Origin: Streptomyces asoensis
Lineage (GTDB): Bacteria > Actinomycetota > Actinomycetes > Streptomycetales > Streptomycetaceae
Direction of reading: 5' to 3'
Assembly: GCF_013085465.1 (NCBI RefSeq)
Contig: NZ_CP049838.1
Coordinates: forward strand, 8,990,001-9,054,000
Length of the DNA: 64,000 bases
A program made the position numbers and the translations under genes. The notes below the pieces were generated by a model that was not told where the DNA came from, made no database searches, and worked only from the letters and a program-made list of their open reading frames with translations. This document shows positions 1 through 64,000 of the stretch, in pieces. Position 1 is the first letter of the stretch, and each line of letters opens with the position of its first letter.

Positions 1-305
1 CTGTGGAGGGTTCTGGAGGGCTCCGGAGGAGGGATCCGGGGGCGCGAGCGGAATGTTTCAGGCCGATTAACGAAGCTATGGAAATCGGTCATCGAGCCGA
101 CCGAAGGGATCATGAAGCGCTTGTTTCCGGCGTTGGAACGTTCGAATTTCGTTACTTCTCGCCACTGATTCAATACGCAAGGTTACTGAAACCCATGGGG
201 TCGATGTGAGATTCGGCGGCGGACTCGGCAGACTCGCGCTCGCCGCGTTCGACACAGACCGAGCCGGACCGGCACACCCCCGAATCGAGCGGAAGGATGC
301 ACACA
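1..305. other. Upstream region of the protease inhibitor gene, no gene seen
   Basis: No convincing coding sequence. The first 35 bases are purine-rich with repeated GGAGG-like words. GGAAGG at 291-296 is the ribosome-binding site of the next gene; a promoter must lie in this stretch, but no clear -35/-10 pair was recognised. Confidence 0.5.
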
Positions 306-740
306 ATGCGGAACACCGCGCGCTGGGCAGCGACCCTCGGCCTCACGGCCGCCACCGTCTGCGGATCCCTCACCGGATCCGCGCTCGCCGCCCCGGCCGC
401 AGCGCCGACCTCCCTCTACGCCCCGTCGGCCCTCGTGCTGACCGTGGGCCACGGAGAGAGCGCCGCCACCGTCAACGCGGCCCGGGCCGTCACCCTGAAC
501 TGCGCCCCGACGCCTTCCGGCACCCATCCCGCCGCCGCCCTCGCCTGCGCCGAACTGCGCGCCTCCGGCGGCGATATCGACGCCCTGGCGGGCCCGGGCG
601 ACGCCATCTGTACGAGGCAGTACGACCCGGTGGTCGTCACCGTCGACGGCGTATGGCAGGGCAAGCGCGTCTCCTTCGAGCGCGCCTTCTCCAACGAGTG
701 CGTGAAGAACGCTGCCGGGAGCAGCCTCTTCGCGTTCTGA
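306..740 (+). CDS. ssi: Streptomyces subtilisin inhibitor (SSI family)
   Basis: Secreted proteinaceous inhibitor of serine proteases, 144 aa. A Sec signal peptide (about 1-30, ending in an Ala-rich ALAAPAAAP stretch) precedes the compact inhibitor domain with its SSI hallmark words [39 protein letters not shown] and NECVKN. Four cysteines (about 66, 81, 102, 132) fit the two family disulfides. The reactive loop reads CTRQYDP, so by alignment to SSI (CPMVYDP) P1 is Arg, which points to trypsin-like targets. An in-frame ATG lies 9 bases upstream, but GGAAGG at 291-296 is correctly spaced for ATG 306. A likely natural target class is the secreted S1 protease family, one member of which lies 13 kb away. 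Confidence 0.95.
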
Positions 741-868
741 GACCGGGATCGCGTGGTCCCCGTGGACGCCGAGAGAGGCTCGTGAAGTGGGGAGTGCGAG
801 CCCCTGACACGGGACCGGCGTGATCCCGATACCCGGAGGCCGGACGGGCGGTGTGGGGCTGCCCGCCG

Positions 869-909
869 GCCTCCGGTGCGCGCGTTCTCGACAAGCGCGC
901 GCCGGAGGC
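869..909. terminator. Bidirectional hairpin between convergent genes
   Basis: A 15-bp stem (869-883 with 895-909, one G-T mismatch) and an 11-nt loop sit between the inhibitor gene and the convergent CDGSH gene, 3 bp from the latter's stop. No T-tract, as is usual in Streptomyces. Confidence 0.65.
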
Positions 910-912
910 TCC

Positions 913-1110
913 CTAGGACCGCTCCCGGTGGCTGGTGTCGCACCAGGGATAGCGGCGGCTGCGCCGGCAGGTGCACAGGGCGACCCGGAAGCGGTCGGAG
1001 GTGACCGTGGTGCCGTCCTCCAGTTCCACCTCGACCGGCCCCTCGACGAGCAGGGGACCCCGGCGCTGGACGCTGATCCGACAGGGCCTGTCAGCAGGGG
1101 AGTTCGGCAC
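913..1110 (-). CDS. CDGSH iron-sulfur domain protein
   Basis: Small soluble protein, 65 aa, predicted to bind a 2Fe-2S cluster through three Cys and one His. The C-terminal motif reads CTCRRSRRYPWCDTSH, matching the family pattern C-x-C-x2-(S/T)-x3-P-x-C-D-x-x-H. The N-terminal part (ISVQRRGPLLVEGPVEVELED) is the beta-rich lead-in seen in bacterial single-CDGSH proteins. GTG start; its first 20 bases overlap the end of the upstream methyltransferase, so the two are probably translationally coupled. The redox partner is unknown. Confidence 0.88.
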   Translation of the reverse strand: MPNSPADRPCRISVQRRGPLLVEGPVEVELEDGTTVTSDRFRVALCTCRRSRRYPWCDTSHRERS

Positions 1111-1744
1111 GGACGACCACCAGTTCCTCGTTCTCGTCGTCGGCGGACAGCAGGCCCCGCTCCCGCAGCCAGTCCCTGCGCTCGCGCAGGACCGGGCCGA
1201 AGGGGATGCGGCGGCGTCGCGTCACGGACGCCTTCAGGCCGGACGTGCGCAGGACCGCCAGCGTGCTCGCGGGGTCACTGAGCGCGGAGTGGACCATCAG
1301 CAGCACCCCGCCGGGCCGCAGCAGCAGGGGCGCCTCGAGGCAGATCCGGTCGAGCAGGAGCCTGCCGTCACCGCCGCCGTCCCAGGCCCGGGCCGTTCCG
1401 CGCCCCGTACGATCGCCGGCCGGCGCGGGCACGTACGGCGGGTTGGTCAGGATCAGGTCGAAGGACTGTCCGTGCACCGGGGCGAAGAGGTTGCCGCGAT
1501 GCACGCGCACCGGCAGCCGTTCCCGCCAGGCGTTGAGGCGGGCGGAGTACACCGCGCGCCAGGACACGTCGACGGCGGTGACCCGCGTGCCGCGCCGCGC
1601 GGCCTCCAGGGCCAGCGCGCCGGTGCCGGTCCCCACGTCGAGGACGTCGGCGCCCGGGAGCAGCGGTTCTTCGGACAGTGCCCCGGCCAGCAGGGCGGTG
1701 TCCTCCTGGGGGGCGTACACGCCCGGGAGTACGAGAGGATTCAC
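1091..1744 (-). CDS. HemK/PrmC-like class I SAM methyltransferase
   Basis: Predicted S-adenosylmethionine-dependent N-methyltransferase. Motif I is DVGTGTG, the acidic strand after it is VTAVDVS, and the catalytic NPPY motif (LILTNPPYVPAP) is characteristic of methylation of amide or amino nitrogens in glutamine or nucleic acids. About 217 aa from the GTG at 1744 (NPLVLPGVYAPQEDT follows); a TTG at 1765 is also possible and neither has a strong ribosome-binding site. It resembles the short HemK-related group without the PrmC N-terminal domain, so the substrate is uncertain. It lies between the heme-oxygenase-fold gene (2-25 bp gap) and the CDGSH gene (20-bp overlap), so the three look like one operon. 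Confidence 0.85.
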   Translation of the reverse strand: MNPLVLPGVYAPQEDTALLAGALSEEPLLPGADVLDVGTGTGALALEAARRGTRVTAVDVSWRAVYSARLNAWRERLPVRVHRGNLFAPVHGQSFDLILTNPPYVPAPAGDRTGRGTARAWDGGGDGRLLLDRICLEAPLLLRPGGVLLMVHSALSDPASTLAVLRTSGLKASVTRRRRIPFGPVLRERRDWLRERGLLSADDENEELVVVRAELPC

Positions 1745-1768
1745 GCCGACCAAGTACCCAGACAATCA

Positions 1769-2782
1769 CTAAATATGGGCTTTTGTCTGATCAGGGAGCG
1801 GGGTACGCAGGGAGGACTCTCCCGCGCGCCAGGCCGTGAGCAGGCGGGCGGCCAGGCGGTCCTCCAGGTGCCCGGTGGCGTCGAGGCCGAAGGTGATGTC
1901 GGGGGCCAGATGCGGTTCCTCGTCCAGCAGGCCGCCGATGACGTCGTGGCGCACCACCTGCTCGTGTACGGCGTCGGCCTCGACGTGCTCGTCGTAGAAG
2001 TGCACGGCGGCGGGCCCGGCGTCCGCGCGGCGCATCGCCTGCGCGAGCCGTCGGGAACCGGGCGAGGAGGTGATCTCGACCGCCGCGAAGTGGCCCACGA
2101 GGGCGCCCCTGAGGGCCCGGTGCAGGCCGAAGAGGGACATCAGGTTGACCGTGGCCAGCGTCTCGGCGCACGCGGCGTCCAGATAGCGGCCGTAGGTGGT
2201 GTCGAGGCCCAGGTCCGTCATCAGGTCCGCGAACAGCCGGGCGTGGACGCGGTCGGGGCGGCCGCCGCCCCACTCGTCGAACTCCACCGCCGCCATCGCC
2301 GCCTTGGCCCGGCCCCACAGCCTCGGCAGCACCCACGCGTGCGGGTCCGCCTCCTTGAGGTGGTACAGGGACCGTTGGGCCGCGTACTCGCGCAGCTGCC
2401 ACAACTCGCCCTCGGCCGCGAGGAAATGGCTGACGCCCGAGCCCTCGACGGGCTCGACGAGAAGCTCCGCGAGCGCGTCCTCGACGGAGTCGTGGACCGG
2501 TGTGTCCTCGCGCAGGGCGATCAGAAAGCGGTGCTCCAGCGCGGCCCGCACCCGCAGCAGACCGGGATCCCACTCCCGGTCCGGGGCCACCCCCGCGAAA
2601 CCGCGGTAGTGCAGCTCGTAGCAGAGGTACAGGGCCAGCTGGAGATCATCGCCGTACGCGGAGGCGCAGGCGACCGTCTCCGCCGCCGGAAGCGCATCCG
2701 CGCCCGCCAGATATCCGCGGACGGCCGCGGACACCGGGCCCCGGGCGACCGGCAGCTGTGGTCCATGGGGGTCGTGTGCCAT
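1769..2782 (-). CDS. Iron-containing redox enzyme family protein (heme-oxygenase-like fold)
   Basis: All-helical protein of about 337 aa resembling the actinobacterial iron-containing redox enzyme family, a non-heme branch of the heme-oxygenase-like diiron fold. Candidate metal-ligand stretches are LYLCYELHYRGF near the N-terminus, VGHFAAVEITSSPGSRR in the middle and AVHFYDEHVEADAVHEQ towards the C-terminus (Glu/His clusters with the ExxH-type spacing expected in this fold). The reading frame extends upstream to 2845, but that extension enters a tandem repeat, so the ATG at 2782 (MAHDPHGPQ) is preferred. It heads a minus-strand operon with the methyltransferase and CDGSH genes; an association with an Fe-S protein fits a redox role, but the substrate is unknown. 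Confidence 0.75.
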   Translation of the reverse strand: MAHDPHGPQLPVARGPVSAAVRGYLAGADALPAAETVACASAYGDDLQLALYLCYELHYRGFAGVAPDREWDPGLLRVRAALEHRFLIALREDTPVHDSVEDALAELLVEPVEGSGVSHFLAAEGELWQLREYAAQRSLYHLKEADPHAWVLPRLWGRAKAAMAAVEFDEWGGGRPDRVHARLFADLMTDLGLDTTYGRYLDAACAETLATVNLMSLFGLHRALRGALVGHFAAVEITSSPGSRRLAQAMRRADAGPAAVHFYDEHVEADAVHEQVVRHDVIGGLLDEEPHLAPDITFGLDATGHLEDRLAARLLTAWRAGESSLRTPLPDQTKAHI

Positions 2783-2821
2783 GCGCGCCGGGTACCCCAC
2801 GGGCACCGAGCCACCCGCCCG

Positions 2822-3150
2822 CGTCCGGATCACGCGGAGCGCCACTCCGCACCGAACGGCTCACCCGGCCGGACCGGATCATGGCTGCTGACCAGTCCGG
2901 GTGCGGCCGAGTGGCCGCTGGGGCCGGCGCCCGGGGCACCCGCAGGCGGGTGCGGATCGCGCGGAGCGCCACTCCGCACCGAACGGCCGTGACGGCTCAT
3001 CCGGCCGGACCGGATCATGGTTGCTCACCAGTCCGGGTGCGGCCGAGTGGCCGCTGGGGCCGGCGCCCGGGCCACGCGCAGGCGGGTGCGGATCGCGCGG
3101 AGCGCCACTCCGCACCGAACGGCCGTGACGGCTCATCCGGCCGGACCTGG
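2822..3150. repeat. 136-bp direct tandem repeat with internal palindrome
   Basis: Two almost identical 136-bp units lie side by side (for example GGATCATGG near 2877 and again 136 bp later), followed by a partial third. A further partial copy at the left lacks 9 bases. Each unit contains a nested inverted repeat: GCGGAG-5 nt-CTCCGC inside GTGCGGA...TCCGCAC (about 2950-2980 and 3086-3116). It lies upstream of the redox-enzyme gene. All frames are open for some distance because of high GC, but no protein is recognisable. Confidence 0.85.
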
Positions 3151-3343
3151 CCATGGCCGCCCGCCGGCTCGGGTCGGCCAGAGTGGCGGCCGAGCTGCTC
3201 GGTCGAGGGAGGCGATCGGTCGCTGACCGGGCGCCCCCGGCTCAGTCGTCCCGTGACTCCGGCGGAGTCGTCGGCCGGTGACTGAGGGTGTCGGTGGCCT
3301 GTCTCGGCCGGGCCGCTCGGACTCAAGAGCGCCGATGCGGGGG
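3151..3343. other. Intergenic remainder between repeat and phosphatase gene
   Basis: No gene seen. It contains only the hairpin at 3241-3286 and unremarkable GC-rich sequence. Confidence 0.5.
3241..3286. terminator. Nested stem-loop downstream of Ppx/GppA gene
   Basis: Outer arms CTCAGTC (3241-3247) and GACTGAG (3280-3286) enclose an inner perfect stem GACTCCG-G-CGGAGTC (3255-3269). Located 58 bp beyond the phosphatase stop. Confidence 0.5.
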
Positions 3344-4429
3344 TCAGCGAACTCGGTCTGCCGCAGGCTCTCCGGCCGCGCGCTGCGCGGGGGTTCCGGC
3401 CGGTGTCCGGGCAGGTGAGGGGCCGTGTTGTGCGAGGCGCAGGGGCACCGGCTCCGGGGCTGCCTCCTCCTCCTCGTCGGTGAGCCGGCTGACCTCGGCC
3501 CACCAGGCCGGGCCGTCCTCCATGTGCCGCAGCATGACGCCCTCGCGGATCGCCCACGGGCAGACGGTGACCGAGGTCAGTCCGGTCAGCTTCATCGCCG
3601 TGTGCCCGATCACCGCGCCGGCCAGGCTCTGCGCGGCGCGCGGCGCGGAGATGCCGGGCAGTCGGGAGCGTTCGGCGGCGGGCAGGGCGGCCAGGGTGGA
3701 AATGGCCTCGCGCAGGTCGCCGCGGCGCAGGGTGCGGTCCATGAAGGGGCCGTGCCGTCCGGGGGCGGCCCCGCACAGCCGGCCGAGCTGCTGGAAGGTG
3801 CGGGAGGTGGCCACCGCCGTACGCGGTCCCTCCCAGCGGACCCGGGCGGCCACGTCCCTGAGCTGGTGGCGGATCCTGCGCCGTGCCGCACGGAGGGCCT
3901 CCGGGGACGGCGGGTCGTGGTCCGCGAAGAAGTCGTGGGTGAGCCGGCCCGCCCCCAGGGGCAGTGAGGCCACGAAGTCCGGCAACCGGCCCCGGCCGAA
4001 GGCCACTTCGAAGGAGCCGCCGCCGATGTCCAGCAGGGCGAGCGGCCCGCAGCGCCAGCCCATCCAGCGGCGGGCCCCGAGGAAGGTCAGCTCGGCCTCC
4101 ACCTCGCCCGGCAGGGTGCACAGTGCGACGCCGGTCCGGGACCGGACCTCGCGCAGCACCTCGCGCCGGTTGGGGGCCGCCCGCACCACGGCGGTCGCGA
4201 AGGCGAGTGGGCCCGCCGCACCCCACCGGTCCGCGGTCCGGGCCGCCGCGGCGACCGCTCGGACGAGCCGTTCCACGGCCTCGTCCGGGATGAGGTCGCC
4301 CGGCGCGACCTGCTCGGCCAGCCTCAACCGCCACTTGGCCGTGTGCACCGGCAGAGGGACCCCGCCCGCCGCGTCCGCCACCACCAGCCGCACGGTGTTC
4401 GATCCCACGTCCAGCACGCTGATTCTCAT
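3344..4429 (-). CDS. Ppx/GppA family phosphatase
   Basis: Predicted exopolyphosphatase or guanosine pentaphosphatase, cytoplasmic, 361 aa, of the sugar kinase/actin ATPase fold. The N-terminal phosphate-1 motif is LDVGSNTVRLVV (about 5-16) and the phosphate-2 motif is LLDIGGGSFEVAFG (about 131-144). Around 300 residues match the short two-domain Ppx of actinobacteria; the last 40 residues are a Pro/Ala/Arg-rich disordered tail. The enzyme would release phosphate from polyphosphate or (p)ppGpp and so link to phosphate and stringent signalling. ATG at 4429; monocistronic by appearance. The specific substrate cannot be told from sequence. Confidence 0.9.
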   Translation of the reverse strand: MRISVLDVGSNTVRLVVADAAGGVPLPVHTAKWRLRLAEQVAPGDLIPDEAVERLVRAVAAAARTADRWGAAGPLAFATAVVRAAPNRREVLREVRSRTGVALCTLPGEVEAELTFLGARRWMGWRCGPLALLDIGGGSFEVAFGRGRLPDFVASLPLGAGRLTHDFFADHDPPSPEALRAARRRIRHQLRDVAARVRWEGPRTAVATSRTFQQLGRLCGAAPGRHGPFMDRTLRRGDLREAISTLAALPAAERSRLPGISAPRAAQSLAGAVIGHTAMKLTGLTSVTVCPWAIREGVMLRHMEDGPAWWAEVSRLTDEEEEAAPEPVPLRLAQHGPSPARTPAGTPAQRAAGEPAADRVR

Positions 4430-4488
4430 GGACCGCGAGTACCCAGGGCTAAACCTCCGCGCGTTCCGCCGCTCCGGGACATGACACG

Positions 4489-4523
4489 GAGGGGCCGCCG
4501 TCCCTCGTGGACGGCGGCCCCTC
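4489..4523. terminator. Perfect 15-bp hairpin after MFS gene
   Basis: Arms 4489-4503 and 4509-4523 pair perfectly around a 5-nt loop. It lies about 30 bp past the stop of the minus-strand MFS transporter gene. Confidence 0.75.
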
Positions 4524-4552
4524 TCCCTGGTACGGCTCTGGCGGAAGGCCCG

Positions 4553-6055
4553 TCACATGTGGACCACCGGTGCCGCGTCCGCGTCCTGCTGCGGCACCCC
4601 GCGGCGGAAGAGCAGGAACGCGATGACCGCGCCCGCCGCGAAGAAGCCGGCCGACCACCAGAAGGCGGTGGTGTAGCTCTCGATGGTCGCCTGCGCCTGG
4701 ACCAGCTTGTTCGCCGGGTTCTTCCCCACCAGGTAGTCGGCGGCGGCGCTCGCCGCCAGGGTGTTCAGCAGGGCCGTACCGATCGAACCGCCCACCTGCT
4801 GCATGGCGTTGACCGTGGCGGAGGCCACGCCCGCGTCCTCGGCGGCGACCCCGCCGGTGGCCATCTGCATGGCGGGCGGCATGACCAGGCCGAGGCCGAT
4901 ACCGGTGATGACCAGCTGCGGCAGCACCGCGCTCACGTAGTCGGAGCCGACGCCGATCCCGGTCAGCCAGGCCATGCCCACCGCGGCGATCGCGAAGCCC
5001 AGCGGGATGACCGCCTTCGGGCCCAGGCGAGGCACCAGGGCCGTGGTGCCGACCTGCGCCGCCACCATGAGCGCCCCGACCATCGGCAGGAACGCCAGAC
5101 CCGTCTTCGTCGGGCTGAAGCCCAGGTTCAGCTGGAGGTAGTACGTGAGGAAGAGGAACACGCCGAACATGCCGGCGCCGGAGATCAGCACGGCCAGGAA
5201 CGAGGCCGCCCGGTTGCGGTCGAGGAGGATGCGCAGCGGCAGCAGCGGGTGTGCGGCCCGCGTCTGCCACCAGGCGAAGGCCGCGAGCAGCGCTCCGCCC
5301 GCGATCAGGAAGCCCCAGGTCTGCGGCGAGTCCCAGTCGTGGGTCTCCGCGTTGGAGAAGCCGTAGACCAGGGAGAACAGACCGGCGGCGACCAGGACCG
5401 TACCCGGCACGTCCAGCTTGGAGTTCTCGGCGTCGCGGTGGTTGGACAGCAGCAGCCAGCCGCCCGCGACGGCGACGACGGCGATGGCCACGTTGACGTA
5501 CAGCGTCCAGCGCCAGTCGAGCGCGTCGGTCAGGATGCCGCCGAGCAGCAGGCCCACCGCGCCGCCCGCGCCGGCGATGGCGCCGTAGACGCTGAACGCC
5601 TTGGCGCGTTCCTTGGCGTCGGTGAAGGTGGTGTTGAGCAGCGACAGCGCGGCGGGCGCGAGGAGCGCGCCGAAGGCGCCCTGGAGCGCGCGGGCGGTGA
5701 CCAGCATCTCGAAGTTGGTCGCGGCACCGCCCAGGGCGGAGACGGCGGCGAAGCCGACGACGCCGATCAGGAAGGCCGTCTTACGGCCGAAGAGGTCGGC
5801 TATCCGGCCGCCGAGCAGCAGCAGGGAGGCGAACGCCAGCGCGTACGCGGTGACGATCCACTGCCGGTTGCCGTCGGAGAAGCCGAGGTCGGCCTGGGCC
5901 GAGGGGAGGGCGATGTTCACGATGGTGGCGTCCAGCACCACCATCAGCTGGGCCAGGGCGACGACCGCGAGGATCCACCACTTCTTGGCGGATGCTGCGG
6001 ACGGCGCCTGGTCGGCGCCCGTGCGGGTGCCGTCCGTCAGGGTCTTCGGAGACAT
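4553..6055 (-). CDS. MFS drug exporter, DHA2 (EmrB/QacA) type
   Basis: Predicted proton-driven multidrug efflux protein of the plasma membrane, 500 aa with about 14 transmembrane helices. TM1 carries the DHA2 motif LDATIVNIALP, the loop 2-3 motif is GGRIADLFGRK (motif A), and motif C-like GAIAGAGGAVGLLLGG follows. Start ATG 6055, with motif-bearing TM1 about 25 residues in. The upstream 120 bp contain several GAAAC/GTTTC palindromes that look like a TetR-family operator, yet no regulator gene is adjacent. It follows the peptide-export operon on the same strand but the operator region suggests its own promoter. Confidence 0.92.
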   Translation of the reverse strand: MSPKTLTDGTRTGADQAPSAASAKKWWILAVVALAQLMVVLDATIVNIALPSAQADLGFSDGNRQWIVTAYALAFASLLLLGGRIADLFGRKTAFLIGVVGFAAVSALGGAATNFEMLVTARALQGAFGALLAPAALSLLNTTFTDAKERAKAFSVYGAIAGAGGAVGLLLGGILTDALDWRWTLYVNVAIAVVAVAGGWLLLSNHRDAENSKLDVPGTVLVAAGLFSLVYGFSNAETHDWDSPQTWGFLIAGGALLAAFAWWQTRAAHPLLPLRILLDRNRAASFLAVLISGAGMFGVFLFLTYYLQLNLGFSPTKTGLAFLPMVGALMVAAQVGTTALVPRLGPKAVIPLGFAIAAVGMAWLTGIGVGSDYVSAVLPQLVITGIGLGLVMPPAMQMATGGVAAEDAGVASATVNAMQQVGGSIGTALLNTLAASAAADYLVGKNPANKLVQAQATIESYTTAFWWSAGFFAAGAVIAFLLFRRGVPQQDADAAPVVHM

Positions 6056-6096
6056 GGGGGAACCACTCCAGGGACGTGAGGGCAAAGAACACGTAA

Positions 6097-6157
6097 ACGA
6101 AACGGTTTCGTACACATGGAGGCTAGACCAGTTTCTGCGAAACGGCAAAGTTTCGTT
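6097..6157. promoter_or_regulatory. Candidate TetR-type operator cluster for the MFS gene
   Basis: A perfect 15-bp palindrome ACGAAAC-G-GTTTCGT (6097-6111) is followed by two overlapping inverted repeats built of the same half-site: GTTTC-3 nt-GAAAC (6131-6143) and CGAAAC-6 nt-GTTTCG (6138-6155). They lie 42-100 bp upstream of the MFS start codon. The local base composition is notably AT-richer than its surroundings. Confidence 0.65.
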
Positions 6158-6177
6158 AGCGGGAGTGAGCCCGGGCC

Positions 6178-9057
6178 TCAGGCCAGCTGCCGCCGCACCA
6201 GCTCGTGCAGCCGTCCGCCGGTGTCCGCGAGGAGCTGGGCGGGCGGGCCCTGCTGGGCGACCTTGCCGTTCTCCATCACCACGACCCGGTCGGCGTCCAT
6301 CACCGTCGACAGGCGGTGCGCGATGACGACCCGGGAGGCGTTGAGCTTGCGGGTGCTCTCGATGACCGTGCGCTGGGTCTCGTTGTCGAGGGCGCTGGTC
6401 GCCTCGTCGAAGAACAGGATGCGCGGCCGGCGGATCAGCGCCTGGGCGATCATCAGCCGCTGACGCTGGCCGCCCGAGACCGACCCGCTGCCCGAGACGA
6501 TCGTGTGCAGCCCCATCGGCATCCGCTTGATGTCCTCGGCGAGACCGGCCAGCTCCGCGGCCGCCATCGCCTCCTCCGGCGTGTAGGCCTCGGTGCCGCA
6601 GATGACGTCCAGCAGGGAGCCGGTGAACGGCTGGGCATGCTGGAGCACCACCCCGCACTGGCGGCGTACCGCCGACTGGTCGAGCGCCGCCAGATCCTGT
6701 CCGTCGTACAGCACACTGCCCGAGACCGGCTTGTCGAAGCCGATGAGCAGCCGGAGAAGCGTCGACTTCCCGCAGCCGCTCGGGCCGACGATCGCCACGA
6801 ACTCGCCCGGCCGCACCTCGAAGGAGACGTCGTCGAGGACGAGGGGACCGTCGTCGGAGTAGCGGAACGAGAGACGGCGGGCCTCGAGCGCGCCGGTCAG
6901 CGGGCCGGGGCGGGTGTTCGCCGTGCGGACCTCCGGCGTCGCCTCCAGCACCGGCCGGATCTCCTCGAACAGCGGCAGCGCGGCCACCGCCGAGACGAAG
7001 GCGCCGGTCAACGAGGTCACCGAGGTGAGCAGCATCGTCATGGACGTGTTGAAGGTGAGGAAGTCCGCCGCCGACAGAGCACCCCGCGCCGGACCGGCCA
7101 GCAGCATGAACATCAGCAGGGAACACAGCGGCAGATACACCGAGCCCAGCACCGTGTTGAGGTTCTTGATCCGGCCGAGGCGCTGCTGGAGCTCCCGGCT
7201 GCGCGCGAACTGCGCCGCCCAGGCCGCGTACGCGTAGTTCTCGGCGGCCGCCACCCGCAGCTTCGGCAGTCCCCGCAGGGTCTGGAAGGCCTGGTTGTTG
7301 AGCTTGTTGGAGAGCACCACGAGCCGCCGCTGCCAGCGCACCTGCCACAGCCCGAGCGCCAGGAACACGGACGCGATGACGACCAGCATGCCGATCGCGG
7401 CGAGGGCCATCGGCACGCTGTACCAGAGCAGCAGCCCCAGGTTCATCGCGCCGATGGTGACGGACTGCGCGACCGACGGACCGAGTCCCGCCAGCAGCCG
7501 GCGGATCGCGCTGATGCCCATGGCGGCACTCGCCAGCTCGCCCGTCGAACGCTCGGCGAAGAACTTCGTCGGCAGCCTGAGCAGCCGGTCCCACACCGCC
7601 GGCTGGAGTGTCGCCTCGATCCGGCCCTCCAGGCGCAGCATGGTCAGGTTCTGGAGCAGCATGAACGCCGCCGCCACCACGCCGCTGACCATCACCGCCA
7701 GACACACCTGCACGATCAGCCCCTGCTGGGCCTTCGGCACGTACTCGCCGAGCACCTTGCCGGTCGCGATCGGCACCAGCGCCCCGATCACCACCGTCAC
7801 CAGCCCGCTGAGCAGCAGGTTCGTCAGGTCGCCCGCCGTGCCCCGCATGCTGAACCGCAGCAGCCCGAGGGGGCCGAGGCCCTGCTCCGGCAGCGGACGG
7901 TAGAACATGACCGCCCGCGGCTCGAACTCCTCCGCGTTGGCCTTCTCGACCGGGGTCTCCCGCCCGGTCGCCGGATGCACGGCGACATATCCGCCGCGCC
8001 GCCACAGCAGCGCGACCGGCGCCCCGGACAGGGCCCGGTGCCCGACCAGCGGGCCCACGTCGTCCCGCCACCAGTGGCCGTCGAGACGTACGGCCCGGGC
8101 GCGCACCCGCGAGGCGAGAGCGACCCGCTCCACCGGGTCCAGCCGGTCGCTGTCGGCGCCCATCTGGGACGGCTCGGCGAGGCTGATCCCGGCGGCCCGG
8201 GCGACGAGCTTGCACGCCGCGTAGGTGGCGTCGGCGTCGGCGGCCGTGGCGCGCTTGTCCGTGCTCCTGCCGTTCCTGTCACCTCGGCCGCTCTTGCCGA
8301 TCGACGCGAGCAGAGTCCGGTCGGCCTGGGCGCGGACCGCCTCACCGGCCTTGATCCCGGCGGCCGTGCGGGTCTCGTGGGTGTGCTCCAGCTGCTCGAT
8401 CCAGCGGTCCAGCGTGGTCAGCAGCCGGTACTGCTGGTCGACCATGCTCTGCCACACCGCAGGGTCCATCAGCAGGTCGGCGGCCGCCTCCGCGCCGTAC
8501 AACGAGCCGTACTGCACGCTGCCCGGCGGCACCTGCATCCAGAACACGTCGTCGTCCTCCCCCATGCTCGAATTCGCTCGCACGGGGGCACCCCCATCCT
8601 CCGCGACCCGCTCGGTGGCCATCGGCGCCTGGAAGAGGATCGACAGACCGCGGCCGACGCCGAGGGCGAGCGCGTACTCCAGGGGGCTCGAAGTCGGCGG
8701 CACGTACTGGGGGTTGCCGTACTCGTCGTAGGACCAGGTCTGGGTGTTCGCGGGCTGGTACAGCTCACGCAGCCCGATGCGGTGCACGACGCAGTCGCGC
8801 AACGGGCGTGCCACGAGCGTGTGGTGGGGTCCGGTGACCGGACCGAGCAGCAGGGAGCCCGCCTCCAGGCGGCCCAAGTGGTGCCAGTGGCCCTGCTGTT
8901 CGGCGTCCACCGCGAACAGGTCCAGCGCGCCCGACGCGACCAGCCACAGCACCTGCGGGCCCTCCAGGTCGAGCCGGCTGAACCCCGCGCAGTCGATCCG
9001 CGCGCCCAGCTGCCCCAGCGCGGCGAGCACGACGTCGCCTTCGGACACGGCAGTCAT
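6178..9057 (-). CDS. NHLM-type bacteriocin system ABC transporter, ATP-binding protein without peptidase
   Basis: Second half of a predicted peptide exporter, 959 aa. The first 400 residues are a long cytoplasmic region with no peptidase catalytic residues, as in the non-peptidase member of NHLM export pairs. A six-helix ABC exporter membrane domain (about 410-700) follows, then a nucleotide-binding domain with Walker A GPSGCGKST (about 758), signature SVSGGQRQRL, Walker B ILFFDEATSALD and H-loop VIAHRLST. The start is ATG 9057, one base from the stop of the peptidase-ABC gene, so the two are cotranslated. Expected to act with that protein and the HlyD adaptor to cleave and export the precursor at 12171-12386. 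Confidence 0.9.
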   Translation of the reverse strand: MTAVSEGDVVLAALGQLGARIDCAGFSRLDLEGPQVLWLVASGALDLFAVDAEQQGHWHHLGRLEAGSLLLGPVTGPHHTLVARPLRDCVVHRIGLRELYQPANTQTWSYDEYGNPQYVPPTSSPLEYALALGVGRGLSILFQAPMATERVAEDGGAPVRANSSMGEDDDVFWMQVPPGSVQYGSLYGAEAAADLLMDPAVWQSMVDQQYRLLTTLDRWIEQLEHTHETRTAAGIKAGEAVRAQADRTLLASIGKSGRGDRNGRSTDKRATAADADATYAACKLVARAAGISLAEPSQMGADSDRLDPVERVALASRVRARAVRLDGHWWRDDVGPLVGHRALSGAPVALLWRRGGYVAVHPATGRETPVEKANAEEFEPRAVMFYRPLPEQGLGPLGLLRFSMRGTAGDLTNLLLSGLVTVVIGALVPIATGKVLGEYVPKAQQGLIVQVCLAVMVSGVVAAAFMLLQNLTMLRLEGRIEATLQPAVWDRLLRLPTKFFAERSTGELASAAMGISAIRRLLAGLGPSVAQSVTIGAMNLGLLLWYSVPMALAAIGMLVVIASVFLALGLWQVRWQRRLVVLSNKLNNQAFQTLRGLPKLRVAAAENYAYAAWAAQFARSRELQQRLGRIKNLNTVLGSVYLPLCSLLMFMLLAGPARGALSAADFLTFNTSMTMLLTSVTSLTGAFVSAVAALPLFEEIRPVLEATPEVRTANTRPGPLTGALEARRLSFRYSDDGPLVLDDVSFEVRPGEFVAIVGPSGCGKSTLLRLLIGFDKPVSGSVLYDGQDLAALDQSAVRRQCGVVLQHAQPFTGSLLDVICGTEAYTPEEAMAAAELAGLAEDIKRMPMGLHTIVSGSGSVSGGQRQRLMIAQALIRRPRILFFDEATSALDNETQRTVIESTRKLNASRVVIAHRLSTVMDADRVVVMENGKVAQQGPPAQLLADTGGRLHELVRRQLA

Positions 9058-9058
9058 C

Positions 9059-11281
9059 TCATCGCTCCCTGACCAGCGCCGCGTACGAGCCGCCGCGCGC
9101 CACCAGTTCCTCGTGCCGCCCGCGTTCCACGACCGTGCCGTGCTGGAGTACGACGATCTCGTCGCTGTCGCGCACCGTGCTGAGCCGGTGGGCGATCACC
9201 ACGCACGCGCAGCCGCGACGGCGCAGGTTGTCCATCACCACCTGCTCGGTCTCCGCGTCCAGCGCGCTGGTCACCTCGTCCAGCACCAGGATGCTGGGCC
9301 GGCGCACCAACGCCCGCGCGATCTCCAGGCGTTGGCGCTGACCGCCGGAGAAGTTGCGGCCGTCCTGCTCGACCCTGCTGTGGATGCCACCGGGCCGCCG
9401 CACGACCGTGTCGTAGAGCGCCGCGTCCCTGAGCGCGTCGACGACGGCGTCGTCCGGGATCGACGGGTCCCACAGCGCCACGTTGTCCCGTACCGAGCCC
9501 TCGAAGAGGAACACCTCCTGGTCGACGAAGGACACCGAGGAGGCGAGCGCCCCGCGCGGAATGTCCTCCAGCCGCTGCCCGTCGACGCGGATCACGCCCT
9601 CCCAGGGCGCGTACAGACCCGAGATCAGCCGGGACACCGTCGACTTGCCGCTGCCCGAGCCGCCGACCAGCGCCACCTGCTGCCCCGGTCCGACCGTCAG
9701 GTCGAAGCCGGTCAGCAGCGGCTTGTCCAGCGGGCTGTAGCCGAAGGTGATGTTCTCCAGCTCGACATGACCGTGCAGCCGACGCGTGGAGTCGGCGCCC
9801 GCGCGGCGGTCGTAGAGGGGGTCGGCGCGGAAGTTCTCCACGTCCTTCAGCCGGGCCACGTCCGCCGCGAAGTCCTGAATGCGGCCCGCGACGCCGTTGA
9901 GGCGGGTCAGCGGGGCGGTGAAGCGGGTGACCAGAGCCTGGAAGGCGACCAGCAGACCCACCGAGATATGGCCCTCGATCGCCCGCATGCCGCCGATCCA
10001 CAGGATCAGCGCGCTGTTGAGCGTCGCGAGCGTCGGCGCGACCACGCCCAGCCAGGCGCTCGGCACCCCGAGCCGCTGCTGCTCCTCCAGCGTGGTGGCG
10101 TGCTGCCCGGCCCACTTGCGGAAGTACCCCTCCTCGCCGCCGGTCGCCTTCATCGTCTCGATCAACTGGAGGCCGGTGTACGCCGTGTTGGTGAGCCGGG
10201 CGTTGTCCGCGCGCAGCTTCGCCGTCCGGGTCGCGCGCAGCCGGATGACGATCCGCATGGCGACGATGTTCAGCAGCGCCACGCCGATCCCGACGGCCGT
10301 CAGCTGCGGGTCGTAGGTGTAGAGGAGGACCGCGTACAGGACGACGACGATCGCGTCCACGCCCGCCGACGCCAGGTCGCGGGCCAGCGTCTCGGCGACC
10401 GCGTCGTTCGACTGGAGTCGCTGGACCAGGTCGGCCGGGCTGCGCTGGGAGAAGAAGGTGACCGGCAGTCGCAGCAGATGGCGCAGGAAGCGGGCGCTGG
10501 AGAGGGTCGAGGAGATGATCCGGCCGTGGTGCAGATTGGCCTGTTGGAGCCAGGTCAGGGCCACCGTGAGGGCCACGCAGGTGCCCATCGAGACGAACAG
10601 CACGCCCAGCAGCGAGGTCTGCCGTCCGATCAGGAACATGTCGATGTAGGTCCGGCTGAGCGCCGGCACGGCCGCGCCCACCAGGACCAGCAGCAGACTC
10701 GCCAGCACGGCCGCCGGCAGGGTGCCCGCGGTGCCGCGCAGCCGGGCAGGCATCGCGCCCAGCACACCCGGTCTGCGTCCGCCCCGCTCGAAGTCCTCGC
10801 CCGGCTCCAGCACCAGCACGACACCGGTGAAGCTGCCGTCGAAGTCCTCGATCGGCACGAAACGCCGGCCCTTGCCGGGGTCGTTGATGTACACGCCCCG
10901 GCGGCCGAACCGACGGCCCAGACCCTCGTAGACGACGTAGTGGTTGAACTCCCAGAAGAGGATCGCGGGCGACCTGACCCCGGCGAGGGCCGCCAGGTCC
11001 ATCTGCATGCCCTTGGCCGTGAGGCCGTAACTGCGGGCCGCCTTCAGCAGGTTGCTCGCCCGCGAGCCGTCGCGGGAGACACCGCACGCGATGCGCAGCT
11101 CCTCCAGCGGGATGTGCCGGCCGTAGTGCCCGAGGACCATGGCGAGCGAGGCCGCCCCGCACTCCACGGCCTCCATCTGGAGCACGGTGGGCGTACGGAC
11201 GGTCTTCGTCCGGCTCTTGGGAACGGTGCGCCGGGGCGGTGCGGCACGCCGCCGGGTCCGCGGCTGCTCGGTGGTGGTCAC
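9059..11281 (-). CDS. NHLP-family peptide export ABC transporter with C39 peptidase domain
   Basis: Peptidase-containing ABC transporter, 740 aa, predicted to remove a double-glycine leader and export the core. The N-terminal C39 cysteine protease has Cys41 (AVECGAASLAMVLGHYG), His114 (FNHYVVYEG) and Asp134 (YINDPGKG). Six membrane helices (about 175-470) are followed by an ATPase with Walker A GGSGSGKST (about 539), signature NFSGGQRQRLEIARAL and Walker B ILVLDEVTSALD. The frame stays open upstream to 11953, but the GTG at 11281 forms a GTGA overlap with the HlyD gene stop and fits the family start (TTTEQPRTRRR). All catalytic residues are present, so it should be active. Confidence 0.95.
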   Translation of the reverse strand: MTTTEQPRTRRRAAPPRRTVPKSRTKTVRTPTVLQMEAVECGAASLAMVLGHYGRHIPLEELRIACGVSRDGSRASNLLKAARSYGLTAKGMQMDLAALAGVRSPAILFWEFNHYVVYEGLGRRFGRRGVYINDPGKGRRFVPIEDFDGSFTGVVLVLEPGEDFERGGRRPGVLGAMPARLRGTAGTLPAAVLASLLLVLVGAAVPALSRTYIDMFLIGRQTSLLGVLFVSMGTCVALTVALTWLQQANLHHGRIISSTLSSARFLRHLLRLPVTFFSQRSPADLVQRLQSNDAVAETLARDLASAGVDAIVVVLYAVLLYTYDPQLTAVGIGVALLNIVAMRIVIRLRATRTAKLRADNARLTNTAYTGLQLIETMKATGGEEGYFRKWAGQHATTLEEQQRLGVPSAWLGVVAPTLATLNSALILWIGGMRAIEGHISVGLLVAFQALVTRFTAPLTRLNGVAGRIQDFAADVARLKDVENFRADPLYDRRAGADSTRRLHGHVELENITFGYSPLDKPLLTGFDLTVGPGQQVALVGGSGSGKSTVSRLISGLYAPWEGVIRVDGQRLEDIPRGALASSVSFVDQEVFLFEGSVRDNVALWDPSIPDDAVVDALRDAALYDTVVRRPGGIHSRVEQDGRNFSGGQRQRLEIARALVRRPSILVLDEVTSALDAETEQVVMDNLRRRGCACVVIAHRLSTVRDSDEIVVLQHGTVVERGRHEELVARGGSYAALVRER

Positions 11282-12084
11282 GGGAGCAGCCAATCGACGG
11301 GACGCTGGTCGGCCAGCCGGATCGAACCCGTGGCCATGGTCATGGAGGTGAGGGCGTACGGCGGCCCGTCCGCGGACGACCACGTGTAGCCGCTCTTCGT
11401 CGCCGAGGACTTGTCCAGACGGACCAGGACCGCCACCGGGCGGCCGTCCTCGGTGAACTGCTCGCCCAGCTGGCTGTCGCCGAGGAACGCGGCGATCGCC
11501 TGCGCCGACTGGGCCGCACGGTCCACCGACTTCACATGACCGCGCAGCACGCCGTACTCCTGCGAGGGCACGGTCTGCACGGTGAGGTCGACGGGCGCGC
11601 CCGACGGGATGGAGGCGGCGTTCTCCGCGGGGACGTACACCGTGGCGTACAGCGGGTCGTCGGCGCCGGCGACCTTCTCCACGGCGGCGACGTTCGCGCC
11701 GGTGGAGATGATCTGCCCGATGGTGGCGGCGAGTGCGGTGATCCGGCCCGCGGCGACCGTCCGCACCACGGCGTCGCCCTCCGCCGTACGCACCTTCAGC
11801 ACGGGCGAGCCGGCGGGCAGCCGCTCGCCCTCCTTCGCGAGGACCGCGGTGACCTGGCCCGCGGCGGGGCTCTGGAGGATGTAGCTGCCCTCGCCGTGGG
11901 TGAGGACGGCGGGCGCGCTCACCGTGGAGGCGACCGAACCGGTCACCGCCCACACGGATGCGGCCGCCATGACGACCACGGTCACGGACAGCACCAGCCA
12001 GCCCTGGGGGCGCGCGAAACGCACCGGCAGGTCGAGTTCCTCCGGCGACTGGAGCTTGGCGAGGGCCTGTTGGCGGAACTGCAC
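11278..12084 (-). CDS. HlyD-family secretion adaptor of the NHLM peptide export system
   Basis: Membrane-anchored adaptor, 268 aa. One transmembrane helix (about 29-50, WLVLSVTVVVMAAASVWAV) follows a short cytoplasmic N-terminus. The extracytoplasmic part has the barrel-sandwich layout of membrane-fusion proteins (VLTHGEGSYILQSPAAGQVTAV and the returning half around VRTVAAGRITALAA) and a distal beta-barrel with YATVYVPAENAASIPSGAPV. It lacks a long coiled-coil hairpin, as expected for the short NHLM secretion proteins of monoderms. GTG start at 12084. Its stop overlaps the peptidase-ABC start by 4 bp. Thought to guide the peptide outward with the two ABC proteins. Confidence 0.88.
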   Translation of the reverse strand: MQFRQQALAKLQSPEELDLPVRFARPQGWLVLSVTVVVMAAASVWAVTGSVASTVSAPAVLTHGEGSYILQSPAAGQVTAVLAKEGERLPAGSPVLKVRTAEGDAVVRTVAAGRITALAATIGQIISTGANVAAVEKVAGADDPLYATVYVPAENAASIPSGAPVDLTVQTVPSQEYGVLRGHVKSVDRAAQSAQAIAAFLGDSQLGEQFTEDGRPVAVLVRLDKSSATKSGYTWSSADGPPYALTSMTMATGSIRLADQRPVDWLLP

Positions 12085-12115
12085 GGGCCTACCTAGGGAG
12101 TTTCAGGGCACCGAT

Positions 12116-12148
12116 GAGTCCCGGAGCCGGGTGACGGCTCCGGGACTC
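12116..12148. terminator. 13-bp hairpin between precursor gene and export genes
   Basis: Perfect arms 12116-12128 and 12136-12148 with a 7-nt loop lie 23 bp after the precursor stop and 32 bp before the HlyD start. On the minus strand this is an intra-operon terminator or attenuator that would give more precursor than exporter mRNA. Confidence 0.7.
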
Positions 12149-12170
12149 AAAGGGGTCACGAAGGGTGCGA

Positions 12171-12386
12171 TCAGAGACCGGCGACCAGGTTGGTGACCGG
12201 GGCCGTGTTCAGGCCGGTGACGCCCTCGACGGTGCCGACGGCCGTGTTGACCAGGCCGGAGACCGGGGCGATGCCGTCCACCAGGCCGGTGACGGTGCCG
12301 ACGGCGTTCAGGGACAGACCGCCGGAGACGTTGTCCAGCTCGGCGTCGGAGATCTCGACGGTCTCAACCTGGGGGGTGGAGTTCAT
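12171..12386 (-). CDS. Double-glycine leader precursor peptide with a cysteine-free core
   Basis: Predicted ribosomal peptide precursor, 71 aa. The leader (residues 1-23) is acidic and ends in ISDAELDNVSGG, a classic C39-peptidase recognition sequence with Gly-Gly at the cut. The 48-residue core is rich in Gly, Val, Leu, Thr and Asn, has no Cys and only two Ser, and contains two imperfect repeats of about 20 residues, each beginning AVGTV. Peptides of this leader type are often labelled type A2 lantipeptides, but thioether rings are impossible here. An ATG lies 10 codons upstream (12416), but only ATG 12386 has a good ribosome-binding site (GGGAAG). First gene of the NHLM export operon. Confidence 0.8.
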   Translation of the reverse strand: MNSTPQVETVEISDAELDNVSGGLSLNAVGTVTGLVDGIAPVSGLVNTAVGTVEGVTGLNTAPVTNLVAGL

Positions 12387-13409
12387 GGTGGAACTTCCCT
12401 TCACATGGATATTCATAAGGGGGGAGCGGCCCCCTCTGGGGACAGATGACGGCCGCGAGCACGGGCACCGGGCACCCGTTTCCGGGAGACCGCGGTGACC
12501 CTGCGGTGCGATGGATCAAAGCAGGTCCGCGGTCGGCGCAGCCAATCAATCCCTGCGTTCACCTGGGAACTTGTGTCACGGGAGCGTGAAACGGTGCAGG
12601 CGCGCCCACGGCTTGTCGGCGACTTCTTCACACCATGGGCGGTTCTGCTCGGATGAGCGTCCGGCGGTCTCGCGGCGAATCCGACACTCCCGCCCCAAAG
12701 GCGTGGCGGGCGCCGAGCAGTTGTGCAGAACCCCCGCTTCCGGTGACCTGCTTGGGCATTCGATGTGCAGATTCTCCGAAGCGGGGATTCGGCCCGCGGA
12801 TCTGAACGGAATGTCATCGGTCGACCACGAGACGTGTCGGTCGACACATGCCCGAACGGGGAGCGCATAGCTCGTGCACAGGTTGGCGAACGTCTTCCGG
12901 GGTCGGGCTTCGGCCGAACCGCTCGGTTCAGGACATCCGAATCGGTCACCGCGCACCGGAACGAAGTCGGTAGGTGTGCCGTCTTCCTGTTTTCAGGGCC
13001 CTGCGAGCGGCCGACACGGTGATCCGGACGGCCGTGTCCGTGGCCGCCGCCGCCACCTGTCCCGGAGGTCTCCCGCCCTCCCGTGCCGGTGCACCTGACC
13101 AGGGAGGACGTCGAACCGGCGGTGCTGGTCGACGAGTTCGGCGAGCAGGCCCGGAGCTGGCGCCCGGAGTGCGAAGCCGACCGAAAGGATCTTGTCGGCT
13201 TCGGCGGTCGTCATCGCCATATGGGCGTTTGTTCCCGGGGTCGCGAGGTCGGACTCCGGTCATGGCCGATTCACGTTTGAGCAAAGGAAGTTGGCAAACG
13301 CGATTGAACGCACCCCTCGACCCCTGCGTACTCATGGCCAACCAGGCGCCGCTGTACGGAGCTGCCGAACCCCGGCAGCCAGACCCCGTCCCCCAGGAGG
13401 TCGAGTTTT
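12387..13409. other. About 1 kb without a convincing gene
   Basis: Divergent region between the precursor gene and the protease gene, less GC-rich than its surroundings. It must hold both promoters. Short open frames occur on both strands but none has a recognisable product. Visible structure: a direct repeat TCGGTCGAC at 12817-12825 and 12837-12845, and an overlapping inverted repeat GTGTCG-GT-CGACAC at 12834-12847. A possible small gene is listed separately at 12993-13220. Confidence 0.55.
12993..13220 (-). CDS. Possible small hypothetical ORF
   Basis: Frame of 75 codons starting MAMTTAEADKILSVGFALR. The first 45 codons have the G/C-ending third positions of a real Streptomyces gene, while the last part is Arg/Pro-rich and looks non-coding. 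It could be a small gene or the degraded start of one. No family recognised. Confidence 0.2.
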   Translation of the reverse strand: MAMTTAEADKILSVGFALRAPAPGLLAELVDQHRRFDVLPGQVHRHGRAGDLRDRWRRRPRTRPSGSPCRPLAGP

Positions 13410-14945
13410 TTGAGTCACAAGCGAGTTACGAAGCGCAAGGCCATCATCGCCGCAGGCGGTGTGGCTGCGCTCGGAGCGGCAGCCATCCTGCTTCCCCAGG
13501 CCAACGCCTCCCAGGACGGCGGTTCCGACAACGCCGCCACGGTGAAGACGCTCAAGGCGGGCGACGCCTCGGACCTCGCCGCACAGCTCGAGAAGCTGCT
13601 CGGTGACGCCTTCGCCGGCTCGTACTACGACAGCGAGGGCAAGCAACTCGTCGTCAACGTGATCAACGTCGAGGGCGATGACATCAACATCGACGGCGAC
13701 GAGAACCAGGTCATCGTGCAGGCCAAGAAGGCGGGCGCCAAGATCCGCCAGGTCGACAACAGCACCGCCGAACTCGAGGCGGCCGCGAAGACGCTGAAGA
13801 AGGAAGCGACCATCCCGGGCACCGCCTGGGCCGTCGACCCCAAGACGAACAAGATCCTCGTCACCGCCGACTCCACGGTCACCGGCACCAAGTGGGACCA
13901 GATCGAGTCGACCGTCAAGACCCTCGGCACGGGCATGGCGACGATCCAGAAGTCGGCCGGCACCTTCACCACGAAGGTCGCCGGAGGCGACGCGATATTC
14001 GGCGGCGGGGCACGCTGTTCCCTCGGCTTCAACGTGACGGCCGGCGACGGCTCCCCGGCCTTCCTGACGGCCGGTCACTGCGGGGTGGCGGCCGAGCAGT
14101 GGTCCGACTCCGAGGACGGCGAGCCGATCGCCACCGTCGACCAGGCGACCTTCCCCGGGGACGGCGACTTCGCGCTCGTGAAGTACGACGACCCCGCCAC
14201 CGTTGCCGCGAGCGAGGTCAACCTCGGCGACCAGACTCTCGCGATCACCGAGGCCGCCGAGGCGACGGTCGGCACGCAGGTCTTCCGGATGGGCAGCACC
14301 ACCGGTCTCAACGACGGTCAGGTCCTCGCCCTCGACGCCACCGTGAACTACCCCGAGGGCACCGTCACGGGCCTCATCCAGACGGACGTCTGCGCCGAGC
14401 CCGGCGACAGCGGCGGCTCGCTCTTCACCCAGGAAGGCCAGGCGATCGGCCTGACCTCGGGCGGCAGCGGTGACTGCACCGTCGGTGGCGAGACCTTCTT
14501 CCAGCCGGTGACCACCGCGCTCGAGGCGGTCGGCGCGACCCTCGGCGACGGCGGCATCGGCGCCGGTGACGCGGTCGGCGGCGAGGAAGCCGGTGCCGGT
14601 GCGGTGGACGAGAACGGTGACGGCATCGACGACAACACCGGCGAGGCCATCGTCGGCGGCGGCGAGGAAGCCGGTGCCGGTGCGGTGGACGAGAACGGTG
14701 ACGGCATCGACGACAACACCGGCGAGGCCATCGAGGGCGGCGGCGAAGAGGCCGGTGCCGGTGCGGTGGACGAGAACGGTGACGGCATCGACGACCAGAC
14801 CGGCGAGGCCATCGTCGGCGGCGGCGAAGAGGCCGGTGCCGGCGCGGACGAGAACGCCGACGGCGGCGCGGACGAGAACGCAGGCGGCCACGACCAGAAC
14901 GACAACGGCGCGGAGGACGGCTCGGGTGTGAACGAGTCGCACTGA
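13410..14945 (+). CDS. Secreted streptogrisin-type S1 serine protease with acidic repeat tail
   Basis: Alpha-lytic/streptogrisin family protease, 511 aa. Layout: signal peptide (about 1-34), propeptide (about 35-193, including the alpha-lytic pro-domain fold), catalytic domain starting near DAIFGGGARCSLGFNV (194), then a tail. The triad is His223 (TAGHCG), Asp253 (GDGDFALV) and Ser334 (PGDSGGS); Cys pairs 203/224 and 328/356 match the family. Residues 389-493 consist of three complete 26-27-residue repeats containing DENGDGIDD and a partial fourth. These look like calcium-binding DxNxDGxxD loops, and the final 30 residues are Asp/Asn/Gly-rich. TTG start, with AGGAGG nine bases upstream. A likely target of the SSI inhibitor family. 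Confidence 0.93.
   Translation: MSHKRVTKRKAIIAAGGVAALGAAAILLPQANASQDGGSDNAATVKTLKAGDASDLAAQLEKLLGDAFAGSYYDSEGKQLVVNVINVEGDDINIDGDENQVIVQAKKAGAKIRQVDNSTAELEAAAKTLKKEATIPGTAWAVDPKTNKILVTADSTVTGTKWDQIESTVKTLGTGMATIQKSAGTFTTKVAGGDAIFGGGARCSLGFNVTAGDGSPAFLTAGHCGVAAEQWSDSEDGEPIATVDQATFPGDGDFALVKYDDPATVAASEVNLGDQTLAITEAAEATVGTQVFRMGSTTGLNDGQVLALDATVNYPEGTVTGLIQTDVCAEPGDSGGSLFTQEGQAIGLTSGGSGDCTVGGETFFQPVTTALEAVGATLGDGGIGAGDAVGGEEAGAGAVDENGDGIDDNTGEAIVGGGEEAGAGAVDENGDGIDDNTGEAIEGGGEEAGAGAVDENGDGIDDQTGEAIVGGGEEAGAGADENADGGADENAGGHDQNDNGAEDGSGVNESH
14574..14888 (+). repeat. 81-bp tandem repeat inside the protease gene
   Basis: In-frame tandem repeat coding the GGGEEAGAGAVDENGDGIDD-type unit of 27 residues. 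Three full copies and one diverged partial copy are present; copies differ by a few bases only, suggesting recent expansion. Confidence 0.9.
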
Positions 14946-14958
14946 CACCGCATCATCT

Positions 14959-14994
14959 GAACGGTCCGACCCTCCGGCGGGGGTCGGACCGTTC
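14959..14994. terminator. Perfect 14-bp hairpin between convergent genes
   Basis: Arms 14959-14972 and 14981-14994 with an 8-nt loop, 13 bp after the protease stop and 23 bp from the stop of the convergent phosphatase gene. Works in either direction. Confidence 0.8.
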
Positions 14995-15017
14995 ATGTCT
15001 GCGCCCGGCGGCGGTCC

Positions 15018-17165
15018 TCACGCGTCACCCCGCGCCCGCAGCAACAGCAGCGCCACGTCGTCCATCCGCTCGTCCGCGGCGGCGTAGTGTCCCACCAGCT
15101 CGTCGGCCAGCTCCGCCAGCGGACGGTCCCCGGCCTCGCCGAGCCGCCGCCCCAGGTCGGCGATCGCGTCCTCGATGTCCACCCCCGGCGTCTCGATGAG
15201 CCCGTCGGTGTAGAGGGCGAGGACACAGCCGTCGGTCAGCTCGACCTCCGTCGTCGGATATGTCGCCGAGGCGTCGATGCCCAGCAGCGGACCGCCCGCG
15301 AGGTCGAGAACCCGCACCCGGCCGTCCGGCCGGCGCAGCAGCGGCGGGGGATGCCCGGCCCGGGCCATGACGGCCCGCCCCCGGGCCGGATCCAGCCACA
15401 GATAGAGACAACTCGCGAACAGGTCGGAGCCGAGGTCGATCAGCAGCCGGTTGGTGCTGCGCATGACCTCCGCCGGCTCCTGCCCCACCGTCGTGTACGC
15501 ACGGACGGCGGTGCGGATCTGGCCCATCAGCCCGGCCGCGGTCACGTTGTGCCCCTGCACGTCACCGATCACGGCCGCCGCGTGCGGGTGCGAGGGCACC
15601 AGGTCGTAGAAGTCCCCGCCGATCTCCATGCCCCGGGTGGCGGGCAGATAGCGGGCGGTCGCCTCGATCCCGGCCAGCGTCGGCAGCGAGTGCGGCAGCA
15701 GCGCCGCCTGAAGCCCGTGCGCCAGCTGGTGTTTGACGTCGTAGAGCAGGGCGCGGTCCAGAGCCTGCGCGATCAGCCCGGCGAGGCTGGTCAGCACCGC
15801 ACGCTCGTGGGTGGAGAACGCACGCGGTTCGGCGTAGGCCAGCACACAGGCTCCCACCGGGCGGCCGGAGGCGATCAACGGCAGGAAGGCCCAGGCGGCG
15901 AAGCCGTCGGGGGAGGAGCGCCGGGCCGGGTACAGGCGCTCCAGATGCTCCCGGGAGTCGAAGAACGCCGGGACGCCGTGCGCGACCGCGTGCGCGCCCG
16001 GCGTCGGGGAGGAAAGCGGCGTCCGGTCGAACCGCTCCACGACATGCGGGTCGGGGTACCCGTGGTGCCCGAGCACGTGCAGCCGCCCGGCCCGTGCGCC
16101 GAGCAGCGCCAGCGCCTGACTGCCCACCGCCGGCGCGATCTCGTCCGCCACCAGCCCCACCACGTCCTGCACGCTCACCGTCTCGGTGAGCGCTCCGGCC
16201 ATGCTCAGCGCCTGTGACATCGACACCAGCCGGGTCGGCGCGTCCTCCGAGCGGGGACCGGTCGGGCTCATCTCCGACACCGCCCGGGCCCGGCTGATCC
16301 GCACGCTGATCCCGGTGGTACTCGGATACAGCCGGAACGACAGCCACTGCGAGGGCGGGCGCAGCGCCACGAACGAGGTGGCCTCCTGGCTGAGCAGCGC
16401 GGCCCGGTAGCGCTCCTCGTACAGGGGATCGTTCAGCCAGGGAACCGCAGCCCACAGCTGCGAACCGAGCAGCCCGCCCACCGGGACGCCGAGCAGCTCG
16501 GAGGCCGCCTCGTTCGCGAAGCCGATCCGTCCGCTCACGTCGAGCGAGCACATTCCGTACGGCAGCCGCGACACCATCCGTGCCGCCTCGATCGTGCCGA
16601 GCGTGTCGGCGACACCGCCCAGCCGGCCCGCGTCCAGCAGATCGGTCTCGGCCCGCACCGAACGGTTCTTCGACGCGGCGCGCTCCAGTCGCAGCGCGAG
16701 CCGCTCGCAGGCCGCCGTCAGCTCCTGGCGCTCCCGGTCGGCGAGCTCCGGCGGGTGCGAGCCGGGCCAGGTGACGAAGACCGCGCCGTACACCCGGGTC
16801 GCGGTCAGCACCGGCAGCGCGGCCAGCGCGAAGGGATAGGGCAGCACGACGGCGATCCGCGGATAGCGGCGGGCCATGTCCTCCGCCCCGCCCACCCACA
16901 CCAGCCGCCGTTCGCGCACCGCCTCGGCAACCGGGATCGGCGCGCTCAGACCCACCCGCTCCCAGGGCGCCGCGAAGGACCGGGGCAGCCCCGCCATCAC
17001 CGCCATCTCCAGCACCGACTCGTCGACGGGAAGCAGGTAGACGGCACCGGAGTGCGCCCCGACGGCGTCCATCATCGACGTCAGTGCCAGGGAGAGCACC
17101 GGCTGGCCGACCGGCGCCCATACGGCCGCGGGCGCCTGACCGGACGACATCTGCCCGTCCGACAC
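15018..17165 (-). CDS. Multidomain GAF/PAS/SpoIIE-type PP2C phosphatase
   Basis: Predicted cytoplasmic sensor phosphatase, 715 aa. Order: GAF (about 15-165), PAS (about 200-300, with SLDVSGRIGFANEAASELLG), second GAF (about 315-475), and a C-terminal SpoIIE/PP2C phosphatase (about 480-715). Metal-binding and catalytic Asp stretches are visible as GGDFYDLVP, VIGDVQGHN, LALYTDGLIE and RMDDVALLLL. Such proteins dephosphorylate anti-anti-sigma factors in partner-switching cascades; no sigma/anti-sigma gene is adjacent. The GTG at 17165 has AGGAGG upstream; a TTG at 17210 is less likely. It borders the ram cluster on the ramR side and is divergent from ramR. Confidence 0.9.
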   Translation of the reverse strand: MSDGQMSSGQAPAAVWAPVGQPVLSLALTSMMDAVGAHSGAVYLLPVDESVLEMAVMAGLPRSFAAPWERVGLSAPIPVAEAVRERRLVWVGGAEDMARRYPRIAVVLPYPFALAALPVLTATRVYGAVFVTWPGSHPPELADRERQELTAACERLALRLERAASKNRSVRAETDLLDAGRLGGVADTLGTIEAARMVSRLPYGMCSLDVSGRIGFANEAASELLGVPVGGLLGSQLWAAVPWLNDPLYEERYRAALLSQEATSFVALRPPSQWLSFRLYPSTTGISVRISRARAVSEMSPTGPRSEDAPTRLVSMSQALSMAGALTETVSVQDVVGLVADEIAPAVGSQALALLGARAGRLHVLGHHGYPDPHVVERFDRTPLSSPTPGAHAVAHGVPAFFDSREHLERLYPARRSSPDGFAAWAFLPLIASGRPVGACVLAYAEPRAFSTHERAVLTSLAGLIAQALDRALLYDVKHQLAHGLQAALLPHSLPTLAGIEATARYLPATRGMEIGGDFYDLVPSHPHAAAVIGDVQGHNVTAAGLMGQIRTAVRAYTTVGQEPAEVMRSTNRLLIDLGSDLFASCLYLWLDPARGRAVMARAGHPPPLLRRPDGRVRVLDLAGGPLLGIDASATYPTTEVELTDGCVLALYTDGLIETPGVDIEDAIADLGRRLGEAGDRPLAELADELVGHYAAADERMDDVALLLLRARGDA

Positions 17166-17478
17166 GGCGACCACCTCCTCGCCCGGCGCCGCGCGAGCCT
17201 CAGGGTCCAAATCTGCCCCCTGGCGGCCCGGCGCGCACGGCGAGCGACGCGCCCGCCGAAGGCTGCCCCGTACCCCGTCGGACCACCCTCATGCCCCCTC
17301 GGCCGAAGCGCGCGGCGGCGTACGGGCGCCCCGCGTGCGCCCCCGCGCAACCCGATGGCCGGATCTTCGCGCTGAGAAACGGTCCCGGAGCCGAAGAATG
17401 GGCACGCGTTCCACACCACGGACAACAGCACGAACAACACCACGGAACCGGCGTACGGCGAGAGCTGAAGGGGCGGCA

Positions 17479-18087
17479 GTGATCCGCGTACTACTGGTGC
17501 ACGACGCGTGTCTGGTCAGATCGGTCCTCGCACAGTGGCTGTCCCGGGAACCCGATCTTCGGGTGGAGGACGTCCCGTGGCGCAGCGCGGCGGGCCGCGT
17601 CGGGGCGGTGCGTCCGGACGTGTGTGCGGCGGACCTCGACTGCTCCGACGCCTACGGCCTCCCGCCGCTGGGCGACTTGTGCCCGCGGGGTGGCGGCCTG
17701 GTGCCGCCGCGTCTGCTGGTGCTCGCCAGCGCGAACCGGCCGGGCCTGCTGAAACGGGCCCTGGAGGCGGGGGCGCTCGGCTATGTCGACAAGGCGGGCA
17801 CACCGGAGCAGCTGCTGCGCGGCATCCGGAAGGTTGCCCAGGGGGAACGTTTCGTCAATGACTCGCTGGGCTTCGGCTTCCTCAAGGCCGCCGAGATGCC
17901 GCTGACCCGTCGGGAGCTGAGCGTGTTAACCCTCGCCGCCGAGGGCGCCTCCGTCGCGGAGATCGCCGGGAACCTGCATCTGTCCCACGGGACCGTGCGC
18001 AACTACATGGCGGCGATCACCCGCAAGACCGGCGCCCGCAACCGGGTCGACGCCATCCGTATCTCCCAGGGGCAGGGCTGGCTGTGA
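17479..18087 (+). CDS. ramR: RamR-like LuxR-type response regulator of the SapB cluster
   Basis: DNA-binding activator, 202 aa, predicted to switch on ramCSAB. The receiver domain (about 1-120) is atypical: the acidic pair after strand 1 is HD rather than DD (VLLVHDACLV), the switch Thr/Ser after strand 4 is Ala (LLVLASAN), while the acceptor-like Asp (CAADLD) and Lys (VDKAG) remain. The C-terminal LuxR helix-turn-helix is LTRRELSVLTLAAEG...SVAEIAGNLHLSHGTVRNY. GTG start with GAAGGGG upstream. Codon 150 is TTA (17926-17928), implying dependence on the bldA tRNA. Convergent with ramB, whose open frame covers the last 162 bases of this gene. Assignment rests on cluster context and domain type. 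Confidence 0.85.
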   Translation: MIRVLLVHDACLVRSVLAQWLSREPDLRVEDVPWRSAAGRVGAVRPDVCAADLDCSDAYGLPPLGDLCPRGGGLVPPRLLVLASANRPGLLKRALEAGALGYVDKAGTPEQLLRGIRKVAQGERFVNDSLGFGFLKAAEMPLTRRELSVLTLAAEGASVAEIAGNLHLSHGTVRNYMAAITRKTGARNRVDAIRISQGQGWL

Positions 18088-20082
18088 GCCGTCCGCCGTT
18101 CCTTCTGCTTCCCCTGCTTCCCCTGCTTCCGCCGCTTCCCCTGTTTCCTCCGCTCCTTCCCAGCCGCCGACGAGATCGCGGTACAGGGAAGAGCGTCGCA
18201 CCACCTCGTCGTGGGTGCCGTACGTGGTCCGCGGCCCGTCCATGACCAGCACCCGGCCGGCGCGCCTGGCCGAGCTGATGCGGTGGGCGACGACGACCAG
18301 GGTGCCGCCCGGCCGGGCGGCGAAGGCGCGCTCGGCGCGGGCCTCCGCCTCCTGGTCCAGGTGGCTGGTCGCCTCGTCGAGGAGGGCGAGCGGGGCGTGC
18401 GACAGGTACGCGCGCGTGAGGGCGATCAACTGGCGTTCGCCGGCCGACAGCGCCGCCGGATCCACCCTCGCCGCCGGTCCGCCCAGCGCGTCGAGCAGCG
18501 GGGTCAGGCCGACCGCCTCGGCCGCCGCGAGCAGTTCCGCCGCGGGCACGGGGTCCGGCCGCAGGTGCGTGAGGTTCTCGCCGAGGGTGTCGCTGAACAC
18601 GTACGCCTCCTGCGGGATGAGCACGCGCCGAGCGGCCGCGTCGCTGCCCGGCACCGGCCGACCGCAGATCCGCATCTCCCCGCGCACCGGCTCCAGCAGC
18701 CCGGCGATCAGCCCGGTCAGCGTGGACTTCCCGACCCCGCTCGGACCCACGACGGCCAGATGCGCCCCGGTGGGCAGGGTGAGCGTGAGGCCGTCGACGA
18801 CAGGTGCGGAGGCGGGACCGTAGGCGAAGGTGAGGGAGGTCAGGGAGAGCGCGGGGGGTGCGGGGCTCGGCGGGGCCACCGGAGGGGCGGACCGTCGGGG
18901 TGGGGCCTGCGGGGTTGCGCTCGGCCGGGGACGCTCGGTGGACGGGTGGTGGCCGGTGGACGGGTCGTGGCCGGTGAGCTGGCAGGGGGCGGCGGACGAG
19001 TGGTCTGGTGCTTCACGGGGCCGGGGCAGGGTCGGGTCGGTGCTTGCCGGTCGCCGTGTGGCGGGCGGTCGCTGGGGGCCGGGCGGTCGGTGGTGCCGCG
19101 TCGCCGGCCGGTCCGCGCCGTCGGCCGGGAGTTCCGGTGTCTCGCCGCGTGGGGCCAGCCGCCGCAGGACGACCGTCAGACGGGAGCCGCTCGTGCCCAG
19201 GCCGTGGACCAGGGCGGTCAGGGCCGGGAGCAGGGACTGGGTGACATAGGCGAGGGCGCCGACGAGAGCGCCGGGGGTCACGCCGTGGTCCAGCAGCCAG
19301 GGAGCGCCGGCCAGCAGCAGGACCAGCGGCAGATGACCGCCGAGCGCCAGGCATGCCACGCGGGCCACGCCCCAGTGGGCCAGGGCGCGGGCCGCGCGCA
19401 GCTCGGCGTCGACGAGTGCGCCGGTGTCCAGGGCGATCCGGTCCTCCGCGCCGGCCGCCGTGACGTCCCTGAGCCCCGGGCAGACGACGCCGAGGTGCCC
19501 CGCCAGAGCCTCGTCGGCGGCGAGGAACGCCTCCTGCCGTCGTGCCAGCGGCCGCAGGGTCACCGCGAACAGGCACACGCCGGCGGCGAGCGGCGGCACG
19601 ACCACCAGCAGGAGCCGCGGCGCGAGCGCGCACAGGCCGACCAGAGCGCCGGCGGACGTGAACACGAACGAGCGCGAGACCATCACCAGGCCCGCGGAGC
19701 TGTCCCGCGCGATCTCCACCTGCTGGGTGAGCCCGGACAGCGCGCCGCCGTCCGCCTCCCGCACGCCCCGCCGCACCACCCGGGTGACCAGCCGGTCCCG
19801 CAGCGGTTCCACCAGCGCGGCGACCGCCCCGTACACCCGCCCGGTCCCGTACGCGCCCACGAGCACCCCGAGCCCGGCCACCGCGAGCCACCGCAGCCCC
19901 ACCCCGGACCGCCCGGCCAGGAACCCGTCGTCCAGCGCCCGCGCCAAGGCGTATCCGAGCAGGAAGGTCTGCCCGGTCTCCAGCACCGACCAGCCCAGCA
20001 GCCGACCCAGGGCCCGCCGACGGCCCAGCAGAAAGCGGAGCCCCCTGGCCCCGAGCCCGTCCGCGTCGGACGCCCGACTCAC
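17926..20082 (-). CDS. ramB: RamB-like ABC transporter of the SapB-type lanthipeptide cluster
   Basis: Second half of a predicted heterodimeric exporter, 718 aa by the open frame. Membrane domain about 30-315; nucleotide-binding domain about 410-650 with Walker A GPSGVGKST, signature LSAGERQL, Walker B LALLDEATSHLD and H-loop VVAHRIS. A very long Pro/Arg/Ser/Thr-rich linker of about 90 residues (about 318-408) separates them, which is unusual. After the normal end (YRDLVGGWE) no stop occurs; the frame continues through a Glu/Ala/Gly repeat and then antisense to ramR until TAA at 17926-17928. The real C-terminus may therefore be about 70 residues longer than in relatives. GTG start overlaps the ramA stop by 4 bp. 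Confidence 0.85.
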   Translation of the reverse strand: MSRASDADGLGARGLRFLLGRRRALGRLLGWSVLETGQTFLLGYALARALDDGFLAGRSGVGLRWLAVAGLGVLVGAYGTGRVYGAVAALVEPLRDRLVTRVVRRGVREADGGALSGLTQQVEIARDSSAGLVMVSRSFVFTSAGALVGLCALAPRLLLVVVPPLAAGVCLFAVTLRPLARRQEAFLAADEALAGHLGVVCPGLRDVTAAGAEDRIALDTGALVDAELRAARALAHWGVARVACLALGGHLPLVLLLAGAPWLLDHGVTPGALVGALAYVTQSLLPALTALVHGLGTSGSRLTVVLRRLAPRGETPELPADGADRPATRHHRPPGPQRPPATRRPASTDPTLPRPREAPDHSSAAPCQLTGHDPSTGHHPSTERPRPSATPQAPPRRSAPPVAPPSPAPPALSLTSLTFAYGPASAPVVDGLTLTLPTGAHLAVVGPSGVGKSTLTGLIAGLLEPVRGEMRICGRPVPGSDAAARRVLIPQEAYVFSDTLGENLTHLRPDPVPAAELLAAAEAVGLTPLLDALGGPAARVDPAALSAGERQLIALTRAYLSHAPLALLDEATSHLDQEAEARAERAFAARPGGTLVVVAHRISSARRAGRVLVMDGPRTTYGTHDEVVRRSSLYRDLVGGWEGAEETGEAAEAGEAGEAEGTADGSQPALPLGDTDGVDPVAGAGLAGDRRHVVAHGPVGQMQVPGDLRDGGALGGEG
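18088..18160. repeat. Short pyrimidine-rich 9-bp repeat between ramR and the ramB body
   Basis: Several imperfect copies of a 9-base unit resembling TTCCCCTGC follow the ramR stop. On the minus strand they encode the Gly-Glu-Ala-rich stretch of the ramB C-terminal extension. Confidence 0.7.
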
Positions 20083-21833
20083 CGCGGTGCCTCCGGGCCG
20101 GCCTCGGCCTCCGTCCGCGCACCGGCCTGGGCATCGGCGCCGGCTTTTTCAGCCGTCCCGAACACCGCCCGGTACCCCGCCGTCCGCCACAGTTGCTCAT
20201 GCGTCCCCACCGCCCGCACCCGGCCCCCGTCCAGCCAGGCCACCGTGTCGGCGCGGGCGGCCGTGGAGGCGCGGTGGGCGACCACGAGGCGGGTGGCGGT
20301 CGTGGTGCGGCCGAACACGGACCGGGTGACCTGACGTTCGGTGATCGTGTCGAGGCTGGAGAGGGCGTCGTCGAGGATGAGGAGCCGGCCGCCGTGGGCG
20401 AAGGCGCGGGCCAGGCCGAGACGTTGGGCCTCGCCGCCGGAGTGCGGGGCGTCCGCGCAGGGCGTGGCGTAGCCGTCGGGCAGGCGGCGGACGAAGTCGT
20501 CGGCGCAGGCCGTACGGGCGGCCTCCCGGACCCGGGCGGGGGAGGCGAGGCCGAGGGAGACGGTGTCCTCGATCGTCGTGCCCAGCAGGGCCGGGCGGTC
20601 GAAGGCCTGGGCTATCGCGGCCCGCAGCTCGGCCCGGGGGAGGGCGGGCAGCGGCACGCCGTCCAGCAGTACCTCGCCGGCGTCCGGGTCGGTGAGCCTG
20701 CCCGCCAGCGCGGCCAGGAGTGACTTGCCGGCGCCCGAGCGGCCCACCAGGGCCAGTGTCGTCCCGCCCGGTATCACCAGGTCGACGCCGTCCAGCACCG
20801 TACGGTCACCGCGGCGGGCGGTCACGCCGCGCAGTTCGAGCCGTCCCGGGCCCTCCCGTGGCAGGCGGCGGTCGCCGTAGGGGGGAGCCGGTTCCGTCAG
20901 GACCTCGCCGAGGCGGGTGGCCGCCGTCCGGGACCGGACCAGGCCGGAGAGCTGTCCGACCAGCACGCCGACGCCGGTGGCGAGCACCGCGTAGCGGGAC
21001 GCGGCGAGGACGTCGCCCGGCGACAGCCGGTGCCGGGTGAGCAGCAGGCCCGCGACGGCGACGACCGCGAGGTGCAGCAGGGGCGCCACCGCGGTCGCCT
21101 GCGCGGCGGCCCGGCCCTGGACCCGCCACATGCGCCGGCCCGCCCGGGACAGTTCGGGCAGCGGCCGCAGGATCCGTGCGGTGTCCCGGGCCGCCGTGCC
21201 CGCCGCGCGGATCGTGCGGGCCCCGCCGACCGCCTCCGTGAGCGCGGCCGCGATCCGCCCTTGTGCCCGCTGGTAGTCCGCCACGCACGCCGAGGTGTCC
21301 CGGGCGAGGGACCGCAGCAGGAGCGTCAGGACCGGCGCACCGGTCAGGAGGACGACCGCGAGCCACGGATCGATGAGGGCCAGCGCCGCCACGGCGCCGA
21401 CCGGCCCGGCGAGCGCGGCCAGCAGCGCGGCGCGGGCGCCGGGCGCCGTACCGGCCTGGGCGGCGCTGCCGACGACCCGCGCGACGAGGTCCCCGGCGCC
21501 GAAACGGGCCGTGGCGCGCGGGCCCACGGCCAGGACGTGGCCGGTGACCCGGCGGCGCAGGAAGGCGGTGGTCCGGGCGTCGAGAGTGCCGCCGAGGACC
21601 GTCTCGCACGCGTCGAACAGGGTCAGCAGCAGGGCGAGGGCCGCGCAGCACAGCACCCAGCGGGTCGCGGGGGAGTGGGTGAGCAGCAGGTCCAGGGCCC
21701 GGCCGAGGGCCGCGGGCAGCAGCAGCGCGGCGCCGGTCGCCGCCACGCTCACCAGACCCAGGGCCACGCAGCGGGGTCCGCTGTGCCGGGTGGCCGCGCC
21801 GAGCAGCTCACCGGTCGTCCGGTCCATCGGCAT
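20079..21833 (-). CDS. ramA: RamA-like ABC transporter of the SapB-type lanthipeptide cluster
   Basis: First exporter half, 584 aa: six membrane helices (about 15-300) and a nucleotide-binding domain (about 335-560). Walker A reads GRSGAGKSL, the signature is HSGGEAQRLGLARAF and the H-loop VVAHRAS. Walker B ends LLILDDALSSLD, so the catalytic Glu is replaced by Asp. This is the degenerate site typical of heterodimeric exporters, in which the partner (RamB, with LLDEATS) holds the active one. No peptidase domain, consistent with class III lanthipeptides. ATG 21833, or ATG 21827 two codons later. Overlaps ramB by GTGA; follows ramS by 109 bp containing a hairpin. Confidence 0.88.
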   Translation of the reverse strand: MPMDRTTGELLGAATRHSGPRCVALGLVSVAATGAALLLPAALGRALDLLLTHSPATRWVLCCAALALLLTLFDACETVLGGTLDARTTAFLRRRVTGHVLAVGPRATARFGAGDLVARVVGSAAQAGTAPGARAALLAALAGPVGAVAALALIDPWLAVVLLTGAPVLTLLLRSLARDTSACVADYQRAQGRIAAALTEAVGGARTIRAAGTAARDTARILRPLPELSRAGRRMWRVQGRAAAQATAVAPLLHLAVVAVAGLLLTRHRLSPGDVLAASRYAVLATGVGVLVGQLSGLVRSRTAATRLGEVLTEPAPPYGDRRLPREGPGRLELRGVTARRGDRTVLDGVDLVIPGGTTLALVGRSGAGKSLLAALAGRLTDPDAGEVLLDGVPLPALPRAELRAAIAQAFDRPALLGTTIEDTVSLGLASPARVREAARTACADDFVRRLPDGYATPCADAPHSGGEAQRLGLARAFAHGGRLLILDDALSSLDTITERQVTRSVFGRTTTATRLVVAHRASTAARADTVAWLDGGRVRAVGTHEQLWRTAGYRAVFGTAEKAGADAQAGARTEAEAGPEAPR

Positions 21834-21876
21834 CCTGCTCCCGCACTTCCTCGGAGGTATAGGGGAGGCCGGGCCA

Positions 21877-21910
21877 CGGGCGGCCCCCTCCCTGAGGAGC
21901 GGACCGCCCG
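21877..21910. terminator. Hairpin between ramS and ramA
   Basis: Arms CGGGCGG (21877-21883) and CCGCCCG (21904-21910) with a 20-nt loop. Weak, but positioned as expected for attenuation of the exporter genes relative to the precursor gene. Confidence 0.35.
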
Positions 21911-21942
21911 GAGCCTTCAGCGTGTGGTGCGTGCCGCGCGTG

Positions 21943-22059
21943 TCAGAGACAGAGCAGAACGCTGGCCGCGCTGATGCAGGACAGCAGGCTCACGGTGCTG
22001 TTGCCGCCGCCGCTGGTGTGCTCGTCGGATTCCATCGTCTGAAGGTCGAGCAGGGCCAT
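21943..22059 (-). CDS. ramS: RamS/AmfS-like class III lanthipeptide precursor
   Basis: Tiny precursor, 38 aa, too short for routine gene finding. It begins MALLDLQTME, containing the conserved L-x-DLQ leader motif recognised by LanKC enzymes. The core carries two S-x2-S-x3-C motifs, STVSLLSC and SAASVLLC, the same spacing as in SapB and AmfS, so two lanthionine or labionin rings are predicted. The junction is Gly-rich (TSGGGN). ATG 22059 preceded by AGAGGA. It sits between ramC (upstream, same strand) and ramA, the exact ram/amf operon position. The mature product should be an amphiphilic surface-active peptide aiding aerial hyphae. Confidence 0.93.
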   Translation of the reverse strand: MALLDLQTMESDEHTSGGGNSTVSLLSCISAASVLLCL

Positions 22060-22148
22060 GGTGTGTCCTCTCATCGGTTCATCGGTTGGATGTCACGTCC
22101 CGTGGGGACGGGTTGCGTCACGACTCCGTCGGTTGGCGCGGAGCCGTG

Positions 22149-24800
22149 TCATGAGGGCCGCCGGTGCGGCGGCGGGAGGAACGGCAGGTGCGCGGTGGCG
22201 CCCGTGCCGTCCGGGTCGAGGGCGGCGGCGAGGGCCAGCAGACAGCCGGCCGTTCCGGTGCCGAGGTCCATGGAGAGCCGCATCATCTGGTGCCCGGGGA
22301 AGGCGAGTTGGCCCTGGTAGGGCATCGCGAACCAGCCCAGCGCGGCGATCTGCTCGTCGAGCCGGGTCCGGGTCGCGCCCGGCGTGGTGGTGCGGGCGAG
22401 GTGCAGGATCATCCCGGCGCGGCCCTGGAAGAGGCCGGGCTGCGCGTAGAAGCGTGAGGTGGCCGCGGTGAGGATGCCGGCGCGGGCCCGCTCGAACTCC
22501 CCCGCGGAGTCCTCGGCATGGGCCGCGTGGTCGTCGAGCACCGCCCCCACCCCCACGCTCCCGTCCCCGAGATACGGCAGGGTCCGCCACCCCTCGTCGA
22601 CCTCCAGCGCACCGTCCTCGCGCTCCCTGCACGCCGCCAGGTCCCGGCGCACGGCGACGCCGGCCGCCTCAAGGAACCGGCGCTCGCCGGTCGCCTCGTA
22701 CTGCCTGAGCAGGAACAGCGCGGGTCCGCTCGCGCCCCGCAGCAGCCCGGCCCGGCGCCGCCGGGGCGCGTCCGGCACCGGTTCGGCGAGTCGTCGTACG
22801 ACGATGTCCGCGGCCTCGGCGGCCCGCTCGCGCAAGCCCGGCTCACCCGTCCGGCGCGCCAGGTCGCCGAGGACGAGTCCCAGTCCGGCCAGCCCGCCGT
22901 GCAGGTCCGAGGAGAGGTTCTGCCACCGCTCGCGCAGGATGCCGTCGACCAGGTCCAGCGCCCGCTGCCGGTGCCCCAGCAGGTCCAGCACGTGGGCGAC
23001 GCCCGCGAGGCCGTCGTACAGACCGAGCGGGGTGCCCGTCGGGGCCGGGGCGGTGTGGTCGAGGAGCCAGCGCTCGCCGTCCTCGTGGCGTTCGGCGCCG
23101 GTCACCGCCAGCGCGTACAGCACGCCGGCCGCGCCGTGCGCCAGCCCGAGACCGCCGCCGTCGGAGAACTGGGCGACGTCCCCGGGGAAGAGCCGGTCGT
23201 CGCGCTCCGGGGTCGCCGACGCGAGGATCGCCTTGACCATCGAGTCACGGCTGTGCGGCCAGTCACCGGGCTCCACCCGGAAGGCCGGCGCCGACGGCAC
23301 CCGGGCGGCGACCCGCACCGGCGCGCCGGAAGCGCCGCCGTCCGGGGCGGGCCCGTCCGCGCGGATGTCGCGGGTGATCTCCGCGACCGCCCCGTCCAGG
23401 AACTCCCCGGGTACGTCAGGGAACTGCTCGGCGATCACCTCGGCCAGATGGGCCGCCTTGCCCCGGTCCACCACGAACAGCGTGGTGACGGGCAGGAACA
23501 GGGCCAGCCGTAAGCAGGCCAGCGCGTACCGGTCGACGTCGGCGCCCCGGCGGTCGGGCGGTGCGAAGAAGCCGGGGTGCGCCACGACCTGGCGGCCGTT
23601 CTCCCCGGCGGGGGCCGCCGCCTCGAAGTCGATCAGGCACACCGACTCCTCGTCCGGGGCGACCATGATGTTGAAGACATGCAGGTCGTTGAAGACGATC
23701 CCGCGCGCGTGCACCTTCCGCACCGCCCGTTCCACCGCCCCGTGGATCCGTACCGCCCACCCCGTGTACGCGGCGACGGCCCGCGGATCGGGGTCGGGGG
23801 AGAGCAGCGGGTGCCGCTCGGCGAAGAAGGAGTTGAGCGGACGCCCCTCGACGAGGTCCATGACCAGGAAGCGGTGGTCGCCGAGGGTGAACCAGTCCCG
23901 CACCTCGGGCACCACGCCGGTCCCCGCCAGCGCCTCCAGCGCCCGCTTCTCCCGCTCCAGCCGGGTGATCGCGTCGGCCCCGTCCGAGGCCAGCCCCGCG
24001 TGCGGCCGGCCCTCCTTGAGGACCACCCTGCGCCCGTCCCGGGTGTCGGTGCCCGCGTAGACCCCGCCGCCGTTGGAGAAGTGCAGCGCCTTCTCGATGC
24101 GGTAGGGCAGTTCGCCCACCGTCGTCGTGTTGCGGGCCGCCAGGTGCGGCTCCAGGAACGGGGGCAGCGTCACCCACTCCGGTACCTGGAAGGAGGGCGC
24201 CCGCCGGTCCGGGACCAGGGTTCCCGCGCCGTCGCGCACCGCCGGCACCAGCGAGCCCCGGTCGTCGACGACGTAACTGCGCGCGAACGCCCCGTAGCGG
24301 ACGTAGAGCGGGCCGTCGGACCAGCGCAGGTCGGTCAGGATGTACGGGCCCTCGAAGCCCTCCAGCAGGGCGCCCAGCTCGCGCAGCACGGTGTGCAGCT
24401 GCTCCTCGTCGGACGGGTAGACCGTGACGAACTTGCCGCTGGTGTCGCGGCCCGCGTACTTGGTGTTGCGCAGATGCAGCAGGTGCGGGCCCGGCACGAA
24501 CTTGAACGGGACGCGGCGCGGGACGCAGTAGTCCCACACGATCGCCGCGATCCGCTCCGCGTTCGCCCGGGTGGCCGAAGCGTGGATCTTCCAGCCCTGG
24601 GCGGGGCCCGGGGCCGGGGAGCCGTCCGCGTCGAGCGGCGTCAGGGTCAGCCAGTCGCCGATCCGCGCCGAGGTCCAGCCCTCGGGGACGGGGCGGCACG
24701 CCGTGTCGAACAGCGGAGCGGGCCCGTCGCCGGTCAGCCGGTCGGGCGTCTCGTAGAAGTGCGCGTCCGCCAGCGCGTACACCTCGTACCGCTTGTCCAT
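22149..24800 (-). CDS. ramC: RamC-like class III lanthipeptide synthetase (LanKC)
   Basis: Modifying enzyme for RamS, 883 aa. Three domains: N-terminal lyase (about 1-220), Ser/Thr kinase-like (about 225-500) and LanC-like cyclase (about 530-883). Kinase landmarks are VVLKEGRPH (ATP-binding Lys), IVFNDLHVFNIMV (catalytic loop Asp/Asn) and LIDFEAA (metal site). The cyclase part has GLAHGAAGV, GLYDGLAG and DLHGGLAG helical repeats but lacks the zinc Cys-Cys-His set, as in class III. It phosphorylates and eliminates Ser, then adds Cys. The ATG at 24800 (MDKRYEVYALADAHFYETPD) matches the family start and has GGAAGGGGA upstream. Codon 23511-23513 is TTA (Leu), implying bldA dependence. Confidence 0.95.
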   Translation of the reverse strand: MDKRYEVYALADAHFYETPDRLTGDGPAPLFDTACRPVPEGWTSARIGDWLTLTPLDADGSPAPGPAQGWKIHASATRANAERIAAIVWDYCVPRRVPFKFVPGPHLLHLRNTKYAGRDTSGKFVTVYPSDEEQLHTVLRELGALLEGFEGPYILTDLRWSDGPLYVRYGAFARSYVVDDRGSLVPAVRDGAGTLVPDRRAPSFQVPEWVTLPPFLEPHLAARNTTTVGELPYRIEKALHFSNGGGVYAGTDTRDGRRVVLKEGRPHAGLASDGADAITRLEREKRALEALAGTGVVPEVRDWFTLGDHRFLVMDLVEGRPLNSFFAERHPLLSPDPDPRAVAAYTGWAVRIHGAVERAVRKVHARGIVFNDLHVFNIMVAPDEESVCLIDFEAAAPAGENGRQVVAHPGFFAPPDRRGADVDRYALACLRLALFLPVTTLFVVDRGKAAHLAEVIAEQFPDVPGEFLDGAVAEITRDIRADGPAPDGGASGAPVRVAARVPSAPAFRVEPGDWPHSRDSMVKAILASATPERDDRLFPGDVAQFSDGGGLGLAHGAAGVLYALAVTGAERHEDGERWLLDHTAPAPTGTPLGLYDGLAGVAHVLDLLGHRQRALDLVDGILRERWQNLSSDLHGGLAGLGLVLGDLARRTGEPGLRERAAEAADIVVRRLAEPVPDAPRRRRAGLLRGASGPALFLLRQYEATGERRFLEAAGVAVRRDLAACREREDGALEVDEGWRTLPYLGDGSVGVGAVLDDHAAHAEDSAGEFERARAGILTAATSRFYAQPGLFQGRAGMILHLARTTTPGATRTRLDEQIAALGWFAMPYQGQLAFPGHQMMRLSMDLGTGTAGCLLALAAALDPDGTGATAHLPFLPPPHRRPS

Positions 24801-25013
24801 GCGTCCCCTTCCGTGGCCCTTTTCGTGGCCCGGCCAAGAGACTCGCAAGCGGACGAGGGTCGTGGACAGTCACGCCTGTCACGACATCCCTGTGCGGAAC
24901 GCACGCGTAAAGACATGTTCGGTCCGTTTCGAGCGCGGCCGGCGGCGCCCGTACCCCTTGTCGCCTCCACGAAACGGCCACAGGGGCTGCGCGGGGGCCC
25001 CTTTGGCGCTGTA
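24801..25013. promoter_or_regulatory. Divergent promoter region of ramC and phosphatase
   Basis: Contains a CGTGGCCC direct repeat just upstream of the ramC ribosome-binding site and two GTCACG words 9 bp apart (24869-24874, 24878-24883), possible sites for RamR or another activator. Promoter elements could not be assigned. Confidence 0.4.
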
Positions 25014-27467
25014 ATGGCGGACGTGGTCAGTGAGGGTGCCGCGGAGCGCAGAACGGGGCCCCTGCGTGCCGAAATCGCGCTCAAAACGATCACAGCCGAT
25101 CCCGTCTCACCTGAACGGGTGAGGCGCACGCTCGAACAGGCGCTCGTCTTCGCGGGCGCGGTTCTCGTCGCGGTCTACACACCCGGCGGGGACGGCGACC
25201 TGCTCCGGCTGGTCGAGTCGGCCGGCGTCCCGAGGACCCTGTACGGGCTGCGCGAGAGCTACCCGCTCGACGGCCACTCGCCGGCCGCCGACGCCCACCG
25301 CGCCGGACGGCCGGTGTGGCTGGGCCCGGCGGAGCTCGCCGACTGCGCGGAGGCGCGGCGGATGCCCGCCGGGCAGGACGTCCACCTGGCCGTCCTGCCC
25401 GTGCACGGTGGCACGGGCGGCTGTCTGCTCGCCGTGAGCGAGCGCCCCGACGGCTTCGGCGCCGACGACCGGGCCTGCCTGGAGCTCGTCGCCGAGGCCG
25501 TCGCCCTCCCCGCCCCGGCCGTCCCCGCCGAGGACGAGGAACTGCGCCCCAACGCCTTCAGCCTGGCCATGGACACCGGCCGGGTCGAGGTCGGCGACGC
25601 GCTCCTGGAACTGTTCGGGCTGAGCAGGGACCGGTTCGACGGCCGGGTGGAGACCCTGCTCGGGCTCACCGTCCCCGAGGACCTGCCCTCCCTGATGTCC
25701 GTCGTCGAGGCCGGCCACATGTCGATCGGCGAGCGCGAGCTGGAGTTCCGCGTCCTCCAGCCCGCCGGACCGCCGCGGTGGCTCAGGCTGCGCGGCCGGC
25801 TGCTGCCCGGCGACGGCAGGCCGGCGCGGCTCGTCGGCACCGTCACCGACGCCTCCACCCTGCGCGGCGAGGTCACCGACGTCGGCCGCGTCCAGCGGTT
25901 GGCCGCCGCGCTCGCCACCGCGGGCACCGTCAGCGACGTCGGCCAGGCCGTCGTCGCCGCGCTGCGCAAGCCGCTGCGGGCCGACCGGATCGCGCTCGCC
26001 GAGCTGGAGAACGACCGGCTCGTGGTCACCGTCCTCGACCCGCCCGAACCCGAGTCCTGGCCCGAGCTGTGGCAGCTGGAGTGGCGCGCCGAGTGGCCCG
26101 ACGCGCCCGTGCGCGCCATGCCCACCCTCGCCGCCGCCCTGCGCGAGGGCCGCGCCCGGATCTGGCCCGCCGGCACCGCCCTGGAACCTGCCCTCGCCGA
26201 GGTCGGCCCCGGCGGCCTCGCCGTCCTGCCGCTGTCCGCCGGCGGACGCATGGCCGGCGCCTGTCTGATCGGCTGGGACGAGCCGCACGACTTCGGCCCC
26301 GACGAACGCGCCCTGCTCACCGCTTCCGCCGGCCTCGCCGGTCAGGCCCTGACGCGCGCCCGCGCCTTCGACGCCGAGCACGAACTCGTCGGCATGCTCC
26401 AGCGCCAGCTGCTCCCGCGCCGCCTGCCGGAACTCCCCGGCGCCGTCGCCGTCGCCCGCTATCTGCCGGCCACCGCGGGCCTCGAGGTGGGCGGCGACTG
26501 GTACGACGTGATCCCGCTGTCCGACCACCACGTCGCCCTCGTCATCGGCGACGTCCAGGGACACAGCGCGGGCGCCGCCACCCTCATGGGCCAGATGCGC
26601 ACGGCGCTGCGCGCCTACGCGGCCGAGGGCCACCCGCCGGACGTCGTGGTCTCCCACTCCAACCGGCTCCTGATGGAGCTGGAGACCGACCTCTTCGCCA
26701 CCTGCTGCTATGTCGACGTCGACATGGAGGAGGGCACCGCCTGGTGCGTACGGGCCGGGCACCCGCCACCCGTCCTGCGGTACCCGGACGGATCGACCGA
26801 CATCGCCGAGACGGACGGCGGCCCGCCCCTCGGCGTGGTGACCCGGGCCGAGTTCCCGATGACCCCGCTGCGTCTGCTGCCCGGCACCGTCATCGCCCTG
26901 ACCACGGACGGACTCGTGGAGTCCGCCGAGATGGACATCGACACCGGCCTGGACCGCCTCGCCCACGAACTGGCCGTGTCCGACCCCTCCCACCTGGGAC
27001 TGGTCGCCGACGCCCTGCTCGGCAACGCCCACCGCGGCGACGACGTCGCCCTGCTCCTCATGCGCTACGACGGCATGGCCGTCAAACCCCTGCGCGAGGG
27101 CTGGACGGTGTGGCGGGTGCCCGAGGCGGCCCGGCAGGCCCGCCGCTTCACCCGGCGCACCCTGCGCGCCTGGGGCGTGCCCGCCGAGGCCATGGACACC
27201 GCCCTGCTCGTCGTCTCCGAACTGGTGACCAACGCCCTGGTGCACACCGACGGCCGGGTCCGCCTCGACCTCGTCCTGATCGACCGCCGGCTGCGCGTCG
27301 CCGTGACCGACGCCTCGCCCCGTACCCCCGTCAAGCCGACCAGTCTGAGCTGGGAGGCCACCGGCGGCCGGGGCATCCTCCTCGTCGAGGCCATGTCCGA
27401 CGCCTGGGGGACGGTACCGGTCAGCGGCGGCAAGCAGGTGTGGAGCGAACTGGCGCTGGAGCACTGA
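25014..27467 (+). CDS. GAF/PAS sensor with SpoIIE phosphatase and HATPase domains
   Basis: Predicted regulator of a partner-switching cascade, 817 aa. Order: sensor/GAF-like (about 1-180), PAS (about 185-285, NAFSLAMDTGRVEVGDALLELFG), GAF (about 295-450), PP2C/SpoIIE phosphatase (about 460-680; GGDWYDVIP, VIGDVQGHS, LTTDGLVE, RGDDVALLLM) and C-terminal HATPase (about 690-817; ELVTNALVH N-box and ATGGRGILLVEAM G-box). A single protein thus has both anti-sigma-like kinase and anti-anti-sigma phosphatase modules. The open frame runs much further upstream, antisense to ramC, but ATG 25014 is the natural start. Divergent from ramC. Confidence 0.9.
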   Translation: MADVVSEGAAERRTGPLRAEIALKTITADPVSPERVRRTLEQALVFAGAVLVAVYTPGGDGDLLRLVESAGVPRTLYGLRESYPLDGHSPAADAHRAGRPVWLGPAELADCAEARRMPAGQDVHLAVLPVHGGTGGCLLAVSERPDGFGADDRACLELVAEAVALPAPAVPAEDEELRPNAFSLAMDTGRVEVGDALLELFGLSRDRFDGRVETLLGLTVPEDLPSLMSVVEAGHMSIGERELEFRVLQPAGPPRWLRLRGRLLPGDGRPARLVGTVTDASTLRGEVTDVGRVQRLAAALATAGTVSDVGQAVVAALRKPLRADRIALAELENDRLVVTVLDPPEPESWPELWQLEWRAEWPDAPVRAMPTLAAALREGRARIWPAGTALEPALAEVGPGGLAVLPLSAGGRMAGACLIGWDEPHDFGPDERALLTASAGLAGQALTRARAFDAEHELVGMLQRQLLPRRLPELPGAVAVARYLPATAGLEVGGDWYDVIPLSDHHVALVIGDVQGHSAGAATLMGQMRTALRAYAAEGHPPDVVVSHSNRLLMELETDLFATCCYVDVDMEEGTAWCVRAGHPPPVLRYPDGSTDIAETDGGPPLGVVTRAEFPMTPLRLLPGTVIALTTDGLVESAEMDIDTGLDRLAHELAVSDPSHLGLVADALLGNAHRGDDVALLLMRYDGMAVKPLREGWTVWRVPEAARQARRFTRRTLRAWGVPAEAMDTALLVVSELVTNALVHTDGRVRLDLVLIDRRLRVAVTDASPRTPVKPTSLSWEATGGRGILLVEAMSDAWGTVPVSGGKQVWSELALEH

Positions 27468-27526
27468 GCCGCCGGACCACTGAGCCGCCGGACCACTGAG
27501 CCGCCGGACCACCGAGCCGCCGGGCC
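27463..27526. repeat. 16-bp tandem repeat spanning a stop codon
   Basis: Four head-to-tail copies of ACTGAGCCGCCGGACC, the last diverged. The stop codon of the phosphatase gene lies inside the first copy, so the repeat forms the 3' untranslated region. Confidence 0.85.
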
Positions 27527-27565
27527 GCCGCGTGTCCCGGAACACGAACGGGGTACCCGCCGCCC

Positions 27566-27904
27566 ATGGACACCTTCGCCTCCGCCTTTCTCGCGGCATC
27601 CGGAAAGTCCGTGCTGGCCACCGTCGTCTTCATCGTCGTCGGGATCGTTCTCGTCGGCGGTCTGATCTGGGCCTTCCGGCTCGGCATCAAGGTCCGGGCC
27701 CGCGAGCCCGCGCCGCCGAAGCCGCACGAACAGCCCCGCAGGCCCGGCTCCGGCCCGGCCCACGAGACCCGCCGGGCCCGCGAGCCCAACGAGATGCCGC
27801 CGGCGACGGACGAGAGCGAACGCCTCACCCCGCACGAGCTGCGGCCCACCGGCAGCCGGGACAGCGCCGACCAGCACCGCCCCCGTTGGGATGAACGGTC
27901 GTGA
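27566..27904 (+). CDS. Small single-pass membrane protein, DUF6479-like
   Basis: 112 aa. A short extracytoplasmic N-terminus, one transmembrane helix (about 15-40, VLATVVFIVVGIVLVGGLIWAF), a basic stop-transfer stretch (RLGIKVRAREP) and a disordered Pro/Arg/Glu-rich cytoplasmic tail. The layout and LIWAFRLGI(K/R)VR signature resemble a Streptomyces-specific family of unknown function. No strong ribosome-binding site is visible. Follows the phosphatase gene by 99 bp on the same strand. Confidence 0.75.
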   Translation: MDTFASAFLAASGKSVLATVVFIVVGIVLVGGLIWAFRLGIKVRAREPAPPKPHEQPRRPGSGPAHETRRAREPNEMPPATDESERLTPHELRPTGSRDSADQHRPRWDERS

Positions 27905-28151
27905 CCGCGTACATCCAGGAGAAACCGGCGACCCACCGGGCCGAGACCGGCTGGGCCACGGCCCGTCGGCTGCGCCGCGGAACGGCCGCGCCGCGCACCT
28001 GTCTGGCGGCCGTCGCCGTCCCCGGGGCGGTCGTCGGGATGCAGTCCGGCCCGGAATGGAACATTGTCAGGGGTGAGGACTGACCGGGCACAGGGTCGGC
28101 ACGGCGAACGAATCGGTTGCGGCCCGGCGACCGGGGCTGGAGTTGAGGCTC

Positions 28152-29219
28152 ATGAAGGCTCTCGTGCTGTCCGGCGGCGCCGGGACACGCCTTCGTCCGA
28201 TCACCCACACCTCGGCCAAACAGCTCGTACCGGTCGCCAACAAGGCCGTGCTCTTCTACGGCCTGGAGTCCATCGCCGCCGCCGGCGTCACCGAGGTCGG
28301 TGTGATCGTCGGTGACACCGCGGCAGAGATCCGGGAGGCCGTCGGCGACGGCTCCCGGTTCGGCCTCGACATCACCTACATCCCGCAGGACCGGCCCCTC
28401 GGCCTCGCCCACGCGGTGATCGTCGCCCGTGACTTCCTCGGCGAGGACGACTTCGTGATGTACCTCGGCGACAACTTCATCGTCGGCGGCATCACCGACC
28501 TCGTCGACGAGTTCCGCAGGACCCGGCCCGACGCCCAGATCCTGCTCACCCGGGTCCCCGACCCCCGTGCCTTCGGCGTCGCCGAACTCGACCCCGCGGG
28601 ACAGGTCGTCGGCCTCGAGGAGAAGCCCGCGCACCCCAAGAGCGACCTCGCCCTGGTCGGCGTCTACCTCTTCACGTCCGCGATCCACGACGCCGTACGC
28701 GCCATCGAGCCCTCCCGGCGCGGCGAGCTGGAGATCACCGACGCCGTCCAGCGGCTCATCGACACCGGCGCCCGGGTGCGCTCCACGATCATCAAGGGCT
28801 ACTGGAAGGACACCGGGAACGTCGTCGACATGCTGGAGGTCAACCGGACCGTGCTGGAGGGCGTCGAGCGCCGCATCGACGGCGAGGTCGACGAGGCCTC
28901 CGAGACGGTCGGCAGGGTCGTCGTGGAGGCCGGCGCCCGGGTGGTGAACTCACGCCTGGTCGGGCCCGTCGTCCTCGGTGCGGGCAGCGAGGTCCGCGAC
29001 TCCTACATCGGCCCCTTCACCTCCGTCGGTGAGAACTGCCGGATCACCGACAGCGAGCTGGAGTTCTCCATCGTGTTGCGCGACTCCTCCATCGACGGAG
29101 TGGGCCGCATCGAGAACTCCCTGATCGGCCGGCATGTCGAGGTCACCCCGGCGGCCGGCGTGTCCAGGGCCCACCGGCTGGTCCTCGGCGACCACAGCAA
29201 GGTACAGATCCACACATGA
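28152..29219 (+). CDS. rmlA: Glucose-1-phosphate thymidylyltransferase, long (StrD-like) form
   Basis: Makes dTDP-glucose from dTTP and glucose-1-phosphate, the first step of the dTDP-rhamnose pathway. 355 aa. The nucleotidyltransferase signature is LSGGAGTRLRPITHTSAKQ at the N-terminus, with YLGDNF as metal-binding Asp and VGVYLF/IKGYWKDTGN in the active site. Unlike the classical RmlA of about 290 aa, it has a C-terminal left-handed beta-helix of hexapeptide repeats (about 250-355, VVNSRLVGPVVLGAGSEV). The longer StrD-like form is common in antibiotic and glycan clusters. ATG 28152 is chosen over GTG/TTG codons upstream. Overlaps rmlB by ATGA. Confidence 0.95.
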   Translation: MKALVLSGGAGTRLRPITHTSAKQLVPVANKAVLFYGLESIAAAGVTEVGVIVGDTAAEIREAVGDGSRFGLDITYIPQDRPLGLAHAVIVARDFLGEDDFVMYLGDNFIVGGITDLVDEFRRTRPDAQILLTRVPDPRAFGVAELDPAGQVVGLEEKPAHPKSDLALVGVYLFTSAIHDAVRAIEPSRRGELEITDAVQRLIDTGARVRSTIIKGYWKDTGNVVDMLEVNRTVLEGVERRIDGEVDEASETVGRVVVEAGARVVNSRLVGPVVLGAGSEVRDSYIGPFTSVGENCRITDSELEFSIVLRDSSIDGVGRIENSLIGRHVEVTPAAGVSRAHRLVLGDHSKVQIHT

Positions 29220-30184
29220 ACCTCCTCGTCACCGGGGCCGCCGGATTCATCGGCTCCACGTATGTGCGCGGCCTGCTGGCCCGCGACCCCGCCGTGCGCG
29301 TCACCGTCCTGGACAAGCTCACCTACGCGGGCAGCCGCACCAACCTGCCGGCCGGGCACCCCCGGCTGGACTTCGTGCACGGCGACATCTGCGACGCCGG
29401 CCTCGTCGACAAGCTGACGGCCGCCGCCGACCAGGTCGTCCACTTCGCCGCCGAGTCCCACGTCGACCGCTCCATCGACGGCGCGGGCACCTTCGTCCGC
29501 ACCAACGTCCTCGGCACCCAGACGCTGCTGGACGCGGCCCTGCGGCACGGCGTCGGCCCGTTCGTGCACGTCTCCACCGACGAGGTGTACGGCTCCATCG
29601 AGACCGGCGCCTGGACCGAGGACCACCCGCTGCGCCCCAACTCCCCGTACGCCGCCTCGAAGGCCTCCTCCGACCTGATCGCCCTCTCCTACCACCGCAC
29701 CCACGGCCTGGACGTCCGCGTCACCCGCTGCTCCAACAACTACGGCCCGCACCAGTTCCCCGAGAAGGTGATCCCGCTCTTCGTCACGAACCTCCTGGAC
29801 GGCGAGCAGGTCCCCCTCTACGGCGACGGACGCAACGTCCGTGACTGGCTGCACGTCGAGGACCACTGCGAGGCCGTCGACCTCGTCCGTACGAAGGGCC
29901 GCCCCGGCGAGGTCCACAACATCGGCGGCGGCACCCAGCTGAGCAACCGCGAGCTGACCGGTCTGCTCCTCGACGCCTGCGGGGCCGACTGGGACCGGGT
30001 CGAGTACGTCGAGGACCGCAAGGGCCACGACCTGCGCTACTGCGTCGACTGGACGAAGGCCCGTACCGAGCTCGGCTACCGGCCCCGCCACGACTTCGCC
30101 ACCGGTCTCGCCGAGACGGTCGCCTGGTACCGGGACCACCGCGACTGGTGGGAACCCCTGAAACGCAAAGCGCGGACGCCATGA
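29216..30184 (+). CDS. rmlB: dTDP-glucose 4,6-dehydratase
   Basis: Second step: dTDP-glucose to dTDP-4-keto-6-deoxyglucose, NAD-dependent, cytoplasmic. 322 aa, extended SDR fold: GAAGFIGS NAD-binding motif, HFAAESHVDRSI substrate site, STDEVYG and YAASKASSD (Tyr-x3-Lys) catalytic residues, and NNYGPHQFPEK typical of RmlB. The sequence RDWLHVEDHC is also diagnostic. ATGA overlaps join it to rmlA and rmlD, so the three are translated as a unit. Confidence 0.97.
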   Translation: MNLLVTGAAGFIGSTYVRGLLARDPAVRVTVLDKLTYAGSRTNLPAGHPRLDFVHGDICDAGLVDKLTAAADQVVHFAAESHVDRSIDGAGTFVRTNVLGTQTLLDAALRHGVGPFVHVSTDEVYGSIETGAWTEDHPLRPNSPYAASKASSDLIALSYHRTHGLDVRVTRCSNNYGPHQFPEKVIPLFVTNLLDGEQVPLYGDGRNVRDWLHVEDHCEAVDLVRTKGRPGEVHNIGGGTQLSNRELTGLLLDACGADWDRVEYVEDRKGHDLRYCVDWTKARTELGYRPRHDFATGLAETVAWYRDHRDWWEPLKRKARTP

Positions 30185-31089
30185 GATGGCTGGTCACCGG
30201 CGCCGGCGGGATGCTCGGGCGGGACACGGTGGAAGAACTGGCCCGGCGCGGCGAGGACGTGACCGGCCTCGACCACACCGGCCTGGACATCACCCGGCGC
30301 GAATCCGTGGCCCGGGCCTTCGCCGCGCACCGGCCCGACCTGGTGGTCAACTGCGCCGCCTACACGGCCGTCGACGACGCCGAGACCGACGAGGCCCGCG
30401 CGCTGCTGGTCAACGGCGAGGGACCCCGGCTGCTGGCCGCCGCCTGCGCCGCGCACGGCGCCCGCCTGGTCCATGTCTCCACCGACTACGTCTTCGACGG
30501 CGCGGCCCGCGCCCCCTACCGGGAGGACCATCCGCCGTCCCCCCGCACCGCCTACGGCCGCACCAAGCTGGCCGGCGAGCGGGCCGTGCGCGCCGTACTG
30601 CCCGATGCCGGCGTGATCGTGCGCACCGCCTGGCTCTACGGCGTCCACGGCCGCAGCTTCGTCCGCACGATGCTGGAACTGGAGGCCCGCCGCGACACCG
30701 TCGACGTCGTCGACGACCAGCGCGGCCAGCCCACCTGGAGCGCGGACGTCGCCGCCCGCATCGCCGACCTGGGGCCGAAGGTCGGCGGCGGCGCGGCGGG
30801 CGTCTTCCACGCCACCGCGGCCGGCGAGGCCACCTGGTACGACCTGGCCCGCGAGGTGTTCCGCTCCGTCGGCGCCGACCCGGACCGGGTGCGCCCCACC
30901 ACCGGCGACGCCTTTCCCCGCCCCGCGCCCCGGCCGGCCTGCACCGTCCTCGCGCACGGCCGGTGGCAGGAGGTGGGCCTGTCGCCGCCACGGGACTGGC
31001 GCGCCGCCCTGGGGCGGGCACTTCCCCTGATCCGCAAGGCGTCCTTCGACACGGTGTCCCTCAAGGAGTCCCTTCGTGAAACGCCATGA
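30181..31089 (+). CDS. rmlD: dTDP-4-dehydrorhamnose reductase
   Basis: Last step of dTDP-L-rhamnose synthesis, NAD(P)H-dependent. 302 aa. N-terminal GAGGMLGRD cofactor motif, NCAAYTAVDDAE, STDYVFDG and YGRTKLAGE (Tyr-x3-Lys) are the RmlD landmarks. ATG 30181 forms an ATGA overlap with rmlB; an upstream in-frame GTG at 30148 is not needed. The methyltransferase gene starts 14 bp before its stop. Confidence 0.95.
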   Translation: MRWLVTGAGGMLGRDTVEELARRGEDVTGLDHTGLDITRRESVARAFAAHRPDLVVNCAAYTAVDDAETDEARALLVNGEGPRLLAAACAAHGARLVHVSTDYVFDGAARAPYREDHPPSPRTAYGRTKLAGERAVRAVLPDAGVIVRTAWLYGVHGRSFVRTMLELEARRDTVDVVDDQRGQPTWSADVAARIADLGPKVGGGAAGVFHATAAGEATWYDLAREVFRSVGADPDRVRPTTGDAFPRPAPRPACTVLAHGRWQEVGLSPPRDWRAALGRALPLIRKASFDTVSLKESLRETP

Positions 31090-31879
31090 GTTCCTGCGGG
31101 AACTGCACAAGGCCACCGCCAACCGCAACTACCTGGAGATCGGCGTCAACGACGGCCGCAGCCTGCGGCTGTCCCGCGTGCCGAGCATCGCGGTCGACCC
31201 CGCGTTCAAGGTGACCTCGGAGATCCGCTGCGACGTCCACCTGGTGAAGGCCACCAGCGACGACTTCTTCGCCCGCCGCAACCCGCTCGCCCACCTCAAG
31301 GGCGGCCGCCACCCGCTGCGCAACCTCGCCCGGGGCCGCCACCCCCTCGGCCACTGGCGCCGCACCACCCTCGACCTGTCCTTCATCGACGGCATGCACC
31401 TGTTCGAGTACGCGCTGCGCGACTTCATCAACGTCGAGAAGCACTCCGACTGGTCGAGCGTGATCGTCCTCGACGACATGCTGCCCCGCGGCGTCGACGA
31501 GGCCGCCCGCGACCGGCACACCACCGCCTGGACCGGCGACGTCTACAAGCTCATCGAGATCCTGTCCCGCTACCGCCCCGACCTGGTGGCCGTCCCCGTC
31601 GACACCCAGCCGACCGGCCAGCTCGTCGTCTTCGGCGCCGACCCCCGCAACCCCGTCCTGCGCGAGAAGTACCACGAGATCATCGCCGAGTTCGACCTCC
31701 CCGACCCGCAGAAGGTCCCCGAGGCGGTCCTGGAACGGGTCCGCGCGGTACGGCCCGAGACCCTGCTGCGGGCGGGCTTCTGGAAGCCCCTCGTGCGGGC
31801 CCGCAACCGGGGTCTCGACCGCTCGCGGGGCTGGGAGCCGCTGCGCGGAGCGCTGGAGCGGGCGGCTGTCAGCCGCTGA
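31076..31879 (+). CDS. Class I SAM-dependent methyltransferase of the rhamnose/glycan cluster
   Basis: 267 aa. The motif-I-like segment NYLEIGVNDGRSL near the N-terminus and LSFIDGMHLFEYALRDF in the middle mark a Rossmann methyltransferase of the type found in sugar and glycan clusters. An inserted basic stretch (about 70-100) repeats RHPL three times (GGRHPLRN, RGRHPLGHW). GTG start overlaps the rmlD end, so it is the fourth gene of the operon; it could O-methylate rhamnose or a glycan end. Its last 11 bases overlap the convergent rmlC gene. Confidence 0.8.
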   Translation: MKRHEFLRELHKATANRNYLEIGVNDGRSLRLSRVPSIAVDPAFKVTSEIRCDVHLVKATSDDFFARRNPLAHLKGGRHPLRNLARGRHPLGHWRRTTLDLSFIDGMHLFEYALRDFINVEKHSDWSSVIVLDDMLPRGVDEAARDRHTTAWTGDVYKLIEILSRYRPDLVAVPVDTQPTGQLVVFGADPRNPVLREKYHEIIAEFDLPDPQKVPEAVLERVRAVRPETLLRAGFWKPLVRARNRGLDRSRGWEPLRGALERAAVSR

Positions 31880-32468
31880 CCCTCAGCTCCTGGTAGCGGT
31901 CCCGGCAGGAGGCGTACGAGGGCAGCAGCCCCGACGCCTCCGCCCGGGCCAGCGACGGCGCCTGCGCGTCCTTCGGCGACAGCACCGGCTCCACGCCCCG
32001 CGGCCAGTCGATGCCCAGCGCCGGGTCGAGCGGGTGCACCCCGTGCTCACGCTCGGGCGCGTACCCGGTCGAGCAGAGGTAGACCACGGTGGCCTCGTCG
32101 GTGAGGGCCAGGAAGGCGTGCCCGAGGCCCTCGGCGAGGAACACCGCGTGCCGGGTGTCGTCGTCCAGCCGGACCGCCTCCCACCGCCCGAACAGGGGTG
32201 AGCCGACCCGCAGGTCGACGACCACGTCGAGTACCGCCCCGCGGACACAGGTGACGTACTTGGCCTGCCCCGGCGGCACGTCCGAGAAATGGACCCCGCG
32301 CAGCACACCCCGGCGGGAGACGGAGCAGTTGGCCTGGGCGAGCCCCAGGTCGTAGCCGGTGGCCGCCCGGAACTCCGGAGTCCGGTACCACTCGTGGAAG
32401 CTGCCCCGCCCGTCGGGGAAGATCTTGGGTTCCAGCACCCAGGCGCCCTCGATGTCCAGTGGCCGCAT
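31869..32468 (-). CDS. rmlC: dTDP-4-dehydrorhamnose 3,5-epimerase
   Basis: Third step of dTDP-L-rhamnose synthesis. 199 aa cupin. Landmarks: GAWVLEPKIFPDGRGSFHEW, the active-site RRGVLRGVHFSDVP with catalytic His, KYVTCVRGAVLDVVVDLRVGSP and EGLGHAFLAL. ATG 32468 with GAGGAAG upstream; two bases separate it from the stop of the glycosyltransferase gene, so it is the second gene of a minus-strand pair convergent with the rmlABD operon. Splitting the four rml genes over two convergent units is unusual but complete. Confidence 0.95.
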   Translation of the reverse strand: MRPLDIEGAWVLEPKIFPDGRGSFHEWYRTPEFRAATGYDLGLAQANCSVSRRGVLRGVHFSDVPPGQAKYVTCVRGAVLDVVVDLRVGSPLFGRWEAVRLDDDTRHAVFLAEGLGHAFLALTDEATVVYLCSTGYAPEREHGVHPLDPALGIDWPRGVEPVLSPKDAQAPSLARAEASGLLPSYASCRDRYQELRVSG

Positions 32469-32470
32469 CG

Positions 32471-34402
32471 TCACTTCCTCCGGGGTGTGATGCTCTGGAG
32501 TGCCCGGTACAGCGCCCGTCGCACCCTGCGGGCCAGTCGTCGCACACCTGCGGGCTGGGGCGCCGGCACCACGAGGACGCCGTCCGACGCGACGTGCAGG
32601 GCGAAGGGCAGCGGGTGGAAGCGCGCCCCGTCCGCGTCCGGGGTGAGGCACACCGTCGTCAGCCAGGTCCTGCCCAGCAGATCACCGACCGGCAGGACGG
32701 CCGCCAGCCGGCCGCCCGGCGAGAGCGTCCCGAAGACCTCGCGGGAGGCGCCGGACTTCGCCCCCGTCAGCCGCAGCAGCACGGCGGCGGCCTCGGGCAC
32801 GTGCAGCGGCAGGACCACCTGGAGCCGGTCCTCCGTGACGGCGACGTCCCCGGCCGCCACGCGGCCCAGGCCCAGCCGCTTGCCCGCGTGGCCGACGTCC
32901 AGCGCGAGGCTCGCGTACCGCTCGGTCCAGTACGGCAGCACCACGCGCCCCGCGACGACTCCGGCGGGCGGGACGGGACGGCCGTGGCGGGGCGCCGGGC
33001 CCAGCCGCAGCTCCTTCGTCCAGCCGCCCAGACCGATGCGCACGTACACGTCCCACAGCCCCTCGCCCGCCGGCCCGCCGCTCAGCGCGGTGGCGGGATC
33101 GATGGTGGCGGTCGCCCGCAGGACGAGCCGCACCTGGCTGCCGTCACCGGCCGGGACCGTCTCCCGGACCACGTCCACCGGCTGGAAGTACTGCGCCGAG
33201 CTGGCCCGCTCCCGCAGCAGCAGGTCGGGCACGGTCCGGTCGAACCGGCCCACAATGTCCGTGCCCAGCCACCGGACCGCCTCGGCGACGTCCCGCGGCG
33301 GCCACTGCGGGGAACCCCCGGCGGACGGGAAGGTCATCGGCCCGCCGTCGTGCGTCAGCTCGGCGGCGAAGGCGATCCGCAGCACGCCGCCCTGCCAGGT
33401 GACGTCCTCCGGGTCGACGGCGAGCGCGACGCCCGCCTCCCACTCCGCGAACGCGACGACGTCGTCGTACCGTCCGTCGGCGGCCAGCGCGGCGACGACC
33501 CGCTGGGTGGGCTGGAGCGGCGCCGCCACACCCGGCCCGAACCGCTCGACGACGACCCCGTGGATCTCCTCGAACAGCTCCCTGCGGTAGTCCTCGGGCA
33601 GGCCCAGGAAGCGTTTGCCGCGCAGCCGCTCGACCATCTCCACGCGCAGCCACCGCCGGAACAGCTTGTCGCGCAGCGGACCCGGCTCGGTGTACCGCTC
33701 GACGACGTCGAGGGCCTCCCGGAGGTTCTTGAAGTACCCCACCGGGTCGAAGCGCTGGAAGCCCGCGTTCGCGGCGTCGTCGCGTCGGACGTGGTAGTAG
33801 CAGACGTAGTCGCTGAGCACCGAGACGTTGTCCGCGCGCAGAAAGGCCTCGGTGACGAAGACATGGTCCTCCAGGCGCCGCCGCCCCTCGGGAAAGCGCA
33901 GGCCGGTGCGGTCCAGGAAGGCTCGGCGGACCATCTTGTGCGGGGTGAGACTGTCGATCAGCGGCGCGTTCTCGACGGTGGCGTGCGGGCGGTTGGTGCG
34001 GAACAGCTCGACCGGCACCGAGCGTCCCTTGCCGGCCATCTTGCCCACGACGACATCGGCGTCGTTCACCACCCCGTAGGCGTACATCCGCTCCAGGGCC
34101 TCGTCGCCGAGGCGGTCGTCGTTGTCGACGAACATGACGTACTCGCCCCGGGAGACGTCGATGCCGACATTGCGGGGCTTGCCCGCCCAGCCGGAGTTCT
34201 CCTGGTGGACGACCCGGATCCGGGGGTCCTCGGCGGCGGCCGCGTCGAGGCGGGCGGGGGTGGCGTCGGTGGACCCGTCGTCGACGAAGATCACCTCGTA
34301 CTCGTCCGGCGGGAGCGACTGCCTCAGCAGCGAGGCGAGACAGTCCTCGATGTAGGGACCGGGGTTGTAGACGGGGACGATGACGCTGACCTTGACCGGC
34401 AT
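32471..34402 (-). CDS. GT2-family glycosyltransferase with long C-terminal extension
   Basis: Predicted polymer-modifying or chain-extending sugar transferase, 643 aa. The GT-A catalytic domain (about 1-230) has VSVIVPVYNPG, VDDGSTD, GWAGKPRNVGI and the DXD-like FVDNDD; RRLEDHVF supplies the acceptor-side acidic residue. Residues about 330-640 are beta-rich repeats resembling the C-terminal modules of TarS/TarP-like wall-teichoic-acid glycosyltransferases. No transmembrane segment, so probably cytoplasmic and membrane-associated. It is paired with rmlC, so dTDP-rhamnose is a plausible donor. Confidence 0.85.
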   Translation of the reverse strand: MPVKVSVIVPVYNPGPYIEDCLASLLRQSLPPDEYEVIFVDDGSTDATPARLDAAAAEDPRIRVVHQENSGWAGKPRNVGIDVSRGEYVMFVDNDDRLGDEALERMYAYGVVNDADVVVGKMAGKGRSVPVELFRTNRPHATVENAPLIDSLTPHKMVRRAFLDRTGLRFPEGRRRLEDHVFVTEAFLRADNVSVLSDYVCYYHVRRDDAANAGFQRFDPVGYFKNLREALDVVERYTEPGPLRDKLFRRWLRVEMVERLRGKRFLGLPEDYRRELFEEIHGVVVERFGPGVAAPLQPTQRVVAALAADGRYDDVVAFAEWEAGVALAVDPEDVTWQGGVLRIAFAAELTHDGGPMTFPSAGGSPQWPPRDVAEAVRWLGTDIVGRFDRTVPDLLLRERASSAQYFQPVDVVRETVPAGDGSQVRLVLRATATIDPATALSGGPAGEGLWDVYVRIGLGGWTKELRLGPAPRHGRPVPPAGVVAGRVVLPYWTERYASLALDVGHAGKRLGLGRVAAGDVAVTEDRLQVVLPLHVPEAAAVLLRLTGAKSGASREVFGTLSPGGRLAAVLPVGDLLGRTWLTTVCLTPDADGARFHPLPFALHVASDGVLVVPAPQPAGVRRLARRVRRALYRALQSITPRRK

Positions 34403-34536
34403 CGGGCTCCTGGCCCCCTTGCTGGATCGCTCTGCCGTGCGCGGGACGGAGGGTGCGCGTGGCCCGATGCTAACCCCGCCGCCGACGCCCCACCTGTCCG
34501 CATTGGTCCGGGTCGGGGATTTTGTAGTCTGACGCC
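34403..34536. promoter_or_regulatory. Divergent promoter region of glycosyltransferase and phosphoesterase
   Basis: About 130 bp between divergent genes. A TTGTAG word at 34522-34527 lies very close to the phosphoesterase GTG and could be part of a -10 region of a nearly leaderless transcript; not certain. Confidence 0.3.
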
Positions 34537-35040
34537 GTGCGCCTGCTGATGATGTCCGACACCCACCTCCCCAAGCGCGCCAAGGCGCTGCCCGCCCCGC
34601 TGCTCGACGAGCTCCCGCGCGCGGACGTGGTGATCCACGCCGGGGACTGGGTCGACACGGACACCCTCGACCTGCTGGAGAGCCGCAGCCGCCGGGTCGT
34701 CGGCGTGTACGGCAACAACGACGGGCCCGACCTGCGCGCCCGGCTGCCCGAGGTCGCCTTCGCCGAACTGGGCGGACTGCGCTTCGGGGTCGTCCACGAG
34801 ACGGGCCCCGCCCAGGGCCGGGAGGCCCGCTGCGCCGCCCGCTTCCCCGACCTGGACGTCCTGGTCTTCGGCCACAGCCACATCCCCTGGGACACCACCG
34901 CCCCCGGCGGACCGCGTCTGCTCAACCCGGGTTCCCCGACCGACCGACGGCGTCAGCCGCACTGCACCTACCTGACCGCCACCGCGGCCGACGGCCGGCT
35001 CACCGATCTCGTCCTGCACCGGCTGCCACCGCGCCGGTGA
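34537..35040 (+). CDS. YfcE/MJ0936-type metallophosphoesterase
   Basis: Small metal-dependent phosphodiesterase, 167 aa. The five metal-ligand blocks are visible in order: SDTHLPK, HAGDWVD, VYGNND, HE (VVHETG, where the family often has HG) and GHSHIP. NPGSPTDRR closes the fold. GTG start at 34537. Phosphodiesterases of this group have varied substrates, so none is assigned. Monocistronic. Confidence 0.9.
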   Translation: MRLLMMSDTHLPKRAKALPAPLLDELPRADVVIHAGDWVDTDTLDLLESRSRRVVGVYGNNDGPDLRARLPEVAFAELGGLRFGVVHETGPAQGREARCAARFPDLDVLVFGHSHIPWDTTAPGGPRLLNPGSPTDRRRQPHCTYLTATAADGRLTDLVLHRLPPRR

Positions 35041-35263
35041 CAGAGAACCGGGCCGCGCCCGGCCGAGAGGGTCGGGGGCGGCCCGGAACTTGCGAGTGTG
35101 CGTTGCTTCAACGGACCTCCTTCCTTCGCGAGACGAAGGACAGAGGACATGCTTTCTGTCCGTTATGTGCGCCTACCCGGTCCGTGCGCGCTTCACACAT
35201 CCTGCTTCGCACATCCTGGCGGGCGGCTCGGGAACAACCGGGGCGGAAGCGGGCCGGCCCGCC
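35041..35263. other. Intergenic region between convergent genes
   Basis: No gene recognised; contains the two overlapping hairpins listed at 35122-35161. Slightly AT-richer than the neighbours. Confidence 0.4.
35122..35161. terminator. Two overlapping, mutually exclusive hairpins
   Basis: Stem 1: TCCTTCG (35122-35128) with CGAAGGA (35134-35140). Stem 2: GGACAGA (35138-35144) with TCTGTCC (35155-35161). They share three bases, so only one can form fully. The position, between convergent genes, fits a bidirectional terminator. Confidence 0.5.
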
Positions 35264-36364
35264 TCACTTCGCGCGGTGGATCGCCCCGGCCGTCGCGGTC
35301 AGCGGAGTCCCGCTGCCACCCCAGCGCAGCGCGACGATCTCGGCGGCCACCGACACCGCGACCTCCTCGGGCGTACGGGCCCCCAGGTCCAGCCCGACCG
35401 GTGAGCGCAGCCGGGCCAGCTCGGCGTCCGTGAGGCCGGCCTCGACGAGTCGCGCCCGGCGTTCGTCGTGGGTACGGCGGCTGCCCATCGCCCCGATGTA
35501 CGCGGCCGGCCGGCGCAGCGCCACCTCCAGCAGTGGCACGTCGAACTTCGGGTCGTGGGTCAGCACGCAGATCGCCGTGCGGCCGTCGGTGTCCGTGCCG
35601 CGCAGATACCGGTGCGGCCACTCCACGACCACCTCGACGCCCGGCGGGAAACGCTTCGGGGTGGCGAAGACCGGCCGGGCGTCGCACACCGTGACCCGGT
35701 AGCCCAGGAAGTCGCCGACCCGGGCCACGGCGGCCGCGTAGTCGATCGCGCCGAACACCAGCATGCGCGGTGGCGGCGCGAAGGAGTGCAGGAACACCGC
35801 GACGGCGTCCTCCCGCCGCTGGCCGCGCGGCCCGTAGTGCCGGACGCCGGTGACGCCGAGGGCGAGCTCGCCGCGCGCGTCGGCCGTGACAGCCGCGTCC
35901 AGACCCTCCGTGCCCAGCGTGCCGGAGGTCCGGTCCGGCCAGACGGCGAGAGTGGCCCCGCGGGGCGCGGGACCGTCGGTCACCGTGGCCACCGTCACCG
36001 GCTCGCCCGCGGCGACCGACTCCGCGACGGCGCCGAACGACGGGTCGAGGCCGGGCGTGACCGGACGGACGAGCAGCGTGATCTCGCCGCCGCAGGTCAG
36101 CCCCACGGCGAAGGCGTCCTCGTCGCTGTAGCCGAAGGTCTCCAGCCGGGCCGCCCCGTCGGCCGCGACCTCCCGGGCCAGCTCGAACACCGCGCCCTCC
36201 ACACAGCCCCCGGACACGCTGCCCACGACCTCGTCGTCCGGTCCCACCGCCATCGCCGCGCCCGGATCGCGCGGCGCGCTGCGGCTGACGGCGACCACGG
36301 TGGCGAGCCCGAACGGCGCACCGGCCGCGTACCACCTGTTCAGCACCGGGAGAATCTCGCGCAC
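35264..36364 (-). CDS. XdhC/CoxI-family protein
   Basis: 366 aa. N-terminal XdhC/CoxI domain (about 1-80; SGGCVEGAVFELA with the conserved Cys) and C-terminal Rossmann XdhC domain (about 185-350; MLVFGAIDYAAAVARVGDFLGYRVTVCD and YIGAMGSRRTHDERRARL). These proteins bind or sulfurate molybdenum cofactor for xanthine dehydrogenase or CO dehydrogenase-type enzymes. No hydroxylase subunit gene is nearby, so the client is encoded elsewhere. GTG 36364 has GGAAGGGAA upstream and is preferred over start codons further 5'. Confidence 0.9.
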   Translation of the reverse strand: MREILPVLNRWYAAGAPFGLATVVAVSRSAPRDPGAAMAVGPDDEVVGSVSGGCVEGAVFELAREVAADGAARLETFGYSDEDAFAVGLTCGGEITLLVRPVTPGLDPSFGAVAESVAAGEPVTVATVTDGPAPRGATLAVWPDRTSGTLGTEGLDAAVTADARGELALGVTGVRHYGPRGQRREDAVAVFLHSFAPPPRMLVFGAIDYAAAVARVGDFLGYRVTVCDARPVFATPKRFPPGVEVVVEWPHRYLRGTDTDGRTAICVLTHDPKFDVPLLEVALRRPAAYIGAMGSRRTHDERRARLVEAGLTDAELARLRSPVGLDLGARTPEEVAVSVAAEIVALRWGGSGTPLTATAGAIHRAK

Positions 36365-36540
36365 GATCGGTTCCCTTCCGGCCGTGACGGCCGAATCGGC
36401 CGTTTCCCCTGAACGGTAATCCGCAGCGGTGCTGCCCGCCGGTCCGCACCGCGAGGGACACCTGGTGAACCGGCGGAGTCTGGTTGCCAACTGGCTTGAC
36501 GGGGAATGAACTTACTCGCGGGTCACAAGGTATTGACGGT

Positions 36541-36558
36541 GTCCGGAAATCACCGGAC
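36541..36558. promoter_or_regulatory. Inverted repeat in the promoter of the GH5 gene
   Basis: GTCCGG-6 nt-CCGGAC, perfect, ending 10 bp before the GH5 start codon and directly after a TTGACG (36533-36538) that could be a -35 box. Position and symmetry suggest a repressor operator. Confidence 0.45.
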
Positions 36559-36568
36559 TGTAGTGGAC

Positions 36569-38431
36569 ATGCCGAATATCCGGGCACGTCTGCTCGCTGT
36601 TCTGGTGGTCCTCTGCGGACTCTGTGGCTTCCTGACGGTGGCGGGCTCCCCGACCGCCGGCGCGGCCACGCTCCCCGACTCCCTCTCCTTCGACGGCACG
36701 GCGCTCACCGTGTCGGGCGGCCGCTTCCTCGACGCCAACGGCCGCGAGGTCGTACTGCGCGGCTACAACGTCTCCGGCGAGACCAAGCTCGCGGAGAACA
36801 AGGGCCTGCCCTTCGCCTCCGTCGCCGACGCCCAGAAGTCCGCGACGGCCCTGCGCGCCCTCGGCGGCGGCAACTCCGTCCGCTTCCTGCTCTCCTGGGC
36901 CTACGCCGAACCGGCGAAGGGCCAGGTCGACACCACCTACCTGGCCGCCGCCACCGCACAGATGCGCGCCTTCCTGGACGCGGGCATCCGGGTCTACCCC
37001 GACTTCCACCAGGACCTCTACTCCCGCTACCTGTTCAACTCGGGCAGCTGGTACACCGGCGACGGCGCCCCCGCGTGGGCGGTGGCACTCGGCGGCTACC
37101 CCGCCGAGTCCTGCGGCATCTGCTTCCTCTGGGGCCAGAACATCACCCAGAACGGCGCGGTGAAGGCCGCCCAGTACGACTTCTGGCACAACAACCACGG
37201 CCTCCAGGACTACTTCCTGGCCACCGCCCAGAAGACCATGGCGTACATCAGGACGAACCTCACCACCGAGGAGTTCGCCGGCGTCCTGGGCTTCGACCCC
37301 TACAACGAGCCCTACGCCGGCACCTACGACTCCGGCCAGGCCAGCCGCACCTGGGAACGTGACCTGCTGTGGCCCTTCTACGTGAAGTTCCGGGCCCGGA
37401 TGGACGCGGCCGGCTGGACCGACAAGCCCGCCTTCGTCGAGCCGAACCTCTTCTGGAACGGCAACGTCAGCAAGGAGGAGGGCGGCCTCCTCGACGCGGG
37501 CACGCTCGGCTCCCGCTACGTCTTCAACACCCACTTCTACGACCAGAAGGCCATCTCCGGCGTCCTGATGTGGGGCAACGCGGAGGACGGCCAGTACGTG
37601 ACCGACTTCGGCAACGTCCGCGACCGCGCGTCGGCGGCCGGGACGACGGCGATCGTCAGCGAGTTCGGCCACCCCCTGAACGGCACGACCGCCGGCAAGG
37701 CGCCGACCGTCCTGAAGGCGATGTACCAGGCCCTCGACTCCCGCGTGAAGGGCGCCAATTGGTGGACCACCCCGGCGACCTCGGGTCCGGTCCTGTCCGG
37801 TTCGCAGTGGCAGTGGGACATCTACAACGGCCGCCACCACGAGCTGATGAACGGCAACGCCGACAAGGTGCTCACGACCGGCGACGCCTGGAACGACGAG
37901 GACCTCTCCGCCGTACGCCTGGACGACAGCGGCACGGCGACCCTCCGTCAGGACGCCCGGCTGCTCGACCGGATCTACCCGAGCGCCACCTCCGGCACGA
38001 CCGTCGCCTTCACCTATGAGGACCGCTCCCGCGACGGCTCCACCACCCTCACCTGGAATCCGGTCCCCAGCTCCCTGCCCAACACGAAACAGCTCGTCGG
38101 CTCCGGCCAGTACGGACTGCTGGTGTGGCGCTCGAACGGCGGCACGGCACCCACCGATCTGCATCTGCCGGCCTCCTTCCCGACCGCCACGACGACCGTC
38201 GTCTCCGACCTCGGCACGGTGTACGCCCCGCCCGCGTACACGACGACCACGAAGATCGCCGCGGCCGCCGAACCGGGCGGCACGGGCAGCCGGCGCCTGC
38301 TGCTCAGCGCGCCGGACTCGGGCACCGTGCACTACGCACTGGTCACCAACGGGGCGACCGCGCCGTCCGCGACCCTGCTGGCCGCCGCCCGCACGGAGCT
38401 GTCGGCGTGGGTGACCCAGAAGGTGGGGTAG
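36569..38431 (+). CDS. Secreted GH5 hydrolase, endoglycoceramidase-like
   Basis: Extracellular glycosidase, 620 aa. Signal peptide (about 1-33, ending SPTAGA-A). The (beta/alpha)8 domain (about 45-430) has GYNVSGE, YPDFHQDLYSRYLF, the acid/base Glu in GFDPYNEPYAG and the nucleophile Glu in IVSEFGHPL. The D-x-HQD-x-(Y/F)S motif is characteristic of endoglycoceramidases, which release oligosaccharides from glycosphingolipids. A C-terminal beta-sandwich (about 470-590) follows. The open frame starts 21 codons earlier, but only MPNIRARLLAVLVVLCG gives a proper signal peptide. Substrate by family resemblance only. Confidence 0.87.
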   Translation: MPNIRARLLAVLVVLCGLCGFLTVAGSPTAGAATLPDSLSFDGTALTVSGGRFLDANGREVVLRGYNVSGETKLAENKGLPFASVADAQKSATALRALGGGNSVRFLLSWAYAEPAKGQVDTTYLAAATAQMRAFLDAGIRVYPDFHQDLYSRYLFNSGSWYTGDGAPAWAVALGGYPAESCGICFLWGQNITQNGAVKAAQYDFWHNNHGLQDYFLATAQKTMAYIRTNLTTEEFAGVLGFDPYNEPYAGTYDSGQASRTWERDLLWPFYVKFRARMDAAGWTDKPAFVEPNLFWNGNVSKEEGGLLDAGTLGSRYVFNTHFYDQKAISGVLMWGNAEDGQYVTDFGNVRDRASAAGTTAIVSEFGHPLNGTTAGKAPTVLKAMYQALDSRVKGANWWTTPATSGPVLSGSQWQWDIYNGRHHELMNGNADKVLTTGDAWNDEDLSAVRLDDSGTATLRQDARLLDRIYPSATSGTTVAFTYEDRSRDGSTTLTWNPVPSSLPNTKQLVGSGQYGLLVWRSNGGTAPTDLHLPASFPTATTTVVSDLGTVYAPPAYTTTTKIAAAAEPGGTGSRRLLLSAPDSGTVHYALVTNGATAPSATLLAAARTELSAWVTQKVG

Positions 38432-38454
38432 CCCCGCCGGGCACGACAGCACGA

Positions 38455-38495
38455 CAGCAGGGGTGGGTGGCGGTCACCGCCACCCACCCCTGCTG
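38455..38495. terminator. 20-bp perfect hairpin between convergent genes
   Basis: Arms 38455-38474 and 38476-38495 are perfectly complementary around a single central base (functionally a loop of a few nt). Lies between the GH5 stop (38431) and the convergent beta-propeller stop (38508): a strong bidirectional terminator. Confidence 0.85.
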
Positions 38496-38507
38496 GCCGA
38501 GAAGCCG

Positions 38508-39776
38508 TCAGCCGGCGCCTGTTCCGCTCCAGTCCGCCGCGACATGGCCGATCCGGACCCGCTGCGGATGGTCGCCCACCGGCACCGACACGACCTTCTG
38601 CCCGGTGGCGAAGTCGATCGCCGTCACCTGGTCGGCGCCGCTCTCGGAGATGACACAGCTCCGGCCGTCACCGCTGACCGTGGCCCAGTAGGGCTTGGAG
38701 GCGGAGACCAGCGGGCCCTCCTGGAGGGTGGCGCGGTCGACGACCGTCGCGTAGTCGTCCATCGTGCCCGCCACGCACAGCTTGCCGCCGTCGGGGCTCA
38801 TCGAGATGCCGTGGTGGCGCGAGTCGTTGACGAACGTGGTGCGGTCGTCGCTGGTCGCCGGGTTCTTCGGCAGGGTCTTCGTCCGGGTGATGCGGTCCGT
38901 GGCGAGGTCGTACTCGAAGAAGCCGTTGAAGAACGAGACCTGGAAGTACAGCTTGGACTCGTCCGGTGAGAAGACCGCCGGACGCACCGCGTCCGAGTAG
39001 TCCGTGAGGCCGATCGCGTCCAGCTGCTGCCGCATGTCGATGACCCTGACCTGCTGGAACGTGGTCGCGTCGACGACGGTGATGCGCCGGTCGCCCTTCG
39101 TGAAGTCCTGCCACGGGGCGTCCTGCGAGGTGTTCACGTCGCCGATCGACATGTTGTAGATGTACTTGCCGTCCTTGGTGAAGATGTTCTCGTGCGGCTT
39201 GTCGCCGGTCTTGAACGAGCCCAGCTGCCGGCCGGTGGTGATGTTGAGGACGTGCACGGTGTTCGAGATCGACGCGGAGACCGCGACCCGGGTGCCGTCG
39301 GGCGAGACGGCCATGTGGTCGGAGCGGTAACCGGACACCGGGAAGCGCCAGTTGATGTTCCCGGTGGCCAGGTCGATGGAGACGACATCGGCGAAGCTGG
39401 GCCGGGAGACGACCACCGAGGTGCCGTCCGGCGTGGTGTACATGTCGTCGACGAACTGGTCGTGACCCTCGCCGACACCGTTGCGGATGGCCTGGAAGTA
39501 GATCCACTTGATCGGGTCGGCGTTGATCTCCGCCATCCGGGCGCTCTTGTCGGGGATCACGTTGATCCGGCCGACCTTGGCGAAGTCGCCGCTGGACCTG
39601 ATGACGTCCGCGGTGCCCTCCCAGTTGTTGCCGACGAAGAGCACCTCGCGCAGTGCGGCGGCGGTCGAGGCGTCGGAGACGGCGGTGGCGGCGGTGGCGG
39701 CGGTGGCGGGGGCGGTGACGGTCAGGACGAGGGCGGCTGCTACGGAGCAAAGGTGCCTGGAACTGAAGGCAGGCAT
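38508..39776 (-). CDS. Secreted seven-bladed beta-propeller (YncE/lactonase-like) protein
   Basis: 422 aa with a signal peptide (about 1-30, Ala/Thr-rich). Repeated propeller words such as VVSIDLATGNI, MAVSPDGTRVAVS, VHVLNITTGRQ, GISMSPDGGKLCVAG and VTAIDFATGQK mark YncE-like beta-propellers. It has no obvious catalytic residues. ATG 39776. Divergent from a TetR regulator, with a clear TetR-type operator between them, so it is probably controlled by that protein. Function unknown; ligand or surface binding is possible. Confidence 0.8.
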   Translation of the reverse strand: MPAFSSRHLCSVAAALVLTVTAPATAATAATAVSDASTAAALREVLFVGNNWEGTADVIRSSGDFAKVGRINVIPDKSARMAEINADPIKWIYFQAIRNGVGEGHDQFVDDMYTTPDGTSVVVSRPSFADVVSIDLATGNINWRFPVSGYRSDHMAVSPDGTRVAVSASISNTVHVLNITTGRQLGSFKTGDKPHENIFTKDGKYIYNMSIGDVNTSQDAPWQDFTKGDRRITVVDATTFQQVRVIDMRQQLDAIGLTDYSDAVRPAVFSPDESKLYFQVSFFNGFFEYDLATDRITRTKTLPKNPATSDDRTTFVNDSRHHGISMSPDGGKLCVAGTMDDYATVVDRATLQEGPLVSASKPYWATVSGDGRSCVISESGADQVTAIDFATGQKVVSVPVGDHPQRVRIGHVAADWSGTGAG

Positions 39777-39859
39777 GGCTGCTCTCTCCTCTGGGGGCGA
39801 AAGGTGTGGGGGCAGGGCGGAAGAGGTCCGCCCGATCTGAACACGGATGCATTCAGATT

Positions 39860-39881
39860 TTCCTTACTGGAAAGTAAGGAA
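39860..39881. promoter_or_regulatory. TetR-type operator between divergent genes
   Basis: Perfect inverted repeat TTCCTTAC-6 nt-GTAAGGAA (22 bp) in the 181-bp gap between the beta-propeller gene and the TetR gene. AT-rich in a GC-rich context. Confidence 0.75.
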
Positions 39882-39957
39882 GGGGGGCCCTTCGCCACAA
39901 GACTCCGTACACGACAAAATCGGCGGTGGGGGAGCACGGAACGACGAGGGAGGGTCA

Positions 39958-40620
39958 GTGGCGGGCAGGCTCAGGGCGCCGACCGGCCGGTACGGCGGCA
40001 AGTCCGCCGAGCAGCGGCAGGTCGAGCGACGCGGGAGATTCCTGGAGGCGGCGCTGCGGTTGTTCGGGGACGTCCCCGGCTACCGCGGCACCACGGTCGC
40101 GGCGCTCAGCGAGGCCGCCGGCCTGTCGACCCGCCAGTTCTATGAGGAGTTCCGCACCCTCGAGGACGTCCTGGCGGCGCTGCACCTCCAGGTCAACGAC
40201 TGGGCCGAGGAGGCGGTCCTGGCCGCCTTCGCCGCCGCCCAGGACACACCGCTCGTCGAGCGGGTCACCGCGATCTTCCGCGCCTACGCGGCCGACGTGA
40301 CCTCCGACCCGCGCCGCATCCGGATCACCTTCGTGGAGATCGTCGGGGTCAGCCCCCGGCTGGAGGAACAGCGACTGGCCCGCCGCGCCCGCTGGGTCGA
40401 CCTCATCTGCGCCGAGGCGTCGGCGGCCGCCGCCCGCGGCGAGGCGGCCCCCCGCGACTACCGCCTCGCGGCGACGGCCTTCATCGGCAGTGTCAACGGC
40501 CTTCTCCACGACTGGAGCGCCGGGTGGGTGGACGCGACCCTGGACGAGGTGGTCGACGAACTCGTGCGCCAACTGCTGGGCATCCTGCGGCCGTCGGGGT
40601 GGGTGCGGCAGCCATCCTGA
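39958..40620 (+). CDS. TetR-family transcriptional regulator
   Basis: 220 aa. The N-terminal TetR helix-turn-helix (about 20-70) reads RFLEAALRLFGDVPGYRGTTVAALSEAAGLSTRQFYEEF; the rest is the helical ligand-binding domain of unknown ligand. GTG 39958 with GGGAGG upstream; the frame is open earlier but contains the operator. Likely autoregulates and represses the divergent propeller gene through the 39860-39881 palindrome, and may control the KAP NTPase gene that starts inside its own 3' end. Confidence 0.9.
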   Translation: MAGRLRAPTGRYGGKSAEQRQVERRGRFLEAALRLFGDVPGYRGTTVAALSEAAGLSTRQFYEEFRTLEDVLAALHLQVNDWAEEAVLAAFAAAQDTPLVERVTAIFRAYAADVTSDPRRIRITFVEIVGVSPRLEEQRLARRARWVDLICAEASAAAARGEAAPRDYRLAATAFIGSVNGLLHDWSAGWVDATLDEVVDELVRQLLGILRPSGWVRQPS

Positions 40621-43442
40621 ACGGCATCGGGGACGACGGGGGGCTGGGCGAGTTGCAGGACGACGAGGACCGGGAACTGCCGGCGCCCGGTCTGGACGAC
40701 GAGGGGGAGCGGGCGGCCTACGCACGGGCTCTGGAGAGGAGCCTGACGAAGGCTCCCGGCTCGGCCGACGAACCCTCGACTGTCTCAAGCGCTCAGGTGG
40801 CGATCCGTCTGGACCGGCGCCCCGGGGCGTTCCGGCAGGACGTCATGAGGGCGATGAGGCTGCGGGAGAACGTCGCCCGAGTGCGGCGCGCGCCGCTGTA
40901 CCAGCAGGCACTGCTGCGCTACGAGGACGCGCGCGACAGGCTGGACGAGGCCGAGGACCGCATCACGCCGCTGCTGCCCCGCCTGACCCGGGACGTGCCG
41001 TTGGCCGTGGCCGCCCTGTCCTTGACGGCCCCGGTCGTTCTCTGGGCGACCGGGAGCGGCTGGTGGCCCGCCGGGCTCGGCGTCGCACTGACCGCCCTCG
41101 GCGGGGCCCTGTGGCGACCGGAGTCACGCGGTCGGGTACGGGCTTTCGTCATCCTGGTCTTCGCGCTGACGTCGAGGGCCGTGCGGGTGCGGGCGGTACG
41201 GAACCGGACCGCCGAACTCACACATGTCGCCGCGCGGGACGTCATGCCCCCGGTGGTGCAGAACGTGGTCTCGGAACTCCTCGGTGAGGATCCCGACTGT
41301 CTGCTTGTCGCCACGGAGTACGAGGGCATCAGAGACCACCGTGACCAACGGTATGTGGTCGACAACCAGGCCATGGCGGAGATCCGTCAGAAGCTCGACG
41401 CCCTGGTCGACGGGACCATCGCCGTGTGCGGACCACGCGGCTCCGGGAAGTCGACCCTGCTCGCCACGTGCGGCGACACGCACGACCTGAAGGTCTCCGT
41501 ACAGGCGCCCGCCTCCTACGCGCCTCTGGAGTTCCTCACCTCGCTCTTCGTCGTCCTGTGCGAGACCTACCTGACGGACCACGGGTACGGCTTTCCCGAG
41601 TTCCGCCGCCTCAGCCCGCTGCGCACCGGGCTGCGCAGGCTCGGCGCGGCGGTACGGGCGCTCGCTCGAAGCCTCCTCGTCGGCCTGCTGGCACTCGGGC
41701 TGTTCCTGGTGGGTGTCTTCGCCGCTACGCGCGACTTCGTCGAGCACCACTCCGGAGCGCTCGCGCGAGCCGGCGACGACACGGCGGAACGGCTGCGGGA
41801 CGGCCTGGTGGCCGTCCTGGAGGGCAGGCGGCCGTGGCAGGCGCTGTCTGCCGTCGTCCTCGGCTTTCTGGTCTGGAAGTACGTCAGGAGGTGGCGGTTC
41901 AGCGGCTTCACCAGCGTCGTGCGCCAGGTCCTTCTCGCGCCGGTCGGCCGGTTGCTGATGGTGCTGGGGCTGGTGACCGTGTGGTCGCCGAGGCCGCTGA
42001 TCGCCTGGTTCGAGGACTGGCGCCACGACGAACCGGCCGTCTACTACCCCACGATGGCGGTCGTCGGGGTGCTCGCCGCCATCGCCGTCTGGCTGGTGGT
42101 CACGCCCTTCTGGGAATACGTGCGCGGGACCACCGCGCGGGTCGCGGCCCTGGTCTTCGTCCTCGGGTTCGCAGAGGTGTTCGTCGACGACCGGATGCGG
42201 CACGCGGCCTTCGGATGGGATCTGTCGCAACGAGTGGCCCTGATCTCCCTGGGCGCCATCATGATCAGGGCGTCCCGGTGGAGGCGCGGAAAGCGGGAGC
42301 CGACCCTGGCCAGACGGTGCCGGGACCACCTCTACCGGCTCCAGACGGTCCAGAGCGTGACATACGGCGCGAGCGGGGCCCCGGCAGGTGGGCTGCTCAG
42401 CCTGGGGTCCACCTACGGCACCTCGTTCACCGCGTCCCCCCTCACCCTGCCCGAGCTCGTCCAGCAGCTGAGGCGCACCCTGGCCGAAGCAGCCGCGGAA
42501 CTGCGGCCGCAGCGACGGCGCCTGGTGGTCACCATCGACGAGATCGACCGTCTCGGATCCACCGCCAAGGCACTGGAGTTCCTCGGGGAGATCAAGGCCA
42601 TCCTGGGTGTCACCGGCGTGCACTTCCTGATCTCGGTGTCGGAGGACGTCGGGGCGGCGTTCGTCCGGCGGGGACTGCCCGGACGAGATGTCGCGGACAG
42701 CACGTTCGACGACGTCGTCCATGTGCGGCCGTGCTCGTTGGAGGAGTCGAAGCGCATCCTGGGCCAGCGTGCCGCCGGTGTCTCGGAGCCGTTCGTGGCG
42801 CTCGCCCACGCCCTGTCCGGCGGTGTGCCGCGGGACCTGATCCGGTACTCCCGCGAGATGGTGTCACTGCGCGAGAGCAGGGGGGAGGTCGAATTGCGGA
42901 ACATCGCCGCCTGGCTCGTCACCCGTGCGATGCGGGAGACGGTCGACGCCTTCAGGGCCGGGGTGAAGGAGGGCGCCCTCCCCACCCGGAGTACGGACGT
43001 GGTCTTCGGGGCGACCAGACGGCTGGCGGAATTCCTGCACGCCGACTGCCTGTGCGAACTCGACAGAATGCGAGGGCACATCGGCCGGTTCGCGCGGTGG
43101 GCGGACGGTCCCGGCGGTGTCGAACTGCGGGCAGACCTGCCCGCCGACGCCCTGGAGCGTCTGGAGGAGGCCGCCGCCTACGCCTACTTCTGCGTCACCC
43201 TCCTCGATGTGTTCGCGGCGCCGGGGTTCGAGCGCCGCCGTACGCAGGCGCACGTGCACAGACCGGACGGAAGCCTCGAGCGGCTGGCGGTCGTGCGGGG
43301 GGAACTTTCTCTCTCGCCGCACAGCGCCCGTCGGCTCCTCGACGACACCAGGGCGGCCTGGGGGCTGCCGCACGTGCCTGCTCCCGACCTGCCGGAGATC
43401 GTCGAGACCGCGCGCAGGTCCTGCCCGCACTACGCCGACTGA
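40599..43442 (+). CDS. KAP-type P-loop NTPase with multiple membrane segments
   Basis: Large membrane ATPase of about 947 aa. Two or three N-terminal helices (about 130-195), then Walker A GPRGSGKST (about 277). A membrane insert of five to six helices (about 345-560) separates it from Walker B LVVTIDEIDRLG (about 642), the arrangement that defines KAP NTPases. EIKAILGVTGVHFLISVSED and SGGVPRDLIRYSREM resemble sensor and arginine-finger regions. The C-terminal about 150 residues are uncharacterised. No ATG; GTG 40599 (overlapping the TetR end by 22 bp) is the best start, with a TTG at 40653 possible. Co-transcription with TetR is likely. KAP proteins include phage-exclusion PifA, but a defence role is only inference. 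Confidence 0.75.
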   Translation: MGAAAILNGIGDDGGLGELQDDEDRELPAPGLDDEGERAAYARALERSLTKAPGSADEPSTVSSAQVAIRLDRRPGAFRQDVMRAMRLRENVARVRRAPLYQQALLRYEDARDRLDEAEDRITPLLPRLTRDVPLAVAALSLTAPVVLWATGSGWWPAGLGVALTALGGALWRPESRGRVRAFVILVFALTSRAVRVRAVRNRTAELTHVAARDVMPPVVQNVVSELLGEDPDCLLVATEYEGIRDHRDQRYVVDNQAMAEIRQKLDALVDGTIAVCGPRGSGKSTLLATCGDTHDLKVSVQAPASYAPLEFLTSLFVVLCETYLTDHGYGFPEFRRLSPLRTGLRRLGAAVRALARSLLVGLLALGLFLVGVFAATRDFVEHHSGALARAGDDTAERLRDGLVAVLEGRRPWQALSAVVLGFLVWKYVRRWRFSGFTSVVRQVLLAPVGRLLMVLGLVTVWSPRPLIAWFEDWRHDEPAVYYPTMAVVGVLAAIAVWLVVTPFWEYVRGTTARVAALVFVLGFAEVFVDDRMRHAAFGWDLSQRVALISLGAIMIRASRWRRGKREPTLARRCRDHLYRLQTVQSVTYGASGAPAGGLLSLGSTYGTSFTASPLTLPELVQQLRRTLAEAAAELRPQRRRLVVTIDEIDRLGSTAKALEFLGEIKAILGVTGVHFLISVSEDVGAAFVRRGLPGRDVADSTFDDVVHVRPCSLEESKRILGQRAAGVSEPFVALAHALSGGVPRDLIRYSREMVSLRESRGEVELRNIAAWLVTRAMRETVDAFRAGVKEGALPTRSTDVVFGATRRLAEFLHADCLCELDRMRGHIGRFARWADGPGGVELRADLPADALERLEEAAAYAYFCVTLLDVFAAPGFERRRTQAHVHRPDGSLERLAVVRGELSLSPHSARRLLDDTRAAWGLPHVPAPDLPEIVETARRSCPHYAD

Positions 43443-43451
43443 GGCCGCCGG

Positions 43452-44702
43452 TCACCTCTCTCCCAGCCGGCCCACCACATCCACCACCTGTCCCACTCCG
43501 TCCTCCTCGCGCACCCGCACACCCAACTCCCTTGCACGTAGGGAGAATTCAGGTTCCCGGGTGACCCGCAGAAGCGCGGCCGTCAGTGTCTGCGCCGTCA
43601 GTCGACGCAGCGGCAACGAGTTCGGTGCCACGCCGAGGTCGACCAGGCGGTCGGCCCAGAAGGGCTCGTCGAACTGGATCGGTACCGGCACGGCGGGGAC
43701 CCCGGCCCGTACGCCCGCCGCCGTGGTGCCCGCCCCGCAGTGGTGGACCACCGCGGCCGTCTCCGGGAACAGCAACGAGTGCGGGACGTCGTCGACGGTC
43801 AGCATGTCGTCGCCGTCGACCGCGAGGCCCGCCCAGCCGCGCTGGATCACCCCGCGCAGCCCCGCCCGCCGCAGCGCCCGGACGATCTCGGCGCTCAGTC
43901 GCCGCGGGTCGGGCACGGTCGCGCTGCCCAGCCCGACGAAGACCGGCGGCGGCCCGGCGTCGAGGAACTCCCGCAGGGCGGGCGGGAGCCGGGTCTCCCG
44001 GTCGTACGGCCACCAGTACCCGGTGACGTCCAGCTCCGCCCGCCAGTCGCGGGGCCGGGGCACCACCAGCAGGCTGAAACCGTGCAGGACCGGCCAGCCG
44101 CGCCGGGCCCGGCGCGGCTGGCCGGTGCCCGGACGGCGTACGGCGGGCAGCCCCAGCCGGGCCCGTAGCGTCGGCACGACCGGCGCGAAGATCTGCTCGA
44201 CGGCCAGCCCGACACCGTGCCCGGCGAGCCGGTTGCCGACCGCTCCCCATGAGCCGCCGCCCAGCAGCGGCGGCGCGAACTCCCTGGTGGGGGCGACGGG
44301 TTGGAGGTAGAGGCCGAGGCTCGGCAGGGACAGCCCCGCGGCGATGGTGTGCCCCAGCGGCGCCACCGAGGCGGACAGCAGCAGGACGTCGCTCGCCTGC
44401 GCGGCGGTCAGGAGGTCGTCGGTCATCCGCCCCACCAGTGACCGCGCCATGCGGGCCACCCGCAGCAGCTTGCCCGGGCCGGTGGTGCTGCGGTGCAGCC
44501 CCCGGCCCCGCTCGGACTCCAGCTCCGCCCGTGGATCCACCGGCAGGGCGTGGAAGCCCACCCCCGAGCCCGCCACCAGCGGCGCGAACCGCGCGTGGGT
44601 GACCAGGGTGACCTCGTGCCCCGCCCGCACCAGGCCATGGCCCAGTCCCGTGAAGGGCGCCACGTCACCCCGGGATCCCGCTGTCATGATCGCCACTCGC
44701 AC
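43452..44702 (-). CDS. GT1-family (MGT/erythromycin-type) glycosyltransferase
   Basis: 416 aa GT-B enzyme. N-terminal VRVAIMTAGSRGDVAPFTGLG begins the acceptor domain; the donor-binding domain carries PPVFVGLGSATVPD and the HHCGAGTTAAGVRAGVP...FDEPFWADR signature that binds nucleotide-sugar pyrophosphate. Family members glycosylate lipids or small molecules. Start GTG 44702, six codons before MTAGSRG. The gene is divergent from the alpha-galactosidase and ends 9 bp from the KAP gene. Acceptor unknown. Confidence 0.9.
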   Translation of the reverse strand: MRVAIMTAGSRGDVAPFTGLGHGLVRAGHEVTLVTHARFAPLVAGSGVGFHALPVDPRAELESERGRGLHRSTTGPGKLLRVARMARSLVGRMTDDLLTAAQASDVLLLSASVAPLGHTIAAGLSLPSLGLYLQPVAPTREFAPPLLGGGSWGAVGNRLAGHGVGLAVEQIFAPVVPTLRARLGLPAVRRPGTGQPRRARRGWPVLHGFSLLVVPRPRDWRAELDVTGYWWPYDRETRLPPALREFLDAGPPPVFVGLGSATVPDPRRLSAEIVRALRRAGLRGVIQRGWAGLAVDGDDMLTVDDVPHSLLFPETAAVVHHCGAGTTAAGVRAGVPAVPVPIQFDEPFWADRLVDLGVAPNSLPLRRLTAQTLTAALLRVTREPEFSLRARELGVRVREEDGVGQVVDVVGRLGER

Positions 44703-44802
44703 GACGGACAGTATGGGGGCGGGGCGCCCGGTCCGGGTGAACGACCCTACGAAAGCGGCCACTTCCTCATTGAGAGCGGTCACATCACTTCTGTCGCAGC
44801 CG

Positions 44803-44831
44803 TTGACTTCACTCTCCGGCGGCTCTACTTT
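44803..44831 (+). promoter_or_regulatory. Promoter of the alpha-galactosidase gene
   Basis: TTGACT (44803-44808), 17-bp spacer, TACTTT (44826-44831), 63 bp before the start codon: a good match to the HrdB-type consensus. Confidence 0.6.
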
Positions 44832-44893
44832 CGGCGCGCAACGCGTTCGGTTTGCCGACCCTTGTTCGATATTTCGAAGCTTGGAGCCGCCGT

Positions 44894-46852
44894 ATGTTTC
44901 CCCCACCCCCCGCGCACCCGGTCCGGCGCTGGAGATCCGCCGCCGCACGGGTACTCGCCCTGCTGCTGACGGTGACCGCCGCCCTGCTGTTCGCCCAGCC
45001 CGGCCCGGCCCAGGCGGCGACCTCGCGGCAGATCGCCGTGCCCACCGCCCCGATGGGCTGGGCCTCCTGGAACAGCTTCGCCGCGAAGATCGACTACAAC
45101 GTCATCAAGCAGCAGGTCGACGCGTTCGTCGCCGCGGGCCTGCCGGCGGCCGGATACAAGTACATCAACATCGACGAGGGCTGGTGGCAGGGCACCCGCG
45201 ACAGCGCGGGCAACATCACCGTCGACACGGCCGAGTGGCCCGGCGGCATGAGCGCCATCGCCGACTACATCCACAGCAAGGGCCTCAAGGCCGGCATCTA
45301 CACGGACGCCGGCAAGGACGGCTGCGGCTACTACTACCCGACCGGCCGCCCCGCCGCCCCGGGCAGCGGCAGCGAGGGCCACTACGACCAGGACATGCTC
45401 CAGTTCTCGCAGTGGGGCTTCGACTTCGTGAAGGTCGACTGGTGCGGCGGTGACGCCGAGGGCCTCGACGCGGCGACGGCGTACACCGCGATCAGCGGCG
45501 CCGTCACGAAGGCGACGGCCGCCACCGGCCGCCCGCTCACCCTCTCCATCTGCAACTGGGGCTACCAGAACACCTGGAACTGGGCTCCCGGCCTCGCCCC
45601 GATGTTCCGGACCAGCACCGACATCATCTACTACGGCAACAACCCGTCGATGACGAACCTGCTGTCCAACTTCGACCAGGGCCTGCACCCCACCGCCCAG
45701 CACACCGGCTACTACAACGACCCGGACATGCTGATGGTCGGCATGACCGGCTTCACCGCCGCCCAGAACCGCACCCACATGAACCTGTGGGCGGTCTCCG
45801 GCGCCCCGCTCCTCGCCGGCAACGACCTGACCACGATGACCACGGAGACGGCGAACATCCTCAAGAACCCCGAGGTCATCGCCGTCGACCAGGACACGCG
45901 CGGCCTCCAGGGCGTCAAGGTCGCCGAGGACACCACCGGGGCGCAGGTGTACGGCAAGGTCCTCGCCGGCAGCGGCAAGCGTGCCGTCGTCCTGCTCAAC
46001 CGCACCTCCGCCGCCCAGAACATCACCGTCCGCTGGTCCGACCTGGGTCTGACCAACGCCTCCGCCACCGTCCGTGACCTGTGGGCCCGCGCCGACGTCG
46101 GCACGTACTCCACGAGCTACACGGCGAGCGTCCCGGCGGGCGGCTCGGTCATGCTCACCGTCACCGGCGGCACCGAGGCGTCGGGCAGCACGTACACCGG
46201 CACGTCCAGCTTCTCCGGCGTGGTCGCCGGGAACACCGGCCTGAAGGTCGTCGACGTCGCCTACACCAACACCGCCTCCACCGCCCGTACCGCGACGCTG
46301 AAGGTGAACGGCCAGACCGCGACGACGGTCTCCTTCCCGCCGACGGGCTCCACACAGGGCACGATCACCCTCCAGGTGGCCCTGTCGAAGGGCTCGGCCA
46401 ACACGCTCGCCTTCACCGGCGCCCCGACCCTCGCCGACATCACGGTCAAGCCCCTCGCCGGCGCGAACGGCGCCCTCGTCGTCGGCAAGCAGTCCGGCCG
46501 CTGCCTGGACCTGTACAACAGCACCATCACCAACGGCACCCAGGCCGAGCTGTGGGACTGCAACGGCGGGTCCAACCAGGCCTGGACGTACACCTCCCGC
46601 AAGGAACTCGTGGTGTACGGGAACAAGTGCCTGGACGCCTACAACCTCGGTACCACCAACGGCACCAAGGTCGTCATCTGGGACTGCAACGGCCAGAACA
46701 ACCAGAAGTGGAACGTCAACAGCGACGGCACGATCACCAACGTCAACGCGGGGCTGTGCCTCGACGCGAACGGGGCGGGCACGGCCAACCGCACCCCGAT
46801 CGTGCTCTGGACCTGCGGCACCGCCGACAACCAGAAGTGGACGCTGACCTGA
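44894..46852 (+). CDS. Secreted GH27 alpha-galactosidase with CBM13 lectin domain
   Basis: Extracellular hydrolase of terminal alpha-galactosyl residues, 652 aa. Signal peptide (about 1-36, ending AQA-ATS). GH27 barrel (about 37-320): MGWASWNSF, INIDEGWW, GIYTDAG, nucleophile Asp in FDFVKVDWCGG and acid/base Asp in YNDPDMLMVG. Antiparallel beta domain about 330-400, an NPCBM/CBM-like linker domain about 405-520, and C-terminal ricin-B (CBM13) repeats with three Q-x-W words (NQAW, NQKW, NQKW; about 530-652). ATG 44894 with GGAG upstream. Confidence 0.95.
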   Translation: MFPPPPAHPVRRWRSAAARVLALLLTVTAALLFAQPGPAQAATSRQIAVPTAPMGWASWNSFAAKIDYNVIKQQVDAFVAAGLPAAGYKYINIDEGWWQGTRDSAGNITVDTAEWPGGMSAIADYIHSKGLKAGIYTDAGKDGCGYYYPTGRPAAPGSGSEGHYDQDMLQFSQWGFDFVKVDWCGGDAEGLDAATAYTAISGAVTKATAATGRPLTLSICNWGYQNTWNWAPGLAPMFRTSTDIIYYGNNPSMTNLLSNFDQGLHPTAQHTGYYNDPDMLMVGMTGFTAAQNRTHMNLWAVSGAPLLAGNDLTTMTTETANILKNPEVIAVDQDTRGLQGVKVAEDTTGAQVYGKVLAGSGKRAVVLLNRTSAAQNITVRWSDLGLTNASATVRDLWARADVGTYSTSYTASVPAGGSVMLTVTGGTEASGSTYTGTSSFSGVVAGNTGLKVVDVAYTNTASTARTATLKVNGQTATTVSFPPTGSTQGTITLQVALSKGSANTLAFTGAPTLADITVKPLAGANGALVVGKQSGRCLDLYNSTITNGTQAELWDCNGGSNQAWTYTSRKELVVYGNKCLDAYNLGTTNGTKVVIWDCNGQNNQKWNVNSDGTITNVNAGLCLDANGAGTANRTPIVLWTCGTADNQKWTLT

Positions 46853-46859
46853 CCCTCCG

Positions 46860-46893
46860 GGCGGGGGCCCGACCCACGGGTCGGGCCCCCGCC
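46860..46893. terminator. 16-bp perfect hairpin after alpha-galactosidase gene
   Basis: Arms 46860-46875 and 46878-46893 with a 2-nt loop, 7 bp after the stop codon. Confidence 0.85.
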
Positions 46894-46999
46894 ACCCCCC
46901 GGGGCAGTGGCGGCCGAGGGCCGTGGCGGGGAACCGGCCGGGCGTTTCCCGTGTCTGTCGACATGCCGGACCAGTCGACGCGCGGGACCAGGGGGGACC

Positions 47000-47773
47000 A
47001 TGTCGGACACCAGCGAGGCCGAACCGGTCAGGAGCGGGGGCGGGCGCGTCCGGCGCGTGGTGTTCCGCCTCGTCATGGCCGTCCTGATCCTGCTGCTCGC
47101 CGGGCGCACCTACCAGGAGACGGCCGTCGCACTCGCCCGGTCGGAGGGATCCCTGCACACCGCCGCGGCGAGCGTGACGGAGCTGACCTCGCACACGGTG
47201 TCCGGATACTCGGGCGGCGGTCAGGACGGCGGCAGCGGTGAGTACTTCACCCACACCGAGTACACCGTCCGACTCGCCCTGGGCGAAGGGCAGAAGAGGG
47301 TCGACAAGGTCGCGGACCAGGTCGGGCAGGACCTCTGGGAGGGCAAGCGGGTCGTGGTCGGCCTGTGGCACGGCCGGGTCGTGGAGATCGACGGCCAGGA
47401 CGTGTGGCCCGGCTGGCACTTCGGGACTCTGGACGTGACGCTGATCGTGCTGGCCCCGTTGACGACGGCCTGTTTGATCTCCCTAGCCGTGTCCGCCGCC
47501 GCCCTTCTGGCCGCCCGGACGGGCCGGGTCCGGGCGGGACGCGACGACCGCTTCGGGCCCTGCGCGCTCGGGTCGGCCGTCGCCATGGCGACGCTGCTCG
47601 CGCTCCTCGTCCTCGCGGCCTTCGGGCACGTCCTCGCGTACTGGCCCGTCGTTCCCGTCTGCGCCGGTACGGCGGTGGCGCTGGCGAGGCTGAGCGCGGT
47701 GATCCGGCGCCTCGGGCGTATCGCCGCCGAGGACACCCCGGCCGGTGCGGGGAGCGAGTCGGCGCGGGCCTGA
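47000..47773 (+). CDS. Integral membrane protein of unknown function
   Basis: 257 aa. One helix near the N-terminus (about 24-40), an extracytoplasmic domain of about 100 residues containing GYSGGGQDGGSGEYFTHTEY and an EGKRVVVGLWHGRVVEIDG beta segment, then three helices (about 140-225). No family recognised. ATG 47000 with a run of G upstream (AGGGGGGACC). Monocistronic. Confidence 0.65.
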   Translation: MSDTSEAEPVRSGGGRVRRVVFRLVMAVLILLLAGRTYQETAVALARSEGSLHTAAASVTELTSHTVSGYSGGGQDGGSGEYFTHTEYTVRLALGEGQKRVDKVADQVGQDLWEGKRVVVGLWHGRVVEIDGQDVWPGWHFGTLDVTLIVLAPLTTACLISLAVSAAALLAARTGRVRAGRDDRFGPCALGSAVAMATLLALLVLAAFGHVLAYWPVVPVCAGTAVALARLSAVIRRLGRIAAEDTPAGAGSESARA

Positions 47774-48093
47774 GGCCGGCTCTGCCACGGCGGGCCGATC
47801 GCCAGCGCCCACGAGAGCGGCGACCGGCGGCGCATGCGCGTACGGCTCACCGGCGCCGGCCACACCGCGTTCCGACGGCGACCGGCGTCGGACGGCGACC
47901 GGCGTCGGACGACGCGGGCGGGCCCGTACTGCTCGCAGCGCTGTCCGCAGCAGAGCGACGGAGACCAGCCGACCTGCCGCGGAAACCGGTGCCGGCAGCG
48001 GAGACCGGGACCGACGCGACCGCCCCCGCCCGGCCCGCACCGAAAAGGTCCAGGTCAGCCGGGAGGTGACCTGGACCCCTGCGGTCTTCCTCC
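47774..48093. other. 320 bp without a gene
   Basis: No coding sequence recognised. Contains a short direct repeat (GACGGCGACCGGCGTCG twice, near 47876-47911) and the terminator at 48047-48077. Confidence 0.5.
48047..48077 (-). terminator. Rho-independent-like terminator of the NTF2-like gene
   Basis: 11-bp perfect stem (48047-48057 with 48067-48077), 9-nt loop, followed on the minus strand by TTTT. Starts 16 bp after the stop of the gene at 48094. Confidence 0.8.
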
Positions 48094-48459
48094 CTACTCG
48101 TCCCATGCCTGGATCATGGTCTGCTCGACGATCTTGCCGTCCCGCAACGTGATCATCGACTCGGCGAGGACGCGCACGCCGTCGCTGTACCGGCAGGACT
48201 CGCTGAAAGCGGCGCGGTCACCCTGGACGATGCACTCCTCCAGCTTGTGGGTCATGTCCCGGCTGTAGACGTCGTCGAGCATCCGGCCGATCTCGTCCCG
48301 GCCGTGCAGCACCTTGGGCCGGCTGGGCTGGGTGTTGTGGTCGATGACGCGTATCTCCGCGTCGTCGGCGTAGAGCGACAGCAGTGTCGCCGCGGTCTGT
48401 TCCTCAATGCCTCTGCGCAGAGTGTCGGTGTCGAACGCGGAGCCTGCGGCGGTGCCCAT
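48094..48459 (-). CDS. SnoaL/NTF2-like small protein
   Basis: 121 aa cone-shaped alpha+beta fold. Characteristic run: LLSLYADDAEIRVIDHN, HGRDEIGRMLDDVYSRDMTHKLEE, and a closing beta strand around GKIVEQTMIQAWDE, as in ketosteroid-isomerase-like NTF2 proteins. GGAGG lies just upstream of ATG 48459. Role not predictable: some act as enzymes, others as binding proteins. Confidence 0.82.
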   Translation of the reverse strand: MGTAAGSAFDTDTLRRGIEEQTAATLLSLYADDAEIRVIDHNTQPSRPKVLHGRDEIGRMLDDVYSRDMTHKLEECIVQGDRAAFSESCRYSDGVRVLAESMITLRDGKIVEQTMIQAWDE

Positions 48460-48630
48460 GGTGACCTCCTCCGAGGGCCGCGGCCGAGGGGAGGTCGGGC
48501 CGCCCGACCCTCACCTTCGAGGCTCCTCCGGCAGGCCGGGCTCGGCAAGCGCAGCCGGTCACCTCCGCCTGTCGGGTGAGCGCCGGCGCCCACCCGTGTC
48601 CGCGAGGGCGTCCGTGGCGTTGCTGAGGGC

Positions 48631-48927
48631 ATGATCTCCACTCGACGCATCGCCGCAATCGCCGCACTCGCCGCCGGGGTCACGGGCCTCGCGGCGCCCC
48701 TGGCGAGCGCGGCCGAAGCCCCGGCCACCGGCCAACTCAACCCCATGACCGTGCTGGACTCGGTCGCCACGAGCCAGATTCCCGCGGAGTACCGGGCCGA
48801 CCTCCCGCCGGTGTCCAGGCAGCTGGGCGAGCTCAACAAGGTCGGCGGGCTCGAGAAGCTGAACGAGCTGCACCAGGTCACCGACCTCGTCGCTCCCGTG
48901 ACCGGGCTGCTGCCCGCGATCGGCTGA
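48631..48927 (+). CDS. Small secreted protein
   Basis: 98 aa. Clear signal peptide (about 1-28, IAALAAGVTGLAAPLASA-AEAP); mature part of 70 residues with no Cys, ending DLVAPVTGLLPAIG. The C-terminal hydrophobic Val/Leu/Pro pattern is loosely reminiscent of the precursor core at 12171-12386, without convincing homology. GAGGG is very close to the ATG. Divergent from the NTF2-like gene. No family recognised. Confidence 0.7.
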   Translation: MISTRRIAAIAALAAGVTGLAAPLASAAEAPATGQLNPMTVLDSVATSQIPAEYRADLPPVSRQLGELNKVGGLEKLNELHQVTDLVAPVTGLLPAIG

Positions 48928-48946
48928 GCGTCTCACCTCGCCCCGC

Positions 48947-48976
48947 GGGGGCCGTCCGGACGACCGGGCGGCCCCC
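48947..48976. terminator. Bidirectional hairpin between convergent genes
   Basis: 13-bp stem with one mismatch (48947-48959 with 48964-48976) and a 4-nt loop, between the small secreted protein gene and the ABC transporter gene. Confidence 0.7.
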
Positions 48977-48994
48977 ACTCGCGTCCGGGCCCGC

Positions 48995-50749
48995 TCAGTC
49001 GACCGTCGCCAGGAACTGCGTGGCTGCCAGCTCCGCGTAGAGCGGGTCGCCCGCCACGAGCTCACGGTGCGTCCCCACCGCGCGGACCCGGCCCGCGTCC
49101 ATGACGACGATCCGGTCGGCCATCGTGACCGTAGACAACCGGTGCGCGACGACGAGGACGGTGGTCGTCCGGGCGACGTCGGCGACGGTGTCGCGCAGCG
49201 CCGCCTCGTTCACCGCGTCCAACTGGGAGGTCGCCTCGTCCAGGAGGAGAAGCCTCGGGTGGCGCAGCAGCGCGCGGGCGATGGCCACCCGCTGCCGCTC
49301 GCCGCCGGACAGCTTCGTCCCGCGATGCCCGACCAGGGTGTCCAGCCCCAGCGGCAGCCGTTCGACCAGGCCCTCCAGACGGGTCGTCTTCAGCACGCCC
49401 CGCACGGTGTCTTCGTCCGCCGACGGGTTCCCCAGCAGCAGGTTGTCGCGCAGCGAGCCCGACAGCACGGGGGCGTCCTGCTCGACATAGCCGATGGAGG
49501 AGCGCAACCCGGACAGGTCCCAGTCCGCGAGGTCGCGCCCGTCGAGGGCGATCGTGCCGGACTCGGGGTCGTAGAACCGCTCGATGAGCGAGAACACCGT
49601 GGTCTTGCCCGCGCCCGACGGGCCGACGAACGCGGTCATGCCCCGGGCCGGCACGGCGAACGTCACCCCGTGGTGGACGTACGGCAGATCGTCGGCGTAC
49701 CGGAACCGGACGTCGGTGAAGTCCAGCGAGGCCGGTTCGGCGGCGGGCGAGGGCAGCGGCTCGGGCCGGGAGGCCGGCTCGGCGGGCAGCCGCAGGGCCT
49801 CCTGGATCCGGCTCAGGGCCGCCGAACCGGTCTGGTACTGGGTGATCGCGCCGACGACCTGCTGGATCGGCGACATGAGATAGAAGACGTACAGCAGGAA
49901 CGCCACCAGCGTGCCGATCTCGATGGCGCCCGTCGCGACCCGCGCCCCGCCCACGGCGAGGACGGTGATGAAGGCCGTCTGCATCGCCAGTCCTGCCGTG
50001 TTGCCCGCGGCCGCCGACCACTTGGCGGCGCGCACGCTCTGCCGCCAGGACTCCTCGGCCGCCGCGTGCAGCGTCGCCTCCTCACGGTGCTCGGCGCCCG
50101 ACGCCTTCACCGTGCGCAGGGCGCCCAGCACCCGCTCCAGCGAGGCGCCCATCACGCCGACCGCGTCCTGCGCCCGGCGGCTCGCCCGGTTGATCCGCGG
50201 CACGATCACGCCCAGGACCGTCCCCGCGCAGAGGATCACGGCCAGCGTGACGCCCAGCAGCACCGGGTCGACCAGGCCCATCATCACGACCGTGGCGGCC
50301 AGCGTGAGCCCGCCGGTGCCGAGCCCCACCAGAGAGTCGGTGGTGACCTCGCGCAGCAGCGTCGTGTCGGAGGTGATGCGGGCCATGAGATCGCCGGGCT
50401 CGCTCCGGTCGACGGCCGGGATCCGCAGCCGCAGCAGATACGAGGACAGCGCCCGCCGCGCGCCGAGCACCACCGACTCCGCGGTGCGCCGCAGCACGAA
50501 CGAACCCAGCGCACCCACCGCCGAGTTGGCGACTACCAGTGCCGTCAGCGCGAGCAACGCGCCCGATATCGACCGGTCGTCGCCCAGGTCGTCGATCAAC
50601 TTCCTTGCCACCAGGGGCAGGAGCAACCCGGTGGCGCCGGTGACCAGCGACAGCGCCGCACCCGCCAGCAGGGACCGGCGGTGTGGCCGTACGTAGTCGA
50701 GCAACAGCCGCCACGGGGGCCGGCCGCCGGCGGTCTCTGCGATGGTCAC
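48995..50749 (-). CDS. ABC multidrug-type exporter (membrane + ATPase fusion)
   Basis: 584 aa. Six-helix exporter domain (about 25-305), then ATPase with Walker [10 protein letters not shown], signature [16 protein letters not shown], Walker [13 protein letters not shown] and H-loop VVAHRLST. All catalytic residues are intact, so it can act as a homodimer. ATG 50749. No neighbouring gene indicates the substrate. Distinct from the NHLM and Ram exporters in lacking a peptidase and in operon context. Confidence 0.9.
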
Positions 50750-50921
50750 GGGGCTCCTCGGGAGGTCGGGTCGCAGGCCTCAGGCTACGTCGGCCGCGAC
50801 GCGGTGTGGCCGGGAAGGGCGTGTTCAGGGCGGGCGTCGGCCCTGCCGCCCGTGCCCTTACCGATCAGTCACGCGTAGGGTCGGCAGCGGGACGGATGAC
50901 GCCGACGAAAGGGGCAGCACC

Positions 50922-52007
50922 ATGCCGCAGGAAGTGCGCGCAGTGATCGCGCCGGGGAAGAACGAGCCGGTACGGGTGGAGACGATCGTGATCCCCGACC
51001 CCGGTCCCGGCGAGGCCGTGGTGCAGGTGCAGGCCTGTGGGGTCTGCCATACCGACCTGCACTACAAGCAGGGCGGGATCAACGACGAGTTCCCCTTCCT
51101 GCTGGGTCATGAGGCGGCCGGCGTGGTGGAGTCGGTCGGCGAGGGCGTCACCGACGTCGCGCCCGGCGACTTCGTCATCCTGAACTGGCGTGCGGTGTGC
51201 GGGCAGTGCCGGGCGTGTCTGCGCGGCAGGCCCTGGTACTGCTTCGACACCCACAACGCCAAGCAGCGGATGACCCTGACCGACGGCACCGAGCTGTCCC
51301 CGGCGCTGGGCATCGGGGCGTTCGCGGAGAAGACCCTGGTGGCGGCCGGGCAGTGCACGAAGGTCGACGCGTCGGTGTCGGCGGCCGTGGCGGGGCTCCT
51401 GGGCTGCGGGGTGATGGCGGGCATCGGCGCGGCGATCAACACCGGCAACGTGGGCCGCGGCGACACGGTCGCCGTGATCGGCTGCGGCGGTGTCGGCGAC
51501 GCGGCGATCGCCGGGTCGAACCTGGCCGGCGCGGCGAAGATCATCGCCGTCGACATCGACGACCGCAAACTCGAGACCGCCCGGAAGATGGGCGCCACGC
51601 ACACGGTCAACTCCAAGGAGGCCGACCCCGTCGAGGCGATCCGCGAGCTGACCGGTGGGTTCGGCGCGGACGTGGTGATCGAGGCCGTCGGCCGTCCGGA
51701 GACCTACAAGCAGGCCTTCTACGGCCGTGACCTGGCCGGCACGGTCGTCCTGGTCGGCGTGCCGACGCCGGAGATGAAGCTCGAGCTGCCCCTGCTGGAC
51801 GTCTTCGGGCGCGGCGGGGCGCTGAAGTCGTCCTGGTACGGCGACTGTCTGCCCTCGCGTGACTTCCCGATGCTGATCGACCTGCACCTCCAGGGCCGCC
51901 TGGATCTGGGGGCGTTCGTGACCGAGACCATTCGACTCGACGAGGTGGAGCAGGCGTTCGAGCGCATGCACCACGGAGACGTCCTGCGCTCGGTGGTGGT
52001 GCTGTGA
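50922..52007 (+). CDS. mscR: S-(hydroxymethyl)mycothiol dehydrogenase (mycothiol-dependent formaldehyde dehydrogenase)
   Basis: Zinc-dependent, NAD-linked medium-chain dehydrogenase that oxidises the formaldehyde-mycothiol adduct. 361 aa, the family length. Catalytic-zinc ligands occur in [12 protein letters not shown] and [11 protein letters not shown], structural-zinc Cys in [18 protein letters not shown] site [15 protein letters not shown] 50922 is preferred to the long upstream frame. Coupled to the MBL-fold gene by overlap, the arrangement known in mycobacteria. Confidence 0.95.
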
Positions 52008-52636
52008 TGGCCGCGCGCATCGAACGCCTCGTCACCTCCGGCCAGTTCAGCCTCGACGGCGGCACCTGGGACGTCGACAACAACGTGTGGATCGTCGGCG
52101 ACGACCACGAGGCGATCGTCATCGACGCCGCGCACGACGCCGACGCCATCCTGGCCGCCGTGGGCGACCGCCGGCTGACGGCCATCGTGTGCACCCACGC
52201 CCACAACGACCACGTCTCCGCCGCGCCCGCCCTCGCCGACGCGACCGGCGCCACGATCTGGCTGCACCCCGACGACCTGCCGCTGTGGAAGCTCACCCAC
52301 CCGGACCGCGAGCCCGACGCCCACCTGGCCGACGGCCAGGTCATCGAGGCCGCCGGCACCGACCTCACCGTCCTGCACACCCCCGGGCACGCGCCCGGCG
52401 CGGTCTGCCTCCACGACCCCGGCCTCGGGGTGCTCTTCACCGGCGACACCCTCTTCCAGGGCGGACCGGGCGCCACCGGCCGTTCCTACTCCCACTTCCC
52501 GACGATCATCACCTCCATCAGGGACCGGCTGCTCGCCCTGCCGCCCGAGACGAAGGTGCTGACCGGTCACGGCGACACGACGACCATCGGCGCGGAGGCG
52601 CCGCACCTGGAGGAGTGGATCGCCCGGGGCCACTGA
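52004..52636 (+). CDS. MBL-fold metallo-hydrolase, partner of mscR
   Basis: 210 aa. Metallo-beta-lactamase fold with the metal motif THAHNDH and later ligands in [16 protein letters not shown] and [11 protein letters not shown] 52004 or ATG 52007 overlaps the mscR stop, so the two are translationally coupled. Conserved pairing with mscR in actinobacteria suggests a role after formaldehyde oxidation, such as hydrolysis of S-formylmycothiol; this is inference. Confidence 0.88.
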
Positions 52637-52773
52637 GGGCGACCGCGGCCCGCGCCCGACCGGGTGACCCGGCCGGCAAAAGGTGACAGGAGATGTCCGG
52701 CTTCCGCGCGATCCTCGTCCACGCCATCGATCCTCGATGACGACACCGACGGAACACGCGCAGGAGGTCGGAC

Positions 52774-53688
52774 ATGTCCGGTCCGCTGGAAGGCAAGGTC
52801 GCCCTGGTCGCCGGGGCGACACGGGGTGCGGGACGCGGCATCGCCGTGGAACTGGGGGCGGCCGGTGCCATCGTCTACGTGACGGGACGCACCACCCGCG
52901 CCCGGCGCTCCGAGAGCGACCGCCCCGAGACGATCGAGGACACCGCCGACCTGGTCACCGAGGCGGGCGGCCAGGGCATCGCCGTGCCCACCGACCACCT
53001 CGACCCGGCACAGGTCCGCGCCCTCGTCGACCGTGTCGCGGACGAGCAGGGCGGCCTCGACGTCCTCGTCAACGACATCTGGGGCGCCGAGCACCTCTTC
53101 GAGTGGGACACCCCGGTCTGGGAGCACGACCTGGACAACGGGCTCCGGCTGCTCCGGCTCGCCGTCGAGACCCACGCGATCACCAGCCACCACGCGCTGC
53201 CGCTGCTGCTGCGCCGGCCCGGCGGACTGGTCGTCGAGATGACCGACGGCACCACCGAGTACAACCGTGACACCTATCGCGTGAACTTCTTCTACGACCT
53301 CGCCAAGACATCCGTCCTGCGCATGGCCTTCGCCCTCGGCCACGAACTCGGGCCGCGCGGCGCCACCGCCGTCGCGCTCACCCCCGGCTGGCTGCGGTCG
53401 GAGCTGATGCTCGAACACTTCGGCGTACGCGAGGACAACTGGCGGGACGCCCTGGACCGCTTCCCCCACTTCGCCATCTCGGAGACACCACGTTACGTCG
53501 GCCGGGCGGTCGCCGCCCTGGCCGCCGACCCCGACGTGGCCCGCTTCAACGGGCGGTCCCTGTCCAGCGGGGGCCTCGCCCCGGTGTACGGCTTCACCGA
53601 CCTCGACGGCAGCCGCCCGGACGCCTGGCGCTACATGGTCGAGGTGCAGGACCCCGGGAAGGCGGCGGACACCACCGGCTACCGCTGA
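52774..53688 (+). CDS. Short-chain dehydrogenase/reductase
   Basis: 304 aa, NAD(P)-dependent Rossmann oxidoreductase. Cofactor motif AGATRGAGRGIAVELG (the usual T-G-x3-G-x-G replaced by A-G-x3-G-x-G) and YDLAKTS as the Tyr-x3-Lys active site; the usual NAG becomes NDI. GRTT after strand 2 suggests NADP. Substrate unknown. Ends 5 bp from a convergent gene. Confidence 0.85.
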   Translation: MSGPLEGKVALVAGATRGAGRGIAVELGAAGAIVYVTGRTTRARRSESDRPETIEDTADLVTEAGGQGIAVPTDHLDPAQVRALVDRVADEQGGLDVLVNDIWGAEHLFEWDTPVWEHDLDNGLRLLRLAVETHAITSHHALPLLLRRPGGLVVEMTDGTTEYNRDTYRVNFFYDLAKTSVLRMAFALGHELGPRGATAVALTPGWLRSELMLEHFGVREDNWRDALDRFPHFAISETPRYVGRAVAALAADPDVARFNGRSLSSGGLAPVYGFTDLDGSRPDAWRYMVEVQDPGKAADTTGYR

Positions 53689-53692
53689 GGAC

Positions 53693-54229
53693 TCAGGCGT
53701 CGGAGAGCGGAGCGGTCGCCCAGCGCGCCGGGTGCCCCGGCGGCAGGGCGAGATCCTCGCGTACGGCCGTGTAGTAGCCCTCACGGCCGGCCCGCTGCCG
53801 CTCCAGCAGCGCCTGCCAGGCCTGCGGGTCGTGCGTCCCGTCGCGCATGAACCGTTCCATCTCCATCACCGTGGTCACCCACACCCGCGCCCGCTCCACC
53901 ACCTCCCGGCTGCCCAGCATGATCAGCGCCTCTCCGGCCGGGTCGCGTCCGTCGGTCGCCTCCGCGAGCAGCGGCTCGGCCTGGGCGGGGGACAAGGGGT
54001 GCGGGTGCGGGTCGTTGCCGAGGTGGGAGGCGACGCGGTAGGTCAGGTTCACCGACTTCTTCAGCGCCCGCGCGTACTCGCCGTACACGCTCAGCCGCCG
54101 CTCCTCCCACCGGGCCGCCGTCTCGCGCCGGAACCTGGCCCCGTCGCTGCGCACGATCGCCAGATACGAGCCGAGGGCGCCGACCACGACCCCTATGAGA
54201 GCGGGGAGTTGCTGTAGGAACGCGGACAT
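53693..54229 (-). CDS. Hypothetical membrane-anchored protein
   Basis: 178 aa. A single N-terminal transmembrane helix (about 8-25, PALIGVVVGALGSYLAIV) and a helical, Arg/Glu-rich cytoplasmic part (RRETAARWEERRLSVYGEYARALKK) with possible coiled coil. Resembles uncharacterised Streptomyces proteins. ATG 54229, ribosome-binding site GGAG adjacent. Confidence 0.65.
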   Translation of the reverse strand: MSAFLQQLPALIGVVVGALGSYLAIVRSDGARFRRETAARWEERRLSVYGEYARALKKSVNLTYRVASHLGNDPHPHPLSPAQAEPLLAEATDGRDPAGEALIMLGSREVVERARVWVTTVMEMERFMRDGTHDPQAWQALLERQRAGREGYYTAVREDLALPPGHPARWATAPLSDA

Positions 54230-54329
54230 CTCCGCACGATCTCCGTCCTGTTGACGTGGTAGAGGCGCTTAACGGCCCGTGCAGATCTTTTCACTTGTCC
54301 GCCCGGAGAACGTCGGGCAGCGTGCAACC

Positions 54330-55610
54330 GTGCATACCCCCACCGAGCGGGCCGCCTCACCCTGGCGCGTCCGCGACTTCCGCGTCCTGTTCTCGGCCAC
54401 CGCGCTGAGCCAACTCGGCACGAACGTGAGCTACGTCGCCGTACCCCTCGTCGCGGTGACCGCGCTCGACGCGAGTCCCGGACAGGTGGGTGCCCTGGCC
54501 GCGCTGAGCACGGTCGCGTTCCTGTTCATCGGGCTGCCGGCCGGGGTCTGGGTGGACCGGACGCGGCACAGCCGCATCCTGATCGGCGCGGATCTGGGCC
54601 GGGCCGTGCTGTTCTCCTCCGTGCCCGTCGCCTGGTGGTCCGACGCGCTCACCCTCGCCCACCTGTACGCGGTGGTCCTTCTCAACGGGTGCGCGACCGT
54701 GTTCTTCGACGTCGGCTCGCAGAGCGTGCTGCCCCGACTGGTCGACCGCGCCGCCCTGGTGCGGGCCAACACGGCCGTCGTGAGCCTCATGGCCGTGGGC
54801 AACATCGCGGGACGCGGCGCGGGCGGCGGACTCGTCCAACTGCTCACCGCACCCGTGGCCGTGCTCTGCGCGGCCGGCGGCTACCTCGCCTCCGCGCTCC
54901 AGCTCTGCGCACTGCGGCCGGACGACGACCCGCCCCGACCGGCGCCCGAGAGCCGACTGGGCGCCCAGATCGCGGAGGGCGTACGGCACGTACTCGGCGA
55001 CCGGGAGCTGCGGGCGCTCGCGCTCACCGCCGCCCTCAGCAACTTCGGCTCGCAGATCGTCACCACCATGCTGCCGATCCTGTTCGTCCGTGAACTCCAC
55101 CTCTCCGCAGGTGCGTTGGGCCTGTTCTGGGGAGCGGGCGGGCTCGGGCTGCTGCTCGGCGCGTGGTGCGCCCGGCCGCTGGCCGGACGTCTCGGACACG
55201 GCCGGGCGCTCGGCCTCACCGGGCTGGTCCTGGCACCCGCGGCCCTGCTCGTGCCCCTGATCGGCCGGGGGCCCTGGCTGTGGATCGCGGGGGCGGCCTG
55301 GGTGCTGACCCTGTTCAAGACCGGCGTGGACAACGTCCTCGGCGTGAGCCTGCGCCAGCGGATGACCCCGGACGCCCTCCTGGGCCGGATGAACGCCACC
55401 TTCCGCTTCATCCTGACCGGGGCGCTGGCCGTGGGCGCCGCCGTCTCCGGCCTCATCGGCGAACTGGCCGGAGTGCGGGCCGCCCTCTGGGTGGGCGGCG
55501 CGCTGCTGGCGGTGAACTTCCTGCCCGTCTTCCTCTCCCCGGTCCGCGCCCGCCGTGAGCTCCCGCAACAGCGGGTCACGGTGCCGATCAGCCGGAAAGT
55601 GCCGCGCTGA
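54330..55610 (+). CDS. MFS transporter, MFS_3-type exporter
   Basis: About 426 aa, 12 helices. TM1 starts FRVLFSATALSQLGTNVSYVAVPL, motif A is PAGVWVDRTRHSRILIGADLGRA, and a second half begins about residue 205. The family exports siderophores, antibiotics or sugars. GTG 54330 gives a normal N-terminus; a GTG at 54279 would add 17 residues. Its last 23 bases overlap the end of the convergent decarboxylase pseudogene. Confidence 0.85.
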   Translation: MHTPTERAASPWRVRDFRVLFSATALSQLGTNVSYVAVPLVAVTALDASPGQVGALAALSTVAFLFIGLPAGVWVDRTRHSRILIGADLGRAVLFSSVPVAWWSDALTLAHLYAVVLLNGCATVFFDVGSQSVLPRLVDRAALVRANTAVVSLMAVGNIAGRGAGGGLVQLLTAPVAVLCAAGGYLASALQLCALRPDDDPPRPAPESRLGAQIAEGVRHVLGDRELRALALTAALSNFGSQIVTTMLPILFVRELHLSAGALGLFWGAGGLGLLLGAWCARPLAGRLGHGRALGLTGLVLAPAALLVPLIGRGPWLWIAGAAWVLTLFKTGVDNVLGVSLRQRMTPDALLGRMNATFRFILTGALAVGAAVSGLIGELAGVRAALWVGGALLAVNFLPVFLSPVRARRELPQQRVTVPISRKVPR

Positions 55611-56976
55611 GCGCCTCCAGCACCCGCTCCCCGTCCGCCTGGGACGTACGCCAGTTGCTGAACGCCGCCCGCAGCGCCGGCACCCCGCCGTACACCGTCG
55701 GCGTCAGGAACGCCTCCCCGGACGCGGCCACGGCCTCCGCGAGCGCGCCGACCCGCGCCTGCGTCGGGTCGTCGGCGAGGGTGAAGCAGACGACGTTCAG
55801 CCGCACCGGGGCCAGCAGCCGCAGCCCGTCCAGCGCGGCGACCCCCGCACCGAGCCGGGCCGCGAGGTCCACGCTCCGTTCGACGATCTCGCGGTGCCCG
55901 GCCCGCCCGTAGGCCACCAGCGAGAACCAGGCCGGCAGCGCCCGCAGCCGCCGCGAGTTCTCCGGCGTGAGATGGACGAAGTCGGGCTCGCCTGTGGGCA
56001 GTCCCAGATACGGCGAGGCGTTGTGGAAGACCCGGACCTGGAGGTCTCGGCGGCGGGTGAACTGCACGGCCGCGTCATACGGCACGTTGAGCCACTTGTG
56101 CAGGTCCACGCAGACCGAGTCGGCCGCGTCGAGCCCGTCGACGAGGTGCGCGTACGTGGGGGAGAGGGCGGCGAAACCGCCGAACGCCGCGTCCACGTGC
56201 AGCCAGAAGTCGTACCGCTCCTTCAGGGCCGCGATCGCCCGCAGATCGTCGAAGTCGACGGTGTTGACGGTGCCCGCGTTGGCCACGACGACCGCCGGCC
56301 GCCCGTCCAGCGCGGCCAGCGCCGTCTCGAGCGCGTCGACGTCCACGGCCTCCCGGCCACCGAGCAGGGGCACCTGCCGCAGCCGGTCCCGGCCGATGCC
56401 CAGCACCGAGAGCGCCTTCGCGACACTGGAGTGCGGGCTGCCCGACAGCACCTCCACGGGCCCCAGTGCGGCCGCGCCCTCCCGGGACACGTCCACCCCC
56501 AGCCGCTCGCCCAGCCACTCACGGGCGACGGCGAGCCCGACGGTGGTGGAGACCGTCGCGCCCGTCACGAACGCCCCGCTGTGCGCCTCGCCCAGTCCGA
56601 ACAGCTCACGCAGCCAGGCCACCGTCTCCCGCTCCAGCGCGGCCGCCCACGAGCCGCCCGCCCCGGACACGTTCTGGTCGTACGCGCCGGTCAGCCAGTC
56701 CCCGGCGACCGACGCGGGCGTCGCCCCACCCGTGACGAAGCCGAGGTAGCGCGGCCCGGCCGAGCCGGAGAAGCCGGGCGCCCAGTGCTAGGCGAACCGC
56801 GCGAGAGCGCCCTCGGCGCCGGTGCCTTCGTCGGGCAGGGCCGCCCGGTCGGGCGCCCGGTCGAGGCGGACCACCGGCCGCTCCGCCAGGCCGGTCACCT
56901 CACGGACGGCGAAGTCACGGGCGGACTGGAGGAGTTCGGGAAGCCGGGAGAGATCGCCGGCGAGAGTGCGATGCAT
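55588..56976 (-). pseudogene. PLP-dependent decarboxylase interrupted by an in-frame TAG
   Basis: One continuous frame of 463 codons broken by TAG at 56788-56790. The part before it (MHRTLAGDLSRLPELLQSARDF... to LARFA) and the part after (HWAPGFSGSAGPRYLGFVTGG...) align as a single N-terminus of the group II decarboxylase/aromatic-L-amino-acid decarboxylase family, where a Glu codon is expected at the break; GAG to TAG is one base. The rest is intact, including HVDAAFGGF and the PLP-Lys motif DLHKWLNVPYDAA. Either a recent pseudogene, a sequencing error or a readthrough gene. Internal GTG/ATG starts (e.g. 56670) would miss needed residues. Confidence 0.8.
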
Positions 56977-57192
56977 ACGGGGAGCCTAGGAGGGGGGCGC
57001 CGGGCGGCGCCCGATCCAATTGAGGGAAACTGGACCGGGTGGCCGTGCACGGCAACTCGGTGTGAACCGGACAGTCGGGACAGATGGGAAGTTCACCGTT
57101 CTGTCACAGCCGGGGTCGGCCTACAACCGACGCCCGGGCCCAGCTGTCTAGGAGGAAGAGATCGCAACAACTGTGCCAGGGAGAGGGCAGCC

Positions 57193-57888
57193 ATGGGGGA
57201 CATACGCAGACGAGGAGCCGTCGTGCTCGGGCTCACCGGCCTGATCGCGCCGCTGACGCTGGTGCTGGGTACGGCGCCGGCGCAGGCCGCGAGCTGTACG
57301 ACGACGGCCGGGCCGTACCAGAAGCAGGTCGAGAAGTTCCTCGGCCGGCCTGTCGACGGCAAGCAGTCGACCACCGACTGCAAGGCCATCCGGGCCTTCC
57401 AGAACAAGCACGGCATCACCCCGAACATCGGCTACGCCGGGCCCGTCACCTGGGGCGTGATGGACCTCATGAACAAGCAGAAGGCGGTGGGCAACAAGCC
57501 CAACAAGGCCGGCAAGTGCCCGACCAACAAGGGTCGCATCGCCTGCGTCAACCTCACCCTCCAGATCAGCTGGATCCAGGACGGCAGCAAGCTCGTCTAC
57601 GGGCCCGTCCCGGTCCGTACCGGCCGCAACGGGTACGAGACCCGCACCGGCCTGAAGAAGATCTACTGGCGGCACATCGACCACGTGTCGAGCATCTACA
57701 ACGTGCCGATGCCCTACAGCCAGTTCTTCGACGGCGGCCAGGCCTTCCACTCGGTCGGTCTCAGCATGTGGAACCCGCCGGGCTCCCACGGCTGCGTCAA
57801 CATGACCACCACGACCGCCAAGAAGTACTGGTCGCTGCTGAAGAACGGCGACGACGTCTTCGTGTACGGCCGCAAGCCGGGCACCTGA
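57193..57888 (+). CDS. Secreted L,D-transpeptidase with peptidoglycan-binding domain
   Basis: Cell-wall cross-linking enzyme, 231 aa. Signal peptide (about 1-33, ending AQA-ASC), a PG_binding_1-like helical domain (about 35-95, DCKAIRAFQNKHGITPN), and a YkuD catalytic domain (about 105-228) with AFHSVGLSMWNPPGSHGCVNM, containing the catalytic Cys and His. ATG 57193 with GAGAGGG upstream. Confidence 0.92.
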   Translation: MGDIRRRGAVVLGLTGLIAPLTLVLGTAPAQAASCTTTAGPYQKQVEKFLGRPVDGKQSTTDCKAIRAFQNKHGITPNIGYAGPVTWGVMDLMNKQKAVGNKPNKAGKCPTNKGRIACVNLTLQISWIQDGSKLVYGPVPVRTGRNGYETRTGLKKIYWRHIDHVSSIYNVPMPYSQFFDGGQAFHSVGLSMWNPPGSHGCVNMTTTTAKKYWSLLKNGDDVFVYGRKPGT

Positions 57889-57918
57889 GTCCACCTAGGG
57901 TCGCTGAGGCGGCGCGGG

Positions 57919-57937
57919 CGCCCGGCCTTCCCGGGCG
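57919..57937. terminator. Short hairpin between convergent genes
   Basis: CGCCCGG-5 nt-CCGGGCG, between the transpeptidase stop and the convergent oxidoreductase stop. Confidence 0.5.
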
Positions 57938-59140
57938 TCACGCCCCGGGCACGTCCCCGAAGTCCGCGATCTCCAGCCTGACCCCGCCCTGCCGCGCGGA
58001 CTCGTGCGCGACGATGCCCGGCAGGGTGTAGCGGGCCGCGACCCAGGCGTTCACGGACGGCAGTGTACGGGTGCCGACCGCGGTCACGAAGTCGTCCACC
58101 AGGAAGTGGTGGCTGCCCTCGTGCCCGTTGTGCAGTTCGTCGAACTCCCGGGGCAGCCGCGCACGGTCGTGCACCGGTGCCGAACCCGAGGTGAAGGCGG
58201 CCCGCAGATCGGGCGCGATGTGCTGGAGCGACGGGTCGTCGGGGGACAGTGTGGGCTTGGGTTCGAGCAGCTCACTGATGTCCTTCACCCCGTTCTTGTC
58301 CTGCCACAGCGCCACCGTCGCGAGCTGCTCCATGCTCGCCTCGGTACCGAAGAAGCGGAAACGGGACTCGCGGATGTGGGACGGGTATCCCACCCGCCGG
58401 AACTCGTTGGTGCGGAACGAACCACCGCCCGCCACCTCGAACAGCGCGGTGGCGTTGGAGAAGTCGTTGCCGAACTGGCTGACCTCCTTGTCGAAGACAC
58501 CGTCCCCCCGCCCGTCGACGACACCGATCGCCGACACGCTCACCGCATGCGTCCCCCAGGCGCCCAGGACGCCGCCCACCGAGTGCGTCGGGTACAGCAG
58601 CGGGGGATAGCTGGCGGTCGCCTTCCAGTTCTCGCCGCCGCTGTACTGGTAGGCCTCGTAGAAGCCGAGGTCCATGTCGTGGACGTAGTCGCCCTCGGCG
58701 TAGAAGAGCCGCCCGAAGGCGCCCTCCGCGATCTGGTTGCGGGCGTGCACGGTCGCCGGGTTGTACTGGCTGGTCTCGCCCATCATGTAGGTCAGCCCGG
58801 TCGCCCTGACGGCGTCGATGATCGCCGCGATCTCCTCGGTGGTGATCGCCATGGGGACGGCGGAGTACACGTGCTTGCCCGCCTCCAGGCCCTGGAGAAC
58901 CAGCGGGCCGTGCGTCCAGCGCTGGGTGAAGACGGCGACCGCGTCGACCGCCTCGGACGCCAGCATCGCTTCATACGAAGGAAACGTCCCGGTCAGGCCC
59001 ACATCGGCGGCGAGCCGCTCGGCGCGTTCGGGCAGCAGATCGGTGACGTACACGTCGCTGACGCCGGGGTGGGCCAGGAACAGCTTGGCGAACTGGCCCG
59101 AGAACTGTCCGGCACCGACGATGCCGAGGGAGAACGTCAT
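57938..59140 (-). CDS. Gfo/Idh/MocA-family oxidoreductase
   Basis: 400 aa NAD(P)-dependent sugar or sugar-acid dehydrogenase. N-terminal Rossmann motif SLGIVGAGQFSGQFAKLF, then AVFTQRWTHG, EAGKHVYSAVPMAITTEEI (with Val where EKP is usual) and a second alpha/beta domain with GGVLGAWGTHA. Last gene of the sugar-importer operon, so it probably acts on the imported sugar. ATG 59140. Thirteen bases separate it from the binding-protein gene. Confidence 0.88.
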   Translation of the reverse strand: MTFSLGIVGAGQFSGQFAKLFLAHPGVSDVYVTDLLPERAERLAADVGLTGTFPSYEAMLASEAVDAVAVFTQRWTHGPLVLQGLEAGKHVYSAVPMAITTEEIAAIIDAVRATGLTYMMGETSQYNPATVHARNQIAEGAFGRLFYAEGDYVHDMDLGFYEAYQYSGGENWKATASYPPLLYPTHSVGGVLGAWGTHAVSVSAIGVVDGRGDGVFDKEVSQFGNDFSNATALFEVAGGGSFRTNEFRRVGYPSHIRESRFRFFGTEASMEQLATVALWQDKNGVKDISELLEPKPTLSPDDPSLQHIAPDLRAAFTSGSAPVHDRARLPREFDELHNGHEGSHHFLVDDFVTAVGTRTLPSVNAWVAARYTLPGIVAHESARQGGVRLEIADFGDVPGA

Positions 59141-59154
59141 GGGTGGCGTGCCCT

Positions 59155-60501
59155 TCACTGGTCGAGAATCAGGTTGATCTGGCTGTTGGTCCGGTCGAGA
59201 CCGCTCACGGAGCTGCCGTTGCCGAAGATGTCCTGCATGGCGGGGTGCATGAGCGCGTACACGTCGGCCGCGTAGTTGGTGATCGGATAGGAGAAGGTGG
59301 CGAAGTCCTTCTTGTCGGCGACCGGTTCGGTGAACGCGCCGACGTCGATGCCCTTCTTCTCGTAGGCCGCCACCGCGGCCTTCGTGCCGTCGGGCGTCGC
59401 CGGGAAGACGATCCCGTAACTCCCCACCGTCCGCTGGCACTCGTCCGACGCCAGGTACGCGACCCACTTCTTCGCGCCCGCCTTGTTGCGGGCGTTCCTG
59501 GTGATCGAGTCGGCGAGGCCGTTCATCATCGTGGCGCGCTTGCCGGTCGGGCCGGCGGGCGTGACGGCGGTGCCGATGTCCAGGCCCTTGAAACCGTCGT
59601 ACGACGAGATCATCCACGCGCCGTCGAAGGCGGCGGCCGCCTTGCCCGCGGCCACCTGGGTGTTGGCCTGGTTGGACTGGGAGTTGTAGTCGGTGAAGGG
59701 CACCATGTAGCCCTTCTTCGCCAGGCCGAAGTACCACTTGACGACCGACTGGAAGATCTTGCTGTCGTACCGGTACTTCGTGCCCCACCGCTTCCGGTCC
59801 GTGTAGGTCCAGCCGGCGGAGGCGGTGAAGGTGCTCCACTGGGTCTGGCCGTCGCCGTCCCCACCGCCGTTGGTGGCGAGGCCGTACACCTTGACGTCGT
59901 TCTTGTCGAAGCCGGGCTCGTCGCCCCGCCTGCCTTTGCCGTCGACGGTGAGGTGCGCGATGGCCTTCTCGAACGTGCCGCCGTCCTTCGGGTTCCAGGA
60001 GAGGCCGTTCAGCTGCTCGGCGGTGAGGCCCGCGTCCTTCGCCAGCTTCCGGTTGTAGAAGAGGGCGACGGTGTCCCAGTCCTTCGGGGCGCCGTAGCGC
60101 CGGCCGTCCTGGCCCATCCAGTTGGCGCCGAGCCCCGGCTGGTAGTCGGCGTCGTCGATGCCCAGGTCGTCGAGCGGTTCCAGCACCTTCAGGTCGGCGA
60201 ACTGGCCGAACTTCTGGATGTGGTCGGTGAACACGTCCGGCTCGGTGCCCGCGATGAAGCTCGCGGTGAGCTTGGTCCAGTAGTCGTCCCAGCCCAACTG
60301 GGAGATCTTCACGGTGAGTCCGGGGTTCTGCTTCTCGAAGTCCTTCGCGCACGCCTCGTAGGCGGGCTGCTGGTTGGCGTCCCACAGCCAGTACGTCACC
60401 GTGTTCGCCGACGACCCGGCGCCCCCCTGGGCACAGCCGCTCACCAGGGACAGCCCGAGCACCCCGGCCAGTGCGGTGACCGTACGCATCCGTATCCGCA
60501 T
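59155..60501 (-). CDS. Carbohydrate ABC transporter substrate-binding lipoprotein
   Basis: 448 aa. Lipobox LSLVSGC about residue 19-25 marks lipid anchoring; the rest is a family 1 extracellular solute-binding protein (YWLWDANQQPAYEACAKDFEKQNPG, DVFTDHIQKFGQFADLKVLEPLDD). Start ATG 60501 has GGGGA upstream; ATG 60513 gives four more residues and overlaps the permease stop by one base. Delivers an unidentified sugar to the two permeases. Confidence 0.9.
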   Translation of the reverse strand: MRIRMRTVTALAGVLGLSLVSGCAQGGAGSSANTVTYWLWDANQQPAYEACAKDFEKQNPGLTVKISQLGWDDYWTKLTASFIAGTEPDVFTDHIQKFGQFADLKVLEPLDDLGIDDADYQPGLGANWMGQDGRRYGAPKDWDTVALFYNRKLAKDAGLTAEQLNGLSWNPKDGGTFEKAIAHLTVDGKGRRGDEPGFDKNDVKVYGLATNGGGDGDGQTQWSTFTASAGWTYTDRKRWGTKYRYDSKIFQSVVKWYFGLAKKGYMVPFTDYNSQSNQANTQVAAGKAAAAFDGAWMISSYDGFKGLDIGTAVTPAGPTGKRATMMNGLADSITRNARNKAGAKKWVAYLASDECQRTVGSYGIVFPATPDGTKAAVAAYEKKGIDVGAFTEPVADKKDFATFSYPITNYAADVYALMHPAMQDIFGNGSSVSGLDRTNSQINLILDQ

Positions 60502-60512
60502 GTCCGTCCCCA

Positions 60513-61451
60513 TTACTTGATCCCGGTGAAGCTGATGGTGCTGACGATGCGGCGGGCGAAGAACCCGAAGAGGACGAGCATGGGCAGGGCCGCGATGAGC
60601 GTCGCCGCCATCAGGCCCGACCAGTCGGTGCCGGTCTGCGGGGTCTGCGCCCGGAAGATGGCCAGCGCCACGGTGAGCACCCGTGAGCCGTCGCTGTAGG
60701 ACACCATCAACGGCCAGAAGTAGTCGTTCCAGGAGGTGATGTACGTCAGCACGGCCAGGGTCAGTACCGGCGTGGACGCCATCGGCAGCAGCACCCGGAA
60801 GAAGATCCGCACCTTCCCGGCACCGTCGAGCAGTGCCGCTTCCTCGACCTCTCGCGGGACGTTCATGAAGAACTGGCGCAGGAAGAACACCGCGAACGGC
60901 GTCATGAACATCGTCGGCAGGGCGATCCCCAACAGGGAGTCCACCAGGCCGAGTTCCTTGATGAGCACGAAGTTCGGCAGCAGGGTGAAGATGGTCGGCA
61001 CCATCAGACCGGCGAGGAACAGGGCGAACACCTTGTCCCGGCCGCGCCAGCGGAGGCGGGCGAAGGCGTATGCGGCCATGGCGGAGAAGAAGATCTGGCA
61101 GACGGTGACGAGGGTCGAGACGACCACCGAGTTGAGCAGATACCGCCAGAACCTCAGCCCGCCGCCCGCACCGCCCTGTGCGATCGCCTCCTTGGTGGAC
61201 TGGAGGCCGAGCGCCCGTTCGAAGCCGCCGGTGGTCGGATCGACCGGCAGGACATCGCCCGGGCTCGCGGCGAGCCCGGAGTTGGTGGACAGCGCGGTGC
61301 GCAGGATCCAGTAGAACGGCAACAGGGTGACGAGCACGATCACGACCATCACCGCCCAGGCCACGATCCGCCCGGGGGTCGGCCGGGGCCTGACGGGCCG
61401 TACGGGTGTCGCCTGTGGTGAGGGTGCCGTCGGGACGGTCACTGCGGACAT
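60513..61451 (-). CDS. Carbohydrate ABC transporter permease (MalG type)
   Basis: 312 aa, six membrane helices. The EAA loop reads EVEEAALLDGAGKVRIFFRVLLP. TM1 is WAVMVVIVLVTLLPFYWILRTAL. Belongs with the MalF-type permease 15 bp upstream; an ATPase subunit (MsiK-like) is not encoded here, as is common in Streptomyces. Confidence 0.92.
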   Translation of the reverse strand: MSAVTVPTAPSPQATPVRPVRPRPTPGRIVAWAVMVVIVLVTLLPFYWILRTALSTNSGLAASPGDVLPVDPTTGGFERALGLQSTKEAIAQGGAGGGLRFWRYLLNSVVVSTLVTVCQIFFSAMAAYAFARLRWRGRDKVFALFLAGLMVPTIFTLLPNFVLIKELGLVDSLLGIALPTMFMTPFAVFFLRQFFMNVPREVEEAALLDGAGKVRIFFRVLLPMASTPVLTLAVLTYITSWNDYFWPLMVSYSDGSRVLTVALAIFRAQTPQTGTDWSGLMAATLIAALPMLVLFGFFARRIVSTISFTGIK

Positions 61452-61466
61452 GTCGACTCCTTCCGC

Positions 61467-62435
61467 TCAGCCGAGGTCGGTCTGACCGGCTCGGGTGAGC
61501 CGGTACTGGACGAAGGTGATCGCGCTGAGCACGACGAGCAGGGCCACCGACATCGCGGAGGCGTAGCCGAACTGGAAGCGGCCGAAGGCGGCGCCGTAGA
61601 TGTAGTACTGGAGCACGTTGGTGGCGTCCGCCGGACCGCCCCTGGTCGTCACGGCGACGGTGTCGAACACCTGGAACGAGCCGATCACCGTCATGATCAG
61701 CACGACCGCGAGGACCGGCCGCAACAGCGGCATGGTGATCCGCCAGAACATCCGCCACTCGCTCGCGCCGTCCACCTTCGCCGCCTCGTACATGTCGTTC
61801 GGGATGGCCTGGAGACCGGCGAACAGCAGCAGCGCGGTGTAGCCGACGTGCCGCCACACATTGATCAGGGCGATCGTGGGGATCGCCCAGGTCTCGTCCG
61901 CCAGGAACGGGATGCGGTCGAAACCGAGCGCCGCGACGATCTCGTTGCCGACACCGAGCTGGGTGTCCAGGATCCAGAGCCAGACGATGCCGGCGACGAC
62001 GTTCGACATCAGATACGGCGTGAGCACGATCCCGCGCAGCACCGCCGACTGGGTCAGCCGCTGAAGCAGTACGGCGATCGCCAGCGCCGAGACCGTCTGC
62101 ACCCCGATGTTGATGACCACGTAGGCGACCGTGACCCGGAGGGAGCTCCAGAAGATCGGGTCGTGCACCATGCGCACGTAGTTGTCGAAGCCCACCCATT
62201 CCGCCGGGGTGAGCAGGTTGAAGCGGGTGAAGCTCAGGTAGATCCCGCGCAGCGTCGGCCAGAGCAGGAAGACGACGAATCCCAGCAGGGCCGGCGCGAT
62301 GAACACGGCGGCGAGCCGCCCGTCACCCCGGCTCTCGCCCGTCCCCGGCCGCCGGTCCGTCCTCGACTTGGTCGCGGTCCGCTCGGCGCCGCCCGGTGGC
62401 AGGCGCGACGGTGGGCTGCTGGAGGCGATGGTCAT
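61467..62435 (-). CDS. Carbohydrate ABC transporter permease (MalF type)
   Basis: 322 aa, six helices after a Ser/Pro/Arg-rich cytoplasmic N-terminus. EAA loop MYEAAKVDGASEWRMFWRITMPLLRPV. ATG 62435 with AAGGGAG upstream; the longer frame is excluded because it crosses the operator region. First gene of the importer operon, divergent from the ROK regulator. Confidence 0.92.
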   Translation of the reverse strand: MTIASSSPPSRLPPGGAERTATKSRTDRRPGTGESRGDGRLAAVFIAPALLGFVVFLLWPTLRGIYLSFTRFNLLTPAEWVGFDNYVRMVHDPIFWSSLRVTVAYVVINIGVQTVSALAIAVLLQRLTQSAVLRGIVLTPYLMSNVVAGIVWLWILDTQLGVGNEIVAALGFDRIPFLADETWAIPTIALINVWRHVGYTALLLFAGLQAIPNDMYEAAKVDGASEWRMFWRITMPLLRPVLAVVLIMTVIGSFQVFDTVAVTTRGGPADATNVLQYYIYGAAFGRFQFGYASAMSVALLVVLSAITFVQYRLTRAGQTDLG

Positions 62436-62478
62436 CGTGAGACTCCCTTGTCCGCGGCGGCTCGTCCTCGGGCACTTA

Positions 62479-62534
62479 CTTTTGTGGCGGAAGAATCCAG
62501 CCGTCAAGGGGTCGGTGAACATCTTTTGTGGAGG
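62479..62534. promoter_or_regulatory. Candidate operator: two CTTTTGTGG direct repeats
   Basis: CTTTTGTGG occurs at 62479-62487 and 62523-62531, 44 bp apart (about four helical turns), each followed by GG two bases on. Located between the importer operon and the divergent ROK gene. Confidence 0.5.
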
Positions 62535-62609
62535 CCGCGCGGCCCGTATGGTGACCTAGATACTTCCAAGGCAAAAAGAAATCGGCGAGCGTGTGGGAGT
62601 CTGACCCTC

Positions 62610-63770
62610 ATGACCACAGGTACTGCCAGCTGGCTGCCGCTGAGCCCGGGGGAGCGCTCGGTCGCCATCGAGGTGCTCGTCCACGGCCCGCTCTCGCGCA
62701 CCGACCTCGCGCGGCGGCTCAACCTCTCCGCCGGCAGCCTCACCCGGCTGACCAAACCGCTGATCGAGTCGGGACTGCTGGTCGAGGTGCCCGACGGGGG
62801 CATCGCGGTGGAGACACGGCAGGGGCGCCCCTCGCAGCCGCTCGACGTGGTCGCCCAGTCCCGCTCCTTCATCGGCTTCAAGATCACCGGTGACATGGTG
62901 TACGGCGTCGTCACCACCCTGCGCAGCGACATCGTCGCCCGTCACGACCGCCCGCTCACCACGCACGACCCCGAAGAGGTCGTCGCGCTGCTGGGTGAGA
63001 TGACCGACGAACTGGCCCGTGCCCATCCCGGCCTCGCCGGGATCGGCATCGGGGTGGGCGGGCGCGTCGAGGACCGCGCGCTGGTCGGGGAGTCGCCCTT
63101 CCTGGGGTGGCGGGACATCCCGCTGGCCGCACTGGTCGAGGAGCGCACCGGGCTGCCCGTGGTCCTGGAGAACGACGTCGCCGCTCTGGTGGAGGCCGAG
63201 ACCTGGTTCGGCGCGGGGCGCGGGCTCGACCGGTTCGTGGTCCTCACCATCGGTGCGGGCTTCGGCTACGGCCTGGTCCTCTCGGGCAGGCGGGTGCCCT
63301 GTGTCGAGGAGGACGGCGGCTTCGGCCGGCACATCATCATCGACCCCAGCGGTCCACTCACCCCCGACGGGGAGCGTGGCAGCGCCGTCTCGCTGCTGAC
63401 CATCCCCAGCATCCGCTACCAGGTGCAGGCCGCCACCGGCCGTGAGCACACGTACGAGGAGATCCTCGCCCTGGCCGCGGCCGGGGAGCCCATGCCCGCC
63501 CGCGTCGTCGACGAGGCGGCCCGCGCGCTGGGCACCCTGATCGCGCAGATCGCCAACTTCGTCATGCCGCAGAAGGTCCTGCTGGCCGGTGAGGGGGTCG
63601 GCCTGATGGACGTCGGCGGGGCGACGGTGGAGGCCGCCGTCCGCGCCCACCGGCATCCGCTGGCCGTCCCGGTGGCCCTGGAGACCAAGGTGTCGGACTT
63701 CCACGACTGGGCGCGCGGCGCCGCCGTGCTGGCCATTCAGGTGCTGGTCCTGGGGGCGGCGGAGGGGTGA
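62610..63770 (+). CDS. ROK-family transcriptional regulator
   Basis: 386 aa. N-terminal winged helix-turn-helix (about 12-65, GPLSRTDLARRLNLSAGSLTRLTKPLIESGLL) and a ROK sugar-kinase-like domain (about 85-380) with GIGIGVGGRV, ENDVAALVEAETWFG and TIGAGFGYGLVL. The usual zinc-finger-like Cys cluster of ROK repressors is not evident, and the ATP site looks degenerate, as in regulator members. ATG 62610, GGGAG upstream. Probably controls the divergent sugar-importer operon in response to its sugar. Confidence 0.92.
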   Translation: MTTGTASWLPLSPGERSVAIEVLVHGPLSRTDLARRLNLSAGSLTRLTKPLIESGLLVEVPDGGIAVETRQGRPSQPLDVVAQSRSFIGFKITGDMVYGVVTTLRSDIVARHDRPLTTHDPEEVVALLGEMTDELARAHPGLAGIGIGVGGRVEDRALVGESPFLGWRDIPLAALVEERTGLPVVLENDVAALVEAETWFGAGRGLDRFVVLTIGAGFGYGLVLSGRRVPCVEEDGGFGRHIIIDPSGPLTPDGERGSAVSLLTIPSIRYQVQAATGREHTYEEILALAAAGEPMPARVVDEAARALGTLIAQIANFVMPQKVLLAGEGVGLMDVGGATVEAAVRAHRHPLAVPVALETKVSDFHDWARGAAVLAIQVLVLGAAEG

Positions 63771-63785
63771 ACGGCGTTTTGGGGG

Positions 63786-63816
63786 TTGACAGATGGACGT
63801 GATCAGTAACACGTCC
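63786..63816 (+). promoter_or_regulatory. TTGACA box followed by an inverted repeat
   Basis: TTGACA at 63786-63791 is followed by GGACGTG-8 nt-CACGTCC (63795-63816). No convincing -10 box at 17-18 bp was found. Possible promoter/operator of the last gene. Confidence 0.35.
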
Positions 63817-63881
63817 GTTATGTCCTATTCATTCGTGATGACTCACGCGGCCTTCACTTCCGAAGCCGTAAGCTTCACGCC

Positions 63882-64000
63882 ATGTCCACCACTGTTGAAT
63901 CCCTCTCCGAGCGATCGGCCGCAGAGGTCAACGAGGAGATCCGGGCCCTGTGGCTCCGGTCGGGCGGGACACTGAGCGTCGAGCAGCGTGCGGAATACCA
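63882..64000 (+). CDS. Start of a hypothetical gene, cut by the window end
   Basis: Begins MSTTVESLSERSAAEVNEE; 39 codons visible, still open at the end. Charged, helical, no signal peptide or membrane segment. No family recognised. Confidence 0.6.
   Translation, partial: MSTTVESLSERSAAEVNEEIRALWLRSGGTLSVEQRAEY

Follow-up and report, generated by a model that had tools for sequence, protein, structure and literature searches.

A cysteine-free double-glycine peptide encoded beside its own C39 exporter in Streptomyces: a conserved four-gene unit with a possible role at the hyphal surface

INTRODUCTION

A double-glycine leader together with a C39 peptidase-ABC protein and an HlyD adaptor is the usual bacteriocin export kit. 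In a 64,000-nucleotide stretch of the Streptomyces asoensis genome (10.04 Mb, single contig; the stretch is hereafter called the window), a small peptide gene stands in front of such an exporter, and the question is what kind of product leaves the cell. An earlier note on this DNA had described a 48-residue cysteine-free core made of two repeats, encoded at the head of an operon with an HlyD adaptor, a C39-ABC protein and a second ABC protein and with no modifying gene beside it, and had called this its strongest candidate for an undescribed system. We analysed the locus further by comparison with its relatives.

RESULTS AND DISCUSSION

The precursor heads an export operon

The precursor gene begins at the ATG at window position 12386 (reverse strand), preceded by GAAGGGAAG. 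The encoded peptide consists of the leader MNSTPQVETVEISDAELDNVSGG and the core LSLNAVGTVTGLVDGIAPVSGLVNTAVGTVEGVTGLNTAPVTNLVAGL; the 23-residue leader is of the double-glycine type and ends in EISDAELDNVSGG, and the 48-residue core contains no cysteine. A GTG is also present in frame six codons upstream of the ATG, but we preferred a precursor of 71 over one of 77 residues because the GTG-to-ATG stretch overlaps the ribosome-binding site and because the position of the GTG reads ACG in S. coelicoflavus (locus L139). Matches to the precursor were found in 252 of 392 Streptomyces genomes (E<=1e-3), and thus it is no chance ORF. The two repeats were borne out by aligning the halves of the core with each other, which gave a local score of 46; over 2000 shuffles the score averaged 21.8 and never exceeded 42. 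Of the 44 diverged cores, 16 were likewise positive, the threshold being at most 5% of 200 shuffles.

Downstream, closely spaced and on the same strand, follow the genes for the HlyD adaptor, ABC1 and ABC2 (Table 1). Compared with the NHLM three-gene export module of NCBIfam, both ABC proteins scored above the cut-offs and HlyD was a near miss, so that the operon stands as the earlier note had drawn it. ABC1 contains LQMEAVEC, FNHY and NDP, which we take to be the C39 catalytic motifs, and no Peptidase_C39 (PF03412) match was obtained for ABC2 in the Pfam search. Conserved blocks upstream of the precursor are candidate promoter or regulator sites.

Table 1 Positions of the precursor operon and of flanking features in the window
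Feature	Window position	Strand	Basis or remark
Precursor, 71 aa (leader residues 1-23, core 24-71)	12171..12386	(-)	ATG ORF and family matches
GC-rich hairpin in precursor/HlyD spacer, 15-bp perfect stem, no U-run	12115..12149	(-)	Window sequence; relatives similar
HlyD-type adaptor, 268 aa, GTG start	11278..12084	(-)	TIGR03794, 155.8 bits (cut-off 156.2)
ABC1, C39 peptidase-permease-ATPase, 740 aa	9059..11281	(-)	TIGR03796, 1023 bits (cut-off 853); PF03412, E 2.4e-34
ABC2, permease-ATPase, 959 aa	6178..9057	(-)	TIGR03797, 888 bits (cut-off 709)
Conserved blocks	12496-12640		~-110 to -250 from precursor start
S1 protease	13410-14945		Divergent to the precursor operon
SapB (ram) cluster	17482-24848		Close to precursor operon
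RamC, class III lanthionine synthetase	22149-24848		Part of SapB cluster, ~10 kb off; LanC match E 1.8e-9 (Pfam)

Four genes, and no fifth, recur together

The family-wide search gave a precursor match in 58 of 121 genomes and eight of 17 genera, and the class-wide search in 30 of 394 genomes, all Streptomyces (one of 137 genera). Spread of the locus by plasmids was rejected, as only one of 72,556 plasmid records matched, an unannotated linear replicon of 1.16 Mb.

The earlier note had proposed looking for the core next to such exporters in other genomes. Among the close loci (the best 80 of 524 candidates by precursor match, a choice that biases precursor identity upwards), the precursor was accompanied by HlyD and ABC1 in all 80 and by ABC2 in 79, the missing case being a 4-kb contig. 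In diverged loci from other species and genera, the precursor preceded HlyD in 43 of 43, with both ABC1 and ABC2 in 42, L227 being cut by a contig end; L238, where neither HlyD nor a complete ABC1 lies in reach, was excluded from these 43. An adjoining modifying enzyme in homologous loci, which the earlier note had counted as refuting its proposal, was not found, and none recurred in either set, in agreement with what had been read from the window.

Clustering of the ORFs of the 43 diverged and 16 close loci revealed four recurrent clusters, found in 41, 40, 34 and 30 of the 43 diverged loci, which from examples and positions are ABC1, ABC2, the precursor and HlyD. No fifth recurrent gene for modification, immunity, reception or regulation was detected, the next-best cluster occurring in 5 of the 43, but the gene caller was crude (HlyD was recovered in only 30 of 43), and therefore a fifth gene could have escaped if it is short or badly called.

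Several flanking genes are common in the close loci (best 80 of 524): S1 protease in 73, SpoIIE phosphatase in 64 (including some cross-hits to a second SpoIIE gene), exopolyphosphatase in 55, MFS in 38, RamR in 27 and RamS in 20, with losses partly due to contig ends and the 10-kb reach. Despite this commonness we rejected them, and the ram genes altogether, as parts of the system, because in the diverged set (43 loci) only L207 and L210 have the S1 protease, 6-8 kb away, and the other genes were weak partial or generic matches or absent. In many of the close loci (best 80 of 524) a SpoIIE gene takes the place of RamR. The S1 protease of the window is of the secreted type, with an alpha-lytic prodomain and, at its C terminus, a tail in which an acidic repeat occurs several times almost unchanged; its S. 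coelicolor counterpart SCO0752 has been placed in the SigU regulon, according to the part of that paper available to us (PMC6295645).

The cores are cysteine-free, anionic and hydrophobic

The composition of the cores was determined for the 44 diverged adjacent cores plus the window core (n=45). Cysteine was absent from all 45, extending the earlier observation on the window core to the family, and without it thioether or disulfide rings through cysteine are impossible. The net charge was -4 to -1 in every core, and Lys or Arg occurred in three and Phe, Trp or Tyr in nine. Val, Gly, Thr, Leu and Ala together made up 75% of residues, with Thr at 13.3% and Ser at 7.5%; the cores were 43-62 residues long, with a median GRAVY of 1.0. 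A hydrophobic period of ~3.3 residues was apparent, with a shuffle z-score inflated by treating related cores as independent, and such a period is as compatible with a membrane-active helix as with a surfactant.

Among 81 close orthologues (68 distinct proteins), omega was 0.20 for the leader and 0.51 for the core, indicating that the core changes faster, at low dS values of 0.12 and 0.16. With so little synonymous change, we did not take dN/dS as proof of constraint. The core nevertheless stays similar among close relatives and, together with its wide occurrence, this is unlike a strain-specific killing peptide.

The window precursor remained under the cut-off of every NCBIfam and Pfam model that it matched, including PF04604 (14.2 bits, cut-off 21.7) and NF033772, and none of its eight NCBIfam families at E<=1 was an NHLP or N11P (nitrile-hydratase-like or Nif11-like) leader. 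For 16 family members the best E values were 0.00077 (NCBIfam) and 0.00049 (the Pfam type-A lantibiotic model, eight members), and these best matches lie on the leader, as far as the window precursor's own match shows. The CTB bacteriocin model matched 9 of the 16 (best E 0.0023) and Bacteriocin_IIc 3 (best E 0.039). No chaplin domain was matched in Pfam by the window precursor (E<=1) or the 16 members (E<=0.1), and a PDB sequence search gave five matches, the best at E 0.3, and nothing useful.

We therefore rejected a ring-forming or lanthionine product, as none of the 45 adjacent cores has a cysteine and no synthetase recurs in the unit. Membership of the class II lanthipeptides ('type A2 lantipeptide') fails on the same cysteine count and on the lack of a recurrent LanM-type gene. 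As for class III (SapB/AmfS), the precursor matched no RamS family, and RamC belongs to the neighbouring cluster. The double-glycine leader and C39 transporter fit both an unmodified class II bacteriocin and the EbfG-like GG-motif surface proteins; for the former, the window precursor exceeded the cut-off of no curated bacteriocin model and no immunity gene recurred in the 43 diverged loci.

The locus corresponds to SCO0753-SCO0756 of S. coelicolor

Judged by gene order, peptide size and the lack of cysteine, the window locus is almost certainly orthologous to SCO0753-SCO0756. Both have the order protease, peptide, HlyD, two ABC proteins and exopolyphosphatase, and a hydrophobic cysteine-free peptide; SCO0753 is given as 77 residues against the 71 that we prefer. 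The description as an undescribed system thus fails, since the locus was already in print in 2019 (PMC6629963) and in 2017 (PMC5733086). In the accessible portions of the 2019 paper, SCO0753-0756 is the top target of SCO5282/5283, and SCO0753 is a hydrophobic peptide beside an exporter, present in many species, which may alter the hyphal surface; its authors remarked on the absence of cysteine and considered it unlikely to act exactly as SapB for this reason (PMC6629963). The 2017 paper, as far as its text was available, lists SCO0753 in a 'bacteriocine cluster' and as up in an aor1 mutant (PMC5733086), and SCO0756 appears in transcript lists (PMC5882110, PMC6414726). The label 'type A2 lantipeptide' has been applied to a Streptomyces peptide that may or may not belong to the precursor family (PMC13047742, seen in excerpt). 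A family product already described, which the earlier note had counted as refuting its proposal, was not found: no characterised SCO0753 product is described in the literature searched, a body of text with most subscription journals outside it.

Precursor output is predicted to exceed exporter output

A hairpin follows the precursor in most of the relatives. In 75 of 81 close precursor/HlyD spacers the z-score was below -2 against mononucleotide shuffles, and in 35 of 44 diverged spacers the perfect stem was longer than in 95% of shuffles, with differing stem sequences. Such a hairpin would let precursor output exceed that of the exporter genes, and its conservation fits a high precursor output. 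This reading is in line with the reported log2 changes of 6.3 for SCO0753 and 4.4 for SCO0754, in the part of the study available (PMC6629963). There, SCO0753 was the most overexpressed gene of a dispersed S. coelicolor strain with activated SCO5282, and the operon was nearly silent in the null mutant (PMC6629963); the link to dispersal is a correlation, as many genes change in that strain.

A surface-acting peptide is the favoured explanation

On balance, the best explanation, at a probability of roughly 0.55, is that the leader directs the export of a peptide that is hydrophobic, anionic and unmodified and that acts at surfaces or self-assembles rather than serving as an antibiotic. The observations behind it are the make-up of the operon, the lack of cysteine and of a recurrent modification gene, the composition and charge of the family, the uniqueness of the exporter in most genomes and the co-occurrence of leader and exporter (the last two below). 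The C39 domain of ABC1 would recognise the leader and cut after Gly-Gly, as is familiar from its family, and ABC1, ABC2 and the HlyD adaptor would carry the 48-residue core outside the cell. At the hyphal surface, the Val/Gly/Thr/Leu/Ala-rich core could form a surface-active or self-assembling layer, and this layer might alter adherence and dispersal of the hyphae in an EbfG/PteB-like rather than an antibiotic-like manner.

A precedent is offered by EbfG1-4 of Synechococcus elongatus, GG-motif proteins that enable biofilm formation and whose efficient secretion depends on the C39 transporter PteB; EbfG1-3 form amyloid fibrils, and one EbfG has been located both at the cell surface and in the matrix, according to the sections of these papers available (PMC4997328, PMC9981879). 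Both systems combine a small GG-motif protein with a C39 peptidase transporter, a likeness of anatomy only, whereas EbfG1-4 are cyanobacterial and encoded in a four-gene ebfG operon. The same exporter trio of HlyD, C39-ABC and an ABC protein without C39 also occurs, in the passages available, with the cyanobacterial 'group V' bacteriocin clusters (PMC3140520) and the NHLP/N11P precursors (PMC2887384), from which the window precursor differs in its short 23-residue leader, the lack of an NHLP- or Nif11-type match and its anionic cysteine-free Val/Gly/Thr core. SapB (RamS/RamC), encoded nearby, is likewise a Streptomyces peptide that is small, hydrophobic and served by ABC exporters of its own, but RamS contains cysteine and its cluster a lanthionine synthetase, neither of which the precursor locus has. 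In most of the close loci (best 80 of 524), moreover, the precursor locus recurs with the ram genes out of reach.

Class II-type bacteriocins are usually cationic. An unmodified bacteriocin of this type, whose exported core permeabilises competing bacteria, is unlikely here: every one of the 45 cores is anionic, 42 of them being free of Lys and Arg, no immunity gene recurs in the 43 diverged loci, and the core is near-uniform across much of the genus, although the export kit, the below-cut-off matches to CTB and Bacteriocin_IIc, the 3.3-residue period and the printed 'bacteriocine cluster' label (PMC5733086, in the portion available) all point that way.

Rather improbable is a peptide modified in trans, for example by dehydration of its abundant Thr and Ser by an enzyme encoded elsewhere. 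LanC-like genes were detected in 33 of 40 genomes, an undercount that missed the window's own RamC, and some relatives have the SapB cluster close to the operon (RamR in reach in 27 and RamS in 20 of the best 80 of 524). However, no modification gene recurs at the locus, only one LanC-like match lies within 20 kb of a precursor among the 40 genomes (G843, 14 kb), and there is no cysteine for ring closure. Absence of LanC-like genes from a genome was dropped as evidence, because the search gave none for the window's genome despite its RamC.

Some pheromones have double-glycine leaders, and 48 hydrophobic residues are long for a pheromone. An extracellular signal sensed by its producer is the least probable reading, as the 43 diverged loci share no recurrent receptor or regulator next to the operon and the hairpin suggests a high output, notwithstanding the below-cut-off match to NF033772 and the tight two-component control described in the available text (PMC6629963).

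Beyond the published account, the family-wide data argue against ring-forming products, and the anionic, nearly Lys/Arg-free cores speak against a standard bacteriocin. The locus is very common, and its filing with the bacteriocins or as a 'type A2 lantipeptide' finds no support in the sequence as far as a ring-forming product is meant. If a surface-acting role is correct, Streptomyces would have another secreted morphogenetic peptide beside the chaplins and SapB, and one with relevance to fermentation, since a link between the controlling two-component system and the dispersal of pellets in liquid culture has already been drawn.

One exporter may serve several peptides with the same leader

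A single C39 domain, directly downstream of the precursor, was found in 29 of 40 genomes (counting G816, where it lies on another contig because the precursor contig stops there). The other 11 have a second C39 domain, adjoining a LanC-like gene in G297, G366, G233 and G180. A leader-only profile matched in 37 of 54 genomes, namely all 36 whose ABC1 exceeded 1000 bits, and in addition G180, where the C39-ABC gene is split in two in the assembly and the precursor is intact (L209). Of the 17 genomes without a leader match, 14 have no NHLM ABC1 over the cut-off and three a different ABC1 at 907-946 bits. As possession of the precursor had been the reason for including 34 of the 37, a fair comparison is confined to the remaining 20 genomes, in which the leader matched in three of three with the exporter, each time ~1.2 kb from it, and in none of the 17 without.

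More than one leader match was obtained in 22 of the 37 genomes, which is no frequency, since many had been picked for multiple matches; the window's own genome has only one. Examination of 16 secondary places revealed 17 orphan peptides with the same leader in 15 of them, the orphan of L183 having been missed by the search pattern and a 140-residue chance match in L172 excluded. Their genes (L169-L182 and L184, near position 7000 of each) lie in varied surroundings with no HlyD or full ABC1.

From this co-occurrence, the exporter probably also carries the dispersed orphans in many relatives; being usually the only C39 protein of the genome, it may have these leader-tagged peptides as further cargo, a direct prediction of one exporter with many cargoes. 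Only tentatively would we extend this to a general pathway in Streptomycetaceae, in which one NHLM-type C39 exporter, usually the genome's only C39 transporter, would secrete the resident cysteine-free anionic peptide and, in many species, several orphans, all unmodified and jointly forming a coat on the hyphae that is separate from the chaplins and SapB.

The orphan cores are Gly/Ala-rich and unlike the resident core. Some are His-rich (for example L170), three have a single cysteine (L180, L182 and L184), and tandem pairs occur in L174 and L176. In L229, two different precursors with a common leader (L229:9598 and L229:10106) stand in tandem before one exporter.
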